A stretch of DNA of 51,714 nt from an uncultured Verrucomicrobiota bacterium. Its GTDB lineage: Bacteria; Verrucomicrobiota; Verrucomicrobiia; Limisphaerales; UBA9464. Positions within the stretch are counted from its first letter, which is position 1. Each line of letters begins with the position of its first letter. Shown here one piece after another: positions 1 to 51,714 of this stretch. Under the pieces are notes generated by a model. It was not told where the DNA came from. It saw only the letters and a list, made by a program, of their open reading frames with translations, and did not search any database. The stretch spans positions 1 to 51,714 of the forward strand of contig CAINWP010000060.1 of NCBI GenBank assembly GCA_903854475.1. The letters run 5' to 3'. The translations under genes and the position numbers were made by a program.

Positions 1-160
1 CCTACCAATCTCATCCCTACCAATCTCATCCCTACCAATCTCATCCCTACCAATCTCATCCCTACCAATCTCATCCCTACCAATCTCATCCCTACCAATC
101 TCATCCCTACCAATCTCATCCCTGCCAATCTCATCCCTACCAATCTCATCCCTGCCGATT
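1..160. repeat. 15-bp tandem repeat array (about 10.7 copies, truncated by window edge)
   Basis: The unit CCTACCAATCTCATC is repeated head to tail from base 1 to base 150 (ten full copies). The ninth copy (121-135) has one A-to-G change, and an eleventh, degenerate partial copy follows (151-160). There are no unique spacers, so this is not a CRISPR array. The unit length is a multiple of three, but no convincing reading frame uses it. The array probably continues upstream of the window. The following 161-344 is a short spacer in which I see no gene or clear signal. Confidence 0.95.
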
Positions 161-344
161 TGGCGCTTGCTGATGGGCTTTGGACTGGAATGCGTGGGAC
201 TTGATGACGCGGTGCGACCGAAGAGTTTAATCACCGGACTACGATTTTGACGGGGAAAGGAATCTGGGTCGGGGTGAATGAACCGATGGAAGGGGGCGTC
301 GGGTTGTGAGTGGATCCCAGATGGGCTCCCAGCCCGAAGACTGA

Positions 345-3300
345 ATGAAACCTCCCGACCTGGACTTGGAATCCGGTTCCGCCGCTTCGCCGGAGGTTCA
401 GAAAACCCGCTTCCATGCCGCAGACCTCTCTGCTGGAGGTGATAATGAGGTCAATGGAGGTCTCGGCGGATCTGTCACTGAGGCCGTCACCGAACTTCCG
501 ATAGCGAGTTGTTCGCGGGATTCTAAGCAAAACCCAGAAACTCAGGCTGGTCACGTGTCCGAGTCCGGCAACCCTCAGCATAAGGTGTTTCCATCGGCGA
601 ACACTCCCGAGTTTTCTGAGAAGCCCACAACGCCCCCCGAGAAACGCGCCAGGACTGCACCATTAGCCCTCACAAAAAAAACAGTCTCTCTCGCAGAAGG
701 CGGCGGCCTCTCTCTCGCAGAAGGCGGCGGCCTAGAACCCCTTCGGTTTGGGGCTTCCGTTCCCGTGGCGGTCTGTCAATCCTCACCGCTAGTTCCGCTA
801 CCCCTGCGTCAGTCGGGTGCGGCTACGGTGAACGCCGCCTCTACTCCATCTCGAATTCGGGTCGCGGTTGACGGAAAGGGTTTCCGACTGGGACCCGCCA
901 AGTTCCACGGCAAGGGGGTCACCTACGGCCCGCTGGCTCCGGGCAACGATGGGCTGACCTTCGGATCGCCCGACTTAACCCGCAGAGATTTCACACAAAT
1001 TCAGGCCCTCGGAGGCAATCTCCTGCGAGTGTACCATGTGCCGCCCCGGTGGTTCCTCGACCTAGCCCATGAGCATGGACTCAAGCTCTTGGTGGATGTC
1101 CCCTGGAACCGCCAGCAATGCTTTCTCGATTCAGCCGAAGCGCGCCGAGAACTCGTCGAATTAGTCCAAGATGCGGCCCGTCGCTGCGCCGGACATCCGG
1201 CAGTCTTCGCCCTGAGCGTCGCCAACGAAATTCCCGCTGACATCGTCCGGTGGAGCGGCGCCGCCGCCGTGGCCGCATTCCTCGACGATTTGATTCGAGC
1301 CGCCAAAGCCGAAGATCCGGAATTGCTCTGTACCTTCGGCAATTTCCCCACCACGGAGTTCCTGCAAGCCGAGTCGGCCGACTTCCTGTGCTTCAACGTC
1401 TACCTGCACGATCGCCAACCCTTCGAGAACTATCTGGCGCGCCTGCAAATGCTGTCGGACACCCGGCCGCTCATCCTGGGAGAAATCGGAGTCGACACCG
1501 TCCGGGAGGGCGAGACCCGGCAATCGGAGGTGCTCCGCTGGAAGATAGAGAGTTCTTTTCGCAACGGCTGCGCCGGCGTGGTGGTGTATGCCTACACCGA
1601 CGAATGGTGGAATGGCGGAAAACTCATCGAGGATTGGGCCTTCGGATTAACCCGCTCAGACCGAACCCCGAAGCCCGCCTTTGAGACGGTCCGCCAGCAG
1701 TTTGCCATCGCACCGTACTTTCCGCTCCCGACCACTCCCCGGGTCTCGGTGGTGATCGCCAGCTACAACGGAGCCACCACGCTCAAGACCTGCCTCCAGT
1801 CGCTCGAACACCTCAATTACCCCAATTACGAGGTCATTTTGGTGGATGACGGTTCCACCGATGCCACCCCGTCCATCGCCGCCCTCTTCCCCAGCATCGT
1901 CAGCCTTCGGCACCCCAAGAACCTCGGCCTGAGCGCCGCCCGAAATACCGGCATCGAAGCGGCCACCGGAACGATTGTCGCGTTCACTGACTCCGACTGC
2001 CGAGCCGATGAGGATTGGCTCTTTTTCCTAGTCGGCGACCTGTTGCGTTCCCGCTTCACGGGCATCGGCGGTCACAACCTACTGCCCCCGGACGACTCCC
2101 CCACGGCCGCGGCAGTGATGGTTTCGCCAGGAGGCCCCGCCCATGTGATGCTCAACGACCGTATCGCCGAGCACATCCCCGGCTGCAACATGGCATTCTA
2201 CCGGTGGGCGTTGCGGGAGATCGGCGGCTTTAACCCCATTTACCGTAAGGCCGGCGATGACGTCGATATTTGCTGGAGGCTCCAACAGCGAGGCTACCAG
2301 ATCGGATTCAGCTCAGCCGGTTTCGTTTGGCACTACCGACGCAATACCGTTGCTGCCTATCTCAAACAACAAACCGGCTACGGCGAGGCCGAATCCTTGC
2401 TCGAACGCCGACACCCCGAGAATTTCAACCGATTCGGCGGATCCATGTGGCACGGCCGTATTTACACCGCTGCCAAGATCGGCGTGGAGACCCGCCGACC
2501 CGTCATTTATCACGGTATTTTCGGCAGCGCCCCCTTTCAAAGCATCTACACCCGGGACACCAGCCTCACCCTAGTTGTAGGCACCAGCCTCGAATTTCAT
2601 GTCCTGGTCACCCTGCCCCTACTCGTCGTCAGTGCCGTAGTGCCCTTCGTCTGGACGCTGGGCGTAGCCAGCCTTCTTTTTTCTCTGGGCCTGAGCGTAA
2701 CAGCGGCTCTCCAAGCGGAAATTCCGTCTAGTAAATCGCGCTTCTGGTCGCGGCCGCTGGTGGCCCTACTGTTCCTCTTGCAACCCATCGTGCGCGGCTG
2801 GGCTCGGCATCGCGGCAACCTCCTCGGAAGCCAAACGCCCTTGAGCGCCCGGGAAACACTCGACTCGCTCAGCCTTGCTGATCGCACCGGAGCATTGGAC
2901 CACCTGCTCTACTGGGCCGAGCACGGTCTCGACCGGATGACCTTCCTCGCCCACATCCTAGAACGATTAGATTCGCTGGGCTGGCAGAACAAACCCGACG
3001 CCGGCTGGAGCCCCTTCGACGTCGAGATCTACGGCTCCCGCTGGGCCCGATTGCAATTGCTCACGGCGGTGGAGTTCCACGCGGGCGGCCGCCGGATGCT
3101 TCGCTGCCGGTTGCATTCGGAATGGAGTTCGTTTGCCCGAGTCATCTTCGCGACGGTATCCGGCACGATGTTGGTCTCCATTGGAGTCATGAGCCGACTC
3201 CCCTTCCCCGAGTCCATCGCCTCCAGTCCGCTAAGATTCTGGCCTTGGTTCAGCTTATTAATCCTCTGGCCCCTGGCCTGGAAGCTCAACGCCGCCAAGC

Positions 3301-3386
3301 GTGACCTGCACCGCCTGGTCGTCTGCTTCCTCGACGGCTGCGCCAAGGAATTTCGTTTTCTCCGAGTGCCACCAGATCGGGGTTGA
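345..3386 (+). CDS. Glycoside hydrolase (TIM-barrel) fused to family 2 glycosyltransferase, membrane-associated
   Basis: 1013 residues. Residues 1-170 are Ser/Pro/Gly-rich and probably disordered. Residues about 175-455 read as a (beta/alpha)8 glycosidase domain resembling the GH2 TIM barrel or GH5 (clan A): the Asn-Glu pair with E295 would be the acid/base and E380 in LGEIGVD the nucleophile. From residue 466 (RVSVVIASYNG) a GT-A fold begins, with VDDGSTD, a DxD at D549/D551 and a GDD at 637-639, typical of GT2. Hydrophobic segments near 745-795, 800-820 and 930-985 suggest membrane anchoring. I infer synthesis or remodelling of a surface glycan, with the product unknown. No signal peptide is evident, so the topology of the hydrolase domain is unclear. 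The ATG at 345 is the first in frame, but the disordered N-terminus makes a later start possible. An in-frame 24-bp duplication lies within it. Confidence 0.85.
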   Translation: MKPPDLDLESGSAASPEVQKTRFHAADLSAGGDNEVNGGLGGSVTEAVTELPIASCSRDSKQNPETQAGHVSESGNPQHKVFPSANTPEFSEKPTTPPEKRARTAPLALTKKTVSLAEGGGLSLAEGGGLEPLRFGASVPVAVCQSSPLVPLPLRQSGAATVNAASTPSRIRVAVDGKGFRLGPAKFHGKGVTYGPLAPGNDGLTFGSPDLTRRDFTQIQALGGNLLRVYHVPPRWFLDLAHEHGLKLLVDVPWNRQQCFLDSAEARRELVELVQDAARRCAGHPAVFALSVANEIPADIVRWSGAAAVAAFLDDLIRAAKAEDPELLCTFGNFPTTEFLQAESADFLCFNVYLHDRQPFENYLARLQMLSDTRPLILGEIGVDTVREGETRQSEVLRWKIESSFRNGCAGVVVYAYTDEWWNGGKLIEDWAFGLTRSDRTPKPAFETVRQQFAIAPYFPLPTTPRVSVVIASYNGATTLKTCLQSLEHLNYPNYEVILVDDGSTDATPSIAALFPSIVSLRHPKNLGLSAARNTGIEAATGTIVAFTDSDCRADEDWLFFLVGDLLRSRFTGIGGHNLLPPDDSPTAAAVMVSPGGPAHVMLNDRIAEHIPGCNMAFYRWALREIGGFNPIYRKAGDDVDICWRLQQRGYQIGFSSAGFVWHYRRNTVAAYLKQQTGYGEAESLLERRHPENFNRFGGSMWHGRIYTAAKIGVETRRPVIYHGIFGSAPFQSIYTRDTSLTLVVGTSLEFHVLVTLPLLVVSAVVPFVWTLGVASLLFSLGLSVTAALQAEIPSSKSRFWSRPLVALLFLLQPIVRGWARHRGNLLGSQTPLSARETLDSLSLADRTGALDHLLYWAEHGLDRMTFLAHILERLDSLGWQNKPDAGWSPFDVEIYGSRWARLQLLTAVEFHAGGRRMLRCRLHSEWSSFARVIFATVSGTMLVSIGVMSRLPFPESIASSPLRFWPWFSLLILWPLAWKLNAAKRDLHRLVVCFLDGCAKEFRFLRVPPDRG
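685..732 (+). repeat. Perfect 24-bp in-frame tandem duplication
   Basis: Bases 685-708 are repeated exactly at 709-732. Each copy is eight codons and duplicates SLAEGGGL in the disordered N-terminal part of the hydrolase-glycosyltransferase fusion. The identity of the copies suggests recent slippage. Confidence 0.9.
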
Positions 3387-3801
3387 TGCCTAATTTTCCG
3401 ACCCTTCCCGGTCCTCAAACCTGAGCACCCCGCCCCTAGAGCCTGTCCCCTAAAATCACCAGCAAGACAAACCCGGCCATGGCAGCAGCGGGACCGGTCC
3501 GGAGCGAGCATTGGAAGCGATCTAACCCTCCCCTCACGCGAAGCGCGAAAGCTCCATCCTCCCCCAAGCTTCCCTGCGAGCACAGGACCGGGCCCGCGGA
3601 GCCCCGCCACAAACCGACGACTGCCCTCACTTACTCCCCAACTCGTTGGCAAGAGGGACCCTTCGATAATAGTAAAGAGTGACCCCTTTTGTGTAAATAG
3701 GTGGGACCGACCCCGCGACCCCGCGACCGAAGAGCCTGTCCCTAAAGCCCGAACGCTCCAACACTTGCAGGAATGCCCGCGCTCTCGGCAGGATTTGTCC
3801 C
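3387..3801. other. Intergenic region with mobile-element-like debris
   Basis: 415 bases without a convincing gene. It holds two near copies of GAGCCTGTCCC(C)TAAA at 3439-3453 and 3732-3746, and a RAYT-end-like sequence at 3667-3690 (listed separately). Frames crossing it are interrupted or antisense to neighbours. No clear promoter or terminator could be assigned. Confidence 0.6.
3667..3690. repeat. Solitary RAYT-type terminal repeat
   Basis: On the minus strand this reads AAAAGGGGTCACTCTTTACT followed by ATTA. It has the same layout as the ends of the decayed RAYT element at 29 kb (AAGGGGTCA, then a pyrimidine/AT tail). No transposase lies beside it, so it may be an orphan end or a REP-type remnant. 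Confidence 0.5.
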
Positions 3802-5184
3802 GTGATCGCCGCTTCACTGTTGCCCGCCCCAAAACTGTCCCCCGTTCTCGATCCCGGATTTCGGCCCGCCGCCCTCGCTCGCCGCGCCTTTGCTGCTGAA
3901 GCCAAAATCCCCGTCCTGATCGCCCTCGAACAGGCCGACGGCTCCGTCTTCCACCATGCGACCGCCGTCCTCGAAGCCTCCCACCCGCAGGCCCAAGCCA
4001 ACGGGTTTTTTATCGAACGACTGTGCAAAACCCTCCTGTGGGCCTACGGCGGCCGGCGGATTTGGATCAGCGGACCGACTTCCTTAGCCACCTACCTTCA
4101 GGCGCACTACCGCGATACCGCCGTCGGTCGCTTCGACTCAGAAATTATCGGAGAGCGAATCTATGGAGGCCCCATCGACGTCATCCACACCGATAACCCG
4201 CCCTCCGCCCGAGCCACATCAGCACCCCTGGGACGCCATCTCGAAGGCTGCCGTATCGGTTTCGACCTCGGCGGCTCCGATCGTAAAGTAGCCGCCGTGC
4301 ACGACGGCAAGGTCGTCTTCAGCGAAGAAATCGTCTGGGATCCGTACTTCCAGTCCAACCCCCAGTATCACCTCGACGGCATCCAAGATTCCCTCCAACG
4401 CGCCGCCGCCCACCTGCCCCGTGTCGACGCCATCGGCGGCAGCGCCGCCGGCGTCTATGTAAACAACCAGGTCAAGGTCGCCTCGCTCTTCCGCGGCGTC
4501 TCGAAAGAAGACTTCGACACCCATGTCCGAGACCTCTTCCGCACCCTCCGCCAACAATGGAACGACATTCCCTTCGATGTAGTGAACGATGGCGAAGTTA
4601 CCGCCCTCGCCGCTTCCATGTCGCTGGGCGTCAACTCCGTGCTCGGAGTCTCAATGGGCACCAGCACCGCCGGCGGCTTCGTCACCGCCGAGGGCAACAT
4701 CACCAGCTGGCTCAATGAACTGGCCTTCGCCCCGGTCGACTACCGCCCCGACGGACCTGCCGACGAATGGAGCGGGGACCGCGGCTGCGGCGTGCAATTC
4801 TTCAGCCAACAAGCCGTCGGACGACTCATCCCCGCCTCGGGCCTGGACATCACCTCCAGCCTTCCGCTGCCCGAGCGCCTAGTGAAAGTACAGGAACGCA
4901 TGGCCGCCGGTGACGACCGAGCCGCTCGAATTTATCAGACCATTGGCACCTGCTTTGGATATGCCATCGCCCACTGGTCCGACTTCTACGACCTGCGCCA
5001 CGTACTTATCCTGGGACGCGTCACCAGCGGAGCCGGCGGTGACATTATTTTGCGCGAAGCCCAGTCCGTGTTGGCGGCCGAATTTCCGACCCTGGCGGCT
5101 CAGGTGCGCTTCCACATGCCCGATGAAAAGGACAAGCGCCACGGCCAAGCCATCGCCGCCGCCAGCCTGCCGGCCCTAGGATGA
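3802..5184 (+). CDS. ROK-like sugar kinase homologue (ASKHA superfamily)
   Basis: 460 residues from a GTG at 3802. From about residue 150 the protein has the ASKHA nucleotide-binding layout: phosphate-1 motif GFDLGGSDRKVAAV, a VVNDGEVTA segment carrying the likely catalytic Asp, phosphate-2 motif GVSMGTSTAGG, and the adenosine-type ILGRVTSGAGG. The usual ROK zinc motif (GH followed by clustered Cys) is not evident, and the 150-residue N-terminal extension is unlike canonical ROK kinases of about 300-320 residues. Likely role: ATP-dependent phosphorylation of a sugar, substrate unknown. It lies 262 bases upstream of lutABC on the same strand, too far to claim one operon. No strong Shine-Dalgarno was identified for the GTG, and the true start could be downstream. 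Confidence 0.75.
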   Translation: MIAASLLPAPKLSPVLDPGFRPAALARRAFAAEAKIPVLIALEQADGSVFHHATAVLEASHPQAQANGFFIERLCKTLLWAYGGRRIWISGPTSLATYLQAHYRDTAVGRFDSEIIGERIYGGPIDVIHTDNPPSARATSAPLGRHLEGCRIGFDLGGSDRKVAAVHDGKVVFSEEIVWDPYFQSNPQYHLDGIQDSLQRAAAHLPRVDAIGGSAAGVYVNNQVKVASLFRGVSKEDFDTHVRDLFRTLRQQWNDIPFDVVNDGEVTALAASMSLGVNSVLGVSMGTSTAGGFVTAEGNITSWLNELAFAPVDYRPDGPADEWSGDRGCGVQFFSQQAVGRLIPASGLDITSSLPLPERLVKVQERMAAGDDRAARIYQTIGTCFGYAIAHWSDFYDLRHVLILGRVTSGAGGDIILREAQSVLAAEFPTLAAQVRFHMPDEKDKRHGQAIAAASLPALG

Positions 5185-5446
5185 AGCCTTTTTCGTCCGC
5201 GTCCCATTCCGCAGACCCGACGCCCATTCCCATTGACCCCATGCAAGTCTGGTCCACCGTTTGCAGATGAACACCCGCGGGGGCACACTTTTCCAGCCAG
5301 CCTTTTTGGCTCAGCCGGAATGGAACTATTCAGGCTCTTCAGACACCATGGTCTCACCCCAGACGCTCACACCCATGATCTGCTCGTCTCCCCGTTGAGC
5401 AGCCCCATGACTTTTTGAACCTGCGTCTCCTCTCCGGAATCCACGA

Positions 5447-6163
5447 ATGAACGTCACGCTCTTCATCCCCTGCTTCGTCGATAGCTGCTTCCCGCAGGTC
5501 GGCATGCACATGGTTCGCATCCTCGAACGGCTGGGACACCGGGTCACCTGCCCCGAAGCGGTCGCCTGCTGCGGCCAACCCGCCTTCAACTCCGGTTACT
5601 GGGATGAAGCCCGGATCGTCGCGGGCAAAACCCTCCATCACCTGCAAGAGGCCGAGGCAGTGGTCATCGCCTCCGGTTCCTGCGGTGCGATGCTCAAGGT
5701 TTTCTATCCCCAACTCTACGCCGGTCGGCCAGAAGAAGCCGCCGCTCAGCGACTCTCAGAACACACTTGGGAGTTCTCCGATTTTCTAGTCTCCAAGCTG
5801 GGTGTCACCGACCTCGGTGCTCGTTTTCCAGGCAAAGTCACCTTCCACGACGGCTGCCACGGCCTGCGCGAATTAGGCATCAAATCAGGCCCTCGAAAAC
5901 TGCTCGAAAAAGTCCGCGACCTCGAACTCATCGAAATGGGCGATGCCGAGACGTGCTGCGGCTTCGGAGGCACCTTCGCCGCCAAGTTCCCAATGATCTC
6001 CACGGCCATGGGTGAAGTGAAGTGTGCCAGTGCCGCAGACACCGGAGCCGAGTACATGGTGTCCAACGACTCCAGTTGCCTCATGCACCTACAAGGGTTG
6101 CTCAGTCGTCAGGGCAAGCCACTGAAGACCCTCCACCTGGCCCAAATCCTCGACTCGCAATGA
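5447..6163 (+). CDS. lutA: LutA-type (Fe-S)-binding protein of lactate utilisation
   Basis: 238 residues made of two cysteine-rich CCG domains: PCFVDSC near residues 8-14, EAVACCGQPAFNSG near 36-49, GSCGAM, a DGCHGLRELG segment, and ETCCGFGGTF near the C-terminus. In the LutABC complex LutA is the cysteine-rich subunit that passes electrons from L-lactate oxidation to pyruvate. The ATG at 5447 gives a protein of normal LutA length. Its stop overlaps the next start (ATGA at 6160-6163), indicating translational coupling with lutB. The preceding 5185-5446 shows nothing I can assign. Confidence 0.93.
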   Translation: MNVTLFIPCFVDSCFPQVGMHMVRILERLGHRVTCPEAVACCGQPAFNSGYWDEARIVAGKTLHHLQEAEAVVIASGSCGAMLKVFYPQLYAGRPEEAAAQRLSEHTWEFSDFLVSKLGVTDLGARFPGKVTFHDGCHGLRELGIKSGPRKLLEKVRDLELIEMGDAETCCGFGGTFAAKFPMISTAMGEVKCASAADTGAEYMVSNDSSCLMHLQGLLSRQGKPLKTLHLAQILDSQ

Positions 6164-7554
6164 GCAACGCCGCCCAACAGTTCCTCGAGGCCGCCGGGAC
6201 CATCACCCGCAACCTCCGCCACCGCGGCTTGATCCAAACCGCCCTGCGCAAGTACGAGGTGGCCCGGGACCGCAAAAAGTCGGCCTTCAATGATTGGTCG
6301 TCGGCCCGTCAGTCGGCCGCTGAAACCAAGTGGGATGCCATCAACCACCTCGACACCTACCTGACCGAGTTCACCTCGAAAATTGAGGCCCGAGGCACAA
6401 AGGTGCACTGGTGCACCACCGGGCCCGAGGCCCGCGACACCATCCGCGGCATCATCAAGGATGCGAAAGCCAAGTGCGTGGTTAAGTCCAAGGCCATGAC
6501 CGCCGAGGAAATTCACCTCAACGAGGCCCTCGAGAAAGACGGCTTCGAAGTGGTGGAATCCGACTTGGGCGAGTTCATCGTCCAACTCCGCAAAGAACCG
6601 CCTTACCACATCGTCTTCCCGGCCATGCACCTGACCCGGGATGAAATCAGCGACCTCTTCGAACGCGAACTGGGCAGTGCCCCCACGCGGGAACCCGAGG
6701 AGTTGACGATGATCGCCCGACGGGCCCTGCGTCGAAAGTACATCCAGGCCGATGTGGGCATCACTGGGGCCAATTTCGCCATCGCCGAAACCGGCATGGT
6801 ATCCATCACCGAAAACGAGGGGAACGCCCGCCTCACAGCAGCCCTGCCGCGGGTGATGGTCACACTCCTGGGCATTGAGAAAATCCTGCCCAAGCTCGAA
6901 GATCTCGCGCTATTTCTGCCGCTCCTGGCCACGGCCGGGGCTGGCCAGACGGTCACCGGCTACAACACCCTTTATGGCGGTCCTCGGCAACCCGGCGAAT
7001 CCGACGGCCCCATCGAGTGGCACGTCGTGTTGCTCGACAATCGCCGCACCGAACTCCTGGCCGATCCCGAGCAGCGCGATGCCCTGCACTGCATCCGTTG
7101 CGGGGCTTGCCTGAATGTGTGCCCGATTTTCCGCAATGTCGGAGGGCACACCTACGGCACCACCTACAGCGGGCCCGTCGGCAGCGTGATCACGCCGCAC
7201 CTCCGCGGACTGCAAGAATGGAAGCACCTCAGCAATGCCTCCTCGCTCTGCGGGGCCTGCACTGAGGCCTGCCCGGTAAAAATAGACCTGCACCACCACT
7301 TGCTGCAAAACCGCCGCAATGCCGTGGGTGACAGCCCTTCCTGGATCGAGCGACTGGCTTGGCGAGCCCATGCCTTCGCGGTCAACACCCCGGCCCTGTA
7401 CCAGTTTGGACAAGAAGTTGCGCGCATCGTGGAACCCTTGCGCCTGCGCCTGCAGGGCACCCCGTTGGATCCCGTAAAATCCTGGACCCGCACTCGAGAT
7501 CTGCCGCCCGTGGCCCCGGAGAGTTTCAAGGAATGGTGGAGGAATCGCCGATGA
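6160..7554 (+). CDS. lutB: LutB-type iron-sulfur protein (LUD domain plus two 4Fe-4S motifs)
   Basis: 464 residues. I chose the ATG at 6160, which overlaps the lutA stop by four bases; the open frame upstream reads antilogically into lutA. Residues about 60-290 form the LUD domain (ITGANFAIAETGMV, ENEGNARL). Two ferredoxin-type clusters follow: C311-x2-C314-x2-C317-x3-C321 and C364-x2-C367-x3-C371. This is the central electron-transfer subunit of the lactate oxidase complex in the cytoplasm or at the membrane face. It ends with another ATGA-type overlap into lutC at 7551-7554. Length and motif order match the family. Confidence 0.94.
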   Translation: MSNAAQQFLEAAGTITRNLRHRGLIQTALRKYEVARDRKKSAFNDWSSARQSAAETKWDAINHLDTYLTEFTSKIEARGTKVHWCTTGPEARDTIRGIIKDAKAKCVVKSKAMTAEEIHLNEALEKDGFEVVESDLGEFIVQLRKEPPYHIVFPAMHLTRDEISDLFERELGSAPTREPEELTMIARRALRRKYIQADVGITGANFAIAETGMVSITENEGNARLTAALPRVMVTLLGIEKILPKLEDLALFLPLLATAGAGQTVTGYNTLYGGPRQPGESDGPIEWHVVLLDNRRTELLADPEQRDALHCIRCGACLNVCPIFRNVGGHTYGTTYSGPVGSVITPHLRGLQEWKHLSNASSLCGACTEACPVKIDLHHHLLQNRRNAVGDSPSWIERLAWRAHAFAVNTPALYQFGQEVARIVEPLRLRLQGTPLDPVKSWTRTRDLPPVAPESFKEWWRNRR

Positions 7555-8264
7555 ACGCCCAAGAACGCATCTTAGCCCGCATTCGCGAGGCCCTTAAAGT
7601 TCCCGCACCCAAGCCGGGATCGCACGGCCATGGCGGGCATGGCCGCGACGTGGCTCCTGCACCTGTCTTTGCGTTTCAGGGGCGTCCGGTCCAAGTGGCT
7701 CGGTCTTGGTTGCCACCGGGTGGTTCTACCCCCCAAGAGCATCTCACCCGCTTCGCAGCGGCCTCGGCCGAATTGAAGACCGACTTCCGGTGTGTGGAGT
7801 CTGAGTCAGAGGCACACGCGCAATTGCGACACATCGCCGACTCCGAAGGTTGGGCCCGCGTGGCCTCTCACCACTCGCCGTTGACCGATGCAGCCACCGC
7901 CGCGCTGGCGCGCCCCACCTTGTTCACCGATGGCGGCTATGTCCCCGACGAACTGGAGGTCTGCGAGGTGGGTATCACGACCTGTGATGTGCTGGTGGCC
8001 CAAACCGGCTCTCTAGTGGTCAACAGCCGCACTTCGGGAGGTCGGGCTCTGAGCGTGTTGCCGCCGCACCACGTGGTGTTGGCCCGAAAGGATCAATTGG
8101 TTTGTGACCTGACAGATGCTTTCCAACGGGTGGAACAACTCCACGGTGCCCACTGGCCTTCGATGATCTCTCTGGTGACCGGCCCGAGCCGGACTGGCGA
8201 TATCGAGCGGATTTTGGTCCTCGGGGCTCATGGCCCGAAGAAGCTCACGGTCTTGATGTGGTAG
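7551..8264 (+). CDS. lutC: LutC-type LUD domain protein
   Basis: 237 residues from the ATG at 7551, which overlaps the lutB stop. The N-terminus (MNAQERILARIREAL) is characteristic of LutC. The LUD core includes VGITTCDVLVAQTGSLVV and SVLPPHHVVLA near residues 140-190, and the end is VLGAHGPKKL. LutC is the third component of the LutABC L-lactate oxidising system, with no metal-binding cysteine motif of its own. A His/Gly-rich stretch near residues 24-33 (SHGHGGHG) is unusual. The three genes overlap end to end and so probably form one transcript. No lactate permease or GntR regulator is adjacent. Confidence 0.93.
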   Translation: MNAQERILARIREALKVPAPKPGSHGHGGHGRDVAPAPVFAFQGRPVQVARSWLPPGGSTPQEHLTRFAAASAELKTDFRCVESESEAHAQLRHIADSEGWARVASHHSPLTDAATAALARPTLFTDGGYVPDELEVCEVGITTCDVLVAQTGSLVVNSRTSGGRALSVLPPHHVVLARKDQLVCDLTDAFQRVEQLHGAHWPSMISLVTGPSRTGDIERILVLGAHGPKKLTVLMW

Positions 8265-8480
8265 GCTCTTGGGCCGGGCTCGAAATAGGACTCTCAAGGC
8301 GGTCTTGGAGTGGGTCTCGGCCCCTCCAGACCGTCTCTCGGCACCGTCCTCTGGACCGCAGCTTTCAGCGCAGCCCTTAGATTCCCAAGGGAATGGCAGC
8401 ATATCATCAGCCCGCAGTACCACCCTCTGCCCCGTTGGGGTGGCCCCGAATGCAAGCCAGAGGACATTCATTGAACGCCT

Positions 8481-8508
8481 GAACCATGAACCATGAACCA
8501 TGAACCGT
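8481..8508. repeat. 7-bp microsatellite-like repeat
   Basis: GAACCAT occurs three times head to tail (8481-8501), followed by a fourth degenerate copy GAACCGT (8502-8508), in the spacer between convergent lutC and the minus-strand membrane-protein gene. Function unknown; probably slippage. Confidence 0.85.
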
Positions 8509-8557
8509 TGAACGCGGGTGGGTGAGCGGATTTCTATCACCGCTGCTCTCTGCGGTT

Positions 8558-9295
8558 CTACCGGTTGACCGGTTTGGCGCCGAGGGTTGTTCGAACCAAA
8601 AGCTCCATCGCCAACGGCGCCAGACCCGGCAGGTCGGCGATATTGGTCATTACCCGCCGGTTGATGTTCAAGGCGGCCATCTTTTCCGACAGGGGATCTT
8701 TGACGTCCACAAAGCGGACGCGCCCCAAGGTCAACTCCAGTCGATCAATACCGCGAAAGGTCGCATTGCCCACCCGCTGGGCGCGGTCGAGGTCTACGCG
8801 GTTAGTGAGTTCACCAATACGATTGGTGTACGCGACGACGAGTTCCGAATAGCCCTGTAGGCGCTGGAACATATTGGTCTGCCCGCCGGCGAAGCCGTCC
8901 ATTAGGGTCAGCTCATTAATTCGGATGCGCACCAACCGGAACTTCAATTCCTGACGCTTGAAGGCGTCCCGATCGTACTCCACACGCAGTTCCGGCAGAT
9001 CGAGCAGCTGCACACCTCCGAACTGGGACTGACCAAAGACCTTAAGGTCGCGCACTTCAAGGTGAGGACGAAACAGTCCAATATTGAGGCTACCGATCTC
9101 CACCTCGGCCACTCCACTGGCGTTGACGCGCGATTGGATGATCCGCTTGACGATCCAATCGAAACTCAGCAGACCCACCAAAAGCAAGGTGGCCAAGACC
9201 GCTACTCCTCCCAAGACGATCTTGAGACCGATCCGAAGCCATCGAGGCATCCGCGATGCGGTCGAAGGAATTGAAATCTCAGAGCCCTCCTTCAC
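8558..9295 (-). CDS. AsmA-like single-pass membrane protein
   Basis: 245 residues if started at the GTG (9295), whose bases overlap the upstream stop as GTGA. A later ATG at 9250 gives 230 residues beginning MPRWLRIGLKIVLGG. The latter start puts one transmembrane helix right at the N-terminus, followed by a beta-rich periplasmic part (VEIGSLNIGLFRPHLEVRDL), as in AsmA/DUF748-type proteins that act in envelope lipid or outer-membrane biogenesis. An AGGAGG follows the upstream stop directly, but it lies 8 bases before an in-frame ATT and 34 bases before the ATG, so the start is ambiguous. It is coupled to the Zn-ribbon gene upstream. Function beyond family resemblance is not established. Confidence 0.65.
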   Translation of the reverse strand: MKEGSEISIPSTASRMPRWLRIGLKIVLGGVAVLATLLLVGLLSFDWIVKRIIQSRVNASGVAEVEIGSLNIGLFRPHLEVRDLKVFGQSQFGGVQLLDLPELRVEYDRDAFKRQELKFRLVRIRINELTLMDGFAGGQTNMFQRLQGYSELVVAYTNRIGELTNRVDLDRAQRVGNATFRGIDRLELTLGRVRFVDVKDPLSEKMAALNINRRVMTNIADLPGLAPLAMELLVRTTLGAKPVNR

Positions 9296-9903
9296 AAGAC
9301 CACATCCTCGGGGCGCACCTCCAAGCACTCGTCCTGATCTTCCCAAATCACGGCCGCGTACGACTCCAAAAGCGGCGGCATCAATTCGGTGGCCGCCTCG
9401 ATGAGAAGTTTCTCAGCATCTTGCGCCGCATCTTCGAAGGCGGCGTCATAGTCCTTGGATTTGCGCCGCTGTTTGTCATCCCAGTGGGCGACCTGATGGA
9501 CCTCCTCATATTGCTCAGCCCAGCGCTCGAACCGAGGTCGGAGTGCGTCGGAAACCTCCTCGAACGGCACGCACGTCTCGCCGCAATGGTGGCACCGCAA
9601 GCCATTGGCGACCACATCCCGGGTGAAGAGCGGCAGCAGCGGAGCCCGACAACACGGCGACTCGATGTAACCGGCGGGAATGCTGACCAGACGCTTGAGC
9701 CAAATTTGACGATCATGGGCCAACTGGGATCCCAATCGGTATGCGCCCACCAGCGGATGCGACAGTCGCCAAACCTGCCCATGGAGCTGCCCCAAGGTCT
9801 GGGAGCACCATCGGGCCAAGGTCAGATCGTCGAACTGTCGGAAGGTCCGGGCGTACTCCTTCCAGAGTCGATCCAACGGTGAGTCTTCCTGCAATTCGGA
9901 CAT
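9292..9903 (-). CDS. Hypothetical protein with a zinc-ribbon-like Cys cluster
   Basis: 203 residues from the ATG at 9903. I do not recognise the family. The N-terminal half is helical (LDRLWKEYARTFRQFDDL). A central region carries SPCCRAPLL and, about 20 residues on, RCHHCGETC, which together look like a four-cysteine zinc ribbon. The C-terminal half is acidic and helical (DAAFEDAAQDAEKLLIEAA). There is no signal peptide or membrane segment, so it is probably cytoplasmic. Its stop overlaps the possible GTG start of the AsmA-like gene by four bases, so the two are likely co-translated. The gene is divergent from the PSD1 cytochrome gene at 10222. Confidence 0.7.
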   Translation of the reverse strand: MSELQEDSPLDRLWKEYARTFRQFDDLTLARWCSQTLGQLHGQVWRLSHPLVGAYRLGSQLAHDRQIWLKRLVSIPAGYIESPCCRAPLLPLFTRDVVANGLRCHHCGETCVPFEEVSDALRPRFERWAEQYEEVHQVAHWDDKQRRKSKDYDAAFEDAAQDAEKLLIEAATELMPPLLESYAAVIWEDQDECLEVRPEDVVL

Positions 9904-10221
9904 AAGTTTGAAAACCTAGCGGATCGGCAGACGGAATCCAAGAACGCTCGACAGAAGCGATTGGGGCTGAGTTTGGCCCGATGGAAGGCCGTGGAGTGGG
10001 TCTAAACCAGGGGCCCCTCACTCATCCAACGAGGGCCTGGAAACCCGCAGAAATGGGCGAATCGAGCGACACCAAATCTCGGGCTTCATTTACCGAACCT
10101 GAGAGACCTCTGGCCTTAGGTCTCGCGGCAATTGTATCGTTGGCCCAGCCCCCGACTCGGCTCCCATACGAACACCCACCGACTCCGCAACTCCCGACGG
10201 TCCTGCTTACATCGCTGACAC
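9904..10221. other. Divergent intergenic region
   Basis: 318 bases between divergently transcribed genes (9903 minus, 10222 plus). It should hold promoters for both, but I found no convincing -10/-35 pair, operator or structured element by eye. Confidence 0.5.
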
Positions 10222-12987
10222 ATGGTTTTCCAACGCCCCATCCCATGGCTTCGATTCCTTCTGAGAGGCCTGCTGGCTCTCCTTGGGGGCCTTATGCCCT
10301 TCAACCACTTGTGTGCGGGCGATTATGAGGCCGTGCTGAAACCCCTACTGCGGGAACGGTGCGTGTCCTGCCACGGGGCCCTCCAGCAGAAGGCTGGCCT
10401 GCGGCTCGACACGGTGGCGGGAATGCTCCGGGGAGGAAAGCACGGTCCGGTGCTAGTGGTCGGCAAGGCAGAGCAGTCGGTGATGGTTCTACGGACGTCG
10501 AGCGCCGACGCCGACGAGCGCATGCCGCCCGAGCACGAGGGCCAACCCTTCAGCGAGGCTCAGGTTGCGTTGTTGAAGCAGTGGATCACGGACGGAGCGA
10601 GCGCCCCTGCGGGCGAAACCCCCGAAGCGGATCCGAGGGATCATTGGGCATTCCGACCCCGCCAACGCCCGCCCGTACCGACACTGGTTCGCGGCGATTG
10701 GGTGAGGAACCCCATCGATGCCTTCATCTCCCGGAGCCATGAAGCCGCGACTCTGTCCCCACGGCCCGAGGCCCCGCGCCGCCTCCAAATTCGTCGCCTG
10801 TACCTCGACCTCATCGGGTTGCCGCCCAGCGAAGCCGAGATGCGGCAGGCCCTGAGCGACCCGTCCGAAGAGGGCTACGCGCGCACCGTGGATCGACTGC
10901 TCGAAGACCCTCGCCACGGGGAACGCTGGGCCCGTCATTGGATGGACGTGTGGCGCTACAGCGACCCGTGGGGCCTCGGCGACCAACACCGCAACAGCGC
11001 GCGGCACCTGTGGCACTGGCGTGATTGGATCGTCGAGTCGCTCAATGCCGACCTGCCGTATGACGAGATGATCCGCCTCATGCTCGCCGCCGACGAATCG
11101 CACCCCGACGACCTCGAGCAATTGCGGGCCACCGGTTTTCTGGCCCGGAACTACTTTCTCTTCAACCGCAACCAATGGCTCGACGAGACCGTGGAGCATG
11201 TCGGCAAGGCGTTCCTGGGGCTGACGCTCAATTGCGCCAAATGCCACGACCACAAGTACGATCCCCTGCCCCAGACCGACTACTACCGGATGCGGGCTTT
11301 TTTCGAGCCTTATCAAGTGCGGATGGACCTGGTGCCCGGCGAGGCCGATCTGGCCCGCGACGCCATCCCGAGGGCGTATGATCGAAATCCCGAGACGCCG
11401 ACCTACTTGTTTGTCCGGGGTCAGGAGACTCAACCGGACCGCTCGCGGGCGATGGCGCCGGGCGTGCCCGCGCTGCTGGGCGTCACGCTTCCGGACATTC
11501 GGCCCGTCGACCTACCATCCTCAGCCTGGCAGCCCGAGCGGCGGCCCTGGGTACTCGAGACGCAGGTTCGTGTCGCACGGCAGGAACTGGAGACGGTGCG
11601 CGCCGAAGCGGCCCGGGCTTTGGCTAAGGCTGCGGCTTCGACCAACGCCGCGGCTTCGGTGAGTTCGTCCGCAAAAATCGCCGTGGCCGAGGCGCGGTTG
11701 GAAAGCGTCGTCCGGCGCGCCGAGGCCCAGCGCGCCTCGTGGAAGGACGGTCCGACTTCGGCCTCCGCCGCCGAAACAACCGACGTGGCCCGACGCGCCG
11801 CCGTGACGGCCGAGCGCCGCGAGAAGCTCGCCCGCCATCGACTGACCTTGGCCGAGACCGAGCTGAAGCGGGCCACCGCGGAGTCCCGCAAAAGGGACGC
11901 TCTTGCCAAGGAGTTGGCGACCCAAACTGAGCGACTCGCCGCACTCGAAAAAGAGACCGCCCAGGAGCCCGCCTCGTCGGACACCTTTTCATCCCTGTCC
12001 GGGGCGGCCTGGGTCCCCACTCGATTTCTCGACTCAACCAAGGACGACCCTGCCGTGCTGCCTCAGCATCACAGCACCGGACGCCGCACAGCCCTGGCCC
12101 GCTGGATCACCGATCCAGGCAATCCTCTCACCGCACGGGTGGCGGTAAATCACCTGTGGAATCGGCATTGGGGTGCGTCCTTGGCGCCGGCTCTCTTCGA
12201 CCTTGGCCGCAAGGGCGGCACGCCTGAGCACGCCGAACTGATCGACTGGCTGGCCTGCGAATTGGTGGAGCATCGTTGGAGCCTCAAGCACCTCCACCGG
12301 CTCATCGTCACTTCGGCCGCCTACCGCATGGACTCCAGTCTCGCCGGCGCCGGTGCGGAACTAGCGCGCGATCCGGACAATCGCCATTGGTGGCGACGGA
12401 CACCCATCCGCCTCGAATCGCAGGTCATCCGGGATGCACTGCTGGCCCACGCGGGACGTCTCGATACGACGCACGGTGGGCCTACGGTCGGTTCGTCGGA
12501 TCAGGCGCAATCCCGGCGACGCAGCCTGTATTTCCATCACTCCAACAACGACCGGAACCTCTTCCTCACCACCTTCGACGAGGCCCTGGTCAAGGAGTGC
12601 TACCGGCGCGAGACCAGCATCGTGCCCCAACAGGCGCTGGCCCTGCTCAATGGCCGACTCGTTGGCGACTGTGCCCCGGACATCGCGCGGAACTTGGCGG
12701 CCACGTCCCCGAACCCGAGCGACGAGGCCTTCGTGCGCCACGCCTTCGAGCAGCTCTTAGGTTTCGAGCCCGGGCCCGCCGAACTTCAGGCGGCCCTCGA
12801 GGCGCTGCGTGGGCCTTTCGCCGGATTTGCCGGAGAGGCGGGCGGGAAGGTCGGTCCAGCGACGGGCGCATCAGCCGTAAAGGCTCAGAAAACTCAAGCT
12901 CAGGCGCAGCAGGACGCCCCGATGCCAGCCCGAGCCCGACTCGTGTGGTCGCTGGTCAACCATGGTGATTTTGTGACGCTCCGATGA
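10222..12987 (+). CDS. Secreted PSD1-type c-type cytochrome (PSCyt1-DUF1549-DUF1553)
   Basis: 921 residues starting [20 protein letters not shown], a Sec-type signal peptide ending near CAGDYE. The N-terminal PSCyt1 domain carries heme motif C47-V-S-C50-H51. DUF1549 follows (about 150-370: [28 protein letters not shown]) and contains a second C338-A-K-C341-H342. An Ala/Arg/Glu-rich coiled-coil insert spans about 440-590. DUF1553 runs from about 610 to the end ([25 protein letters not shown]). This architecture is abundant in Planctomycetes and Verrucomicrobia and is thought to act in extracytoplasmic redox or polysaccharide degradation, though the reaction is not established. The gene overlaps the DUF1501 gene by four bases (ATGA), forming the standard pair. 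Confidence 0.93.
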
Positions 12988-14513
12988 ACCCTAAGCCAAT
13001 CATCTCGTCCACCCCGTCCATGACTTACGCTCCGTCGATCGCTGCTTCGCACCCACTGTCCCCTGCCGATCGACAGACGCCGTTGCGTCCCCGCCGGGCG
13101 TTCCTCGCCGACCTCGGCATGGGATTCACCGGCCTGGCACTGGGCACGCTCCTCCAGCGAGACGCTAGAGCCGCCAACTCGGCCCTGTGGACGCCCCCCG
13201 ACGGTCGCCCTCATTTCACGCCGAAGGCCAAGAACGTGATCTGGCTTTTCATGAACGGCGGGGTCAGCCACATGGAAAGCTTCGACCCGAAGCCCATGCT
13301 CACGAAGTACGCGGGCAAGACCATCGCCGAAACCCCGTTCGCCTCGGTGCAAGATCCGAAGAAGCTGGCCCTCGAGCGACTGGTGGTGCCCGACGCCAAC
13401 GGCAACCAGCGCAACACGCTCTTTCCGCTCCAGGTGGGATTTCGCAAGCACGGGCAGAGCGGCATGGAAATCAGCGACTGGTTTCCACACATCGCAGCGC
13501 ACGCCGACCGGTTGGCGCTCGTGCGTTCGCTGTGGACTACCGACAGCAACCACGGCGCGCAAACGCAGTTCCACTCGGGCCGTCACCAGAACGACGGCGA
13601 CTTCCCCAACCTCGGAGCCTGGGTGCATTACGGGTTGGGATCGCTCAATGAGAACCTGCCGCAGTTCGTCTCGATGGGCACGCGGGAGTACTGGAACCAG
13701 CGCGACGGCCACTACCTCGGACCCGCCCACGACGCCGTGCCGCTGCGGATCGATCCAGACCGCCCGCTCGACTTCGCCCGGGCCGAGCACCCCTTGGTCG
13801 GAGCAGGCCAACGCGGCGGCATCGACCTCATCCGCCGGCTCAACGAACTGCGGGGCATCGAGTACCCCGACGATCCAGCCATGGCCGCGCGGATCGCCTC
13901 CTACGAACTGGCCTACCGCATGCAATCGTCGGTGCCGGAGGTGGTCGATTTCTCCAAGGAAACGCCAGAGACGCAGGCGCTCTACGGCCTGGACCAACCG
14001 CACTGCCGCGAGTTTGGCCGTCAACTGCTCGCTGCGCGCCGGATGGTCGAGCGGGGCGTGCGGTTCATCCAAATTCAGCACGGCGGCGGCGGCGCTGGAG
14101 CCTGGGATGCGCACTCGGGGCTCAAGGCCAACCACGAAGGTCTGGCGCGGGCCGTAGACCAACCCATCGGCGGCCTGCTCGCCGACTTGCATCGCCGAGG
14201 CCTGCTCGACGAGACGCTGGTGGTCTTCGCCACCGAGTTCGGCCGCACCCCCGGCACTCAGGGTTCCGACGGCCGCGACCACCACATCTTCGGCTTCAGC
14301 GTCTGGATGGCCGGCGGCGGGCTGCGACAAGGCATCGTGCACGGAGCCACCGACGAGATCGGCTTCCACGCCACCGAAAATCGGCACTACGTCACCGACA
14401 TCCACGCCACCATCCTGCACCAACTCGGTCTCGACTCCCGCCGCCTCGAAATCCCCGGCCGCAAGCGCCTCGACATCGACCACGGCCAACCCATCCGCGA
14501 ACTCATCGGGTGA
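12984..14513 (+). CDS. DUF1501 sulfatase-like exported protein
   Basis: 509 residues. The start at 12984 overlaps the cytochrome stop. A second Met at residue 13 is possible. Residues 36-56 ([20 protein letters not shown]) form an RR-leader compatible with Tat export. The remainder is the DUF1501 alkaline-phosphatase/sulfatase-superfamily fold: [21 protein letters not shown] near the start, a [11 protein letters not shown] segment, and near the C-terminus [21 protein letters not shown] and [14 protein letters not shown]. The fold suggests a hydrolase acting on an extracellular substrate. The pairing with a PSD1 cytochrome implies the two act together outside the cytoplasm, but the substrate is unknown. 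Confidence 0.92.
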
Positions 14514-14780
14514 CTGTGATTCGTCCGGCACCCACACCGGCCACAGCGATCCGACTCGGCGGTCTACGCTCCAAGATCCGTCGGAAACCGAAGATCCTGT
14601 TGCCGGGGACCCGGCGCGGGTGGTGACCCATGGTGACAACCAACCTCTGTTCAAGGCGTCGAGTGGCGAACAGCAGCCAATTCCGATTCGGTAAATCGTT
14701 CCCTGACCCCGATTCGCCGATTTCCCGAGTGGTGGAGGCGGGTTGAAATCATCCGCAAGATCGGTCAGATTACCAAAGGC

Positions 14781-15029
14781 ATGCGAATCTCGGGCGACGA
14801 TACAGACCGGCCGTGGCGGAAATCCCGCCTCGCTGCCCGCATCCTGTTCCGGAAGGAGGCTGGGCGCATGACGGCCCGAGATCAGCGCATCGGGCGACTG
14901 CTCGCTCACGATCCGGAAGTCACCAACCGCCTGATCCAACAGGGGATTTATTCCATCCGATACCAGGGACGCCGCATCGGAGACCGCAAACATGAGTTCG
15001 ACCAAAACCTGGGACTGGTGGCGCGGTGA
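14781..15029 (+). CDS. Possible small basic protein upstream of the nucleotidyltransferase-like gene
   Basis: 82 residues from the ATG at 14781, rich in Arg and Lys. The body (RLAARILFRKEAGRMTARDQ, DPEVTNRLIQQGIYSIRYQ) looks protein-like, and about 70 percent of third codon positions are G or C, in line with coding. The frame stays open upstream back to about 14635 without a good start. It overlaps the next gene (14992) by 38 bases in another frame. A small gene ahead of an AbiEii-like protein could be its antitoxin, but I recognise no family. The rest of 14514-14780 shows no feature. Confidence 0.35.
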   Translation: MRISGDDTDRPWRKSRLAARILFRKEAGRMTARDQRIGRLLAHDPEVTNRLIQQGIYSIRYQGRRIGDRKHEFDQNLGLVAR

Positions 15030-15669
15030 GGTGGATTGGAGCACACCGGCCGGGCGGTTGCTGCGCACCTTTTTCGACGGGCTGCCAACCGACCGCAAAT
15101 TCCACTTCATCCTCTTCGGCTCAGCGCCGCTCCAACTGACGCTAAACCGTTCCTGGACCAGCGCCGACGTGGATTTGTTTTCCAACGACGATGAGGACCA
15201 TCATGAGCGAATCCGCAGCCTGGGTCTCGGCAAGGGACAGGCCGATCTCTACCTGGAACTCGGCTACCGGCTCAGCTTTCGCACCACCCCATTGATGGCT
15301 GAGCGGGCGAAGGTTGTATGCTTGGGGCACATCACGGTGACCATTCCGCATCCCTTGGATATTCTGATCGCCAAATTGGCGCGCCTCGATGCCAAGGATC
15401 TCTTGGCCTTCCGGCGGGTAATCGACCTCACCGGGCACCCCACCCGGGAAGAATTGACCCAAGAATTGCAGAATGCCGTGGACCTGTTTCGACCGGCGTT
15501 CGAAGAGGAATCCCCCAACCTGTATCCCACCAACTCGGTGCGCCTGTGGCGGGAACTCTGGCAGGCCCCCTTGGATGTCGGACGTGATATCGTGGCTCCA
15601 GCCTTGGCCCGTCGTCGCGCCGGTTATGGCGATCCGCCCCCGGACTACCAACGGTCCTTGGCGGATTGA
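14992..15669 (+). CDS. Nucleotidyltransferase-like protein (AbiEii/DUF6036-like)
   Basis: 225 residues from the ATG at 14992, preceded by GGAG at 9-base spacing. Residues 38-63 read HFILFGSAPLQL...SADVDLF: a Gly-Ser pair (G43, S44) followed 15 residues later by D59-V-D61, the pattern of MNT/AbiEii-type nucleotidyltransferases. A later HPLDILIAKLARLDAKDLLAF segment is typical of these small nucleotidyltransferase-fold proteins. AbiEii homologues are toxins of abortive-infection toxin-antitoxin systems, whereas other DUF6036-like proteins are uncharacterised. The neighbouring hipBA operon and antitoxin-like relic fit a defence or TA patch. The 41 bases at 15082-15122 recur near 18.0 kb. Function is inferred only. 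Confidence 0.65.
   Translation: MSSTKTWDWWRGEVDWSTPAGRLLRTFFDGLPTDRKFHFILFGSAPLQLTLNRSWTSADVDLFSNDDEDHHERIRSLGLGKGQADLYLELGYRLSFRTTPLMAERAKVVCLGHITVTIPHPLDILIAKLARLDAKDLLAFRRVIDLTGHPTREELTQELQNAVDLFRPAFEEESPNLYPTNSVRLWRELWQAPLDVGRDIVAPALARRRAGYGDPPPDYQRSLAD
15082..15122 (+). repeat. Copy 1 of a 41-bp direct repeat (inside the nucleotidyltransferase-like gene)
   Basis: 38 of 41 bases match 17984-18024, with 24 consecutive identical bases (15099-15122 against 18001-18024). It encodes the DRKFHFILFGS core of the nucleotidyltransferase-like protein. Confidence 0.9.
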
Positions 15670-15773
15670 GGTGCAAGATCGAGCGTCACCCACTTCCGGA
15701 CTTCGCAAGGGGCAAACTCAACGTCACGTCGCCAAGGGTGGTGACCCCAGCAGAACATCCAAAAGGCATCCCA

Positions 15774-16032
15774 TGAAAACGATTCCCTATCGGTGCGACG
15801 AATCGCGAGGTGCGACCAATCGCGACACAAGGCCTCGCTGAGCGTGGCACGAGACTCCGGGACGAGTGTGCAACGGCTGTTCGAAACCTTCGTGACCCAT
15901 GTCCTCGCCGAAGGTCAGGCGGAGGCCCGATTTGTCGCACGCCAGCAACGGGGCAACCCGGCCTGCGGCCGCAGACTGCTCGCAGAGATCCAGCAACGCA
16001 TCTCGCCGAAACCTAATTTGATGGGAGGTTGA
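15774..16032 (+). pseudogene. Possible decayed ribbon-helix-helix-type antitoxin gene
   Basis: An ATG at 15774 opens MKTIPYRCDE and soon stops. A second frame (from 15793, GTG) continues as SVARDSGTSVQRLFETFVTH and AEGQAEARFVARQQRGNP, which resembles the helix 2 and tail of small CopG/RHH-like antitoxins. About two thirds of its third positions are G or C. A single frameshift near 15790-15830 would join the two. I cannot name the family, and it may be a short intact gene or chance. The remainder of 15670-16138 shows no other feature. It lies between the nucleotidyltransferase-like gene and the end of hipA. Confidence 0.3.
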
Positions 16033-16138
16033 TAGTTTGATCGAGGCTCCACGATCCAGGCCGCTTTCACCTTGATGCGAGTGCTGGTAAGAGTGCTCGC
16101 CCCAGTCTTCGGTCCAGTGAAGCCCACACCCTCGAGGC

Positions 16139-17443
16139 TCACGCCTTCGGGAACGTGAGGCGATGGGTCTTCTGGATCTTGTCACTCCACTCATCGGGGA
16201 CTCCCGCCTCGGCGGCGAACTCCGGCCAGCGGTTCACCGCAGTCTGAACTTCGTCCAGGATCGCCGCAGCGCGCCCGCGCTTCATGAGCGCCGAGCGGGC
16301 GCACTGCACGAAGTCTTCCCGCGTAAAACCATCCCGCTTCCCGTTCAAGGTCATCTGGTGGGTACCGGTCCACGCGCCCGCAGGATTGAAGCTGTAGGTC
16401 ACATCAAAAGCCGGTGCGAGAAACCACTCGCCGAGCGGGTTCATCAGGAATGCGATGTTCTTCAAATGGTCGTCCTGATTCCGCGCGACGACGTTGAACA
16501 CCATCCGGCGGAATTGTTCCTCCACGGCCGCCATCGGCAGCTGGAGCCGACGGATCGCCAGCAGCGCCTGCTCGTAGCCGTAGGCTCCCGCCTGGTTAAA
16601 ATCGAAATGGGCCAGGGCGCACAGCGACTGCAGGTGCAGTTTTTCCCCGCCCGCCAGCCGGTCGAAACGGCGGGTCATGAAATGCCGCCGCCCATTCTCT
16701 TCCAGCAGCCGGCACTCGCTCATGGTGATGCCCGCCGCTTCCGCCATCCGGTGATAGGCAAACTCCACGGCCCCGTAACCCTTCGGGTCGTCCCGTTCCT
16801 TGTCTCGGTTCTCATCCACACCGTCGAATTTCAGCAGCCAGTACTCGAAGCCATCGCCCGCCGCGATCTGACCTGATCGCACCTCGTGGGTTTGAGGGTT
16901 CCACGCGATCACCGCCTTGGCCCGCGCGCCACCGGCCGACGTTCCCACAGTCAGGATGTCGCGCAGGGCCTTCGCTTTTCCCGCCGCATGAAGATGCCCC
17001 TGCAACTGGCCGCGATGTGTTAGCACCTCGCCCGCCAGCCGCACCAGCGCATCCACTTCCAGCTTCGAGGCCTTGCGCGGCTTCGGCCCCAGCACCGGCG
17101 CAAACTCCAGCGCTCCCATGCCGCGCGTGCCGGTGTAGCAAAGTCGCTCCACCGCGCTGAAGCTCTCCGGCGAACGCCCCTGCGTGGCAAGCCATGCGTC
17201 GATCAGCGCATTGCCGAACTTGTCTGGCAGCGAATCTGCGAGCAACCCCGGCAGGCCGTGGAAGGTATTCCGTGGCAGCTCGGGAAACTGATGCACTTGC
17301 CCGCTCAGCGGCATCACTAATGGCGACAGTTGGATCCCGCTGCCGGCGAACTCGGGATCATACTCGAAGGCCGCGACATTGCGCCCTTCCTCGAGCGAGA
17401 CCGCGCCGATCGTCCGACCCCAGAGCTGCACCTTCGCGATCAT
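16139..17443 (-). CDS. hipA: HipA-family serine/threonine kinase toxin
   Basis: 434 residues, typical of full-length HipA. Residues 1-110 form the HipA N-terminal domain (VQLWGRTIGAVSLEEGR, GLPGLLADSLPDKFGN). The glycine-rich P-loop GTSAGGARAK is at 167-176. The catalytic loop NQDDHLKN is at 322-329, with D324 as likely catalytic base, and the Mg-binding DFG-like Asp is D347 in APAFDVTYS. HipA kinases phosphorylate cytoplasmic targets (glutamyl-tRNA synthetase in E. coli) to arrest translation, neutralised by HipB. All key residues are present, so the toxin looks active. The ATG overlaps the hipB stop (17440-17443), the classical hipBA order. Confidence 0.94.
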   Translation of the reverse strand: MIAKVQLWGRTIGAVSLEEGRNVAAFEYDPEFAGSGIQLSPLVMPLSGQVHQFPELPRNTFHGLPGLLADSLPDKFGNALIDAWLATQGRSPESFSAVERLCYTGTRGMGALEFAPVLGPKPRKASKLEVDALVRLAGEVLTHRGQLQGHLHAAGKAKALRDILTVGTSAGGARAKAVIAWNPQTHEVRSGQIAAGDGFEYWLLKFDGVDENRDKERDDPKGYGAVEFAYHRMAEAAGITMSECRLLEENGRRHFMTRRFDRLAGGEKLHLQSLCALAHFDFNQAGAYGYEQALLAIRRLQLPMAAVEEQFRRMVFNVVARNQDDHLKNIAFLMNPLGEWFLAPAFDVTYSFNPAGAWTGTHQMTLNGKRDGFTREDFVQCARSALMKRGRAAAILDEVQTAVNRWPEFAAEAGVPDEWSDKIQKTHRLTFPKA

Positions 17444-17829
17444 GCCCCCTCACCCCATGTCCATTGGCCCGTCAGGGAGGGCGCCGCCGTGTTGCCCGAG
17501 GCACGCCGCCGCTTCCGGCCGGCCTGCTTCAACTGCGCCATTGGGCTGGCCACCGCCTCCGGTATGAGCAAATCGAGGCGCTCCACCAGCCCGAGCACCC
17601 GGCAGACCCGCAGAAACCCGGACAACTGCGTCGCGGACGCGCCCAACTCCAGCCGCTGCACCGTCCGCAAGCCCAGGCCCGCCTGCTCTGCGAGTTGCCC
17701 CTGCGTCAAATTCTTCGCCAGCCGCAACTGCGCCAACCGCTCACCCAGCAGCTGGAGCAACGCCTGATCATTGATGTTTTTTGACGCATTCAAACACGCC
17801 AAATATGACGTACTAAATCCTATTTTCAA
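17440..17829 (-). CDS. hipB: HipB-type XRE-family antitoxin
   Basis: 129 residues from a TTG at 17829. No in-frame ATG exists before the helix-turn-helix. Later TTGs at codons 10 and 13 are alternatives, so the first 20 residues are uncertain. Residues about 27-72 form an XRE helix-turn-helix (LLGERLAQLRLAKNLTQGQL, followed by GLGLRTVQRLELG). The C-terminus is basic, then Trp-rich (GQWTWGEGA). It should bind its own promoter and HipA. The long tail after the HTH differs from the shorter E. coli HipB. It is the first gene of the minus-strand hipBA operon and overlaps hipA by four bases. Confidence 0.87.
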   Translation of the reverse strand: MKIGFSTSYLACLNASKNINDQALLQLLGERLAQLRLAKNLTQGQLAEQAGLGLRTVQRLELGASATQLSGFLRVCRVLGLVERLDLLIPEAVASPMAQLKQAGRKRRRASGNTAAPSLTGQWTWGEGA

Positions 17830-17836
17830 TTTTAAA

Positions 17837-17850
17837 CGCCATTAAAGGCG
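17837..17850. promoter_or_regulatory. Inverted repeats near the hipB start (operator candidates)
   Basis: CGCC-ATTAAA-GGCG (17837-17850) lies just upstream of the TTG. A second imperfect dyad TTTGACG-N10-CGCCAAA (17780-17803) lies within the 5' end of hipB. HipB proteins repress their own operon by binding dyads here. The sequence context is AT-rich relative to the surroundings. Binding is inferred only. Confidence 0.35.
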
Positions 17851-17983
17851 CTTTGTTTTGTTATTGAGACATTTTTGAGGAGCTAGGGCAGAATCGGCTG
17901 ATTTCCAGGCCGAAGGTTGCCGCCGCCGCGACCACCCCCCGATCCACAACCCTATCGGACGAGAATAACCGTCATTGCGCAGA

Positions 17984-18024
17984 CTGCCGACCGACCGCTG
18001 ATTCCACTTCATCCTCTTCGGCTC
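17984..18024 (+). repeat. Copy 2 of the 41-bp direct repeat (5' of the alkD-like gene)
   Basis: Matches 15082-15122 in the same orientation at 38 of 41 positions. Homology stops abruptly on both sides. It lies in the leader upstream of the AlkD-like gene, so it looks like a fragment of the nucleotidyltransferase gene left by duplication or recombination. The rest of 17830-18189 has no other gene I can support. Confidence 0.9.
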
Positions 18025-18189
18025 GTCACCCCCGCGATCGCCCTCGGCGCCAAGCCCCCGGTCGCATCGTTGCCCGACGAAGGGTGGCTTGCGAGGGTAG
18101 CGCTGATGCGGACCTCGAACACAGCTCCTCCTGCCGCCGTCGGCCTGCGGCTGCCCGAGGCGCCTCGGTCCATCGCAAAGGGCAGTTCC

Positions 18190-18984
18190 ATGGCGCTACT
18201 CCTCGACCGCGAGGCTATCGAGTGTCTTGCCCACAACGTCGGGCTCGTTCATCCGACCTTCGATGCCGCCGGGTTCCAACGCGACGCCCACGAAGGCCTT
18301 GCTCCGTTGTCGATCCTCCGGCGCGGCGAACACCTCGCACGCGTCCTTCGGCGGCATTTGCCACCGGCTTACGACGACGCCATCGCCATCCTCACCCGCT
18401 CCCTCACCCCGGTGCTATCGCGCACCGAGGGTCTCGGGTTGGGGGTGTTCTTTTACCTGCCCCATGTCTCCTTCATTGCCTTGTACGGACTCGACCCGGC
18501 GGACAACGGCGGGCGCGATCCGTTCGAGACCTCCATGGCCGCCCAATATGAACTGACCCGCCGCTTCAGCGCGGAGTTCTCCATGCGCCCCTTCGTCATC
18601 CAGTGGCCCGAGCGAACCCTGACCCGACTGTTGGAATGGACACGGGACCCGGATCCGCACGTGCGCCGACTGTGCAGCGAAGGCACCCGCCCCAGACTCC
18701 CTTGGGCGATTCGCATCCCGGCCTTGCTCCGCGATCCGCGTCCGGTGATCCCGATTTTGGAGGCGCTGCGGGATGATCCGGAAGAGTACGTCCGGCGCAG
18801 CGTGGCCAACCACCTGGGCGACATCGCCAAGGATCATCCCGAGCTGGCCTTCGAAATTTGTGAACGCTGGGTGCCCGGCGCCAGCGAGGATCGCAAGTGG
18901 CTGATCCGCCACGCAGTCCGGCATCCCGCCAAAAAGGGCATCGCGGCGGCCTTGCGACTGAGGGAACTCGCCAAGGCGGCCTAA
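18190..18984 (+). CDS. AlkD-like DNA alkylation repair protein (HEAT-like repeats)
   Basis: 264 residues from the ATG at 18190. The frame is open back to 17917, but that part is Pro-rich, carries the 41-bp repeat fragment and is unlike the family. The protein is all helical: AIECLAHNVGLVHPTFDAAG at the N-terminus, a FFYLPHVSFIALYGL segment, and tandem HEAT-like repeats from about 145 (RLLEWTRDPDPHVRRLCSEG, DDPEEYVRRSVANHLGDIAK). This matches the DNA alkylation repair (AlkD-like) family, whose best-known members are glycosylases removing 3- and 7-methyl purines. Whether this branch retains glycosylase activity cannot be told from sequence alone. Confidence 0.85.
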   Translation: MALLLDREAIECLAHNVGLVHPTFDAAGFQRDAHEGLAPLSILRRGEHLARVLRRHLPPAYDDAIAILTRSLTPVLSRTEGLGLGVFFYLPHVSFIALYGLDPADNGGRDPFETSMAAQYELTRRFSAEFSMRPFVIQWPERTLTRLLEWTRDPDPHVRRLCSEGTRPRLPWAIRIPALLRDPRPVIPILEALRDDPEEYVRRSVANHLGDIAKDHPELAFEICERWVPGASEDRKWLIRHAVRHPAKKGIAAALRLRELAKAA

Positions 18985-19003
18985 CGCGAACGATAGCTCC
19001 CTC

Positions 19004-19264
19004 TCACTCGTCATCCCACAGCACCCATCGGCCGTTCTTTTCAAACAATGGCTGTCCGGGTTGGATTCCATCCTTTATCTGAAAATCCGGGATATTGCTC
19101 TTGATTGACAACGCAAACAATCTGTCGAAAAAGGCCTCGTCCAGTTGGGGAAACTCGACTTGAAGGCGAGTCCGAAGGGCTGCAGACATCTTTTGAATCC
19201 TAGATTGATACAGTTCGAGCTCTGCCTGATAAATCAACTCCGTGGAAACGCTTTGACCATGCAA
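19004..19264 (-). CDS. Small hypothetical protein
   Basis: 86 residues from a TTG at 19264, just after an in-frame TAG. An internal ATG would give about 61 residues. It is helical and charged (IYQAELELYQSRIQKMSAAL), then FPQLDEAFFDRLFALSIKSN, and ends GRWVLWDDE. I do not recognise a family. There is no signal peptide. It is convergent with the AlkD-like gene, 19 bases away, and sits at the edge of the AT-rich island, about 100 bases downstream of the next minus-strand gene. Confidence 0.5.
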   Translation of the reverse strand: MHGQSVSTELIYQAELELYQSRIQKMSAALRTRLQVEFPQLDEAFFDRLFALSIKSNIPDFQIKDGIQPGQPLFEKNGRWVLWDDE

Positions 19265-19365
19265 TCGATTTTTATTGCTCTACTTTGTCGCCAGAAAACC
19301 CACCCGGCCGTGCTACTGAACCACTGTAAATAGCAGGCAAGCACAATTATTTTAATATTTAAAAA

Positions 19366-20643
19366 TTAAATCAACCTTCTCCGAATGAATAAAAATAACA
19401 AAAATGACGATACAGCCACAGTAATAACAACAAACCAGAATCCCACATAGTTACGATCTAAGCCAATCGAAACGGCATGATATTTTTTTGAATATTCAAA
19501 CCGATCTTCCAATGTTTTTATCAATTTTATTTCATCCGGTATCCTAGTGCGCACCTTATCCAACAATTGACCAATATCATTCACGCGGTTTGAATTTGAT
19601 CTAATTTCTGAATATCTTAATACCGCATCCAAATAGACCGCTCTAACAATCGGATCATCTTTCAAAACCCCAGGATTTTTCAAATAATTATAATCAAACC
19701 TATCCATCACTTCTTTCAGAACACTTAAGTATTCCTCATCTGACACAACCTCTTTTTTTTGATACAGCAACTGCCCAACAACAAAGCATTCATTGTAATT
19801 GACTACCGATGGGTGGTTCCATATTTTAGTAAGCAATTTAGACAAAGTCGCTTGATCTAATGATTCTTTAATAAAATCGAGCGACTCTAATACTATAGAA
19901 AAATTCTCCTTTGAGCAATTGTTTGTATATATTAGTCGATCAATTATACTTTGATACGTCTGATTAGATTCCTTAATATTCCCCAACTTATTCCAATCAC
20001 GTGCATTCTCCAACAAGGCATAATCATACGAATATAGTTCAGGAGATACATTTGTTATTTCTGAAATAAACTTACTCCGCCATGAAATCGCCATTGGAAA
20101 ATTAGATAATTGAGAATACAAGTTAGCGCCCTTTAGAAGGGCGTCTGAAAAAAACAATGCCTTCATTGGGATTTCTTGCTTTGACTCCTCGAGCAACTGA
20201 ACGATTTTTTGGTAGTGGCTCAAAGCTTTCTCGGGATATTTTCTTTGGGAGGTAACGCTATCAGCAATTAACCTAAGCCCATTCACTTTTTGAACATCAG
20301 AGCAGCTTGCATCGATAACTTTTTGAATAATTGGAATCGCTGATTGCTCAAAACCCTCTTTAAACAACTTGATTCCAACCCACTCTCTTGTCTCACACAA
20401 AGCCTCGGTGTCGTTCAAAAACACTTCCTCAATCGATTTTTCAATAATTAGCAGATTTTGCAATCGTTGACTTTTATTTTGATTTAAAATTAATTTTTTC
20501 TCATTTTCATTGATCCACTCGGCAACCCGCAACTGCTCATTGCTTTGCATCGCAGATATCGTAAGCCCATTTTGACCTTGTAGGCAAAATTTAAGACACA
20601 CAGCAACCAACAGGAATCGAAGGATTTTAAACTTTTTTTTCAT
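19366..20643 (-). CDS. Exported helical-repeat protein with C-terminal membrane anchor
   Basis: 425 residues from the ATG at 20643, with an N-terminal signal sequence (MKKKFKILRFLLVAVCLKFC). The body is helical with a TPR-like rhythm (for example YPEKALSHYQKIVQLLEESK). A C-terminal hydrophobic helix followed by FIRRRLI (last 28 residues) should anchor it in the inner membrane with the repeats outside. No family is recognised. Base composition is unlike the flanks: 19441-19500 is 33 percent G+C. The start is only two bases after the stop of the Cys-rich secreted protein gene, so both are surely co-transcribed. A protein-protein scaffold role is likely; anything more is guesswork. Confidence 0.75.
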   Translation of the reverse strand: MKKKFKILRFLLVAVCLKFCLQGQNGLTISAMQSNEQLRVAEWINENEKKLILNQNKSQRLQNLLIIEKSIEEVFLNDTEALCETREWVGIKLFKEGFEQSAIPIIQKVIDASCSDVQKVNGLRLIADSVTSQRKYPEKALSHYQKIVQLLEESKQEIPMKALFFSDALLKGANLYSQLSNFPMAISWRSKFISEITNVSPELYSYDYALLENARDWNKLGNIKESNQTYQSIIDRLIYTNNCSKENFSIVLESLDFIKESLDQATLSKLLTKIWNHPSVVNYNECFVVGQLLYQKKEVVSDEEYLSVLKEVMDRFDYNYLKNPGVLKDDPIVRAVYLDAVLRYSEIRSNSNRVNDIGQLLDKVRTRIPDEIKLIKTLEDRFEYSKKYHAVSIGLDRNYVGFWFVVITVAVSSFLLFLFIRRRLI

Positions 20644-20645
20644 GT

Positions 20646-21314
20646 TTACTTATTTGCGCGTTGATAACCAGCACAGCTTTTTAATGGATTGTCACACGGA
20701 AATCCAGAACACGATCCAGGACTCGAGAAAACTCCACGTCCCCCTGTCCATCCTGTTGATGAACCCTTGGCGATCTTTTGATTGCAAAAACCAGAATGCC
20801 CTTTCGAATCGGACCATGCATCTTCTGCCTCTGCTTGTGTGCCGGATGCCACATGCTTCACCTTATAATATTTATATTGATGTTTAGTACACTGAGGCAT
20901 TGTTTTATTAATAGTTACATCGCAACCCTCTTCCCAACTCCCCTCCCAATCAGCACTTATCTTAACTGTTGCATTGGCCTTTGCTATTAACGCTGTAGCT
21001 AATCCGTTTTTCAGACCAACAGTAACTTCTCCCTGGACACCGATTTTATGTGTAACATTTTTTTTGGTAACTTTGCTCCACGACGCATCACCACATGAGC
21101 AATTATCATTATCGTCTTGATACACTATCTCTTCAACTGAGACCACAGAGATTTTTTCTACTCCTTTCCAAGGCCCATAACTTTTAAATCCTGGACATCC
21201 GAAAAAGAATGCTTTGTGATTTGAACATGTATGATCTTGGTCAGCATGAATATTTTCAAAGCATAAAAAAACAGCAACTGCACCCATTACAAATGAATTC
21301 CATCGAATTGACAT
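20646..21314 (-). CDS. Cysteine-rich secreted protein of unknown function
   Basis: 222 residues from the ATG at 21314. The frame continues 24 codons upstream, but MSIRWNSFVMGAVAVFLCFE is the natural signal peptide, with cleavage near NIHA|DQDH. The mature part has ten cysteines, an even number consistent with disulfides: HTC, FGCPG, NCSC, EGCD, PQCTK, GFCN, SCSGFPC and KSCAGY. A central alternating segment (GEVTVGLKNGLATALIAKAN, KISADWEGSW) looks like long beta strands, and a TASGT-like turn follows. I recognise no named family. It is the first gene of a two-gene operon in AT-rich DNA, with the anchored helical protein immediately downstream. Confidence 0.75.
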   Translation of the reverse strand: MSIRWNSFVMGAVAVFLCFENIHADQDHTCSNHKAFFFGCPGFKSYGPWKGVEKISVVSVEEIVYQDDNDNCSCGDASWSKVTKKNVTHKIGVQGEVTVGLKNGLATALIAKANATVKISADWEGSWEEGCDVTINKTMPQCTKHQYKYYKVKHVASGTQAEAEDAWSDSKGHSGFCNQKIAKGSSTGWTGGRGVFSSPGSCSGFPCDNPLKSCAGYQRANK

Positions 21315-21740
21315 AGTGTTTGTTTTATATTTTATTATTTTATTTAAACCGTTTTGATTTTGCAGCTTGGTGAATCCTGTTTTCAAGGTTTTTTATTAAA
21401 AATTAATTACATTTTATTTCAATCATAAGTGTAATTTTTATATTGTACAACTCTGTTTTTAACTCGATCCCCATATTATGACCTTTATTGTAAATAATAA
21501 TCACACAAAAAATTATGGTTCGTTTAGCAAAGCGCTGGCGGTGTTCAAAATCGGTTCAGCCCTCGCATGAGGACTGCCGAACCTAGAGCAGGTTGAACCC
21601 GTTGAAGGAGGTCGCGGCGTTCGTCAGACACTGGGTCGACTGCAACAGGGCTTTCCACTGGCTTCACGGAATTTCCCTGTTATCCCTGTTTCTCGTCTTG
21701 GCTCTGGGGGTGGCGGGGGCATGATCGAAGGACATTCCTC
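21315..21740. other. AT-rich intergenic region at the island boundary
   Basis: 426 bases between divergent genes. Bases 21315-21515 are very AT-rich and probably contain the promoter of the Cys-rich protein operon. Composition changes sharply to GC-rich from about 21530, marking the island edge. No integrase, tRNA or flanking direct repeat was seen here. Confidence 0.6.
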
Positions 21741-23348
21741 ATGAGCCAAGAAACCAACACGGTCGCCTGGTGGCGGCTCCTGAACCGCTACCAGTGGTTC
21801 GTCCTTATCATTGCCGCCGCGGGCTGGTTGCTCGACTGCATGGATCAGCAGCTCTTCAACCTGGCCCGCACACCGGCCATGAAGGAACTGCTCAAGGGCA
21901 CCTTCGCGCCCGATGCAACACCCAGCCAAATCGCTGCCTCGGTCCAGGAACATGCGGGCTACTCGACGGCCATCTTCCTGCTCGGATGGGCCACCGGCGG
22001 CCTGATCTTCGGGGTGCTCGGCGACCGCATCGGCCGCGCCAAGACGATGCTCATTACCATCCTCATGTACTCGGGCTGCACCGGCCTGAGCGCGCTGTCG
22101 CAGGCCTTCTGGGACTTCGCTCTGTACCGCTTCATCACCGGCCTCGGCGTGGGCGGTGAGTTCGCCGTGGGCGTGGCGCTGGTCGCCGAGGTGATGCCCG
22201 ACAAGGCCCGCCCCTATGCGCTGAGCCTCCTGCAAGCCTTGTCTACCGTGGGCAACATCGGGGCGGCCGTCACGAGCATGAGCCTCGGGCACTTGGAGAC
22301 GACCGGCGTCTTGGGGTCCCTCGGCGGTTGGGCGGCGTGGCGCTGGATGTTCATTGTCGGAGCCTTCCCCGCCCTGCTGGTGGTGGTCATACGCCGCAAC
22401 TTGAAGGAGCCCGAACGCTGGTTACAAATGAAGGCCTCGGGCATGGACATGAAGAAGCTGGGCGACTACGGCGAACTGTTCGGCAACCCGAACTGGCGTC
22501 GGCCCGCGTTGGTGGCCGGACTGCTGTTGCTCACGGGAATTTTGCTCGGATTCCTAGGACCCGCGGCCTGGAGCAAGATCATGGTTCTGCCGGGGTTTTC
22601 GCTCATTAAGACGGTGGTCTTGGGCTTCTCGCTGGCGGCGCTGGCGGCGGGTTTGTGGGTGGTGTACGGCGGTGGCGGCGACACCCGCTACCGGAGCCGT
22701 GCCGTGGTGGGACTGCTGCTGGCGCTGGCCGGCGTGATCGGCGTCTGGGGCATCGCCTTTTTCAGCTTCGAACTCGTGCGGTTGGTGCTGAACCAGAAGT
22801 TCCAGGCTGAGGGCCTGAGCGGGGCACAGCTGGCCGGCAAATTGACCTACTGGACCGGCATCACCTCGATGATTCAGAACATCGGTGCTTTCTTCGGCGT
22901 CTACAGCTTCGGATTACTTGCGCAGCGAGTGGGGCGCAAACCGGCCTTCGCCGTGTCGTTCGTCTTGGCCATGACTTCCGTGGCCTCCACGTTCTGGTTT
23001 CTGCGGGATTTCGGCGACCTGTGGTTGGTACCTCTGATGGGCTTCGGAACGCTGTCGGTCTTCGGCGGGTATGCGATCTACTTTCCGGAACTCTTCCCGA
23101 CCCGACTGCGCAGCACGGGCACCAGTTTCTGCTACAACGTCGGGCGCTTCGTGGCGGCCAGCGGGCCGGCCCTCTTGGGGCTGCTGACCGGGGTCGTCTA
23201 CAAGGACACCGGAGCCACCGACCCCGCCATGCCGCTGCGCTATGCCGGCGTGACCATGTGCTCGGTGTACCTCATCGGCCTCGTTGCGCTGAACTTTGCC
23301 CCGGAGACCCGGGGTCAACCGTTGCCCGAAGAAGAACCCACCCATTGA
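21741..23348 (+). CDS. Major facilitator superfamily transporter
   Basis: 535 residues from the ATG at 21741. There are about twelve or more transmembrane segments. The first begins NRYQWFVLIIAAAGWLLDCM, with the acidic D in TM1 typical of sugar/organic-acid MFS proteins. The loop 2-3 signature G94-D95-R96-IGRAKTM is present, and a similar LAQRVGRKPAF follows the seventh helix. An extra hydrophobic block at about 250-340 (two or more additional helices) makes it longer than the usual 400-450 residues. It ends in an acidic tail (PLPEEEPTH). Likely a proton-coupled symporter at the inner membrane for a sugar or sugar acid; substrate not determinable. uppP follows on the same strand 74 bases later. 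Confidence 0.88.
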   Translation: MSQETNTVAWWRLLNRYQWFVLIIAAAGWLLDCMDQQLFNLARTPAMKELLKGTFAPDATPSQIAASVQEHAGYSTAIFLLGWATGGLIFGVLGDRIGRAKTMLITILMYSGCTGLSALSQAFWDFALYRFITGLGVGGEFAVGVALVAEVMPDKARPYALSLLQALSTVGNIGAAVTSMSLGHLETTGVLGSLGGWAAWRWMFIVGAFPALLVVVIRRNLKEPERWLQMKASGMDMKKLGDYGELFGNPNWRRPALVAGLLLLTGILLGFLGPAAWSKIMVLPGFSLIKTVVLGFSLAALAAGLWVVYGGGGDTRYRSRAVVGLLLALAGVIGVWGIAFFSFELVRLVLNQKFQAEGLSGAQLAGKLTYWTGITSMIQNIGAFFGVYSFGLLAQRVGRKPAFAVSFVLAMTSVASTFWFLRDFGDLWLVPLMGFGTLSVFGGYAIYFPELFPTRLRSTGTSFCYNVGRFVAASGPALLGLLTGVVYKDTGATDPAMPLRYAGVTMCSVYLIGLVALNFAPETRGQPLPEEEPTH

Positions 23349-23422
23349 AGAACCGTTGAAAGTCCACCGATCGACCACGGATCACTTTCTTATTCCATCA
23401 CCTCATCCACTCCCTCCTCCCC

Positions 23423-24211
23423 ATGTCTGAATGGCTCTTCGCGGTTTTGCTCGGCGTCATCGAAGGCGTCACCGAGTTCCTGCCCGTCTCCTCCACCGGC
23501 CACCTGCTCATCGCTGAACGTCTGGCCGGTCGGCATTATTCGGATCTCTTCAACACCGTGATCCAAATTGGAGCGGTGCTAGCGGTGGTCGCGGTCTTCT
23601 CCGACCGAGTCCGCAGCCTGCTGACCCGCTGGAGGGAACCGGCCAACCAAGATTACCTTCTCAAGCTGGCCGCGGCCTTTGTGGTCACGGCCATCGGCGG
23701 ACTCGCCCTGAAAAAGGCAGGATTGAGACTGCCTAAGACACTGACTCCAGTGGCCTGGGCCACGCTGACCGGCGGACTGCTATTCGTCGGCCTCGAGCGC
23801 TGGCTGTACGGGCGACGCACCACCGACCGAGTCACCTGGGCCATCGCCCTGGGCGTCGCAGCAGGCCAACTCATTGCCGCGGCGTATCCGGGGGCCTCCC
23901 GTTCCGGAACCACCATCTTGATTGCGCTGGCACTGGGCCTCTCACGGACCGCGGCGGCCGAGTTCTCCTTCTTGTTGGGCATCCCGACGCTCATGGCTGC
24001 CGGGGCCAAGGAAACCCTGGATGCTCTCCGCCAGGGCGACGCCCACGAACCGTGGTCCATGATCGCATTGTCCAGTGCAGTCGCGGCCCTGACGGCCTTC
24101 GTGGTGGTAAAGTGGCTGCTGGGCTACGTGCGTTCCCACACCTTCACCGTGTTTGGATGGTACCGAATCCTAGCGGGCGCGGCGTTGTTGTTCTTGGCCT
24201 ATCGGGGCTGA
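23423..24211 (+). CDS. uppP: Undecaprenyl-diphosphatase UppP (BacA)
   Basis: 262 residues, a normal length for the family, with seven to eight membrane helices. The two signature motifs are intact: EGVTEFLPVSSTGH (residues 14-27, including the catalytic Glu residues) and YPGASRSGTT (from residue 155, with S159 and R160 in the active site). It dephosphorylates undecaprenyl pyrophosphate to recycle the lipid carrier of peptidoglycan and surface polysaccharide synthesis, and overproduction gives bacitracin resistance. Its end faces the convergent TSP3 gene with a 23-base gap. Confidence 0.96.
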   Translation: MSEWLFAVLLGVIEGVTEFLPVSSTGHLLIAERLAGRHYSDLFNTVIQIGAVLAVVAVFSDRVRSLLTRWREPANQDYLLKLAAAFVVTAIGGLALKKAGLRLPKTLTPVAWATLTGGLLFVGLERWLYGRRTTDRVTWAIALGVAAGQLIAAAYPGASRSGTTILIALALGLSRTAAAEFSFLLGIPTLMAAGAKETLDALRQGDAHEPWSMIALSSAVAALTAFVVVKWLLGYVRSHTFTVFGWYRILAGAALLFLAYRG

Positions 24212-24234
24212 ACTCCGAAGCCACTGTCTCCGCG

Positions 24235-25572
24235 TCATTCGGCCCGCACACTCACCCGCAGGAAGCGAGCCTCGGAGACCGGTTCCACAGATCCCGTCCA
24301 GGTGGCCAATCCCACGGACGGATAGCTCAAAACGCCGAAAGCCGGCACCCACGTTGTCAAATCGACACTGCGTTCGACCGAATAAATTCGGTTGGGCCGA
24401 ATAGAAAATTGGAGCGTCGGTTGGGTGAGAGGACCCGTGAGGGTGATTCGAAAAACCTCTGCGGACGACAACGGATCGGTTCCGGCCGTCCATTCAGACA
24501 AATTCGAAGCACCGTCCGCGTCGGGATCTCCCGAGGCCACCTGAGCGAGGTTCCCAAAACGCCACAGTTCCCAATCATCGGGCAATCCATCGGCCTCCGA
24601 ATCGGTTGGCCCGACAACGAACCCTTCTAATTCCAGAACGGGACCAGGAAACAAATTGTCTTCGCGAGTGGACCATTGCGGATAAGCGCCGCTGCCGCCC
24701 AATCCAGTGCCGCCCGGCGTGACTTGCTTGGCCGGTGAGAGCGAACTCACCATGAGAGACAATCGACCGTAGGCCAGCGATCGAGCCACGTAGCCGGCGA
24801 TCTGCGGGTCGGACAAATTGAGATCGAAGGTAAAGGTATTGCCCAACGGCACACTCTCGCCCGGGTTGACCCCGACGGTCTGGCCCACGGCCCAAGGCCG
24901 GGCCTCGAAGGGCGGCTGTGTCCACGCGGCATTGGCCTGCCCCACATGGTTGGCGATGTCGATGAGTTCGCCCTTCGGGTTGAACACGGCCGCGAACGAA
25001 TTGCGGGTACCGATGGAAATGGTGTTCGAGGTAAAGGCTCCAACCACGCCGAAAGAGCTGTCTTCCGTGTAACCCACCGCATCGAATCCATTGCGGAAAC
25101 CGACACCAAAGATCTCAACCGGTCGGCCCGCATCGTCATCGGTTTGATGAGCCGGGTCCGAGTCCGGAAGGTGGGTCCGGTAGCTGTCGAACGAGGGGTC
25201 GTACAAAAACGTCACTCGCTCTCCGGTGGCATTATTTACCAAGTCGCGCCCCACCGTGAGGTTCAGGCGAACCCGCCGCAGAATGTACCGGCTCGGGATA
25301 GCATTGGTGGGAATCACCGTCTGAGTTTGCCAGCCCAAGAGAAACTCGGCATCGCGGGTATCGAAGCGCGGATCGAACGAGGCGAACGTCGGGGCCACCG
25401 GTCGGGAACCTCCGGTCCCGAACTCGAAGGGGTACATCCATTTGTCCATGGCTGGGCCCAGCTGGGTCTTGAATTCGCCCGCGAGCGCCCCAAGCGCCAG
25501 CGCCGTGACCCCTGTGATGGCCATGCAATAGCCCCGTCTGCTGCTCAATCCACTCGGTATTCCCAAACGCAT
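24235..25572 (-). CDS. Secreted protein with thrombospondin type 3-like Ca-binding segment
   Basis: 445 residues from the ATG at 25572, which has GAGG five bases upstream. An ATG at 25587 would add five residues. The N-terminus carries a membrane/signal segment (GYCMAITGVTALALGALAGE). The first 320 residues are a beta-rich domain without a family I know. Residues about 320-370 contain Asp-rich repeats (DSEADGLPDDWEL, SGDPDADGASNLSEWTAGTDP) of the thrombospondin type 3 or dockerin-like calcium-binding kind. The final part (RIYSVERSVDLTTWVPAF) is the common C-terminal domain of Verrucomicrobia secreted proteins. Probably cell-surface or extracellular; no enzymatic role is evident. Confidence 0.75.
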   Translation of the reverse strand: MRLGIPSGLSSRRGYCMAITGVTALALGALAGEFKTQLGPAMDKWMYPFEFGTGGSRPVAPTFASFDPRFDTRDAEFLLGWQTQTVIPTNAIPSRYILRRVRLNLTVGRDLVNNATGERVTFLYDPSFDSYRTHLPDSDPAHQTDDDAGRPVEIFGVGFRNGFDAVGYTEDSSFGVVGAFTSNTISIGTRNSFAAVFNPKGELIDIANHVGQANAAWTQPPFEARPWAVGQTVGVNPGESVPLGNTFTFDLNLSDPQIAGYVARSLAYGRLSLMVSSLSPAKQVTPGGTGLGGSGAYPQWSTREDNLFPGPVLELEGFVVGPTDSEADGLPDDWELWRFGNLAQVASGDPDADGASNLSEWTAGTDPLSSAEVFRITLTGPLTQPTLQFSIRPNRIYSVERSVDLTTWVPAFGVLSYPSVGLATWTGSVEPVSEARFLRVSVRAE

Positions 25573-25678
25573 GATTGCCTCAACCATCGGGGCATGCCTC
25601 TGGCCCGCAAGTCTGGGATTAGACCCAGATCCAATTTGCTGGAGAGACCGCCGTGAGTAATCGACTGCGCCGCAGGCA

Positions 25679-25722
25679 ACTGGAAGTGGTGGAGGGCCGC
25701 CGAAATCGCCTCCACTTCCAGT
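25679..25722. other. Long imperfect hairpin between minus-strand genes
   Basis: ACTGGAAGTGGTGGAGG (25679-25695) can pair with CCTCCACTTCCAGT (25709-25722) across a short loop, with one bulge. It lies downstream of the RlmI-like gene and upstream of the TSP3 gene on the minus strand. There is no U-tract, so it is a weak terminator candidate; it may be a transcript-stabilising stem or a REP-like element. Confidence 0.55.
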
Positions 25723-25770
25723 GCGCTGCCAACGTCTGGGACAGTCTTCCTCTCTAGGAGGGGGCTTTAC

Positions 25771-27012
25771 TTATCGAGGGCGAGGCTCGAAGCGCAGGTA
25801 GGCGGCCTTGAGGTACCGAGCTTCGTCGAAGGTCGCGGTATGATCTGGGGCGTGCCCGGTGTAGACTTCGTCGCCAAAGGGACGACCACTGCGTCGGGCC
25901 GCCTCGGTGACGGCGGCGTAGAACTCCTCGGGGGTTACGTGGGCCGAGCACGAGGCCGCTAGGAGCAATCCGCCGGGTCGCACCCGAGCGATAGAATGCA
26001 TCGCCAACCGATGGTAGGCATCAATGGCACCGGCTCGCTCGGTCTCGCGTTTGGCCATCGACGGTGGGTCACAAATGACGATATCGAATTGTTCCGAGCT
26101 CCGTTCTAACCAGGCAAAGGCATCGGCCTGCACCGAGTTGTAACGGACAGCAGCCATGCGAGCATCGGCCGCGTTGAGTTCAAAATTACGACGGGCCGAC
26201 TCGAGGGCGTGCGGCGAAATATCCAGATCGGTCACGCTGCGTGCCCCTCCCCGGGCCGCATGCAGAGAGAACCCGCCGCTGAAACTAAAAGCATTGAGCA
26301 CGTCCATGCCGGCGGAGCACTGCCCGATGCGCCGACGATTGTCCCGCTGGTCGAGAAAGAAGCCGGTTTTCTGACCCTTGACCACGTCGGACCAAAACTG
26401 AATACCATCCTCCAGGAAGACCACCGAACCCGAGGTGTCGTCGCCCCAGAGGTTTTGGCCATCTTGATAACCGGCCTGTTCGAAGCTCGTGGTGGCGTTG
26501 CGGCTCAACCGCAGCACAATGCGTTCGGGCTTAATAAATTCGCGCAGCCAACGGGTCAGGTCGGCGATGCGCGGCAACCAAACGGCCGAATACAACTTTA
26601 GAACTAAGGTGCGGGCGTACTGATCCACCACCATGGCGGGCCAACCATCCGACTCGCCATTAATCCAACGCACGCCGTTGGTCTGGTCGGTCACGACGCC
26701 TTCACGGCGGGCCAAAGATGCTGCCATGCGGGCACGCCACCAGTCGTCGTCGACCATCACCGGTTTGCCGGAGTAGAGAGTGCGGAAGCGGATCGGAGAA
26801 TCCGGATCGTAAAGTCCGAGAGCCAGGAAGCGGTCTTTGCGGTCGTAAACGACGGCGATTTCGCCGGAATCCCCTTCCCGATTTTTCTCGCGGATGCGTT
26901 CGGCATACACCCACGGGTGACCGGTTCGGATCGCGTATTCGGCGGCCGGGGTGAGTCGCAACCGCAAGCGGGGCTTCGCTGGACTGGCTGAAGACGTGGG
27001 GGATGAACTCAT
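25771..27012 (-). CDS. RlmI/RlmK-like class I 23S rRNA methyltransferase
   Basis: 413 residues from the ATG at 27012. The N-terminal PUA-like RNA-binding part is residues about 15-85 (HPWVYAERI). A conserved GQKTGFFLDQRDNR block is at 213-226. SAM motif I is DVLNAFSFSGGFSLHAARGG (237-256), followed by acidic DLDISPHAL. Motif IV is DPPS at 315-318, and C355 in SCS is the likely catalytic cysteine of the 5-methylcytosine transferases. E. coli RlmI methylates C1962 of 23S rRNA. The start overlaps the stop of the nucleotidyltransferase gene (ATGA 27009-27012), so the two are co-translated, an unusual pairing. Confidence 0.92.
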   Translation of the reverse strand: MSSSPTSSASPAKPRLRLRLTPAAEYAIRTGHPWVYAERIREKNREGDSGEIAVVYDRKDRFLALGLYDPDSPIRFRTLYSGKPVMVDDDWWRARMAASLARREGVVTDQTNGVRWINGESDGWPAMVVDQYARTLVLKLYSAVWLPRIADLTRWLREFIKPERIVLRLSRNATTSFEQAGYQDGQNLWGDDTSGSVVFLEDGIQFWSDVVKGQKTGFFLDQRDNRRRIGQCSAGMDVLNAFSFSGGFSLHAARGGARSVTDLDISPHALESARRNFELNAADARMAAVRYNSVQADAFAWLERSSEQFDIVICDPPSMAKRETERAGAIDAYHRLAMHSIARVRPGGLLLAASCSAHVTPEEFYAAVTEAARRSGRPFGDEVYTGHAPDHTATFDEARYLKAAYLRFEPRPR

Positions 27013-27758
27013 GCTTGGAGCGAGGCAAGGACCTCGGGGTCACGGACATCGACCCAACGGCCGGCAATTTGGAGGCCCGCTAACAGCCGGCCCTCGGCCA
27101 CCATCGCCGACAGGGCATCGGTCAGCTCGTATTCGCCGCGCGGCGACTTTTCCAACCGGGCGGTGTAGGCAAAAAGCGAGGGCTTGAAGAGGTAAATGCC
27201 CGCGTTGTACCAGACAGGTTTGCCAGGGCAGATCCAGCCTTCAGCGCGGAGGGTCTCCAACTGCGAGGCGCTGGGCTTCTCGACCAACCGAGTCAGGCAA
27301 AATTGCGCGTCATCAAAGAAGAACAGGCCTCCCTTAGTGACGTCCTCGGCGGCGGTCACCGTGAGCACACCGTCGAATCGACCGGCTTGCCAGCGCTCGA
27401 TCATGTGGCGGTAAGTCTCAGGCTTCACCAGGATATCTCCGTAAGTCAGCACGAAGTCGTCGTGCCCGACGAACTCCTTGGCCAGTTCAGGGGCCTTGCC
27501 CGTGCCATCTTGCACCACCTGCCGGGAATAGCTCATCTCGACCCCGAAGCGGGATCCATCGCCGAAGTGCGACTCGATCACCTCGGCGCGCCAACCGGTG
27601 ATCAAATGGAACTGGCGAATCCCCACTTCCTTCAACCCTTCGACAATGTGCTCCAAGATGGGACGCCCCTGCACCTCCAACATGGGTTTGGGAATCTCCT
27701 GGGTGAGGTCGCCCATTCGGGTTCCCTTTCCGGCGGCGAGGATGACAGCCTTGGTCAT
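27009..27758 (-). CDS. Sugar-phosphate nucleotidyltransferase (NTP_transferase family)
   Basis: 249 residues. I chose the ATG at 27758, where the signature N-terminus MTKAVILAAGKGTRMGDLTQ begins; the open frame continues upstream but unrelated. GKGTRM (10-15) and KPM (near 24-26) bind the nucleotide. YGDIL near 112 holds a metal-binding Asp, and VEKP near 160 and the YNAGIY segment are typical. The family makes NDP-sugars (GlmU, RmlA or GalU-like) or activates choline phosphates. The short length without a left-handed helix domain points to a nucleotidyltransferase-only protein, substrate unknown. It overlaps the methyltransferase gene by four bases. Confidence 0.9.
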   Translation of the reverse strand: MTKAVILAAGKGTRMGDLTQEIPKPMLEVQGRPILEHIVEGLKEVGIRQFHLITGWRAEVIESHFGDGSRFGVEMSYSRQVVQDGTGKAPELAKEFVGHDDFVLTYGDILVKPETYRHMIERWQAGRFDGVLTVTAAEDVTKGGLFFFDDAQFCLTRLVEKPSASQLETLRAEGWICPGKPVWYNAGIYLFKPSLFAYTARLEKSPRGEYELTDALSAMVAEGRLLAGLQIAGRWVDVRDPEVLASLQA

Positions 27759-27820
27759 AATGGCTGACAGTGTGACCGGACCGACCTCGGGAAGGAAGCT
27801 TCGGAGAAACAAAGCCTGCC

Positions 27821-27862
27821 AAAAAGCAACAAAGCCAGAGAGAGCTCGCACCCCTCTCTGGC
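27821..27862 (-). terminator. Rho-independent terminator of the oxidoreductase gene
   Basis: On the minus strand a perfect 9-bp stem GCCAGAGAG / CTCTCTGGC (27862-27854 with 27842-27834) closes an 11-base loop and is followed by TTTGTTGCTTTTT. It lies about 40 bases after the stop of the Gfo/Idh/MocA gene. Confidence 0.75.
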
Positions 27863-27903
27863 CCTCTCTAGCCTTGTCTCAACCGTCGGAAACCGGCGAC
27901 CGG

Positions 27904-28980
27904 TCAGGCCAGTTTAACGGCTTTTTTGAGCTGAGCGCTCTTGACGGCCGCATCGACGATTTCTTGGCCGATCCGGCTGATAGGAAGGCTCACCGGCCCC
28001 TCCAGCGGCACATTCTTGTCGAGACAATGCAGCAAGTACTGCACGGGGTTCTGGTGGGGGGCCTTCGTTGCCGGAGCGGCCATCACATGCGGCACAGGTT
28101 GCTTGCGGGTTTGCACCGTGACGTAGTCGTCGTAGTCGTAACTGCTCACCGAGCCCTCGGTGCCCAGGATCACAAATCCACACTTGGGCTGCGGCTGGAT
28201 AATCCACGGATCGGTGAAGGTGCCCCAACGGGTCTCGAACTTGGAGAGTCCGTGGGCGTAGCGGGCCACCACGATGCTGTGCTCATCGACTTCGAGCCCG
28301 GCGGGTTCATCGACCACGGCCGTGACTTCGATCGGACGACGGCCCCCTTGGTACCAGGTGCCCAGAGTGGTTCCGTAACCCAAGTAATCGAGCAGCGAAC
28401 CGCCGCCGTGAGCCTTCTTGTAGAACCAGGAGTTCGGCTTCTCTTTGGCGACTTGCGCCGGTGTCTTCTCATCCTTGTCGGCGCCATGGAACAAGGGCCC
28501 CCGATTGCCACCGATGTGCCACACGTTGAGCACCTCGCCGATTTTCCCGCTCGAGACCAGCTCGTAAGATTTTCGATGCGAGGCCACCCACTGGAGCGGC
28601 CAATTGATCATGAGGCGCTGATCCTTGCCCATGCATTTGACCATGGCATCGGCTTCCTTCAACGAGGCCGCGAAGGGTTTCTCGACCATGAGGTGCGCCC
28701 CGTACGGAGCCACCTTCTTGACCCATTCACCGTGCTTCGAGGCCGCCGGGCACAGCAGCACCACGTCGGGCTTGGTCTTTTCGAGACACTCGCGGTAGTC
28801 GGTGAACGCCTGATCCCGGGTCACCAGTCCCTTGCGCACCGCTTCTTCCATGCGGGCCGGCTGTTCATCGCTAATGCCGACGATCTCGGCATTCGGATGC
28901 TCGTGGGCGTACCGGAGCAAATCGCCCATGTGGAAGTGATCGAAGTTGATGCCAGCAATTTTCCAGGATCGTTTTTTCAT
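27904..28980 (-). CDS. Gfo/Idh/MocA-family NAD(P)-dependent oxidoreductase
   Basis: 358 residues. I chose the ATG at 28980 (MKKRSWKIAGINFDHFHMGD), not the open frame starting at 29031. The N-terminal Rossmann half reads KIAGINFDHFHMGDLLRYA; the usual GxGxxG is replaced by GINFDH, common in this branch. The signature EKPF is at 100-103, with K101 as catalytic lysine. The C-terminal half has GGGSLLDYLGYG, matching the Asp/Tyr-rich substrate domain. Likely oxidises or reduces a sugar or inositol derivative; exact substrate unknown. It appears monocistronic, with its own terminator at 27821-27862. Confidence 0.9.
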   Translation of the reverse strand: MKKRSWKIAGINFDHFHMGDLLRYAHEHPNAEIVGISDEQPARMEEAVRKGLVTRDQAFTDYRECLEKTKPDVVLLCPAASKHGEWVKKVAPYGAHLMVEKPFAASLKEADAMVKCMGKDQRLMINWPLQWVASHRKSYELVSSGKIGEVLNVWHIGGNRGPLFHGADKDEKTPAQVAKEKPNSWFYKKAHGGGSLLDYLGYGTTLGTWYQGGRRPIEVTAVVDEPAGLEVDEHSIVVARYAHGLSKFETRWGTFTDPWIIQPQPKCGFVILGTEGSVSSYDYDDYVTVQTRKQPVPHVMAAPATKAPHQNPVQYLLHCLDKNVPLEGPVSLPISRIGQEIVDAAVKSAQLKKAVKLA

Positions 28981-29072
28981 TGGAGACGCGTGCTGAAATC
29001 TGGTGCCAAAGACGCCATGAGCGAAGCGCAAAATCAGCCACCGCAGCAGGCTCGACGGCTTGGGCCATAAAG

Positions 29073-29091
29073 GGGTCAGTTCTTGATATTG
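29073..29091 (+). repeat. Left inverted repeat of a RAYT-type element
   Basis: GGGTCAGTTCTTGATATTG, an exact inverted copy of 30037-30055. It lies directly beside the stop of the transposase relic. Confidence 0.92.
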
Positions 29092-29092
29092 T

Positions 29093-30032
29093 CTACTCTC
29101 CGCCCAGCTTTCTCCGGCGATACAAGAGATGATTCAGATAACCGCGCGTGCCCATCGCCAGACGCTCGGCGATCCATCCGACCGTCATCGTCGTCTCCGC
29201 CCGCAAGCGCGCCGCCAAAGCCACCTTCACTGAATCCCCCTTGGGCCGAGTTTTCAGATCCGCTTCCTGCCACCGCCCCCGCTTCAACTCCTCTGCGATG
29301 ATGAGTTCCGCCAGCGCCTCCGCCGTCTCCGCGCGCTCATCTGCGTCAGCAACTCCTCCCGAAACTTCTCCTCGCCCAGACATCAGCCGCGCCGAATCGG
29401 CTTGAACTCCTCGCCTTCCTCCGCCCCGCGCCGTTCCTCCAACGCCTGCTCAAGCCGTTGCCGCCCCGCCGGACTGTCCTCGGGGATGCCCCACCCGCCC
29501 AGCAACCGATCCACCCGCAACCACGCCGGGCGTTTCGCGCGCGCGGGGAGCGAGCAAGTACGCCGGCCAACAGCTCCTGGCAAAACTCTTCAAGGGCGCA
29601 TCCGCCACCACCCGTTTCGCCCGCGCCGGATTCAAGTGGACGTCATCGCCCACGCTCTTGAGATAACCGCTGCCCGATCCGTCCACGATCAGCGACTTGT
29701 AGCGCCCGGAGAACAAGTGGCCGAAGAGATTGTGACGCCGGTTGAAGCGACTCGTGTAAGTGCCCAGCAACCATTTCATCCCGGCGACCAGATTTGGCTG
29801 CGGCGTCTCGACCACCCAATAAAAATGATTCGGCATGAGGACATAGGCGTGAACCTGCCCTGCCCGTCTTAGCGCAAGCCTCGCCCAGCGTCTCAACGAA
29901 TCGCTGGCGATCCGCATCATCCATGAAGATCCGTTCGCGCCGGTCACCGCGATTCATGACGTAATAAATCGCGCCAGCGTACTCGACTCTCAACTTGCGG
30001 GCCATGACGGGGGGTGGCTTTGGCCGCTTCAT
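29093..30032 (-). pseudogene. Decayed REP-associated tyrosine transposase (RAYT, Y1 family)
   Basis: Read on the minus strand from the ATG at 30032 (or 30005, MARKLRVEYAGAIYYVMNRG), the protein is a Y1 transposase broken into several frames. The first frame gives MNRGDRRERIF to about 29870. A frameshift moves to QVHAYVLMPNHFYWVVETPQ, carrying the HFY-type metal/active-site motif of the family, and continues to SGRYKSLIVDG and DDVHLNPARAK. A second frameshift near 29560 leads to RPAWLRVDRLLGGWGIPEDS. A TGA at 29381-29383 interrupts RRG|CLGEEKFREELL where the family has Trp, and a third shift near 29340 gives the C-terminal helix-turn-helix-like part ending at 29093 (RAETTMTVGWIAERLAMGTR). Intact relatives are about 300 residues. 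Perfect 19-bp inverted repeats flank it. Confidence 0.88.
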
Positions 30033-30036
30033 ATAT

Positions 30037-30055
30037 CAATATCAAGAACTGACCC
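30037..30055 (-). repeat. Right inverted repeat of a RAYT-type element
   Basis: CAATATCAAGAACTGACCC, exact inverse of 29073-29091, five bases upstream of the transposase start. The pair bounds an element of about 983 bases. Confidence 0.92.
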
Positions 30056-30630
30056 TTTTTCCCACCTTCTCTTCTGGCCTCGGTGGATGCCCGATTCCGT
30101 GCCCAAAGACGGTCCCATCATCGTCCGACGAATCCAACCTCAAGGGTCGCTTTGCCGCCCCCACCGGAACTCACTGGCCAGTCGCCCGACGATTCTAATC
30201 TTTCAACCCCGGTTCAGGTCTCAATAGCAAACAGGAGCGCGCCCTTCTGGCATCTCCCGCCCCTAGGATAAACCTCAGAGTCGACCTGAAGACTCGCCGC
30301 ACCTCAAAGTTTCGTACTGACGAACCAGGGGTTAAATGAGGTCTGGGAGACCTAAAACCCTCGTTTTCCCGAGGAAAAACGCACTGGAGGCGAGGGTCGG
30401 AATCGGCCTGTTTGGCCCGCATTTGTGGAATCCGCCCCCTCATGAGCCCTCGCCACTTCATACATTCTTCCTGGGCCACGGGGTTGTCCGCGAAATTGAA
30501 CCGCTCGGCCGCTGGCAGACTGCGCTAACGGAGAATGACTGCACAGTGGTCGCAGGCTCGAACGCAGGATTCCCGGAGTTTGTTTCCGGGCAATGGTTTC
30601 GGCTCAGCCAGAACGAGCTTCGTTGTTGGC
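30056..30630. other. Intergenic region without a supported gene
   Basis: 575 bases between the RAYT relic and the pstS-like gene. Open frames crossing it are antisense extensions of pstS or short and compositionally non-coding. I see no RNA gene, hairpin with a T-tract or repeat worth naming. Confidence 0.6.
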
Positions 30631-31464
30631 TTAAGGTTCCAATCGGTAGAAGCCCAACTCGCTCAGCATGGACTGACCCTCCTTACCCCGCATCCAGGCC
30701 ACCCAGTCTTGGACCGCCCCTCGGTCGACCGGCACATGGACATACACATAAAGCCTCCGCCATAGCGGATAGCGGCCGTTGCGCACGGTGGCTTCGGTGG
30801 CCTCCTCCGGGGGCTGTCCGGGCCGCTGGGCCAGGCGCAGTCGTCGAGTTCCAGCACCGGGCAGCCCGCCTGAAAAGCCCAATCCTCCGGGATCGGCCGC
30901 CACCGAGGCCGCGACCTGAGCGCTGCCCTGTAGTGGCTGCAACGACGACGAATAGTTGCCCCCACGGAGCACCAGTTCCCGGAAGAACTCGTAGGTGCCT
31001 GAGCTGCTTTCCCGCCCATAGAGAACCACCGGCTGATCCTTGCCGCCCACTTCCTTCCAATTGCGAATCCGCCCTGAGAACAGGCCCGACAATTGATCGA
31101 AATCGAGGGCGCTCACCGGGTTGGACGGATGAACATGCACCAGCACCGCATCCAAGGCGACCGGGTACTCCCTCGGTCGAACCCCGAAGGCCCGCACATA
31201 GGCCTCCACCTCGCGGGCTCGAATCTTGCGGGAGCAGGTCGCCAGGTCGGCCGTCCGGTTCACCAGCGCCGCAACCCCAATCCCAGAACCGCCGCCGCTC
31301 ACCTCGATCCGCAACCCAGGATGAGTGCCCATGTACGCGCTGGCCCAACGCTGAGCGAGCAACACCATGGTATCGGAACCCTGAACCGACAGGTCTGCGG
31401 CACACGTCCCACGGGACACGGCCAGCATCCATCCCATCCAGAATAACCAAGCCCAGGGTTTCAT
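30631..31464 (-). CDS. PstS-family phosphate-binding periplasmic protein (orphan)
   Basis: 277 residues. I chose the ATG at 31464, which begins the signal peptide MKPWAWLFWMGWMLAVSRGT; an upstream TTG-type start at 31536 would bury it. The mature protein starts near ADLSVQGSDTMVLLAQRW, the classic PstS opening, followed by EVSGGGSGIGVAALVNRTAD (phosphate-binding loop), IRNWKEVGG, and YGRESSSGTYEFFREL. PstS captures phosphate for the PstCAB ABC transporter. No pstC, pstA, pstB or phoU is nearby, so it is an orphan that may act as a sensor or serve distant genes. It is divergent from the DUF1592 gene, with 112 bases between starts. Confidence 0.9.
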   Translation of the reverse strand: MKPWAWLFWMGWMLAVSRGTCAADLSVQGSDTMVLLAQRWASAYMGTHPGLRIEVSGGGSGIGVAALVNRTADLATCSRKIRAREVEAYVRAFGVRPREYPVALDAVLVHVHPSNPVSALDFDQLSGLFSGRIRNWKEVGGKDQPVVLYGRESSSGTYEFFRELVLRGGNYSSSLQPLQGSAQVAASVAADPGGLGFSGGLPGAGTRRLRLAQRPGQPPEEATEATVRNGRYPLWRRLYVYVHVPVDRGAVQDWVAWMRGKEGQSMLSELGFYRLEP

Positions 31465-31576
31465 CGGGCCGCATTGCCCTCCAGCGGGTGGCCAAAGGCA
31501 AGCCCTCGTCAAGAGGACTGCGCTGAATTTGGCCATTGATCCCAGTAGAGAATTCAGGGATTGGACGCGAGTGCGG

Positions 31577-33982
31577 ATGAGACGCTTTCACTGGATATCC
31601 CTAATCGTGGCGGGCCTGACCGTGGCCGCATGTGCGGGGCGGCGGGGTGGGAACGAGGGTTCCTTGGCCCACTCCACCCCCTCGGACCGATCCGGGGACA
31701 CTATCTACCGCGAAGACTGTGCCCGTTGCCATGGGCCTCAGGGCGAGGGAGTCGCCGGCCAATACGACGAGACCTTGTACGGCGAACAGTCCATGACGTC
31801 GCTGGCCCGGTACATCCACCGGACGATGCCCGACGATCGCAAGGAAAAGACTTCCGAAGCCGATTCGCAACGGGTCGCTGAATTCATCCACGGAGCCTTT
31901 TATTCGCCCCAGGCCCGGGCCCGAAATACCCCCGCACGGATCGAGTTCAGTCGCCTCACTCAGCGGCGCTACCGCGAATCGGTCGCCGACCTCCTGAGTG
32001 GTTTCGCCGAGACTCGTCAAACCGAACGATCCGGAGGGCTTCAGGCCGAATATTTTCAGTCGAAGGGAATGAACAAAAAGGACAAGTCGGCCCTTCAGCG
32101 GATCGATCCCATCGTCCGCTTCGACTTCGGGACCAACTCTCCGACCCCGGACATTACGGCGGACCAATTTTCCATCGCTTGGAGCGGATCGGTGCTGGCG
32201 CCGGAGTCGGGCGAATACCAGTTCCGGGTGACGACCCCCAATGGCGCACGGCTTTACGTCAACACGGACCTGGCGGCGGGCGACAGCAATCGACGGGATG
32301 ATTCAGACGCCAAGCGCGAAGTGGCTCTGGTGGATTTGTGGGTCAGTTCGGGTGGCGTGGAACGTCAAGGGTCAGGGGCTTTGTACTTGCTGGGCGGACG
32401 CAGCTACCCGCTGCGCTTAGATTACTTCAAGTTCAAGGAGAAGACGGCCGCTGTGAGGCTCGAGTGGAAGCCACCGCATGGTCCCTGGACGGGGATTCCC
32501 TCGTCGGTCCTGTCCCCGGACGCATCCTCCGCAACCCCGATCATCGGCACTGCGTTTCCGGCCGAGGACTCCAGCCTAGGCTACGAGCGCGGGCATTCGA
32601 TTTCTAAGGAATGGTGGCGGACGATCACCCGAGCCGGGACCGAGACCTCAGAACTAGTGGCTGAACGAATCCCTCGCCTGGCCGCCCTCCCCACCGACCT
32701 GACCAACCGCACCGAACTCAGCCGACGGATGCAGGACTTCTGCGCCCAATTGGCTGAGCGAGCGTTTCGACGCCCCCTCGATACGGAGCTGCGTCACCGC
32801 ACGGTGGATCTCTGGTTTCAGCCCGGTATCGCTTTGGAAGACTCAGTGAAGCGATCGGTGCTGGCAGTCATGACTTCCCCGCGCTTCCTCTATCCGGAGT
32901 CGGAGGGACGTCAAGACAGCCATGCGGCCGCGGCACGTCTGGCTCTGGTGCTGTGGGATTCGCTCCCAGATGAAACGCTCCGGAAGGCTGCAGACCGCGG
33001 TGAAGTCGTCACTCCGGAACAAATTCGTGCCCAGGCCCGACGCATGATCCAAAACCCACGGGCTAAGGCCAAGCTGCGGGGGTTCTTTGACCATTGGCTC
33101 GATGCGGAGGCGGCCGATGACATTGCCAAGGATCCCAAATCGTATCCAGGCTTCGATGCCGAGATGGTGCAAGATTTACGAACCTCCCTGAACCACTTCG
33201 TAGATTCGGTGGTGTGGAGCGACGCTTCGGATTACCGACAATTGTTGTTGTCCGACGAGCTCTACCTTAACGCCCCATTGCGCCGGTATTATGGGGTCGA
33301 AAGTTTGGGGAGCACTCAGCGTGGGGCGGGCGGAGGTACCACAAACGCCCTTGACGACGCCTTTGTCCCCGTGCGTTTCAATCCAGAACAACGGGCTGGA
33401 GTGCTCACACATCCGTTCCTCCTCTCGGCCCATTCCTACTACCGGTCTTCCTCACCGATCCACCGAGGCGTTTTCCTGACTCGCAAGGTGCTAGGCCGTT
33501 TTCTCAAACCGCCGCCGATGGCCATTGAGTTCATGGACGACCGATTTGATCCGTCGCTGACCATGCGCGAGAAGGTCACTCAACTGACTGAAAAACCGCA
33601 ATGCATGGCCTGCCACGCGACCATCAACCCGCTGGGCTTCAGTCTGGAACAATTCGACGCGGCCGGGCGGTTCCGCTTGGAGGACACTCGGAAACCCGTC
33701 AACGCCACCTCCGAGTACCAGACGGCCGACGGCAAGACCCTGACCCTGCGGGGCCCGCGAGACCTTGCTCGCCATGCGTCCGAAAGCCCGGATGCCCGCC
33801 GCGGGTTCGTCCGACAACTTTTCCAGCACACAGTCCAACAGGCGCCGGACGCCTATGGGGTGGGGTCACTCCAGAAACTCGATTTGGCCTTCGAACACTC
33901 CGGCTGCAATGTCCGCCAACTGCTAGTAGAGATCGCTGTCCACACCGCCACCTTGGATCCGAAGAACCCGTCACGGAAATGA
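31577..33982 (+). CDS. Cytochrome c lipoprotein with PA14 and DUF1592/DUF1588/DUF1585 domains
   Basis: 801 residues. I chose the ATG at 31577 ([20 protein letters not shown]), which gives a lipoprotein signal with lipobox VAAC and C19 as the lipidated residue. An N-terminal c-type cytochrome has C48-A-R-C51-H52. A PA14 domain spans about 165-315 ([23 protein letters not shown]), often carbohydrate-binding. The DUF1592/1588/1585 block follows, with a second heme-type motif C676-M-A-C679-H680 in [20 protein letters not shown]. The family is common in Verrucomicrobia and Planctomycetes and acts outside the cytoplasm, reaction unknown. It overlaps the DUF1552 gene by four bases. Confidence 0.91.
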
Positions 33983-35304
33983 AGCCCTCCCTCACCTCCT
34001 CACCGCGTCGCCGCTTCCTCCGAGACCTAGGCCTCTCCGCCGCGGTCTTGCCGTTTTTGGGCGGATTGCCCTCGCTTCAGGCTGCCCCGCGCAAACGGTC
34101 TGCCCCGCGCATCGTCTTCGTCTTCACTCCCAACGGCACCGTGCCCAATGAGTTCTGGCCGGAAACCGCGGGCACCGAGTTCCAGCTCAAATCCATCTTG
34201 GAGCCGCTGGCTGCCTACCGGAACCAAATGCTCATTCTCAAAGGATTGTGCAACCGGGTCCGCGGCGATGGCGACGGGCACATGCGCGGCATGAGCTGCC
34301 TGCTCACGGGCATTGAACTGCTCCCCGGCAATATTCAGGGAGGCTCCGACACGCCGGCGGGCTGGGCCAGCGGGCCGTCCATCGACCAAGAATTAAAAAC
34401 TTTCTTGCAGGGGCGACCAGAAACGCGGACCCGCTTTGGATCCTTGGAGTTGGGAGTGGGTGTGCCTCATCGGGCCGACCCCTGGACCCGTTGGACCTAT
34501 GCCGCTTCCAATCAGCCGGTCGCTCCGCTATCCGATCCCTACGAAGTGTTTGAGAAACTTTACGGGCAGGTCAAAGACCGGGAGAATTTGGGCAGCGTCC
34601 TCGACCAGGTTCGGTCAGATCTGAAGCAAGTCTCCCGACGGTTAGGGCGCGAGGAGCGGGCCTTACTCGACCAGAACGCCACCCTCGTCCGCGAGATGGA
34701 ACGAGAGATCGCCGAAGCGGGACGGCAAAAATTGCGAATGGCCGCACCGGTCTTGGAACCAGGCATCGGCAACGAAAACGATGCCATTCCCCAGTTGTCT
34801 CGCATGCAGGCCGACCTGCTGGTCAATGCCTTCGCCAACGACATGACCCGAGTGGCCTCCCTGCAATACACCAACTCGGTCGGGCAAGCCCGCATGCGCT
34901 GGCTGGGCATCGATGACGGCCATCACTCGCTCTCGCACGATCCCGATCTCAACACCGGCTCACAGGAGAAACTGGTGAAGATCAACCGCTGGTTCGCCGG
35001 CGAAATCGCCACGCTGGCCCGGAAACTCGCGGCAACGCCCGATCCGGATGGCAACGGATTCCTCCTCGACCACACCACAATTCTTTGGACCAACGAGCTG
35101 GGTAAGGGCAACAGCCACTCCCATGACAATATTCCCTTTGTGCTGGTGGGCGGTGGACTGGGGTTTGGCACCGGCCTTTGTCTGCACCTCGATAAGACGC
35201 CCCACAACCGCCTTTGGTTGTCGATTGCCCAGGGCTTTGGACATAATCTGACAACTTTCGGTAATCCGACGCTCTGCAGCGCTGGGCCGCTGCCGCTCGG
35301 CTGA
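33979..35304 (+). CDS. DUF1552 exported protein with RR leader
   Basis: 441 residues. The ATG at 33979 overlaps the DUF1592 stop (ATGA); a longer frame from 33601 is antisense-like inside the cytochrome gene and rejected. The leader [20 protein letters not shown] (residues 10-29) fits Tat export. The rest is the DUF1552 fold related to the DUF1501/sulfatase-like group: [30 protein letters not shown], and the C-terminal [20 protein letters not shown]. It is the usual partner of DUF1592 cytochromes. Together they mirror the PSD1-DUF1501 pair at 10-14.5 kb. The substrate is unknown. Confidence 0.92.
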
Positions 35305-35489
35305 CCCCAAAAACAGCCTCTTGGGGCCTCGGATACCTGCCGGGCGTCGGGACAGACGGCTTACAGGCGCACTTGACCCAGTCCCAGTCCAATCTAGGAT
35401 GCAATCCGAACCGCAACGTCTGCCGTTGGAGTCTTGCCCTTCTGCTCCGCCCTCAGATCTTCGCGGAAGAGTCACATCCATTTGAATCA

Positions 35490-37292
35490 ATGAGCACTGC
35501 TGCTTCTCCGCAATCTTCGCCCAAGATTTCAAAAATCTCCGAGGCGGTCATCCGTATCGCCGGCAATTCACAGGACGGTATCCAGGCCATCGGCGGCTTC
35601 CTCGCCCGCCTCGCAGGCCGTTCCGAGCAAGAGGTCATGACCTTCATGACCATCCCGTCCACGATCTCCGGCGGACCCTCCATTTTCCAGGTGCGCATTG
35701 GCTCCGGCGAAGTGCTTTCGGCCGGTGACGAGGCCGACATGCTGTTGGCCTTCTACGATCACAGCTACAAGGCCCACCTCAGTTCTCTCAAGCCGGGCGG
35801 CATCGTGATTTACGATTCCGATCACATGAAGGCCGAGGACATCTCGGTCGAAAACCTCACCAAGTACCGCCATGTTGGCGTTCCCATTTCTTCCCTGACC
35901 GTCGAGGCCATCGGTGGCACCGGCCGTGACAAGGGTAAGAATGTTTTCTCCCTGGGTCTGCTCGCCAAGATGTTCGACCTGAATGTCACCAAGCTCACCC
36001 GCTTGCTGACGGAGCGTTTCACTGGCAAGGACCCCAAGGTCGCCGAGACGGCCCTGAATGCGTTCAATGCGGGTTACAATTACCAACTGGCCACCGCGCC
36101 CGAACTTTTCCAGTTCAACCCCGGTGAGAATATTGGTCTGAGCCAGGTGGTCATGAGCGGCAACGAAGCCCTTGCCTACGGCCTCATCGCCGCGGGCGTC
36201 CGCTTCGGTGCTGGTTATCCGATCACTCCCTGGACCGACATCATGGAGCTGTTGCGCCGCGAACTGCCCAAGTACGGCGGCAGTTTCCAGCAATGCGAAG
36301 ACGAAATCGCCTCCATCTCCATGGCCATTGGTGCCAGCTGGGGCGGACGCGTGGCGGTGACCGGTTCGTCCGGCCCGGGCATTTCGCTGAAGACCGAAGC
36401 TCTGGGATGGGCTGTGATGGCCGAGATGCCCTTGATCGTCGTGGACGTCCAACGCGGTGGCCCCTCCACCGGCATGCCGACCAGCATCGAGCAGTCTGAC
36501 CTGAACATCGCCTGCTTTGGCGGCCACGGTGACAGCCCTCGCGTGGTCATCGGGACTTCCTCGGTCGAAGATTGCTTCTACACCGCCATCGAAGCGGTGA
36601 ACATCGCTCGCAAGTACAGCACCCCGGTCGTGATCCTCACCGACCAAGGCATCGCCACCCGGATCGAGGCCTTCAAGGAGCCCGACCTCCAGAAGATCGT
36701 TCAGGACATCTCCCCCGATCTCACCCCGGTCACCGATCACAAGCCCTATGACCTCTCGGCCCCGGATGGCATTACCCGCCATCTGGCACCGGGCACTCGC
36801 ATCGCCAGCGGCAAGTACCCCGTCGTGACCGGCCTCGAGCACGATGAACTCGGACACCCAACGGGTTCTTCCAAGTTGCACGTCCAAATGGTCGCCAAGC
36901 GCCGCAACAAGCTGAAGAAGCTCGCCTCGGAACTGCCCGTGCCCGTCGTGTACGGTGCGGCCGAAGGACAAATCCTGCTGGTGAGCTGGGGTTCCTCACA
37001 AGGTCCGGTTCAAGAAGCCGTCAAGCTGGCCCGAGCCGCAGGTCACGCGGTTTCCGCAGTGCACATCAAGTACGTCCACCCGCTGCCTCCGGGTCTCGAG
37101 AATATCTTCGCGGGTTTCCGCCACGTGTTCGTGGTCGAACTCAACGACGAGGGATTCGCCGGCATCGGCCAGATGGGCGCCCTCATCCGCACCTACATCC
37201 CGGACGCCAAGATCCGTGGTATCACCAAGACCGACGGCCTCACCTGGAAGGTGAAGGACATCGTGGATCGCGCACTGCAAATGGCCAAGTAA
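35490..37292 (+). CDS. korA: 2-oxoacid:ferredoxin oxidoreductase alpha subunit (fused gamma-alpha)
   Basis: 600 residues from the ATG at 35490. Residues about 17-205 are the gamma domain (AVIRIAGNSQDGIQAIGGFL). The pyrimidine-binding alpha domain follows from about 225 (GNEALAYGLIAAGVRFGAGY, YPITPWTDIMELL), then GSSGPGISLKTEALGWAVMA and the C-terminal transketolase-like domain ending near GITKTDGL. With KorB it catalyses CoA-dependent oxidative decarboxylation of 2-oxoglutarate (or another 2-oxoacid), reducing ferredoxin. The fused gamma-alpha layout is the usual bacterial KorA. korB follows after 37 bases. The 2-oxoglutarate assignment is the most likely, but pyruvate or branched-chain substrates are not excluded by sequence. 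Confidence 0.93.
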   Translation: MSTAASPQSSPKISKISEAVIRIAGNSQDGIQAIGGFLARLAGRSEQEVMTFMTIPSTISGGPSIFQVRIGSGEVLSAGDEADMLLAFYDHSYKAHLSSLKPGGIVIYDSDHMKAEDISVENLTKYRHVGVPISSLTVEAIGGTGRDKGKNVFSLGLLAKMFDLNVTKLTRLLTERFTGKDPKVAETALNAFNAGYNYQLATAPELFQFNPGENIGLSQVVMSGNEALAYGLIAAGVRFGAGYPITPWTDIMELLRRELPKYGGSFQQCEDEIASISMAIGASWGGRVAVTGSSGPGISLKTEALGWAVMAEMPLIVVDVQRGGPSTGMPTSIEQSDLNIACFGGHGDSPRVVIGTSSVEDCFYTAIEAVNIARKYSTPVVILTDQGIATRIEAFKEPDLQKIVQDISPDLTPVTDHKPYDLSAPDGITRHLAPGTRIASGKYPVVTGLEHDELGHPTGSSKLHVQMVAKRRNKLKKLASELPVPVVYGAAEGQILLVSWGSSQGPVQEAVKLARAAGHAVSAVHIKYVHPLPPGLENIFAGFRHVFVVELNDEGFAGIGQMGALIRTYIPDAKIRGITKTDGLTWKVKDIVDRALQMAK

Positions 37293-37329
37293 GCCGCCCG
37301 GGAACCAAAGAACTCTTTATCCATTCATC

Positions 37330-38286
37330 ATGAGCGAAGTTGCCATTCTGAACCCCACCACCTCGCGCGGGGTCAACACCAACACGACGCCGGTCGCGCC
37401 TCTGCTCGACGCCGACCGCAAGCCGCTGACAAAGAAAGAAGTCTCCGCCGATCACCCGACGTGGTGCCCCGGTTGCGGTGACTTCGCCGTCCTGGCCCTC
37501 TATTTCAAGTTGATCGAGCGCCGCAAGCTCCACCACGAGAAGATCACCACGGTGGCCGGCATCGGCTGCTCGTCGCGCTTCCCGTACTTCGTGCAGGCGC
37601 ACGGAGCCCATTACATTCATGGCCGCGCCCTGCCCTTCGCTTCGGGCGTTTCCCTGAGCCGGCCTGACTTGCAGGTGTGTGTGTTCGGTGGCGACGGCGA
37701 TGCGTTCTCCATCGGCGGCAACCACTTCACCCACACGGCACGCAAGAATGTCCGCCTCACCTACGTGGTGATGGACAATAGCGTTTACGGCCTGACCAAG
37801 AATCAGACCTCGCCCACCTCGCCCATTGGCTTCAAGTCGAAGACCGACATCTGGGGTTCCAAGGATCGCCCCATCAACCCGATCAAGCAGGCGATTTCGG
37901 CGGGCGCGACCTTCGTGGCTCGCACCACGGCGACCAACCCGAACCACGTGTTGGCCATGATGGAAGCCGCCATGGACCACGATGGGTTCAGCTTCATCCA
38001 GTGCCTGAGCGAGTGCGTGGAGTTCTATCCGGGCGCCTTCGATGCCGCGACACCGCGCAAGGGTGGCGTGTTCAACGAGATCCCCAAGGAACACGACGTC
38101 ACCGACGAATATGCATCGTACAAGCTGGCCGACACTGATTGGCCCGGCCTGTTCGGTGTGTTCTACAAGACGCAGCGTGCGACCAAGAACGCCAACGAGC
38201 AGTCGATCATCGATGATTTGCAGGGCAAGAGCGCGGGCTTGGAGCCGTGGCAGATCCTCAAGAAGAACTTCGACCGCATGAAGTAA
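37330..38286 (+). CDS. korB: 2-oxoacid:ferredoxin oxidoreductase beta subunit
   Basis: 318 residues from the ATG at 37330. It binds thiamine diphosphate through GDGDAFS (121-127) and the following N131/N150 region (VVMDNSVYGLTKNQ). The [4Fe-4S] cluster ligands are visible: C46-x2-C49 in WCPGCG, C80 after exactly 30 residues, and C229 in SECVEF. The cluster passes electrons from the ThDP intermediate to ferredoxin. Length and motif order match the KorB family. A strong intrinsic terminator follows, so korAB forms a two-gene operon. No separate ferredoxin-like delta subunit lies nearby. Confidence 0.94.
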   Translation: MSEVAILNPTTSRGVNTNTTPVAPLLDADRKPLTKKEVSADHPTWCPGCGDFAVLALYFKLIERRKLHHEKITTVAGIGCSSRFPYFVQAHGAHYIHGRALPFASGVSLSRPDLQVCVFGGDGDAFSIGGNHFTHTARKNVRLTYVVMDNSVYGLTKNQTSPTSPIGFKSKTDIWGSKDRPINPIKQAISAGATFVARTTATNPNHVLAMMEAAMDHDGFSFIQCLSECVEFYPGAFDAATPRKGGVFNEIPKEHDVTDEYASYKLADTDWPGLFGVFYKTQRATKNANEQSIIDDLQGKSAGLEPWQILKKNFDRMK

Positions 38287-38318
38287 GCGGGCCCACCGGC
38301 CCGTCGGCTTTTCAATCG

Positions 38319-38358
38319 GGAGCAGGGAGTCTGAAAAGACCCCTGCTCCTTTTGTTTT
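38319..38358 (+). terminator. Rho-independent terminator after korAB
   Basis: GGAGCAGGG-A-GTC (38319-38331) pairs with GACCCCTGCTCC (38338-38349) around a TGAAAA loop, with one bulged A, and is followed by TTTTGTTTT. A second short hairpin CGGGCC-cacc-GGCCCG (38288-38303) lies immediately after the korB stop. The region lies between convergent genes. Confidence 0.88.
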
Positions 38359-38418
38359 GCCCTGATCACTTGCCAACTCTGCACACCGGCTTCAAGCGCC
38401 GTGCGATGGGCTGACCGA

Positions 38419-39801
38419 TCATTGTGCGGCCGCCACACGAACGAGCGCGGCATCGGTATTGTCCGACCACCGACTGCCCCACTCGATCAAGTAAAGGAAT
38501 CCCTCGGGTCCTAGTTGGAGGCAAATGGGGCGGCGGAACTTGTGTCCAGGCAGGAGCGGTTTCAGTCGAGCCAACCCCTCCCGATCATCGAGCCAAGCCC
38601 CGAGTATCCAGCCCCGTTCCCAGTCGAAGAGGAAGGTGGCCCCATCCCACTCCACCGGCAGTTTGCCGCGGGATTGGAGCTGAGCAGAAAAATGATAGGT
38701 CGGCCCCGCCATAGCGGAGCGAGGTCCGGAACCCACCTCGGGCCAGCGCGCCGAAGGACCCGGCGGATACCAGAGAAAGGCCGGCCGAGCCGGCGGCAAG
38801 TCACGCAACCCCATATTGAATGGGGATTCATTGACGGGCCGCTCCGGGTTCCACGGTTCCCCGCTCGCCTGAGTCGCAAAGTCGAAACGCCGATAAGGCC
38901 GATTGTCGGCAATGAAATAAGGCCACCCAAAATTGCCCGCTGTGCGAGTCACATGAAACTCATCAAAACCGGCAGGCCCTCGGGCTGGATTGGGTTGGGT
39001 GGCGTCGGGGCCCACATCACCCCAGAATAGCCGACCGGTGGGTCCATCCAGGCTCAGGCGGAACGGGTTTCGGCACCCCATGGCGTAAATCTCAGGCAAT
39101 GCCTTGGGATCACCCGGGGGAAACAAGTTGCCCGCCGGAATGGTGTAGCCGCCCTCGGGCTCCGGGTGGATGCGCAAAATCTTGCCCCGCCAGTCTGCAG
39201 TATTGGCAGCGGTGCGCTCAGAATCGTTGAGTTCCTGACCGGGGCGATGGTCTAAGGGAGCAAAGCCCTCCGAGCGGTCCGCGTAGGTGTAATCGCCAGT
39301 GCCCAAGTAAAGGCACCCCGCAGCGTCGAAGGCCAACCCACCGCCCGAATGATTGGGCTTGGGGATGCGTGTGGGCACCCGCAGGAGGATGCGCTGCGAA
39401 GCCAAATCCAAGACACCGTCTCCACGCAGGGTGAAGCGGGACAAGCGATTCTCCAGAACTCCCGGCGTGCCGTGGTAACAGAAAATCCACCCATTGGTGG
39501 CGAACCCCGGATGCAGGGCCAACCCCAACAATCCATCTTCCGGGCCGGAGAAGACATTCAATGCACCGGCCGTTTCCAGGCGGTCACCGCGGGGATTCCA
39601 GACAGCGATCCGGCCCCGACGTTCCGCCAAAACCACGCGTCCATCGGTCGCCACATCGAGGGCGATAGGCTCGCGCAGGCCTTCGGCCAACACGGTGCGC
39701 TCCAGTCGGGAGGAGGGCTCTGCGGCTCCCACATTGGCCACAGCGAACGCGCCAGCAGCGAGCAAGGAACCCAGCCATCCTCTCCTGCAACGCGGCTGCA
39801 T
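38419..39801 (-). CDS. PQQ-dependent sugar (aldose/glucose) dehydrogenase
   Basis: 460 residues. I chose the ATG at 39801, with GAGAAGG upstream and a signal peptide (RRGWLGSLLAAGAFAVANVG, ending GAAEP). An open frame continues upstream into the NYN gene but lacks that leader. The body is the glucose/sorbosone dehydrogenase six-bladed propeller: LREPIALDVATDGRVVLAER, GLLGLALHPGFATNGWIF, PKPNHSGGGLAFDAAG with the likely active His, and EIYAMGCRNPFRLS. The family oxidises aldoses using PQQ in the periplasm. PQQ-binding residues cannot be confirmed by eye. It lies ten bases downstream of the NYN gene on the same strand. Confidence 0.88.
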   Translation of the reverse strand: MQPRCRRGWLGSLLAAGAFAVANVGAAEPSSRLERTVLAEGLREPIALDVATDGRVVLAERRGRIAVWNPRGDRLETAGALNVFSGPEDGLLGLALHPGFATNGWIFCYHGTPGVLENRLSRFTLRGDGVLDLASQRILLRVPTRIPKPNHSGGGLAFDAAGCLYLGTGDYTYADRSEGFAPLDHRPGQELNDSERTAANTADWRGKILRIHPEPEGGYTIPAGNLFPPGDPKALPEIYAMGCRNPFRLSLDGPTGRLFWGDVGPDATQPNPARGPAGFDEFHVTRTAGNFGWPYFIADNRPYRRFDFATQASGEPWNPERPVNESPFNMGLRDLPPARPAFLWYPPGPSARWPEVGSGPRSAMAGPTYHFSAQLQSRGKLPVEWDGATFLFDWERGWILGAWLDDREGLARLKPLLPGHKFRRPICLQLGPEGFLYLIEWGSRWSDNTDAALVRVAAAQ

Positions 39802-39811
39802 GAACACCTTC

Positions 39812-40654
39812 TCAGGGAATCGGACGGACCACATAACCGCCGCTCTTGGCATCGGCTTCCATGTCGATGAGGCCACGCTTCTTGGCCTCAATGAGCAGGT
39901 CGTTAAAGGAGCGGAACCCACAGGCCCGCTCGTTGAATCCCGGATTACGGCGCTTGATGGCCTGCTTGATCATCGAACCCCAGATGACGTCGTCTTCGTC
40001 CCGCTCTTCGGCGAGGTCTTCCACGGTCTCGACCACCTGGTCGAACGTCTTTTCTAGCAGGGACGCTTTGGCCTCCACCGCGGACACAGGCGCCGCCTTG
40101 GCGGAGGACGCGGACGAAAGACCGGTGGTTGCCACCGGCGCCGGCGCCTTGGGGCGGACTCGGGATCGGGACGGCGTCACACGGACCAAATCGTCATAGT
40201 AAATGAACGTGTCGCAGTTGTTGATAAAGAGATCCGAGGTGGAGTTCTTCACCCCAACACCAATCACGGTCTTGTCATTTTCCCGGAGCTTGGAAACCAG
40301 CGGGGAAAAATCCGAATCGCCGCTGAGAATCACGAACGTATCGACATGCCCCTTCGTGTAGCAAAGGTCGAGGGCATCCACGACCATGCGAATGTCGGCC
40401 GAATTCTTGCCGGACATGCGCAAGTGCGGGATCTCGATCAACTCGAAGGCGGCCTCGTGGAGGTCTCGCTTAAACTCCTTATATCGGTCGAAATCACAGT
40501 AGGCCTTCTTGACCACGATGTGGCCCTTCAGCAGGAGACGCTCCAACACCTTCTGGATGTCGAACCGTGGAAACCGCGCATCACGGGCTCCAAGGGCGAT
40601 GTTCTCTAGATCGAGAAACACAGCCATGGTTGAATTGGGAGCGGAATGGCTCAT
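39812..40654 (-). CDS. NYN-domain ribonuclease with C-terminal LOTUS/OST-HTH domain
   Basis: 280 residues from the ATG at 40654. The PIN-like NYN domain occupies residues 10-155, with acidic active-site residues D15 and N18 (AVFLDLENIAL), D87 in NSADIRMVVDALD, and D113/D115 in ILSGDSDFSPL. A Pro/Ala/Ser linker spans about 165-200. The C-terminal about 75 residues (DVIWGSMIKQAIKRRNPGFN, FRSFNDLLIEAKKRGLIDME) are a winged-helix LOTUS/OST-HTH-type RNA-binding domain. LabA/DUF88 relatives are RNA-processing nucleases. All acidic residues are kept, so a cytoplasmic RNA nuclease is likely. The 10-base gap to the dehydrogenase suggests co-transcription. Confidence 0.93.
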   Translation of the reverse strand: MSHSAPNSTMAVFLDLENIALGARDARFPRFDIQKVLERLLLKGHIVVKKAYCDFDRYKEFKRDLHEAAFELIEIPHLRMSGKNSADIRMVVDALDLCYTKGHVDTFVILSGDSDFSPLVSKLRENDKTVIGVGVKNSTSDLFINNCDTFIYYDDLVRVTPSRSRVRPKAPAPVATTGLSSASSAKAAPVSAVEAKASLLEKTFDQVVETVEDLAEERDEDDVIWGSMIKQAIKRRNPGFNERACGFRSFNDLLIEAKKRGLIDMEADAKSGGYVVRPIP

Positions 40655-40776
40655 AACGCCCCTAGCCTACCGAGATCAATGGCCGGGGATAGAGTTTCTT
40701 TCCCAAGAGAGACCCGGCAATCTCGGCTTCCCCGCCGAGACCTCGGTCATCATTTTCCCACCCGGCGCCGAGACCC

Positions 40777-41256
40777 ATGAACAAAGCGATCCTCATTCAG
40801 CACATCGTTGAAAAACTGACCGTGGACATTTCGCTCTACCTCAAGGCAGCGAGTGCGGCACGGGCCGAAGCCACCCACGAACAAAGCAAGGCGGAGAACA
40901 AGTACGACACGCGCGGTCTTGAAGCCTCATACTTGGCCCGCGGACAAGCGCGCCAGGTGGGCGAATTGGAAGCCTCGATCCAACAAATTCGGACGATGAC
41001 CCAGCGTCCCTTCACCACGGAAAACCCCATCGACCTTGGGGCCTACGTGGAGACCGAACGTCGCGGTATCCTGTCCGCCTACTTGCTGGCGCCCCGGGCC
41101 GGCGGCACGGAAGTCACGGTCGATGGTCAAGAGGTCATGGTGATCACGCCGCAGTCCCCATTGGGGCGACAATTAATCGGCCACCGGCAGGGTGATTCGG
41201 TGAAGATCGACTTGGCGGGTCGCTCCGAGACCCATCGGATCCATCGGGTGAGTTGA
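40777..41256 (+). CDS. GreA/GreB-type C-terminal domain protein
   Basis: 159 residues from the ATG at 40777. The first 75 residues are helical and charged (ISLYLKAASAARAEATHEQS), resembling a coiled-coil. Residues about 85-155 match the Gre C-terminal (FKBP-like) domain: VETERRGILSAYLLAPRAGG, ITPQSPLGRQLIGHRQGDSV and the IHRVS end. Gre factors rescue backtracked RNA polymerase using acidic residues at a coiled-coil tip. That acidic tip is not evident here, so it may be a Gre-family regulator such as Rnk or Gfh-like rather than a true cleavage factor. It is divergent from the NYN gene and 53 bases upstream of the M16-type gene. Confidence 0.8.
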   Translation: MNKAILIQHIVEKLTVDISLYLKAASAARAEATHEQSKAENKYDTRGLEASYLARGQARQVGELEASIQQIRTMTQRPFTTENPIDLGAYVETERRGILSAYLLAPRAGGTEVTVDGQEVMVITPQSPLGRQLIGHRQGDSVKIDLAGRSETHRIHRVS

Positions 41257-41309
41257 CCGGCTCTCGAGAGGGGCTTGCCGAAGCCTCACCCACTGAGGAT
41301 GGTCTCCCT

Positions 41310-42818
41310 ATGTTGATTCGGCACCTGGCGCTCCTCGCCCTAACTGTGGCGTTGTCGGCGGACACTCTTCCGGCCATCCCACCTCGGCCGGAGGCCCTCA
41401 AGTTTCCGGCTCTGAACTACGAGCCTCCGGACCCCCGACAGTACCGGGTGGCCCTGAAGGCCGGACCCGTGGCGTATGTGGTTCCGGATCGGGAACTGCC
41501 GCTAGTGACGGTCTCCATTTTGGTGCGCTCCGGCGCCTACCTCGACCCGGTGGGGCAAGAAGGCCTGGCCGCGTTCACCGGCGGATTGCTGGTGCGGGGC
41601 GGAACCGCCACCAAGACGGCGGAGGCCTTGGACGAACGCCTGGCTTTCCTGGCTGCGCAAATGGCTGCGTCCATCGGTGACGACCTCGGCACGGTGAGCC
41701 TCAACCTCCTCTCCAAGGATTTGCCGGAAGGCTTGGCGCTCTTGCGCGAAGTGCTGACCCAACCCCGATTCCAGGCCGACAAGCTCGAACTCCAACGCCA
41801 GCAAACCCTCCAAGCTCTCCAGCAGCGCAACGACGATTCCTCCTCCATCGAGGCCCGCGAACTGGAAGCCCTCAGCTACGGAAATCAATTTTGGGCCGCG
41901 CGCCAACCCACCTCGGTCAGCGTCAACTCGCTCAAACGCGAAGACCTCCAAGCCTTCCATCGACGCTGGTTCCATCCGACCAATTTCGTTGTGGCCGTCA
42001 GCGGCGACTTCGATCGTGCCTCAATGGTCCAGGCACTGGAAAAACTCTTCGCTGACTGGCCGTTCCCGGGTGAAGTTCCGCCGCCGATCCCAACGAATCT
42101 CAAGCCGGCCGCCCCCGGGGTCTATGTGGTCAACAAAGACGTTCCCCAAGGCCGTGTGTCGATACTACTGCCCGGTGTGCTGCGCGATGACCCCGATTAT
42201 CCGGCAATCTTGCTGATGAACGACATCCTCGGCGGAGGCGGTTTCACCTCCCGGATCATGAACCGTGTGCGCAGCGATGAGGGTTTGGCGTATTCGGCAG
42301 GCAGTTCGTTTCCCGCGGGCGTCTGGTACCCCTCGACCTTCCGGGCGGGCTTCCAGAGCAAGAGCCGCACGGTCGCCTGCGCAACGAGCATCGTGCTCGA
42401 GGAAATGAAGCGCATGGCCTCAAGTCCCGTGACCGAGGTAGAACTCCAGACGGCCAAGCGGTCGTTCATCGAGAGCTTTCCGGAGAACTTCAACACCAAG
42501 TCCAAAGTGGCTGGGATCTTCGCACGCGAAGAATTCACCGGCCGCTTCGCCAAGGCACCCGACTTCTGGAAGGGATTCCGAGAGCGCCTCGAGCGCGTTC
42601 AACGCGACGACATTCAGCGAGTTGCCAAAAAACACCTGCATCCGGAGCGAGTCTCGATCCTGGTGGTGGGCAACCAAGAGGAAATCCTCAAAGGCCACCC
42701 CGACCACCCTATTTCGCTCGATAAACTGGTCTCGGCCCCGTTGACCGAATTGCCCCTGCGCGATCCCCTGACGTTGGAACCCATTAAGACTGAACCGGAG
42801 GCCGGGACGGCGAAATAG
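41310..42818 (+). CDS. M16 (insulinase-family) peptidase homologue lacking the zinc site
   Basis: 502 residues from the ATG at 41310, with GAGGA upstream and a signal peptide (MLIRHLALLALTVALSADTL). A TTG frame from 41253 is less likely. The fold is M16: the N-terminal half about 45-260, the C-terminal half from about 265 with the conserved R/Y region (NRVRSDEGLAYSAGSSF). The HxxEH metal motif is replaced: where GLAHFLEH is expected, the sequence is GLAAFTGG (A88, G91, G92), so this subunit should be catalytically dead. In pairs such as PqqF/G or the processing peptidase, an inactive R/Y-type subunit partners an active one. No active partner is in the window. Confidence 0.88.
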   Translation: MLIRHLALLALTVALSADTLPAIPPRPEALKFPALNYEPPDPRQYRVALKAGPVAYVVPDRELPLVTVSILVRSGAYLDPVGQEGLAAFTGGLLVRGGTATKTAEALDERLAFLAAQMAASIGDDLGTVSLNLLSKDLPEGLALLREVLTQPRFQADKLELQRQQTLQALQQRNDDSSSIEARELEALSYGNQFWAARQPTSVSVNSLKREDLQAFHRRWFHPTNFVVAVSGDFDRASMVQALEKLFADWPFPGEVPPPIPTNLKPAAPGVYVVNKDVPQGRVSILLPGVLRDDPDYPAILLMNDILGGGGFTSRIMNRVRSDEGLAYSAGSSFPAGVWYPSTFRAGFQSKSRTVACATSIVLEEMKRMASSPVTEVELQTAKRSFIESFPENFNTKSKVAGIFAREEFTGRFAKAPDFWKGFRERLERVQRDDIQRVAKKHLHPERVSILVVGNQEEILKGHPDHPISLDKLVSAPLTELPLRDPLTLEPIKTEPEAGTAK

Positions 42819-42975
42819 GCACCGAGACGCCCAGAGCGGGAATCCTATCGGTAGTGCCGTCGGGCTGAAGGCTGCCAGGGCTGGTTCCGCGCTGTTTCCA
42901 GTGGAAAAAGGGGGTGGCTTGACGGCCACAAGCTGATGCGGAGCGGTGACACCGGAGGTGACGCTTCGTAAACAC

Positions 42976-43099
42976 GGACCGCTCGGAGATCGGTCCCTAC
43001 CTCGGAAGTCTTCGGATCACATCCAAGGTGCCTGCCACAAGATCAGCCTCACCGAAGCGCCTCCGAGGTAGGGCGACAAATAAGGGACAGGCTGATCTT
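42976..43099. repeat. REP-like hairpin and interleaved inverted repeats
   Basis: Three paired elements sit in the 350-base spacer after the M16-type gene (42819-43168). First, hairpin GGACCG-N9-CGGTCC (42976-42996). Second, CCCTACCTCGGA (42995-43006) with its exact inverse TCCGAGGTAGGG (43062-43073). Third, AAGATCAGCCT (43039-43049) with its exact inverse AGGCTGATCTT (43089-43099). The second and third pairs are interleaved as A-B-A'-B', the topology of a pseudoknot. It may be a dispersed repeat remnant or a structured leader of the DUF362 gene. Confidence 0.75.
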
Positions 43100-43168
43100 C
43101 GTCAGGGATTCAGAATGATATCGTTGTTTTGCCTAAGTCCGGAAGAGTTGGCATCCTCGTCGGCACAG

Positions 43169-44230
43169 ATGCGTCACATTATCTACATCTGGGTGTTGGT
43201 TTGGTTGGGAGCCGGGTTCCGCCTATCAGCGGCGCCGGTTGAAGCAACCACTCATGCGACCAATGCTTCAACCCAAGCCCCAACCAAGGCCCGGATTCAT
43301 ACGATTTCGGATCCTCGGGCAACCTCCGCATTTATTCCTGATCCGGAAGTGGTTCGGAAGCTGGTGGACCGGGGGCTGTTGGCGCTGTCTGGGAAGACCA
43401 ATACAGCCATCGCTTGGAAGGTGTGGGTTAAACCGACCGATGTGGTGGGTTTCAAAGTAATTTCGGCCCCTGGAACGCTGACGGGTACCCGACCTGCCGT
43501 GGTCGAGGCGTTGGTCGAGTCACTCATCCAGTCCGGGCATCCTGCTCAGCGGATTGTGATTTGGGATCGTCAGGCTCGTGATCTCAAGACGGCCGGTTTC
43601 CAGGAACTGGCTCGCCGATTGGGCGTCCGCTGTGTGGCTACCACTGATGCGGGATGGGATGGGAATCAATTTTACGAGGCGGCAGCGCAGGGGAAACTCG
43701 TCTACGGCGATTTGGAGTTCGGGAAGGGCGACCGCTTTGCCGTTGGACGCCGCTCCCACGTCTCAAAACTCCTCACTCAGGAAGTGACCCGAATCATCCC
43801 TGTGACCCCCATTTTGACTCACCACTCCGGTGGAATCTACGGCCACCTGCTGTCGCTGGCCTTTGGTTCCGTGGACAATATGTACCGGTTTGAAATCGAC
43901 TCCAGCCGGACCGAGGAGTCTGTGCCGGAACTCTGCGCGCTGGATGACCTCATGCCTAAGGTGGCCTTTGGAGTCACCGATGCGCTGGTGGGCCAGGTCC
44001 GTGGCGATGACAAGGCTCGGTTGCATGACACGATCGCTCTCAATGAATTGCGCTTCGGAACCGATCTGGTGGCTTTGGACGTGATTTCGATGTCCGACGT
44101 GGTGGGCGCTCGCAAGGCCTATCCCATCGAAGGGGAAAAACCTATGCGGACCGACCTCTTCTTCAATGCGGAGTTGCTGGAACTCGGAATCGCCAACACC
44201 AATCGGATCGAGCTTCTTCGGGCTCCGTGA
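43169..44230 (+). CDS. DUF362 domain-containing exported protein
   Basis: 353 residues. I chose the ATG at 43169, since MRHIIYIWVLVWLGAGFRLS is a natural signal peptide. Upstream in-frame ATGs at 43028 and 43115 would place extra residues, some derived from the inverted-repeat region, before it. The mature part contains VWVKPTDVVGFKV, LIQSGHPAQRIVIWDRQARDL, IIPVTPILTHHSGGIYGHLL and DALVGQVRGDDKARLHDTIA, matching DUF362. No cysteine cluster of the ferredoxin-fused variants is present. The biochemical role of DUF362 is unknown. The stop overlaps the GNAT start (TGATG, 44228-44232), so the two are co-translated. Confidence 0.82.
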   Translation: MRHIIYIWVLVWLGAGFRLSAAPVEATTHATNASTQAPTKARIHTISDPRATSAFIPDPEVVRKLVDRGLLALSGKTNTAIAWKVWVKPTDVVGFKVISAPGTLTGTRPAVVEALVESLIQSGHPAQRIVIWDRQARDLKTAGFQELARRLGVRCVATTDAGWDGNQFYEAAAQGKLVYGDLEFGKGDRFAVGRRSHVSKLLTQEVTRIIPVTPILTHHSGGIYGHLLSLAFGSVDNMYRFEIDSSRTEESVPELCALDDLMPKVAFGVTDALVGQVRGDDKARLHDTIALNELRFGTDLVALDVISMSDVVGARKAYPIEGEKPMRTDLFFNAELLELGIANTNRIELLRAP

Positions 44231-44787
44231 TGAATCAGTTGGAGGCCGAGGTCTGGATTGAGCCCGTGGGTGAGGCAGATTTGCCGAAAATCCGCGACCT
44301 GGCCGAACGCATCTGGCGCTCTTCTTATGCCGGGCTGCTGTCGCCAGGACAAATCGAGTACATGCTGGACTGGATGTATAGCCTGGAACGCCTCCGCCGT
44401 GACTGGACGTCCGGGGTCGTATTCCATTGGCCCATCGTGGACCAAATCCCGGTGGGCTACATGGCCACCCAGACCGATTCATCCGCCGCGGTCTTGCACC
44501 TACATAAGCTGTATGTGTTGCCGCAGTTTCAGGGAAAGGGCCTTGGTGGCCGACTTCTTGAACATGCTTTCCAAGCCGCCACTCAGGCCGGGTGTCAGCA
44601 GGTCCGCCTTCATGTAAACAAAGGGAATCTCCGGGCCATCGACTGCTACCACCGACATGGGTTTCTCAAGGAAGCCTCGGTGGTAAACGACATCGGCGGC
44701 GGATATGTTATGGATGACTACGTGATGGTCCGTCGATGGGATGGGAACACGGCCCAGTCGGTACCGAGTTCCGATTTGTTGCGGTGA
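44230..44787 (+). CDS. GNAT-family N-acetyltransferase
   Basis: 185 residues from the ATG at 44230, which overlaps the previous stop; a GTG at 44227 is adjacent. The acetyl-CoA loop is QFQGKGLGGRLLEHAFQ near residues 101-117, preceded by the beta-strand LHLHKLYVLP, and followed by LHVNKGNLRAIDCYHRHGF, the classic GNAT motif B. It should transfer an acetyl group to an amine on a small molecule or protein; the substrate is unknown. It is joined to DUF362 by a one-base overlap. Confidence 0.92.
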   Translation: MNQLEAEVWIEPVGEADLPKIRDLAERIWRSSYAGLLSPGQIEYMLDWMYSLERLRRDWTSGVVFHWPIVDQIPVGYMATQTDSSAAVLHLHKLYVLPQFQGKGLGGRLLEHAFQAATQAGCQQVRLHVNKGNLRAIDCYHRHGFLKEASVVNDIGGGYVMDDYVMVRRWDGNTAQSVPSSDLLR

Positions 44788-44896
44788 GGAACCGCAGTCA
44801 ACACGGTCCAGACTTGGATCCCTGTTGAATCCGGCTGGGGCCTCAGACAACGAAACCGGACAAACCGCGATGAGAACTCGCGGAATCCGCCGAGGC

Positions 44897-45517
44897 TTAA
44901 CTGGCCAGATGACCCAGACGCTCCTGTAGTTGCGAGGTCCAGCGACTCACGTAGCTCATGGCACGGGCCGCGTCCTCAAGGGATTCCAGCGGCAGGTGAG
45001 TCTTTCGATCGGGCGCTGAGGGCGAGGGAGCCAATTCCCAAGCCTCATTGAGGCTTTTCAACGTCGTTTCCAATGCTTCTCGCCGCACGTTCACTTGACG
45101 CTGAAGGACCATTAATCGGTCACTCCATTCCAGAGCTTGTCGCATTCGCTGGAGTTTGAGCATGGGAGACTCCGAGTTCGGGTTCGACGCCAAGAAGGTG
45201 TCGGCATCGCGGCAGCACTGACCAATCTCGACGAAAAGATCCATCGTCCCGGCGGGAATGCGCTGAATGTCTCGGGATGGAGCCCCTCGTTCTAGCTCCA
45301 GCAAGTGGAAGAGCCGGTCGCGGGTCTCCCGCAATGTGTTGTAGGCAGCATTGAGTTCGGCGGAGCGGTCATTGGCTTGTGCCCGCTCGGAGTCCGTACC
45401 GCTATGGAAACGGTCCGGGTGTGCGGCCGCGGACAATTTTAGAAAACGGGCCTTGAGGGCGTCGGCATCGAGCCAGGGGCGACGCGGTTCTTGCAGCAAC
45501 TCGAAACAATCGGTCAT
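44897..45517 (-). CDS. J-domain co-chaperone, HscB-like
   Basis: 206 residues. I chose the ATG at 45517, where the J-domain begins (MTDCFELLQEP); the frame extends 13 codons upstream. The HPD motif is at 33-35 (AAHPDRFHSG). Helices II and III are DADALKARFLKLSAA and ANDRSAELNAAYNTLRETRD, and the helical C-terminal half resembles HscB. HscB stimulates HscA to load Fe-S clusters from IscU. No isc genes are nearby, and HscB from E. coli is shorter (171 residues), so it may equally be a general DnaJ-type co-chaperone. Confidence 0.85.
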   Translation of the reverse strand: MTDCFELLQEPRRPWLDADALKARFLKLSAAAHPDRFHSGTDSERAQANDRSAELNAAYNTLRETRDRLFHLLELERGAPSRDIQRIPAGTMDLFVEIGQCCRDADTFLASNPNSESPMLKLQRMRQALEWSDRLMVLQRQVNVRREALETTLKSLNEAWELAPSPSAPDRKTHLPLESLEDAARAMSYVSRWTSQLQERLGHLAS

Positions 45518-45933
45518 GAACGGGGAGACCGTGGCCCCGGAAGGCTTCGGCTTCAAATGCTACGTCAAATCATCGCCCGGATTATTCCGAGGAACGGTTG
45601 GGCAAGAGAATGGGTAATATTGGTGACGCGGGTTGAGATGCGAGCCATGGAATTTCTCTGGATGAGCCGTTCAGTTTTATCCTGGCATCCGATGGTTCCT
45701 GTCGCATGGAAGGGCTTTGGCCTTCGCCCCGGCGGCGCGCTGGTGCATCGCTGACATTCCAGCGTGCCATCTGCGCATAGCGCTCCTCGCAGGATCCGAT
45801 ACCGTGTGGGTCACAGCGTTTCGATGGACTGCCCGGGTTCTCCCTTGCCGTCGTGCGTTCCGGGAGGGTCAATCCTTACCTGAATGCGCGCGTCGGCGAC
45901 GGCGTCCGCGATTTGCGTTGTTTGACTTAAGCC
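45518..45933. other. Divergent intergenic region upstream of the double-ThuA gene
   Basis: 416 bases between the J-domain gene (minus) and the large plus-strand gene at 45934. It must contain promoters for both. I saw no convincing -10/-35 pair, operator or RNA structure. Frames in it are antisense or short. Confidence 0.5.
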
Positions 45934-48900
45934 ATGAAACAGTTCCTTAGATTCCTCCAGCCGATGTGGGCCTTGTTGGCGCTCACCGTCGGACTTCACG
46001 CCGATCCGCTCCGCGTCTTCATCCGCGGCGGCGTCAAAACCCACGGCCCCAACCAGCACGATCATCCGCGATTCCTGGGTGAATGGGCCAAGCTCCTCAC
46101 CGAGCGGGGAATCACCGCCAGTGGCGCTATGGAATTTCCGACGGCCGCCCAGTTGGAGGCGACCGATGTGCTGGTGATTTACGCGGCCGACGGCATGAAA
46201 ATCATCGGCGACGAGCGAGGGCGCTTCGAGCACTTCCTGTCCCGCGGCGGTGGCGTGGTGGTGCTTCACGACGGCGTGGTCAGCGGTGATCAGCACGAGT
46301 GGTGCAAGAAGATCATCGGTGGCGCCTGGCGTTGGGATGGCGAGAAAAAGACGCAGTGGCACGAGGGCAATGTCGGGGTCTATTTCGTCAATCCGGAGCA
46401 TCCGATTGTTAAGGGCGTGTCCAACTTCGACTGGAAGGACGAGGTCTACAACCGCCTCGATATGGCCGAGGACGTCAACGTGTTGGCCCAGAGTTTTGTC
46501 GATGTCTTCAACATTTGGCCCCAGCTGTGGACTTATGAGAAGACCTTGCCTGAGGCCAAGGCACCCTACCGGGCCTTTGTCAGCATACCCGGCCACGAGT
46601 ACGACTCGTTCAATACCCCCCATTACCGGGCCATTTTGCTGCGCGGCATCGCCTGGGCTGGAAAGCGCGCCAACGCCGACGAGTTCTGCAAGCCCGAGGA
46701 ATTGGCTTCGCTCAAGTACCCGGCCGGGGGCCCGAAGCCCGCCGCTGAGGCGCTCAAGACCTTCCAGACTCATCCGGAGTTCAAGGTGTCCCTCACGGCC
46801 GACGAGAACGTGGCCGAGAAGATCATGTCCATGGACTGGGACGAGAGGGGTCGCCTGTGGGTGGTTGAGACTCCCGAGTACCCGGGAGGTCGCGACGTGA
46901 ACAAGAATGACTTCAAGGCCTATTGGAACCGAGCCCAAGACCCCAAGACCTTCCCCGTTGGCGGGAAGCAAGTTCGCAAGCCGCTGGATCGCATCTCGAT
47001 TCTGGAAGACACCAACGGCGATGGCGTGGCCGACAAGCGCACCCTCTTTGCTGACGGTCTGGAACTGCCCACCTCGCTGGTGTTCTGGAAAGACGGCGTC
47101 ATCGTGGCTCAGGCCCCGGACATCTTGTGGATTCGGGACACCAATGGCGACGGTCGGGCGGACAAGGTTGAAACCCTCTATACCGGCTGGGGCACCTTCG
47201 ACACCCATGCGGTCATTAGCAATTTCCGCTGGGGCATGGATGGCTGGATTTACGGATCGGTGGGCTACACCCGCGGACGCGTGAAGTCTGGCGACGGATC
47301 CAAAGACTTCGGCGACATCGCCGCGGGTATCTACCGCTTCAAACCCGATGGCTCCGCGGTCGAGCAAATCGCCGCCGGCGGTTGCAATACTTGGGGCTGC
47401 GAGATCGCGCCCGACAACGAAATCCTCTTCACGACGGCCACCTGCGGCGAGCCCATCTGCCACGTGGTCATTCCCGAAAAGATTTTGGCCCGCGGACAGG
47501 TGGGCGGCATGAAGTCGTTCTTCAATGTCATTGAGGAAAACAAGATCTACCCAGCCTTCGATGAGAAGCGTCAGCCGTACGTGCAAATCGACTGGGTGGG
47601 CGCTTGGACCGCGGCTGCGGGCGCGACGATTTATGACGGCGGCGCTTGGCCGGCCAAGTGGGCGGCCAATGAGCGGTACTCTTTCTTTATGAGCGAGGCC
47701 ACACGCCAGCTCTTCCATCATGAGTTTCTGGATCCGAAGGGCGCGACCTACCAGGGCCGCAAGGAAGACGGCCGCAAGCAGACCGAGTTCTTGGCGAGCA
47801 CGGATTATTGGTTCCGCCCCATTCACAGCCGCGTAGGCCCAGACGGGGCCATCTACGTGGTTGATCTCTATAATCAAATCGCCGTTCACAACGACACCCG
47901 GGGTCCGGGTCACGGAGCCCGCAATGCGGCTGCCCGCCCGGATCGGGATCACCACTTCACCCGCATTTGGCGCATCCAGCACAAGGATGCCAAGACGCTG
48001 CCGACCGCGAAATTCGACCGCAACGACGCGGAGACCCTGGTCACCGCCCTGAATCATCCGAATGGTTGGGTTCGTTCCACGGCCAACCGCCTCTTGGTTG
48101 AGCAGCCCGCCGTGTTGGAATCGGCATTGCCCGGTTTGGGTCAGCTCATCGGCGATACCTCGGCCCCGGCTGAATCCCGCATCCAAGCCTTGTGGCTTTA
48201 CCGCGTGGCCGCCTCCAACGGCCCCGTGCCCTGGGACGATGCGGCCGCCGCTTCGGTCATGAACGATTCGTCCCCCTGGGTTCGCAAGAATGCCCTTCGG
48301 GTAGCTACCGAGTTGGTGGCCAACCCAGCCAATCTCCGCTCCGAAGATTCCGATCCGCTGAAGACCACGGAGAAAGCCGTTATCGAGCGCCTGAGCGATC
48401 CCGATGGCCGCGTACGCATTAACGCCCTGATGGCGGCGGGTTCTCTGCCGGCGTCGCGTGCCTTGGCCGATGCCGTGGTGGCCGCCTGGCCCAACCTCAA
48501 GGATCGTTGGCTGGAGTCCGCCGCGGTTGGTGCCGCCGACAAGGATCCGCTGCTTTTCCTCGAGGCGGTCTTTGCTGCCCAGGATCCGGCCTTCGTCGTT
48601 GGATATGTGCCGCACCTGGCCCGGATGGTTGCCAATCGTCGTGATGCCGCGCTGGCCGGACGCATGGTGCAATTGCTCGCACGCCAACCGGCCGCCACCG
48701 ATGGCCTTAAGGCGGCCGCCCTCGAAGCGTTGTCGGCCGCGCTCGACGCCCGCCTGCAGCCCGAACTCGATGCGGCCAATTTGGGATCCTTGAAGTCGCT
48801 ACTGGCTTCGGGTCGCACCGCTGGTTCGGTGTTGCCCTTGGTGGCCCGCTGGAAGGCGGCTTCGGCCTTGGCTGCCGAACTCAAGCCCGCCATTCAGGCC

Positions 48901-51081
48901 GCCTCGGCCCAGATCGGGGACGCCGCGTTGTCGGACGCCTCCCGCGGCCAGATCGCCGCCAATTTAATTGGTGTCCGTAACATCGATCCGTCGGTGATCC
49001 CGGCCGTCGCTTCTCTGGTGACCCCGGCCGTGAGTCCGGCGCTCCAGAAGTCCTTGATCGAGGCCCTGGGCTCTGCCCCCGAAGGTGGGATGGCTCTGGT
49101 CCAACGATTCACCCAGTTGCCCACCGGTCAGTTGGAGACGGCCTTTGCTCAGGTACTCAAGCGGGCCGACTCATCCGCCGCCTTCATCGAGGCGCTCGCT
49201 ACTCACAAGATCGACGTGGTGCTGCTCGGACCTGCCCGCTTGCACCGTCTCCGTACCCACGGTGACGCCAAAATCGCGGCCCGCGCCACCCAGGTTATCG
49301 ACGACCTGAAGGGGCCGGAGGCCAAGGAGAAGGACGCCCTCATCGCCAAGTTGCAGCCGGAAGTGGAGAAGCCGGGCGATGTGGCCAACGGTAAGAAGGT
49401 CTACACCGCCAACTGCGCCGGCTGCCACATTTACAAGGGTGAGGGCCGCAATTTAGCTCCCAACCTCAACGGCATGGGGGCCCACGGTGCGGCCGACTTA
49501 CTCATTCACATCGTGGACCCGAACCGCGTGGTCGAGCCGAACTTCATCAGCGTTAGCATCGAGATCAAGTCGGGCGATCAGTTCGATGGCATCATCGAGC
49601 GTGAGAATGCCTCGGAAGTCGTCCTGCGCGATGCGTCGTCCGACCACACTTTGCGTGTCTCTGACATCGCCAGCCGCAAGTCGACGGGGCGCTCGCTCAT
49701 GCCTGAGGGCTTCGATGCCTTGGGCGCGGCGGCTCTGCGGGATTTGCTGGCCTACATGACCGTGGATGACAATCGTTTCCGCATCATTGATTTGGGTGGG
49801 GCCTTCACGGCCAACAGCGGTCGTGGCCTCTACATCACGCCGGAGCAGGAGGACGACACCGTCACCTTCCGCAGCTACGGCCTCAAGCGTGTCGAAGACA
49901 TTCCTTTCGACGTGATCAGCCCTGAGAAAGCCGTCGCCAACGTGGTCGTTCTCAAGGGGGGAGCGTCGGACTCCTGGTCGCGCAAGAGTCTGCCTAAGCG
50001 GGTTGAGGTGAAGGTGGGCGTGGCGGCCTCCAAGCTGCACATCCTGGGCGGCGTGGCCGGCTGGGGATATCCCGCGGTGGGCGAGAAGGTCAATGCCCTG
50101 AAAATGACGGCTGTTTTTGAAGGCGGCGCGACGCAGGAGATCCTCCTGAAGAACGGCGTAGAAATCGCCGACTACCGCGGTCGTACGGATGTGACGGGTT
50201 CCAAGGGATTGCCGAGTTGGACCAAGGGGCCCGGCCAAATCCGCTGGCTGACCAAGAACATTACCAAGCCCGGTGTGATCCAGAAATTGGTGCTGGAGAG
50301 CTACGACAATGAAGTGGCGCCGACCCTCTTCGCCATCACGGCCGAGTTGGGTGCGCCGGCGGGACCTGAGCAGGCGCAGGCCAATCCGGTGGCGGCACCG
50401 CTGAAGTGGGGCAATGGGCTCAAGACACTGCTCATTGGCGGTGGTTCTTCGCACGACTATAACCGCTGGTTCAACCTGGCGGACGTGGCGATGCTCAATG
50501 CTTCCGGGCACATTTCGGCCAACTACCGCGAGCCTCAGGACGTGAGCGTCGAGGCTGTGACATCCGCGGACATCCTGCTCATCAGCGCCAACAAGGCCTT
50601 TCCCGATGCGGCGGTGCGCGAGGCCATCGCTGCCCATGCTGCGGCCGGCAAGGGACTGGTGCTGTTGCACCCGGGCCTGTGGTACAACTGGGCCAACTGG
50701 CCCGCTTACAACCGTGAGTTGGCCGGCGGTGGATCCCGCGGCCATGACGCTTACGGGGAGTTCGAAGTCACCGTCACCGGCGTGAAGCATCCCTTGCTTC
50801 AGGGTGTTCCGGAGCACTTTAAGCTGAGCGACGAGCTCTACTACTACGAGGCCGACCCAGCTGGAACGCCCATTCAGGTGCTGGCCACCGCCCACTCTAA
50901 GTCCAAGAACAAGGACTTCCCGCAGGTCTTTGTGGTGAACCATCCCAAGGCCCGCATCGCCGGCATCACGTTGGGTCACGACGCCATCGCTCACGGGCAT
51001 ATCGCCTATCAGCAGTTGCTCAAGAATGCGGTGCTGTGGACGGCTCACAAGGAGGCTTGGATCACGGCCAACGCGAAGTAA
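45934..51081 (+). CDS. Giant secreted ThuA-dehydrogenase-HEAT-cytochrome c-ThuA protein
   Basis: 1715 residues from the ATG at 45934, with a signal peptide (MKQFLRFLQPMWALLALTVG, ending LHADP). Order of domains: ThuA-like 25-245 (YAADGMKIIGDERGRFEHFL, LHDGVVSGDQHEWCKKIIGG); a PVC-type beta-propeller dehydrogenase about 285-690 (DWDERGRLWVVETPEYPGG, DTNGDGVADKRTLFADGLEL); HEAT-like helical repeats about 700-1090; the PVC heme-binding cytochrome domain with C1161-A-G-C1164-H1165 and NGMGAHGAADLLIHI; a beta-rich segment about 1300-1490; and a second ThuA-like domain from residue 1496 (LKTLLIGGGSSHDYNRWFN) to near 1711. ThuA folds are glutamine-amidotransferase-like and are associated with sugar metabolism. 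ThuA at both ends is unusual. A strong terminator follows. Confidence 0.9.
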   Translation: MKQFLRFLQPMWALLALTVGLHADPLRVFIRGGVKTHGPNQHDHPRFLGEWAKLLTERGITASGAMEFPTAAQLEATDVLVIYAADGMKIIGDERGRFEHFLSRGGGVVVLHDGVVSGDQHEWCKKIIGGAWRWDGEKKTQWHEGNVGVYFVNPEHPIVKGVSNFDWKDEVYNRLDMAEDVNVLAQSFVDVFNIWPQLWTYEKTLPEAKAPYRAFVSIPGHEYDSFNTPHYRAILLRGIAWAGKRANADEFCKPEELASLKYPAGGPKPAAEALKTFQTHPEFKVSLTADENVAEKIMSMDWDERGRLWVVETPEYPGGRDVNKNDFKAYWNRAQDPKTFPVGGKQVRKPLDRISILEDTNGDGVADKRTLFADGLELPTSLVFWKDGVIVAQAPDILWIRDTNGDGRADKVETLYTGWGTFDTHAVISNFRWGMDGWIYGSVGYTRGRVKSGDGSKDFGDIAAGIYRFKPDGSAVEQIAAGGCNTWGCEIAPDNEILFTTATCGEPICHVVIPEKILARGQVGGMKSFFNVIEENKIYPAFDEKRQPYVQIDWVGAWTAAAGATIYDGGAWPAKWAANERYSFFMSEATRQLFHHEFLDPKGATYQGRKEDGRKQTEFLASTDYWFRPIHSRVGPDGAIYVVDLYNQIAVHNDTRGPGHGARNAAARPDRDHHFTRIWRIQHKDAKTLPTAKFDRNDAETLVTALNHPNGWVRSTANRLLVEQPAVLESALPGLGQLIGDTSAPAESRIQALWLYRVAASNGPVPWDDAAAASVMNDSSPWVRKNALRVATELVANPANLRSEDSDPLKTTEKAVIERLSDPDGRVRINALMAAGSLPASRALADAVVAAWPNLKDRWLESAAVGAADKDPLLFLEAVFAAQDPAFVVGYVPHLARMVANRRDAALAGRMVQLLARQPAATDGLKAAALEALSAALDARLQPELDAANLGSLKSLLASGRTAGSVLPLVARWKAASALAAELKPAIQAASAQIGDAALSDASRGQIAANLIGVRNIDPSVIPAVASLVTPAVSPALQKSLIEALGSAPEGGMALVQRFTQLPTGQLETAFAQVLKRADSSAAFIEALATHKIDVVLLGPARLHRLRTHGDAKIAARATQVIDDLKGPEAKEKDALIAKLQPEVEKPGDVANGKKVYTANCAGCHIYKGEGRNLAPNLNGMGAHGAADLLIHIVDPNRVVEPNFISVSIEIKSGDQFDGIIERENASEVVLRDASSDHTLRVSDIASRKSTGRSLMPEGFDALGAAALRDLLAYMTVDDNRFRIIDLGGAFTANSGRGLYITPEQEDDTVTFRSYGLKRVEDIPFDVISPEKAVANVVVLKGGASDSWSRKSLPKRVEVKVGVAASKLHILGGVAGWGYPAVGEKVNALKMTAVFEGGATQEILLKNGVEIADYRGRTDVTGSKGLPSWTKGPGQIRWLTKNITKPGVIQKLVLESYDNEVAPTLFAITAELGAPAGPEQAQANPVAAPLKWGNGLKTLLIGGGSSHDYNRWFNLADVAMLNASGHISANYREPQDVSVEAVTSADILLISANKAFPDAAVREAIAAHAAAGKGLVLLHPGLWYNWANWPAYNRELAGGGSRGHDAYGEFEVTVTGVKHPLLQGVPEHFKLSDELYYYEADPAGTPIQVLATAHSKSKNKDFPQVFVVNHPKARIAGITLGHDAIAHGHIAYQQLLKNAVLWTAHKEAWITANAK

Positions 51082-51101
51082 GCTTCAGGCTAGATTCGAT
51101 G

Positions 51102-51146
51102 CAGCGCGGCGGGTGTGCCAATCACCTCGCCGCGCTGTTTGTTTTT
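51102..51146 (+). terminator. Strong Rho-independent terminator
   Basis: CAGCGCGGCG (51102-51111) pairs perfectly with CGCCGCGCTG (51128-51137) and is followed by TTTGTTTTT (51138-51146). It lies 20 bases after the stop of the 1715-residue protein and ends that transcript. Confidence 0.95.
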
Positions 51147-51222
51147 CGGCGACCGGTTGAAAGAGTCCGCGCGTCGGCTCACAGTGTGCAGACAACGGTG
51201 GGTGCCGTTGATGGGTCCCTCG

Positions 51223-51714
51223 ATGAACCACCGCATTCTTGCACCGAACGGTTGGAGAACCTTTTGGACCATGGTCCTGATCGGGTGGGCCATGGCTCTC
51301 CGAGCGGGGGCTGTCACTCTGGATTTGGACTTTCGGCCCACCTGGGATGCCAAACCGCTGGAGCTCGAGGCGCTGCGCCATGAGAGCGGTGCCGGTGAGT
51401 TGTTGTCGGTGACCCGCCTGAGCGCTCTGTTATCGGGAGCCGCGCTGGAGACCGTCGACGGAAAATGGGTGGAAGTGACTCCGGCCCATGCGTGGATCGA
51501 TCTGGCCTCGGGTCGTTTGCGTTGGACCTTGAATCCGGTTCCGCCGGGATACTACCGAGCGCTGCGTTTTTGGATTGGGCCGGACTCGGTCGAGAACCAC
51601 GCCGATCCAGCCAAACGGTTGCCCGACGATCCCTTGTCGCCCGCTCTCAATGGCCTGCATTGGGACTGGCAGGGCGGGTACATCTTCATGGCGCTGGAGG
51701 GGCGCTATCGTTCG
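51223..51714 (+). CDS. MbnP-like exported protein (5' part, cut by window end)
   Basis: 164 residues of an incomplete gene. The ATG at 51223 begins MNHRILAPNGWRTFWTMVLI, a signal peptide ending near LRAGA; an in-frame ATG at 51211 is an alternative. After it, VTLDLDFRPTWDAKPLELEA, RLSALLSG and LSPALNGLHWDWQGGYIFMA are the recognisable core of the MbnP family. MbnP proteins bind copper, with an oxidised Trp (kynurenine) made by the diheme partner MbnH. The NGLHWDWQGGY block is the part that carries the conserved Trp. The partner, if any, must lie beyond the window. No cysteine or His cluster can be judged from the partial sequence. Confidence 0.8.
   Translation, partial: MNHRILAPNGWRTFWTMVLIGWAMALRAGAVTLDLDFRPTWDAKPLELEALRHESGAGELLSVTRLSALLSGAALETVDGKWVEVTPAHAWIDLASGRLRWTLNPVPPGYYRALRFWIGPDSVENHADPAKRLPDDPLSPALNGLHWDWQGGYIFMALEGRYRS

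Follow-up and report, generated by a model that had tools for sequence, protein, structure and literature searches.

The gene at positions 45934 to 51081 of the window (the whole 51,714-nucleotide stretch of DNA analysed) is a single open reading frame on the forward strand with an ATG start. It encodes a protein of 1715 amino acids with the order signal peptide-ThuA1-DUF7133-HEAT-cytochrome c-beta-sandwich-ThuA2, and its two ThuA domains most probably stem from lineages that were recruited separately and that differ in the constraint visible in their sequences. The core of the protein belongs to an already named family, while the two-ThuA form appears to be undescribed in the open-licence literature searched, and it is the linkage of the latter to UPF0261/PF09370 and to PF06439, rather than the doubling of ThuA in itself, that is likely to be of interest. 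We tentatively suggest, with doubt slightly outweighing belief, that the protein may function as a secreted 3-ketoglycoside machine contained in one polypeptide.

Pfam analysis matched the ThuA profile (PF06283) to two separate stretches of the protein. When searched by pieces, the N-terminal domain (ThuA1; residues 24-244; 46003..46665, forward strand, as for all features below) scored 92.9 bits and the C-terminal domain (ThuA2; residues 1496-1712; 50419..51069) scored 78.1 bits, both above the 33.4-bit cut-off, and a ThuA profile search of the genome returned the same two places (46126-46659 and 50548-51042). The first-pass annotation, which described a 1715-residue reading frame with ThuA domains at both termini, thus had the coordinates right, and the scans of the whole protein and of its pieces gave two ThuA domains rather than one. 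The frame is conserved over residues 1-1715 in five other records (L067-L070 and L090; 93-98 % identity in the best segment) and the folded parts (residues 24-698 and 1140-1715) were modelled with a mean pLDDT above 92, so that a chance open reading frame is excluded. The hydrophobic N-terminus, which ends in LHA-DP, was judged by eye to form a putative signal peptide (residues 1-23; 45934..46002), suggesting that the protein is exported. No Rfam family and no tRNA gene turned up when the window was scanned for them.

The core of the protein comprises three regions. DUF7133 (PF23500) spans residues 271-685 (46744..47988; E 6.8e-117) and is matched by the NCBIfam model TIGR02604 over residues 347-684 (227.3 bits; cut-off 122.2). 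A HEAT/helical-repeat region (residues 691-1140; 48004..49353) varies in length among relatives, and its HEAT signal at approximately residues 775-845 is weak, falling below the Pfam cut-off in the whole protein, with PF02985 just above it in the piece. The same chain carries a c-type cytochrome (TIGR02603; residues 1148-1276; 49375..49761) at 89.2 bits (cut-off 68.15), with a Pfam Cytochrom_C match at residues 1150-1185. The dehydrogenase/HEAT/cytochrome core had been recognised as a known family arrangement and this is borne out by the two NCBIfam models, both above cut-off, which occur in the same order of DUF7133 propeller, HEAT and TIGR02603 in the PVC-type heme-binding CxxCH proteins. 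The window family differs from these proteins by the addition of ThuA at both ends, a beta-sandwich and its own gene partners. DUF7133 is matched 32 times in the window's genome, counting separately several pieces of one gene. The beta-sandwich, a further domain unmentioned in the first-pass annotation, links the cytochrome to ThuA2 (residues 1284-1490; 49783..50403) and was recognised from the fold model, since no Pfam family matches it even at E 1. Its best fold match is AziU3/U2 (8gs1; Z 16.0, 4.3 Å, 170 aligned), although a literature search on AziU3 gave nothing informative for the linker domain, and it was not found in L052, L058, L061 and L062.

The model of residues 24-698, built from a 65-row alignment, attained a pLDDT of 92.8 and a pTM of 0.91, and this high two-domain pTM suggests that ThuA1 may be fixed in place on the propeller. 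Re-alignment of the best 1000 PDB chains from Foldseek placed sugar/glucose dehydrogenases or AA12 entries at ranks 1-16 for the propeller (Z 24.4-27.8), including 3a9g (Z 27.8, 3.2 Å, 288 aligned), the AA12 entry 6h7t (Z 26.7) and the sGDH 1qbi (Z 25.5). These were followed by 4e5v, which matches ThuA1 (Z 22.7), and then by other proteins and propellers at 22.4 or below. The propeller piece had no meaningful match against the PDB by sequence. As modelled, the propeller has a PQQ-type sugar dehydrogenase fold, alike to that of sGDH, Asd and AA12 pyranose dehydrogenase at 12-18 % identity, although a shared fold shows no function. One of the known enzymes, CcPDH, couples sugar oxidation to an attached cytochrome (PMC6881789), as is proposed here.

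Seven propeller residues (H425, N485, H652, N653, D654, R656 and H660) are invariant in 65/65 rows, and H425 and N485 were considered with regard to the catalytic His and the PQQ/Ca ligands. In known enzymes an Arg-Asn pair contacts PQQ (PMC6881789), and a by-eye comparison revealed no evident counterpart of the PQQ-contacting Arg before N485, while hhalign aligned the DUF7133 profile with the window's own GSDH protein over 21 columns only, which was uninformative. The hosts of the two-ThuA proteins show no PqqE above the cut-off (0/22 family genomes; 6/387 genomes overall), which would leave scavenging as their source of PQQ, unless a different cofactor serves. The PqqC search was uninformative, with no match in any genome, control genomes included. 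PQQ was considered but is not claimed as an established cofactor.

The cytochrome CxxCH motif lies at residues 1161-1165, and C1161, C1164, H1165 and M1256 are invariant in 64/64 rows, with the motif also conserved in 20/20 rows of a smaller alignment. M1256, which occurs in an SLMPEG motif, is a candidate axial heme ligand. The cytochrome model matches Kustd1711 (7zs0; Z 17.2). The model of residues 1140-1715 combined a pLDDT of 92.3 with a pTM of 0.58, which is consistent with flexibly joined domains. A sugar-linked redox role involving a c-type heme had been put forward in the first-pass annotation. The dehydrogenase folds at ranks 1-16, the invariant CxxCH and Met residues and the PF06439 links described below lend support to this role.

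Both ThuA domains share the fold and the His/Asp-Glu positions of ThuA-like proteins (PF06283; 4e5v, 4jqs and 1t0b), but the window chain joins two diverged lineages with a redox core. By sequence, ThuA2 matched 4e5v in the PDB (E 2.4e-7), while only weak matches were obtained for ThuA1, the best being 4jqs (E 0.19). The ThuA2 model also superposes on 4e5v (Z 24.3, 2.4 Å, 216 aligned). Over 79 sequences, the ThuA2 site is nearly invariant, with H1507 in 79, H1579 in 78, H1604, D1633 and E1634 in 77, and H1682 and H1687 in 76 sequences, all exceptions being gaps; a single Ser at position 1604 occurs in another alignment, of 64 rows. This site (His/His/His/Asp-Glu/His) is not kept in ThuA1, which still scores as ThuA in the profile search. 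At the position of the third His, H1604, ThuA1 has Lys (58/79), Gln (13/79) or Arg (3/79), together accounting for 74/79 sequences, and at the position of H1687 it has Phe in 72/79. The His, His, Asp-Glu and Gly-His positions are retained by both domains in most members, with further ThuA1 His losses in six aligned rows (L041-L044, L046 and L047). Among the further ThuA proteins compared, H1687 is also present in the ThuA2 proteins that L138 and L170 encode separately, but in none of the remaining 17, which are stand-alone or N-terminal. Class I glutamine amidotransferases have been described as possessing a Cys-His-Glu triad (PMC7229062); no Cys-majority column was found among the ThuA2 columns conserved at 90 % or above or the ThuA1 columns conserved at 85 % or above.

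In a first tree, from which the fragmentary rows L081_T2 and L117_T1 were omitted, 75/78 ThuA1 rows formed their own clade (FastTree local support 0.93) and all 78 came together only in a group that also includes the own-genome ThuA proteins L008 and L010 (0.98). A second, thinned tree, comprising every other T1/T2 row and those of the window, placed all 39 ThuA1 rows in one clade (0.999). The separately encoded proteins of L138 and L170 cluster with ThuA2 (0.87 and 0.96), and ThuA1 and ThuA2 are set apart by other ThuA proteins lying between them. A recent internal duplication of one ThuA was therefore rejected, and it is on this separation in the trees and on the differing conserved sites that the recruitment of two separate lineages is based. 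The first-pass view that the ThuA domains are partners of the same kind is not upheld, since they belong to separate lineages, conserve different sites, and ThuA2 can occur as a separate gene.

The family was delimited by a search with the whole protein against 387 genomes of the phylum, using the best score per genome. A sharp step separates 22 genomes scoring at least 540 bits, the window's own included, from the remainder at 246 bits or below. From the 21 other genomes above the step, 22 loci (L041-L062) were taken, of which 21 hold uninterrupted genes, and both ThuA domains are present in 19/21 of these, a count that includes L043, which shows both ThuA domains and is not among the 78 loci used for the partner counts below. 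The two exceptions are both from genome G243, with L045 stopping after the linker and L050 missing both the linker and ThuA2. The gene at L053 (G351) is cut by the contig end, and together with L169, where a contig starts with a ThuA2 fragment, it may represent one G351 gene. Both ThuA domains thus occur in one open reading frame in 20/22 family genomes, G351 being cut and G243 having no fused ThuA2. A scan of named genomes gave at least 546 relatives among at least 589 pattern matches listed, and the best 80 of these relatives were kept. Among these 80, both ThuA domains are present in 55 of the 60 uninterrupted genes and in five of the 20 cut ones. The five uninterrupted exceptions are L095, L099, L130, L138 and L092, the last of which stops 247 bp short of a contig end. 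At L138 the reading frame is closed by a stop codon after the linker; 233 bp downstream begins a distinct ThuA2 protein of 240 amino acids, which has a hydrophobic leader of its own and shares 51 % identity with the window ThuA2. Verrucomicrobia or Planctomycetota are named in most record titles, and isolate names suggest lakes, ponds and groundwater. The two-ThuA form is thus a conserved subfamily, frequent rather than one-off. The first-pass annotation had allowed that the arrangement might prove frequent and already described; frequent it is (19/21 and 55/60), and no description of the architecture was found in the open-licence literature, which is weak evidence of absence. The names of the core family led to a single paper, PMC5342196, on a protein described without ThuA, and the papers listed for 3-keto hydrolases in PVC bacteria were general ones on that group.

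Recurrent neighbours of the family genes encode a PF09370 TIM-barrel protein, a UPF0261 (Tm-1-like) protein, a cupin and an AraC-type regulator. Partners were counted by direct BLAST with one query per partner, any AraC-type regulator being counted as AraC, and proximity was taken as presence within 3 kb. Both ThuA domains lie in one open reading frame at 78 loci, 55 of which are flanked by 3 kb or more in either direction. In these 55 loci, the TIM protein was found within 3 kb in 22 (18 on the same strand), the cupin in 21 (18 on the same strand), the AraC protein in 16 (4 on the same strand) and UPF0261 in 13 (9 on the same strand). At least one of the TIM protein, cupin and UPF0261 occurs within 3 kb in 29/55 loci, and all three are absent within this distance from the other 26. 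The genome-level link of UPF0261 is tighter than this neighbourhood link. UPF0261 is encoded in 30/387 genomes, comprising 22/22 family genomes and 8/365 others (Fisher p 1.4e-29 by genome), and when counted by genus, kinship being otherwise uncorrected, in 13/13 family genera and 5/185 others (p 1.1e-16). A further 31 of the best-80 named loci, all with both ThuA domains, were picked, of which twelve are from Planctomycetota (eleven so titled, plus L139, which comes from a genome drawn from the phylum) and nineteen are others, mostly without partners nearby. UPF0261 was found in 30/31 of these genomes, with the MAG of L068 as the one miss. Within the Planctomycetota, all twelve two-ThuA genomes encode UPF0261, against 83/372 drawn genomes, of which at least five of the 83 are themselves family genomes. 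The partner genes are not beside the window gene; UPF0261 and PF09370 have one match each in the window's genome, on two other contigs. The UPF0261 and PF09370 genes stand side by side in many fetched loci and in 5/6 annotated plasmid records, and in the remaining record the gene under the match is immediately followed by that for PF09370. Plant Tm-1-like proteins consist of two halves, to which UPF0261 and PF09370 correspond (PMC5028733), and the available portion of that source makes no mention of a link to a ThuA/DUF7133 cytochrome protein.

A connection to the 3-keto-disaccharide hydrolase domain PF06439 is evident in relatives of the window protein. Twenty-six stretches (L147-L172) were taken around UPF0261 genes outside the other loci, of which thirteen hold a DUF7133-cytochrome protein, including stretches from 7/8 non-family genomes with UPF0261. 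PF06439 is carried in the same chain as DUF7133 in 7/13 of these (L151, L157, L158, L164, L165, L166 and L169), with the order ThuA-PF06439-DUF7133-cytochrome in L164 and L165, and its gene directly adjoins in three more: L148, where it lies directly downstream of the ThuA-DUF7133-cytochrome gene, L153 and L156. PF06439 is thus carried or adjoining in 10/13 DUF7133-cytochrome proteins near UPF0261/PF09370, and is neither in the remaining three (L149, L154 and L170). The DUF7133 protein of L154 has a ThuA domain, and in L170 a ThuA2-type gene lies directly upstream of the ThuA-DUF7133-cytochrome gene. Fusions weigh more than neighbours here, as DUF7133 and PF06439 genes are numerous and nearness to UPF0261 was assessed without a shuffled control. 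PF06439 is absent from the window protein itself, both in the whole protein at E 0.1 and in six pieces at E 1. A PF06439 gene was observed only four times at two-ThuA loci (L049, L054, L097 and L136), 1.1 to 4.6 kb away and in two cases on the opposite strand. The window's genome contains 18 PF06439 matches; ThuA and PF06439 occur in one 531-amino acid frame on contig C80, and as neighbouring same-strand genes on contig C15.

In Caulobacter, LacABC is described as oxidising lactose to 3'-ketolactose and a DUF1080 (PF06439) protein has been proposed for the hydrolysis (PMC9007349). The same order, with periplasmic oxidation to a 3-keto-disaccharide and then cleavage, is proposed for the window protein, but in Caulobacter the dehydrogenase and proposed hydrolase are separate proteins (PMC9007349), and the proposal for the window protein puts ThuA2 where Caulobacter would use PF06439. 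The propeller would bind a glycoside and oxidise a ring hydroxyl, most likely at C3, to a ketone, with the c-type heme in the TIGR02603 domain accepting the electrons and relaying them to the respiratory chain. ThuA is known to act in the 3-keto-trehalose metabolism of rhizobia. ThuA1, probably rigid on the propeller and with its altered site, may bind or position the sugar, while ThuA2, probably on a flexible tether and with its complete conserved site, may cleave the activated glycosidic bond or isomerise the product, thereby filling the part taken by PF06439 in related proteins. The released keto-sugar would enter the cell, where UPF0261, the TIM-barrel protein of PF09370 and a cupin would process it. 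That ThuA2 is an unrecognised 3-ketoglycoside-cleaving enzyme replacing PF06439, with UPF0261/PF09370 forming a cytosolic keto-sugar route, is a more specific reading that we consider doubtful. The oxidative route is favoured on account of the sugar-dehydrogenase fold, the heme motif, the PF06439 fusions and the partner linkage, as well as the pairing of ThuA with PF06439 in the window's genome, the apparent substitution of a ThuA2-type gene (L170) for a PF06439 gene (L148) beside otherwise similar genes, the separate ThuA2 of L138 and the Caulobacter proposal. Counting against the 3-ketoglycoside proposal are the lack of PqqE above the cut-off, the lack of an evident Arg counterpart before N485, the lack of PF06439 in the window protein and in three of the thirteen DUF7133-cytochrome cases, the abundance of DUF7133 and PF06439 genes, the position of UPF0261 and PF09370 on other contigs in the window's genome and the 26/55 loci with no partners nearby.

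Plain hydrolysis may also be indicated by Lac161_ORF7 (AGW45552), a verrucomicrobial protein which, like the core of the window family, combines TIGR02604, HEAT_2 and a CxxCH cytochrome and acts on a glycoside (PMC5342196). After expression in E. coli it liberated glucose from lactose in an assay whose listed reagents include no electron acceptor, and the purified protein hydrolysed lactose with a Km of 1.8 mM (PMC5342196). The propeller of the window protein could accordingly be a hydrolase or binding domain, with the heme traffic unrelated to sugar and the protein a secreted glycosidase, a reading with which the 0/22 family genomes with PqqE would agree. The closest folds are, however, sugar dehydrogenases, and the cytochrome motif is conserved in 20/20 and 64/64 rows. 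Furthermore, Lac161_ORF7, termed a beta-galactosidase in passages that mention no redox step, is likened to the family by description rather than by sequence, and its architecture, as given in the accessible part of the source, is without ThuA (PMC5342196). A secreted glycosidase is therefore held to be improbable.

Slightly less improbable, but still unlikely, is that both ThuA domains are carbohydrate-binding modules which hold polysaccharide near the propeller, neither being catalytic. The levan-binding domain of SGBPlev has a ThuA-like, glycan-binding fold (PMC7618045), the N-terminal domain of Agd3, also with a ThuA-like fold, was tested as a CBM (PMC7229062), and most ThuA1 domains are without two of the ThuA2 His residues in a protein whose linker is also a beta-sandwich. 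Against this stand the five His and the Asp-Glu of ThuA2, present in 76-79 of 79 sequences, and the lineage-specific H1687. Glycan-binding surfaces are usually more variable than this, which likewise counts against binding modules. Agd3, moreover, reportedly differs from the ThuA-like protein with which it was compared in not sharing its conserved surface residues (PMC7229062). At the opposite extreme, the two ThuA domains could be equivalent catalysts that flank the redox core and act jointly on one sugar. Both are genuine domains, and in most members both keep the His, His, Asp-Glu and Gly-His positions, but with separate lineages, a difference at two conserved positions and six rows with further ThuA1 His loss, this appears very improbable. 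The oxidative 3-ketoglycoside reading is thus retained as the tentative preference.

Many large cytochrome proteins of the Verrucomicrobiota and Planctomycetota have no assigned function. For another cytochrome family, PSCyt, the functions were in 2017 considered wholly obscure in freshwater Verrucomicrobia, where its genes seem to mirror those of glycoside hydrolases, with the mechanisms likely to differ (PMC5615132). The two-ThuA family offers concrete, testable chemistry for such proteins and gives the UPF0261/PF09370 pair a metabolic context. If ThuA2 does cleave 3-ketoglycosides in place of PF06439, with UPF0261/PF09370 as the cytosolic route for the product, the module would represent an oxidative alternative to glycoside hydrolases in the Verrucomicrobiota and Planctomycetota.

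Directly downstream of the two-ThuA gene, and on the same (+) strand, the window encodes an MbnP-like protein (PF20243; 51115–51714), which is truncated by the window end. Four close relatives (L067, L068, L069 and L090) likewise have an MbnP-like gene adjoining the two-ThuA gene. Four further contigs bearing this PVC gene family (L100, L111, L080 and L085) are titled as Klebsiella pneumoniae, Deltaproteobacteria and Akkermansia muciniphila, and these record titles look wrong.

Elsewhere in the window, a GSDH-family (PF07995) protein (38422–39921, - strand) represents a second protein of sugar-dehydrogenase type, while a PSCyt/PSD and DUF1501 pair (10222–14510, + strand) and a PA14-PSD4-PSCyt3 and DUF1552 pair (31529–35301, + strand) constitute two more PVC cytochrome systems. 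A HipA-like protein, comprising HipA C-terminal and N-terminal coupling domains, is encoded at 16142–17443 (- strand).

ThuA occurs together with the 3-keto-disaccharide hydrolase domain (PF06439) in the window's own genome, where both map onto a single 531-aa frame in one contig (L181; G000:C80) and are found as adjacent genes on the same strand in another (L182; G000:C15). Furthermore, giant ThuA-PF06439-DUF7133-LamG-cytochrome proteins adjoin UPF0261 and PF09370 genes in two of the fetched loci (L164:10605–15818 and L165:3209–8341), with HEAT_2 reported only in the latter of this pair.

In another relative, L092, genes resembling, by eye, bacterial microcompartment shell proteins (523–4673) are located ~4–8 kb upstream of the family gene. 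A gene called by eye as glycerate-kinase-like (L170:10111–11223) is the first in the cupin-PF09370-ThuA2-DUF7133 row, which hints at glycerate as the end point of the proposed pathway.
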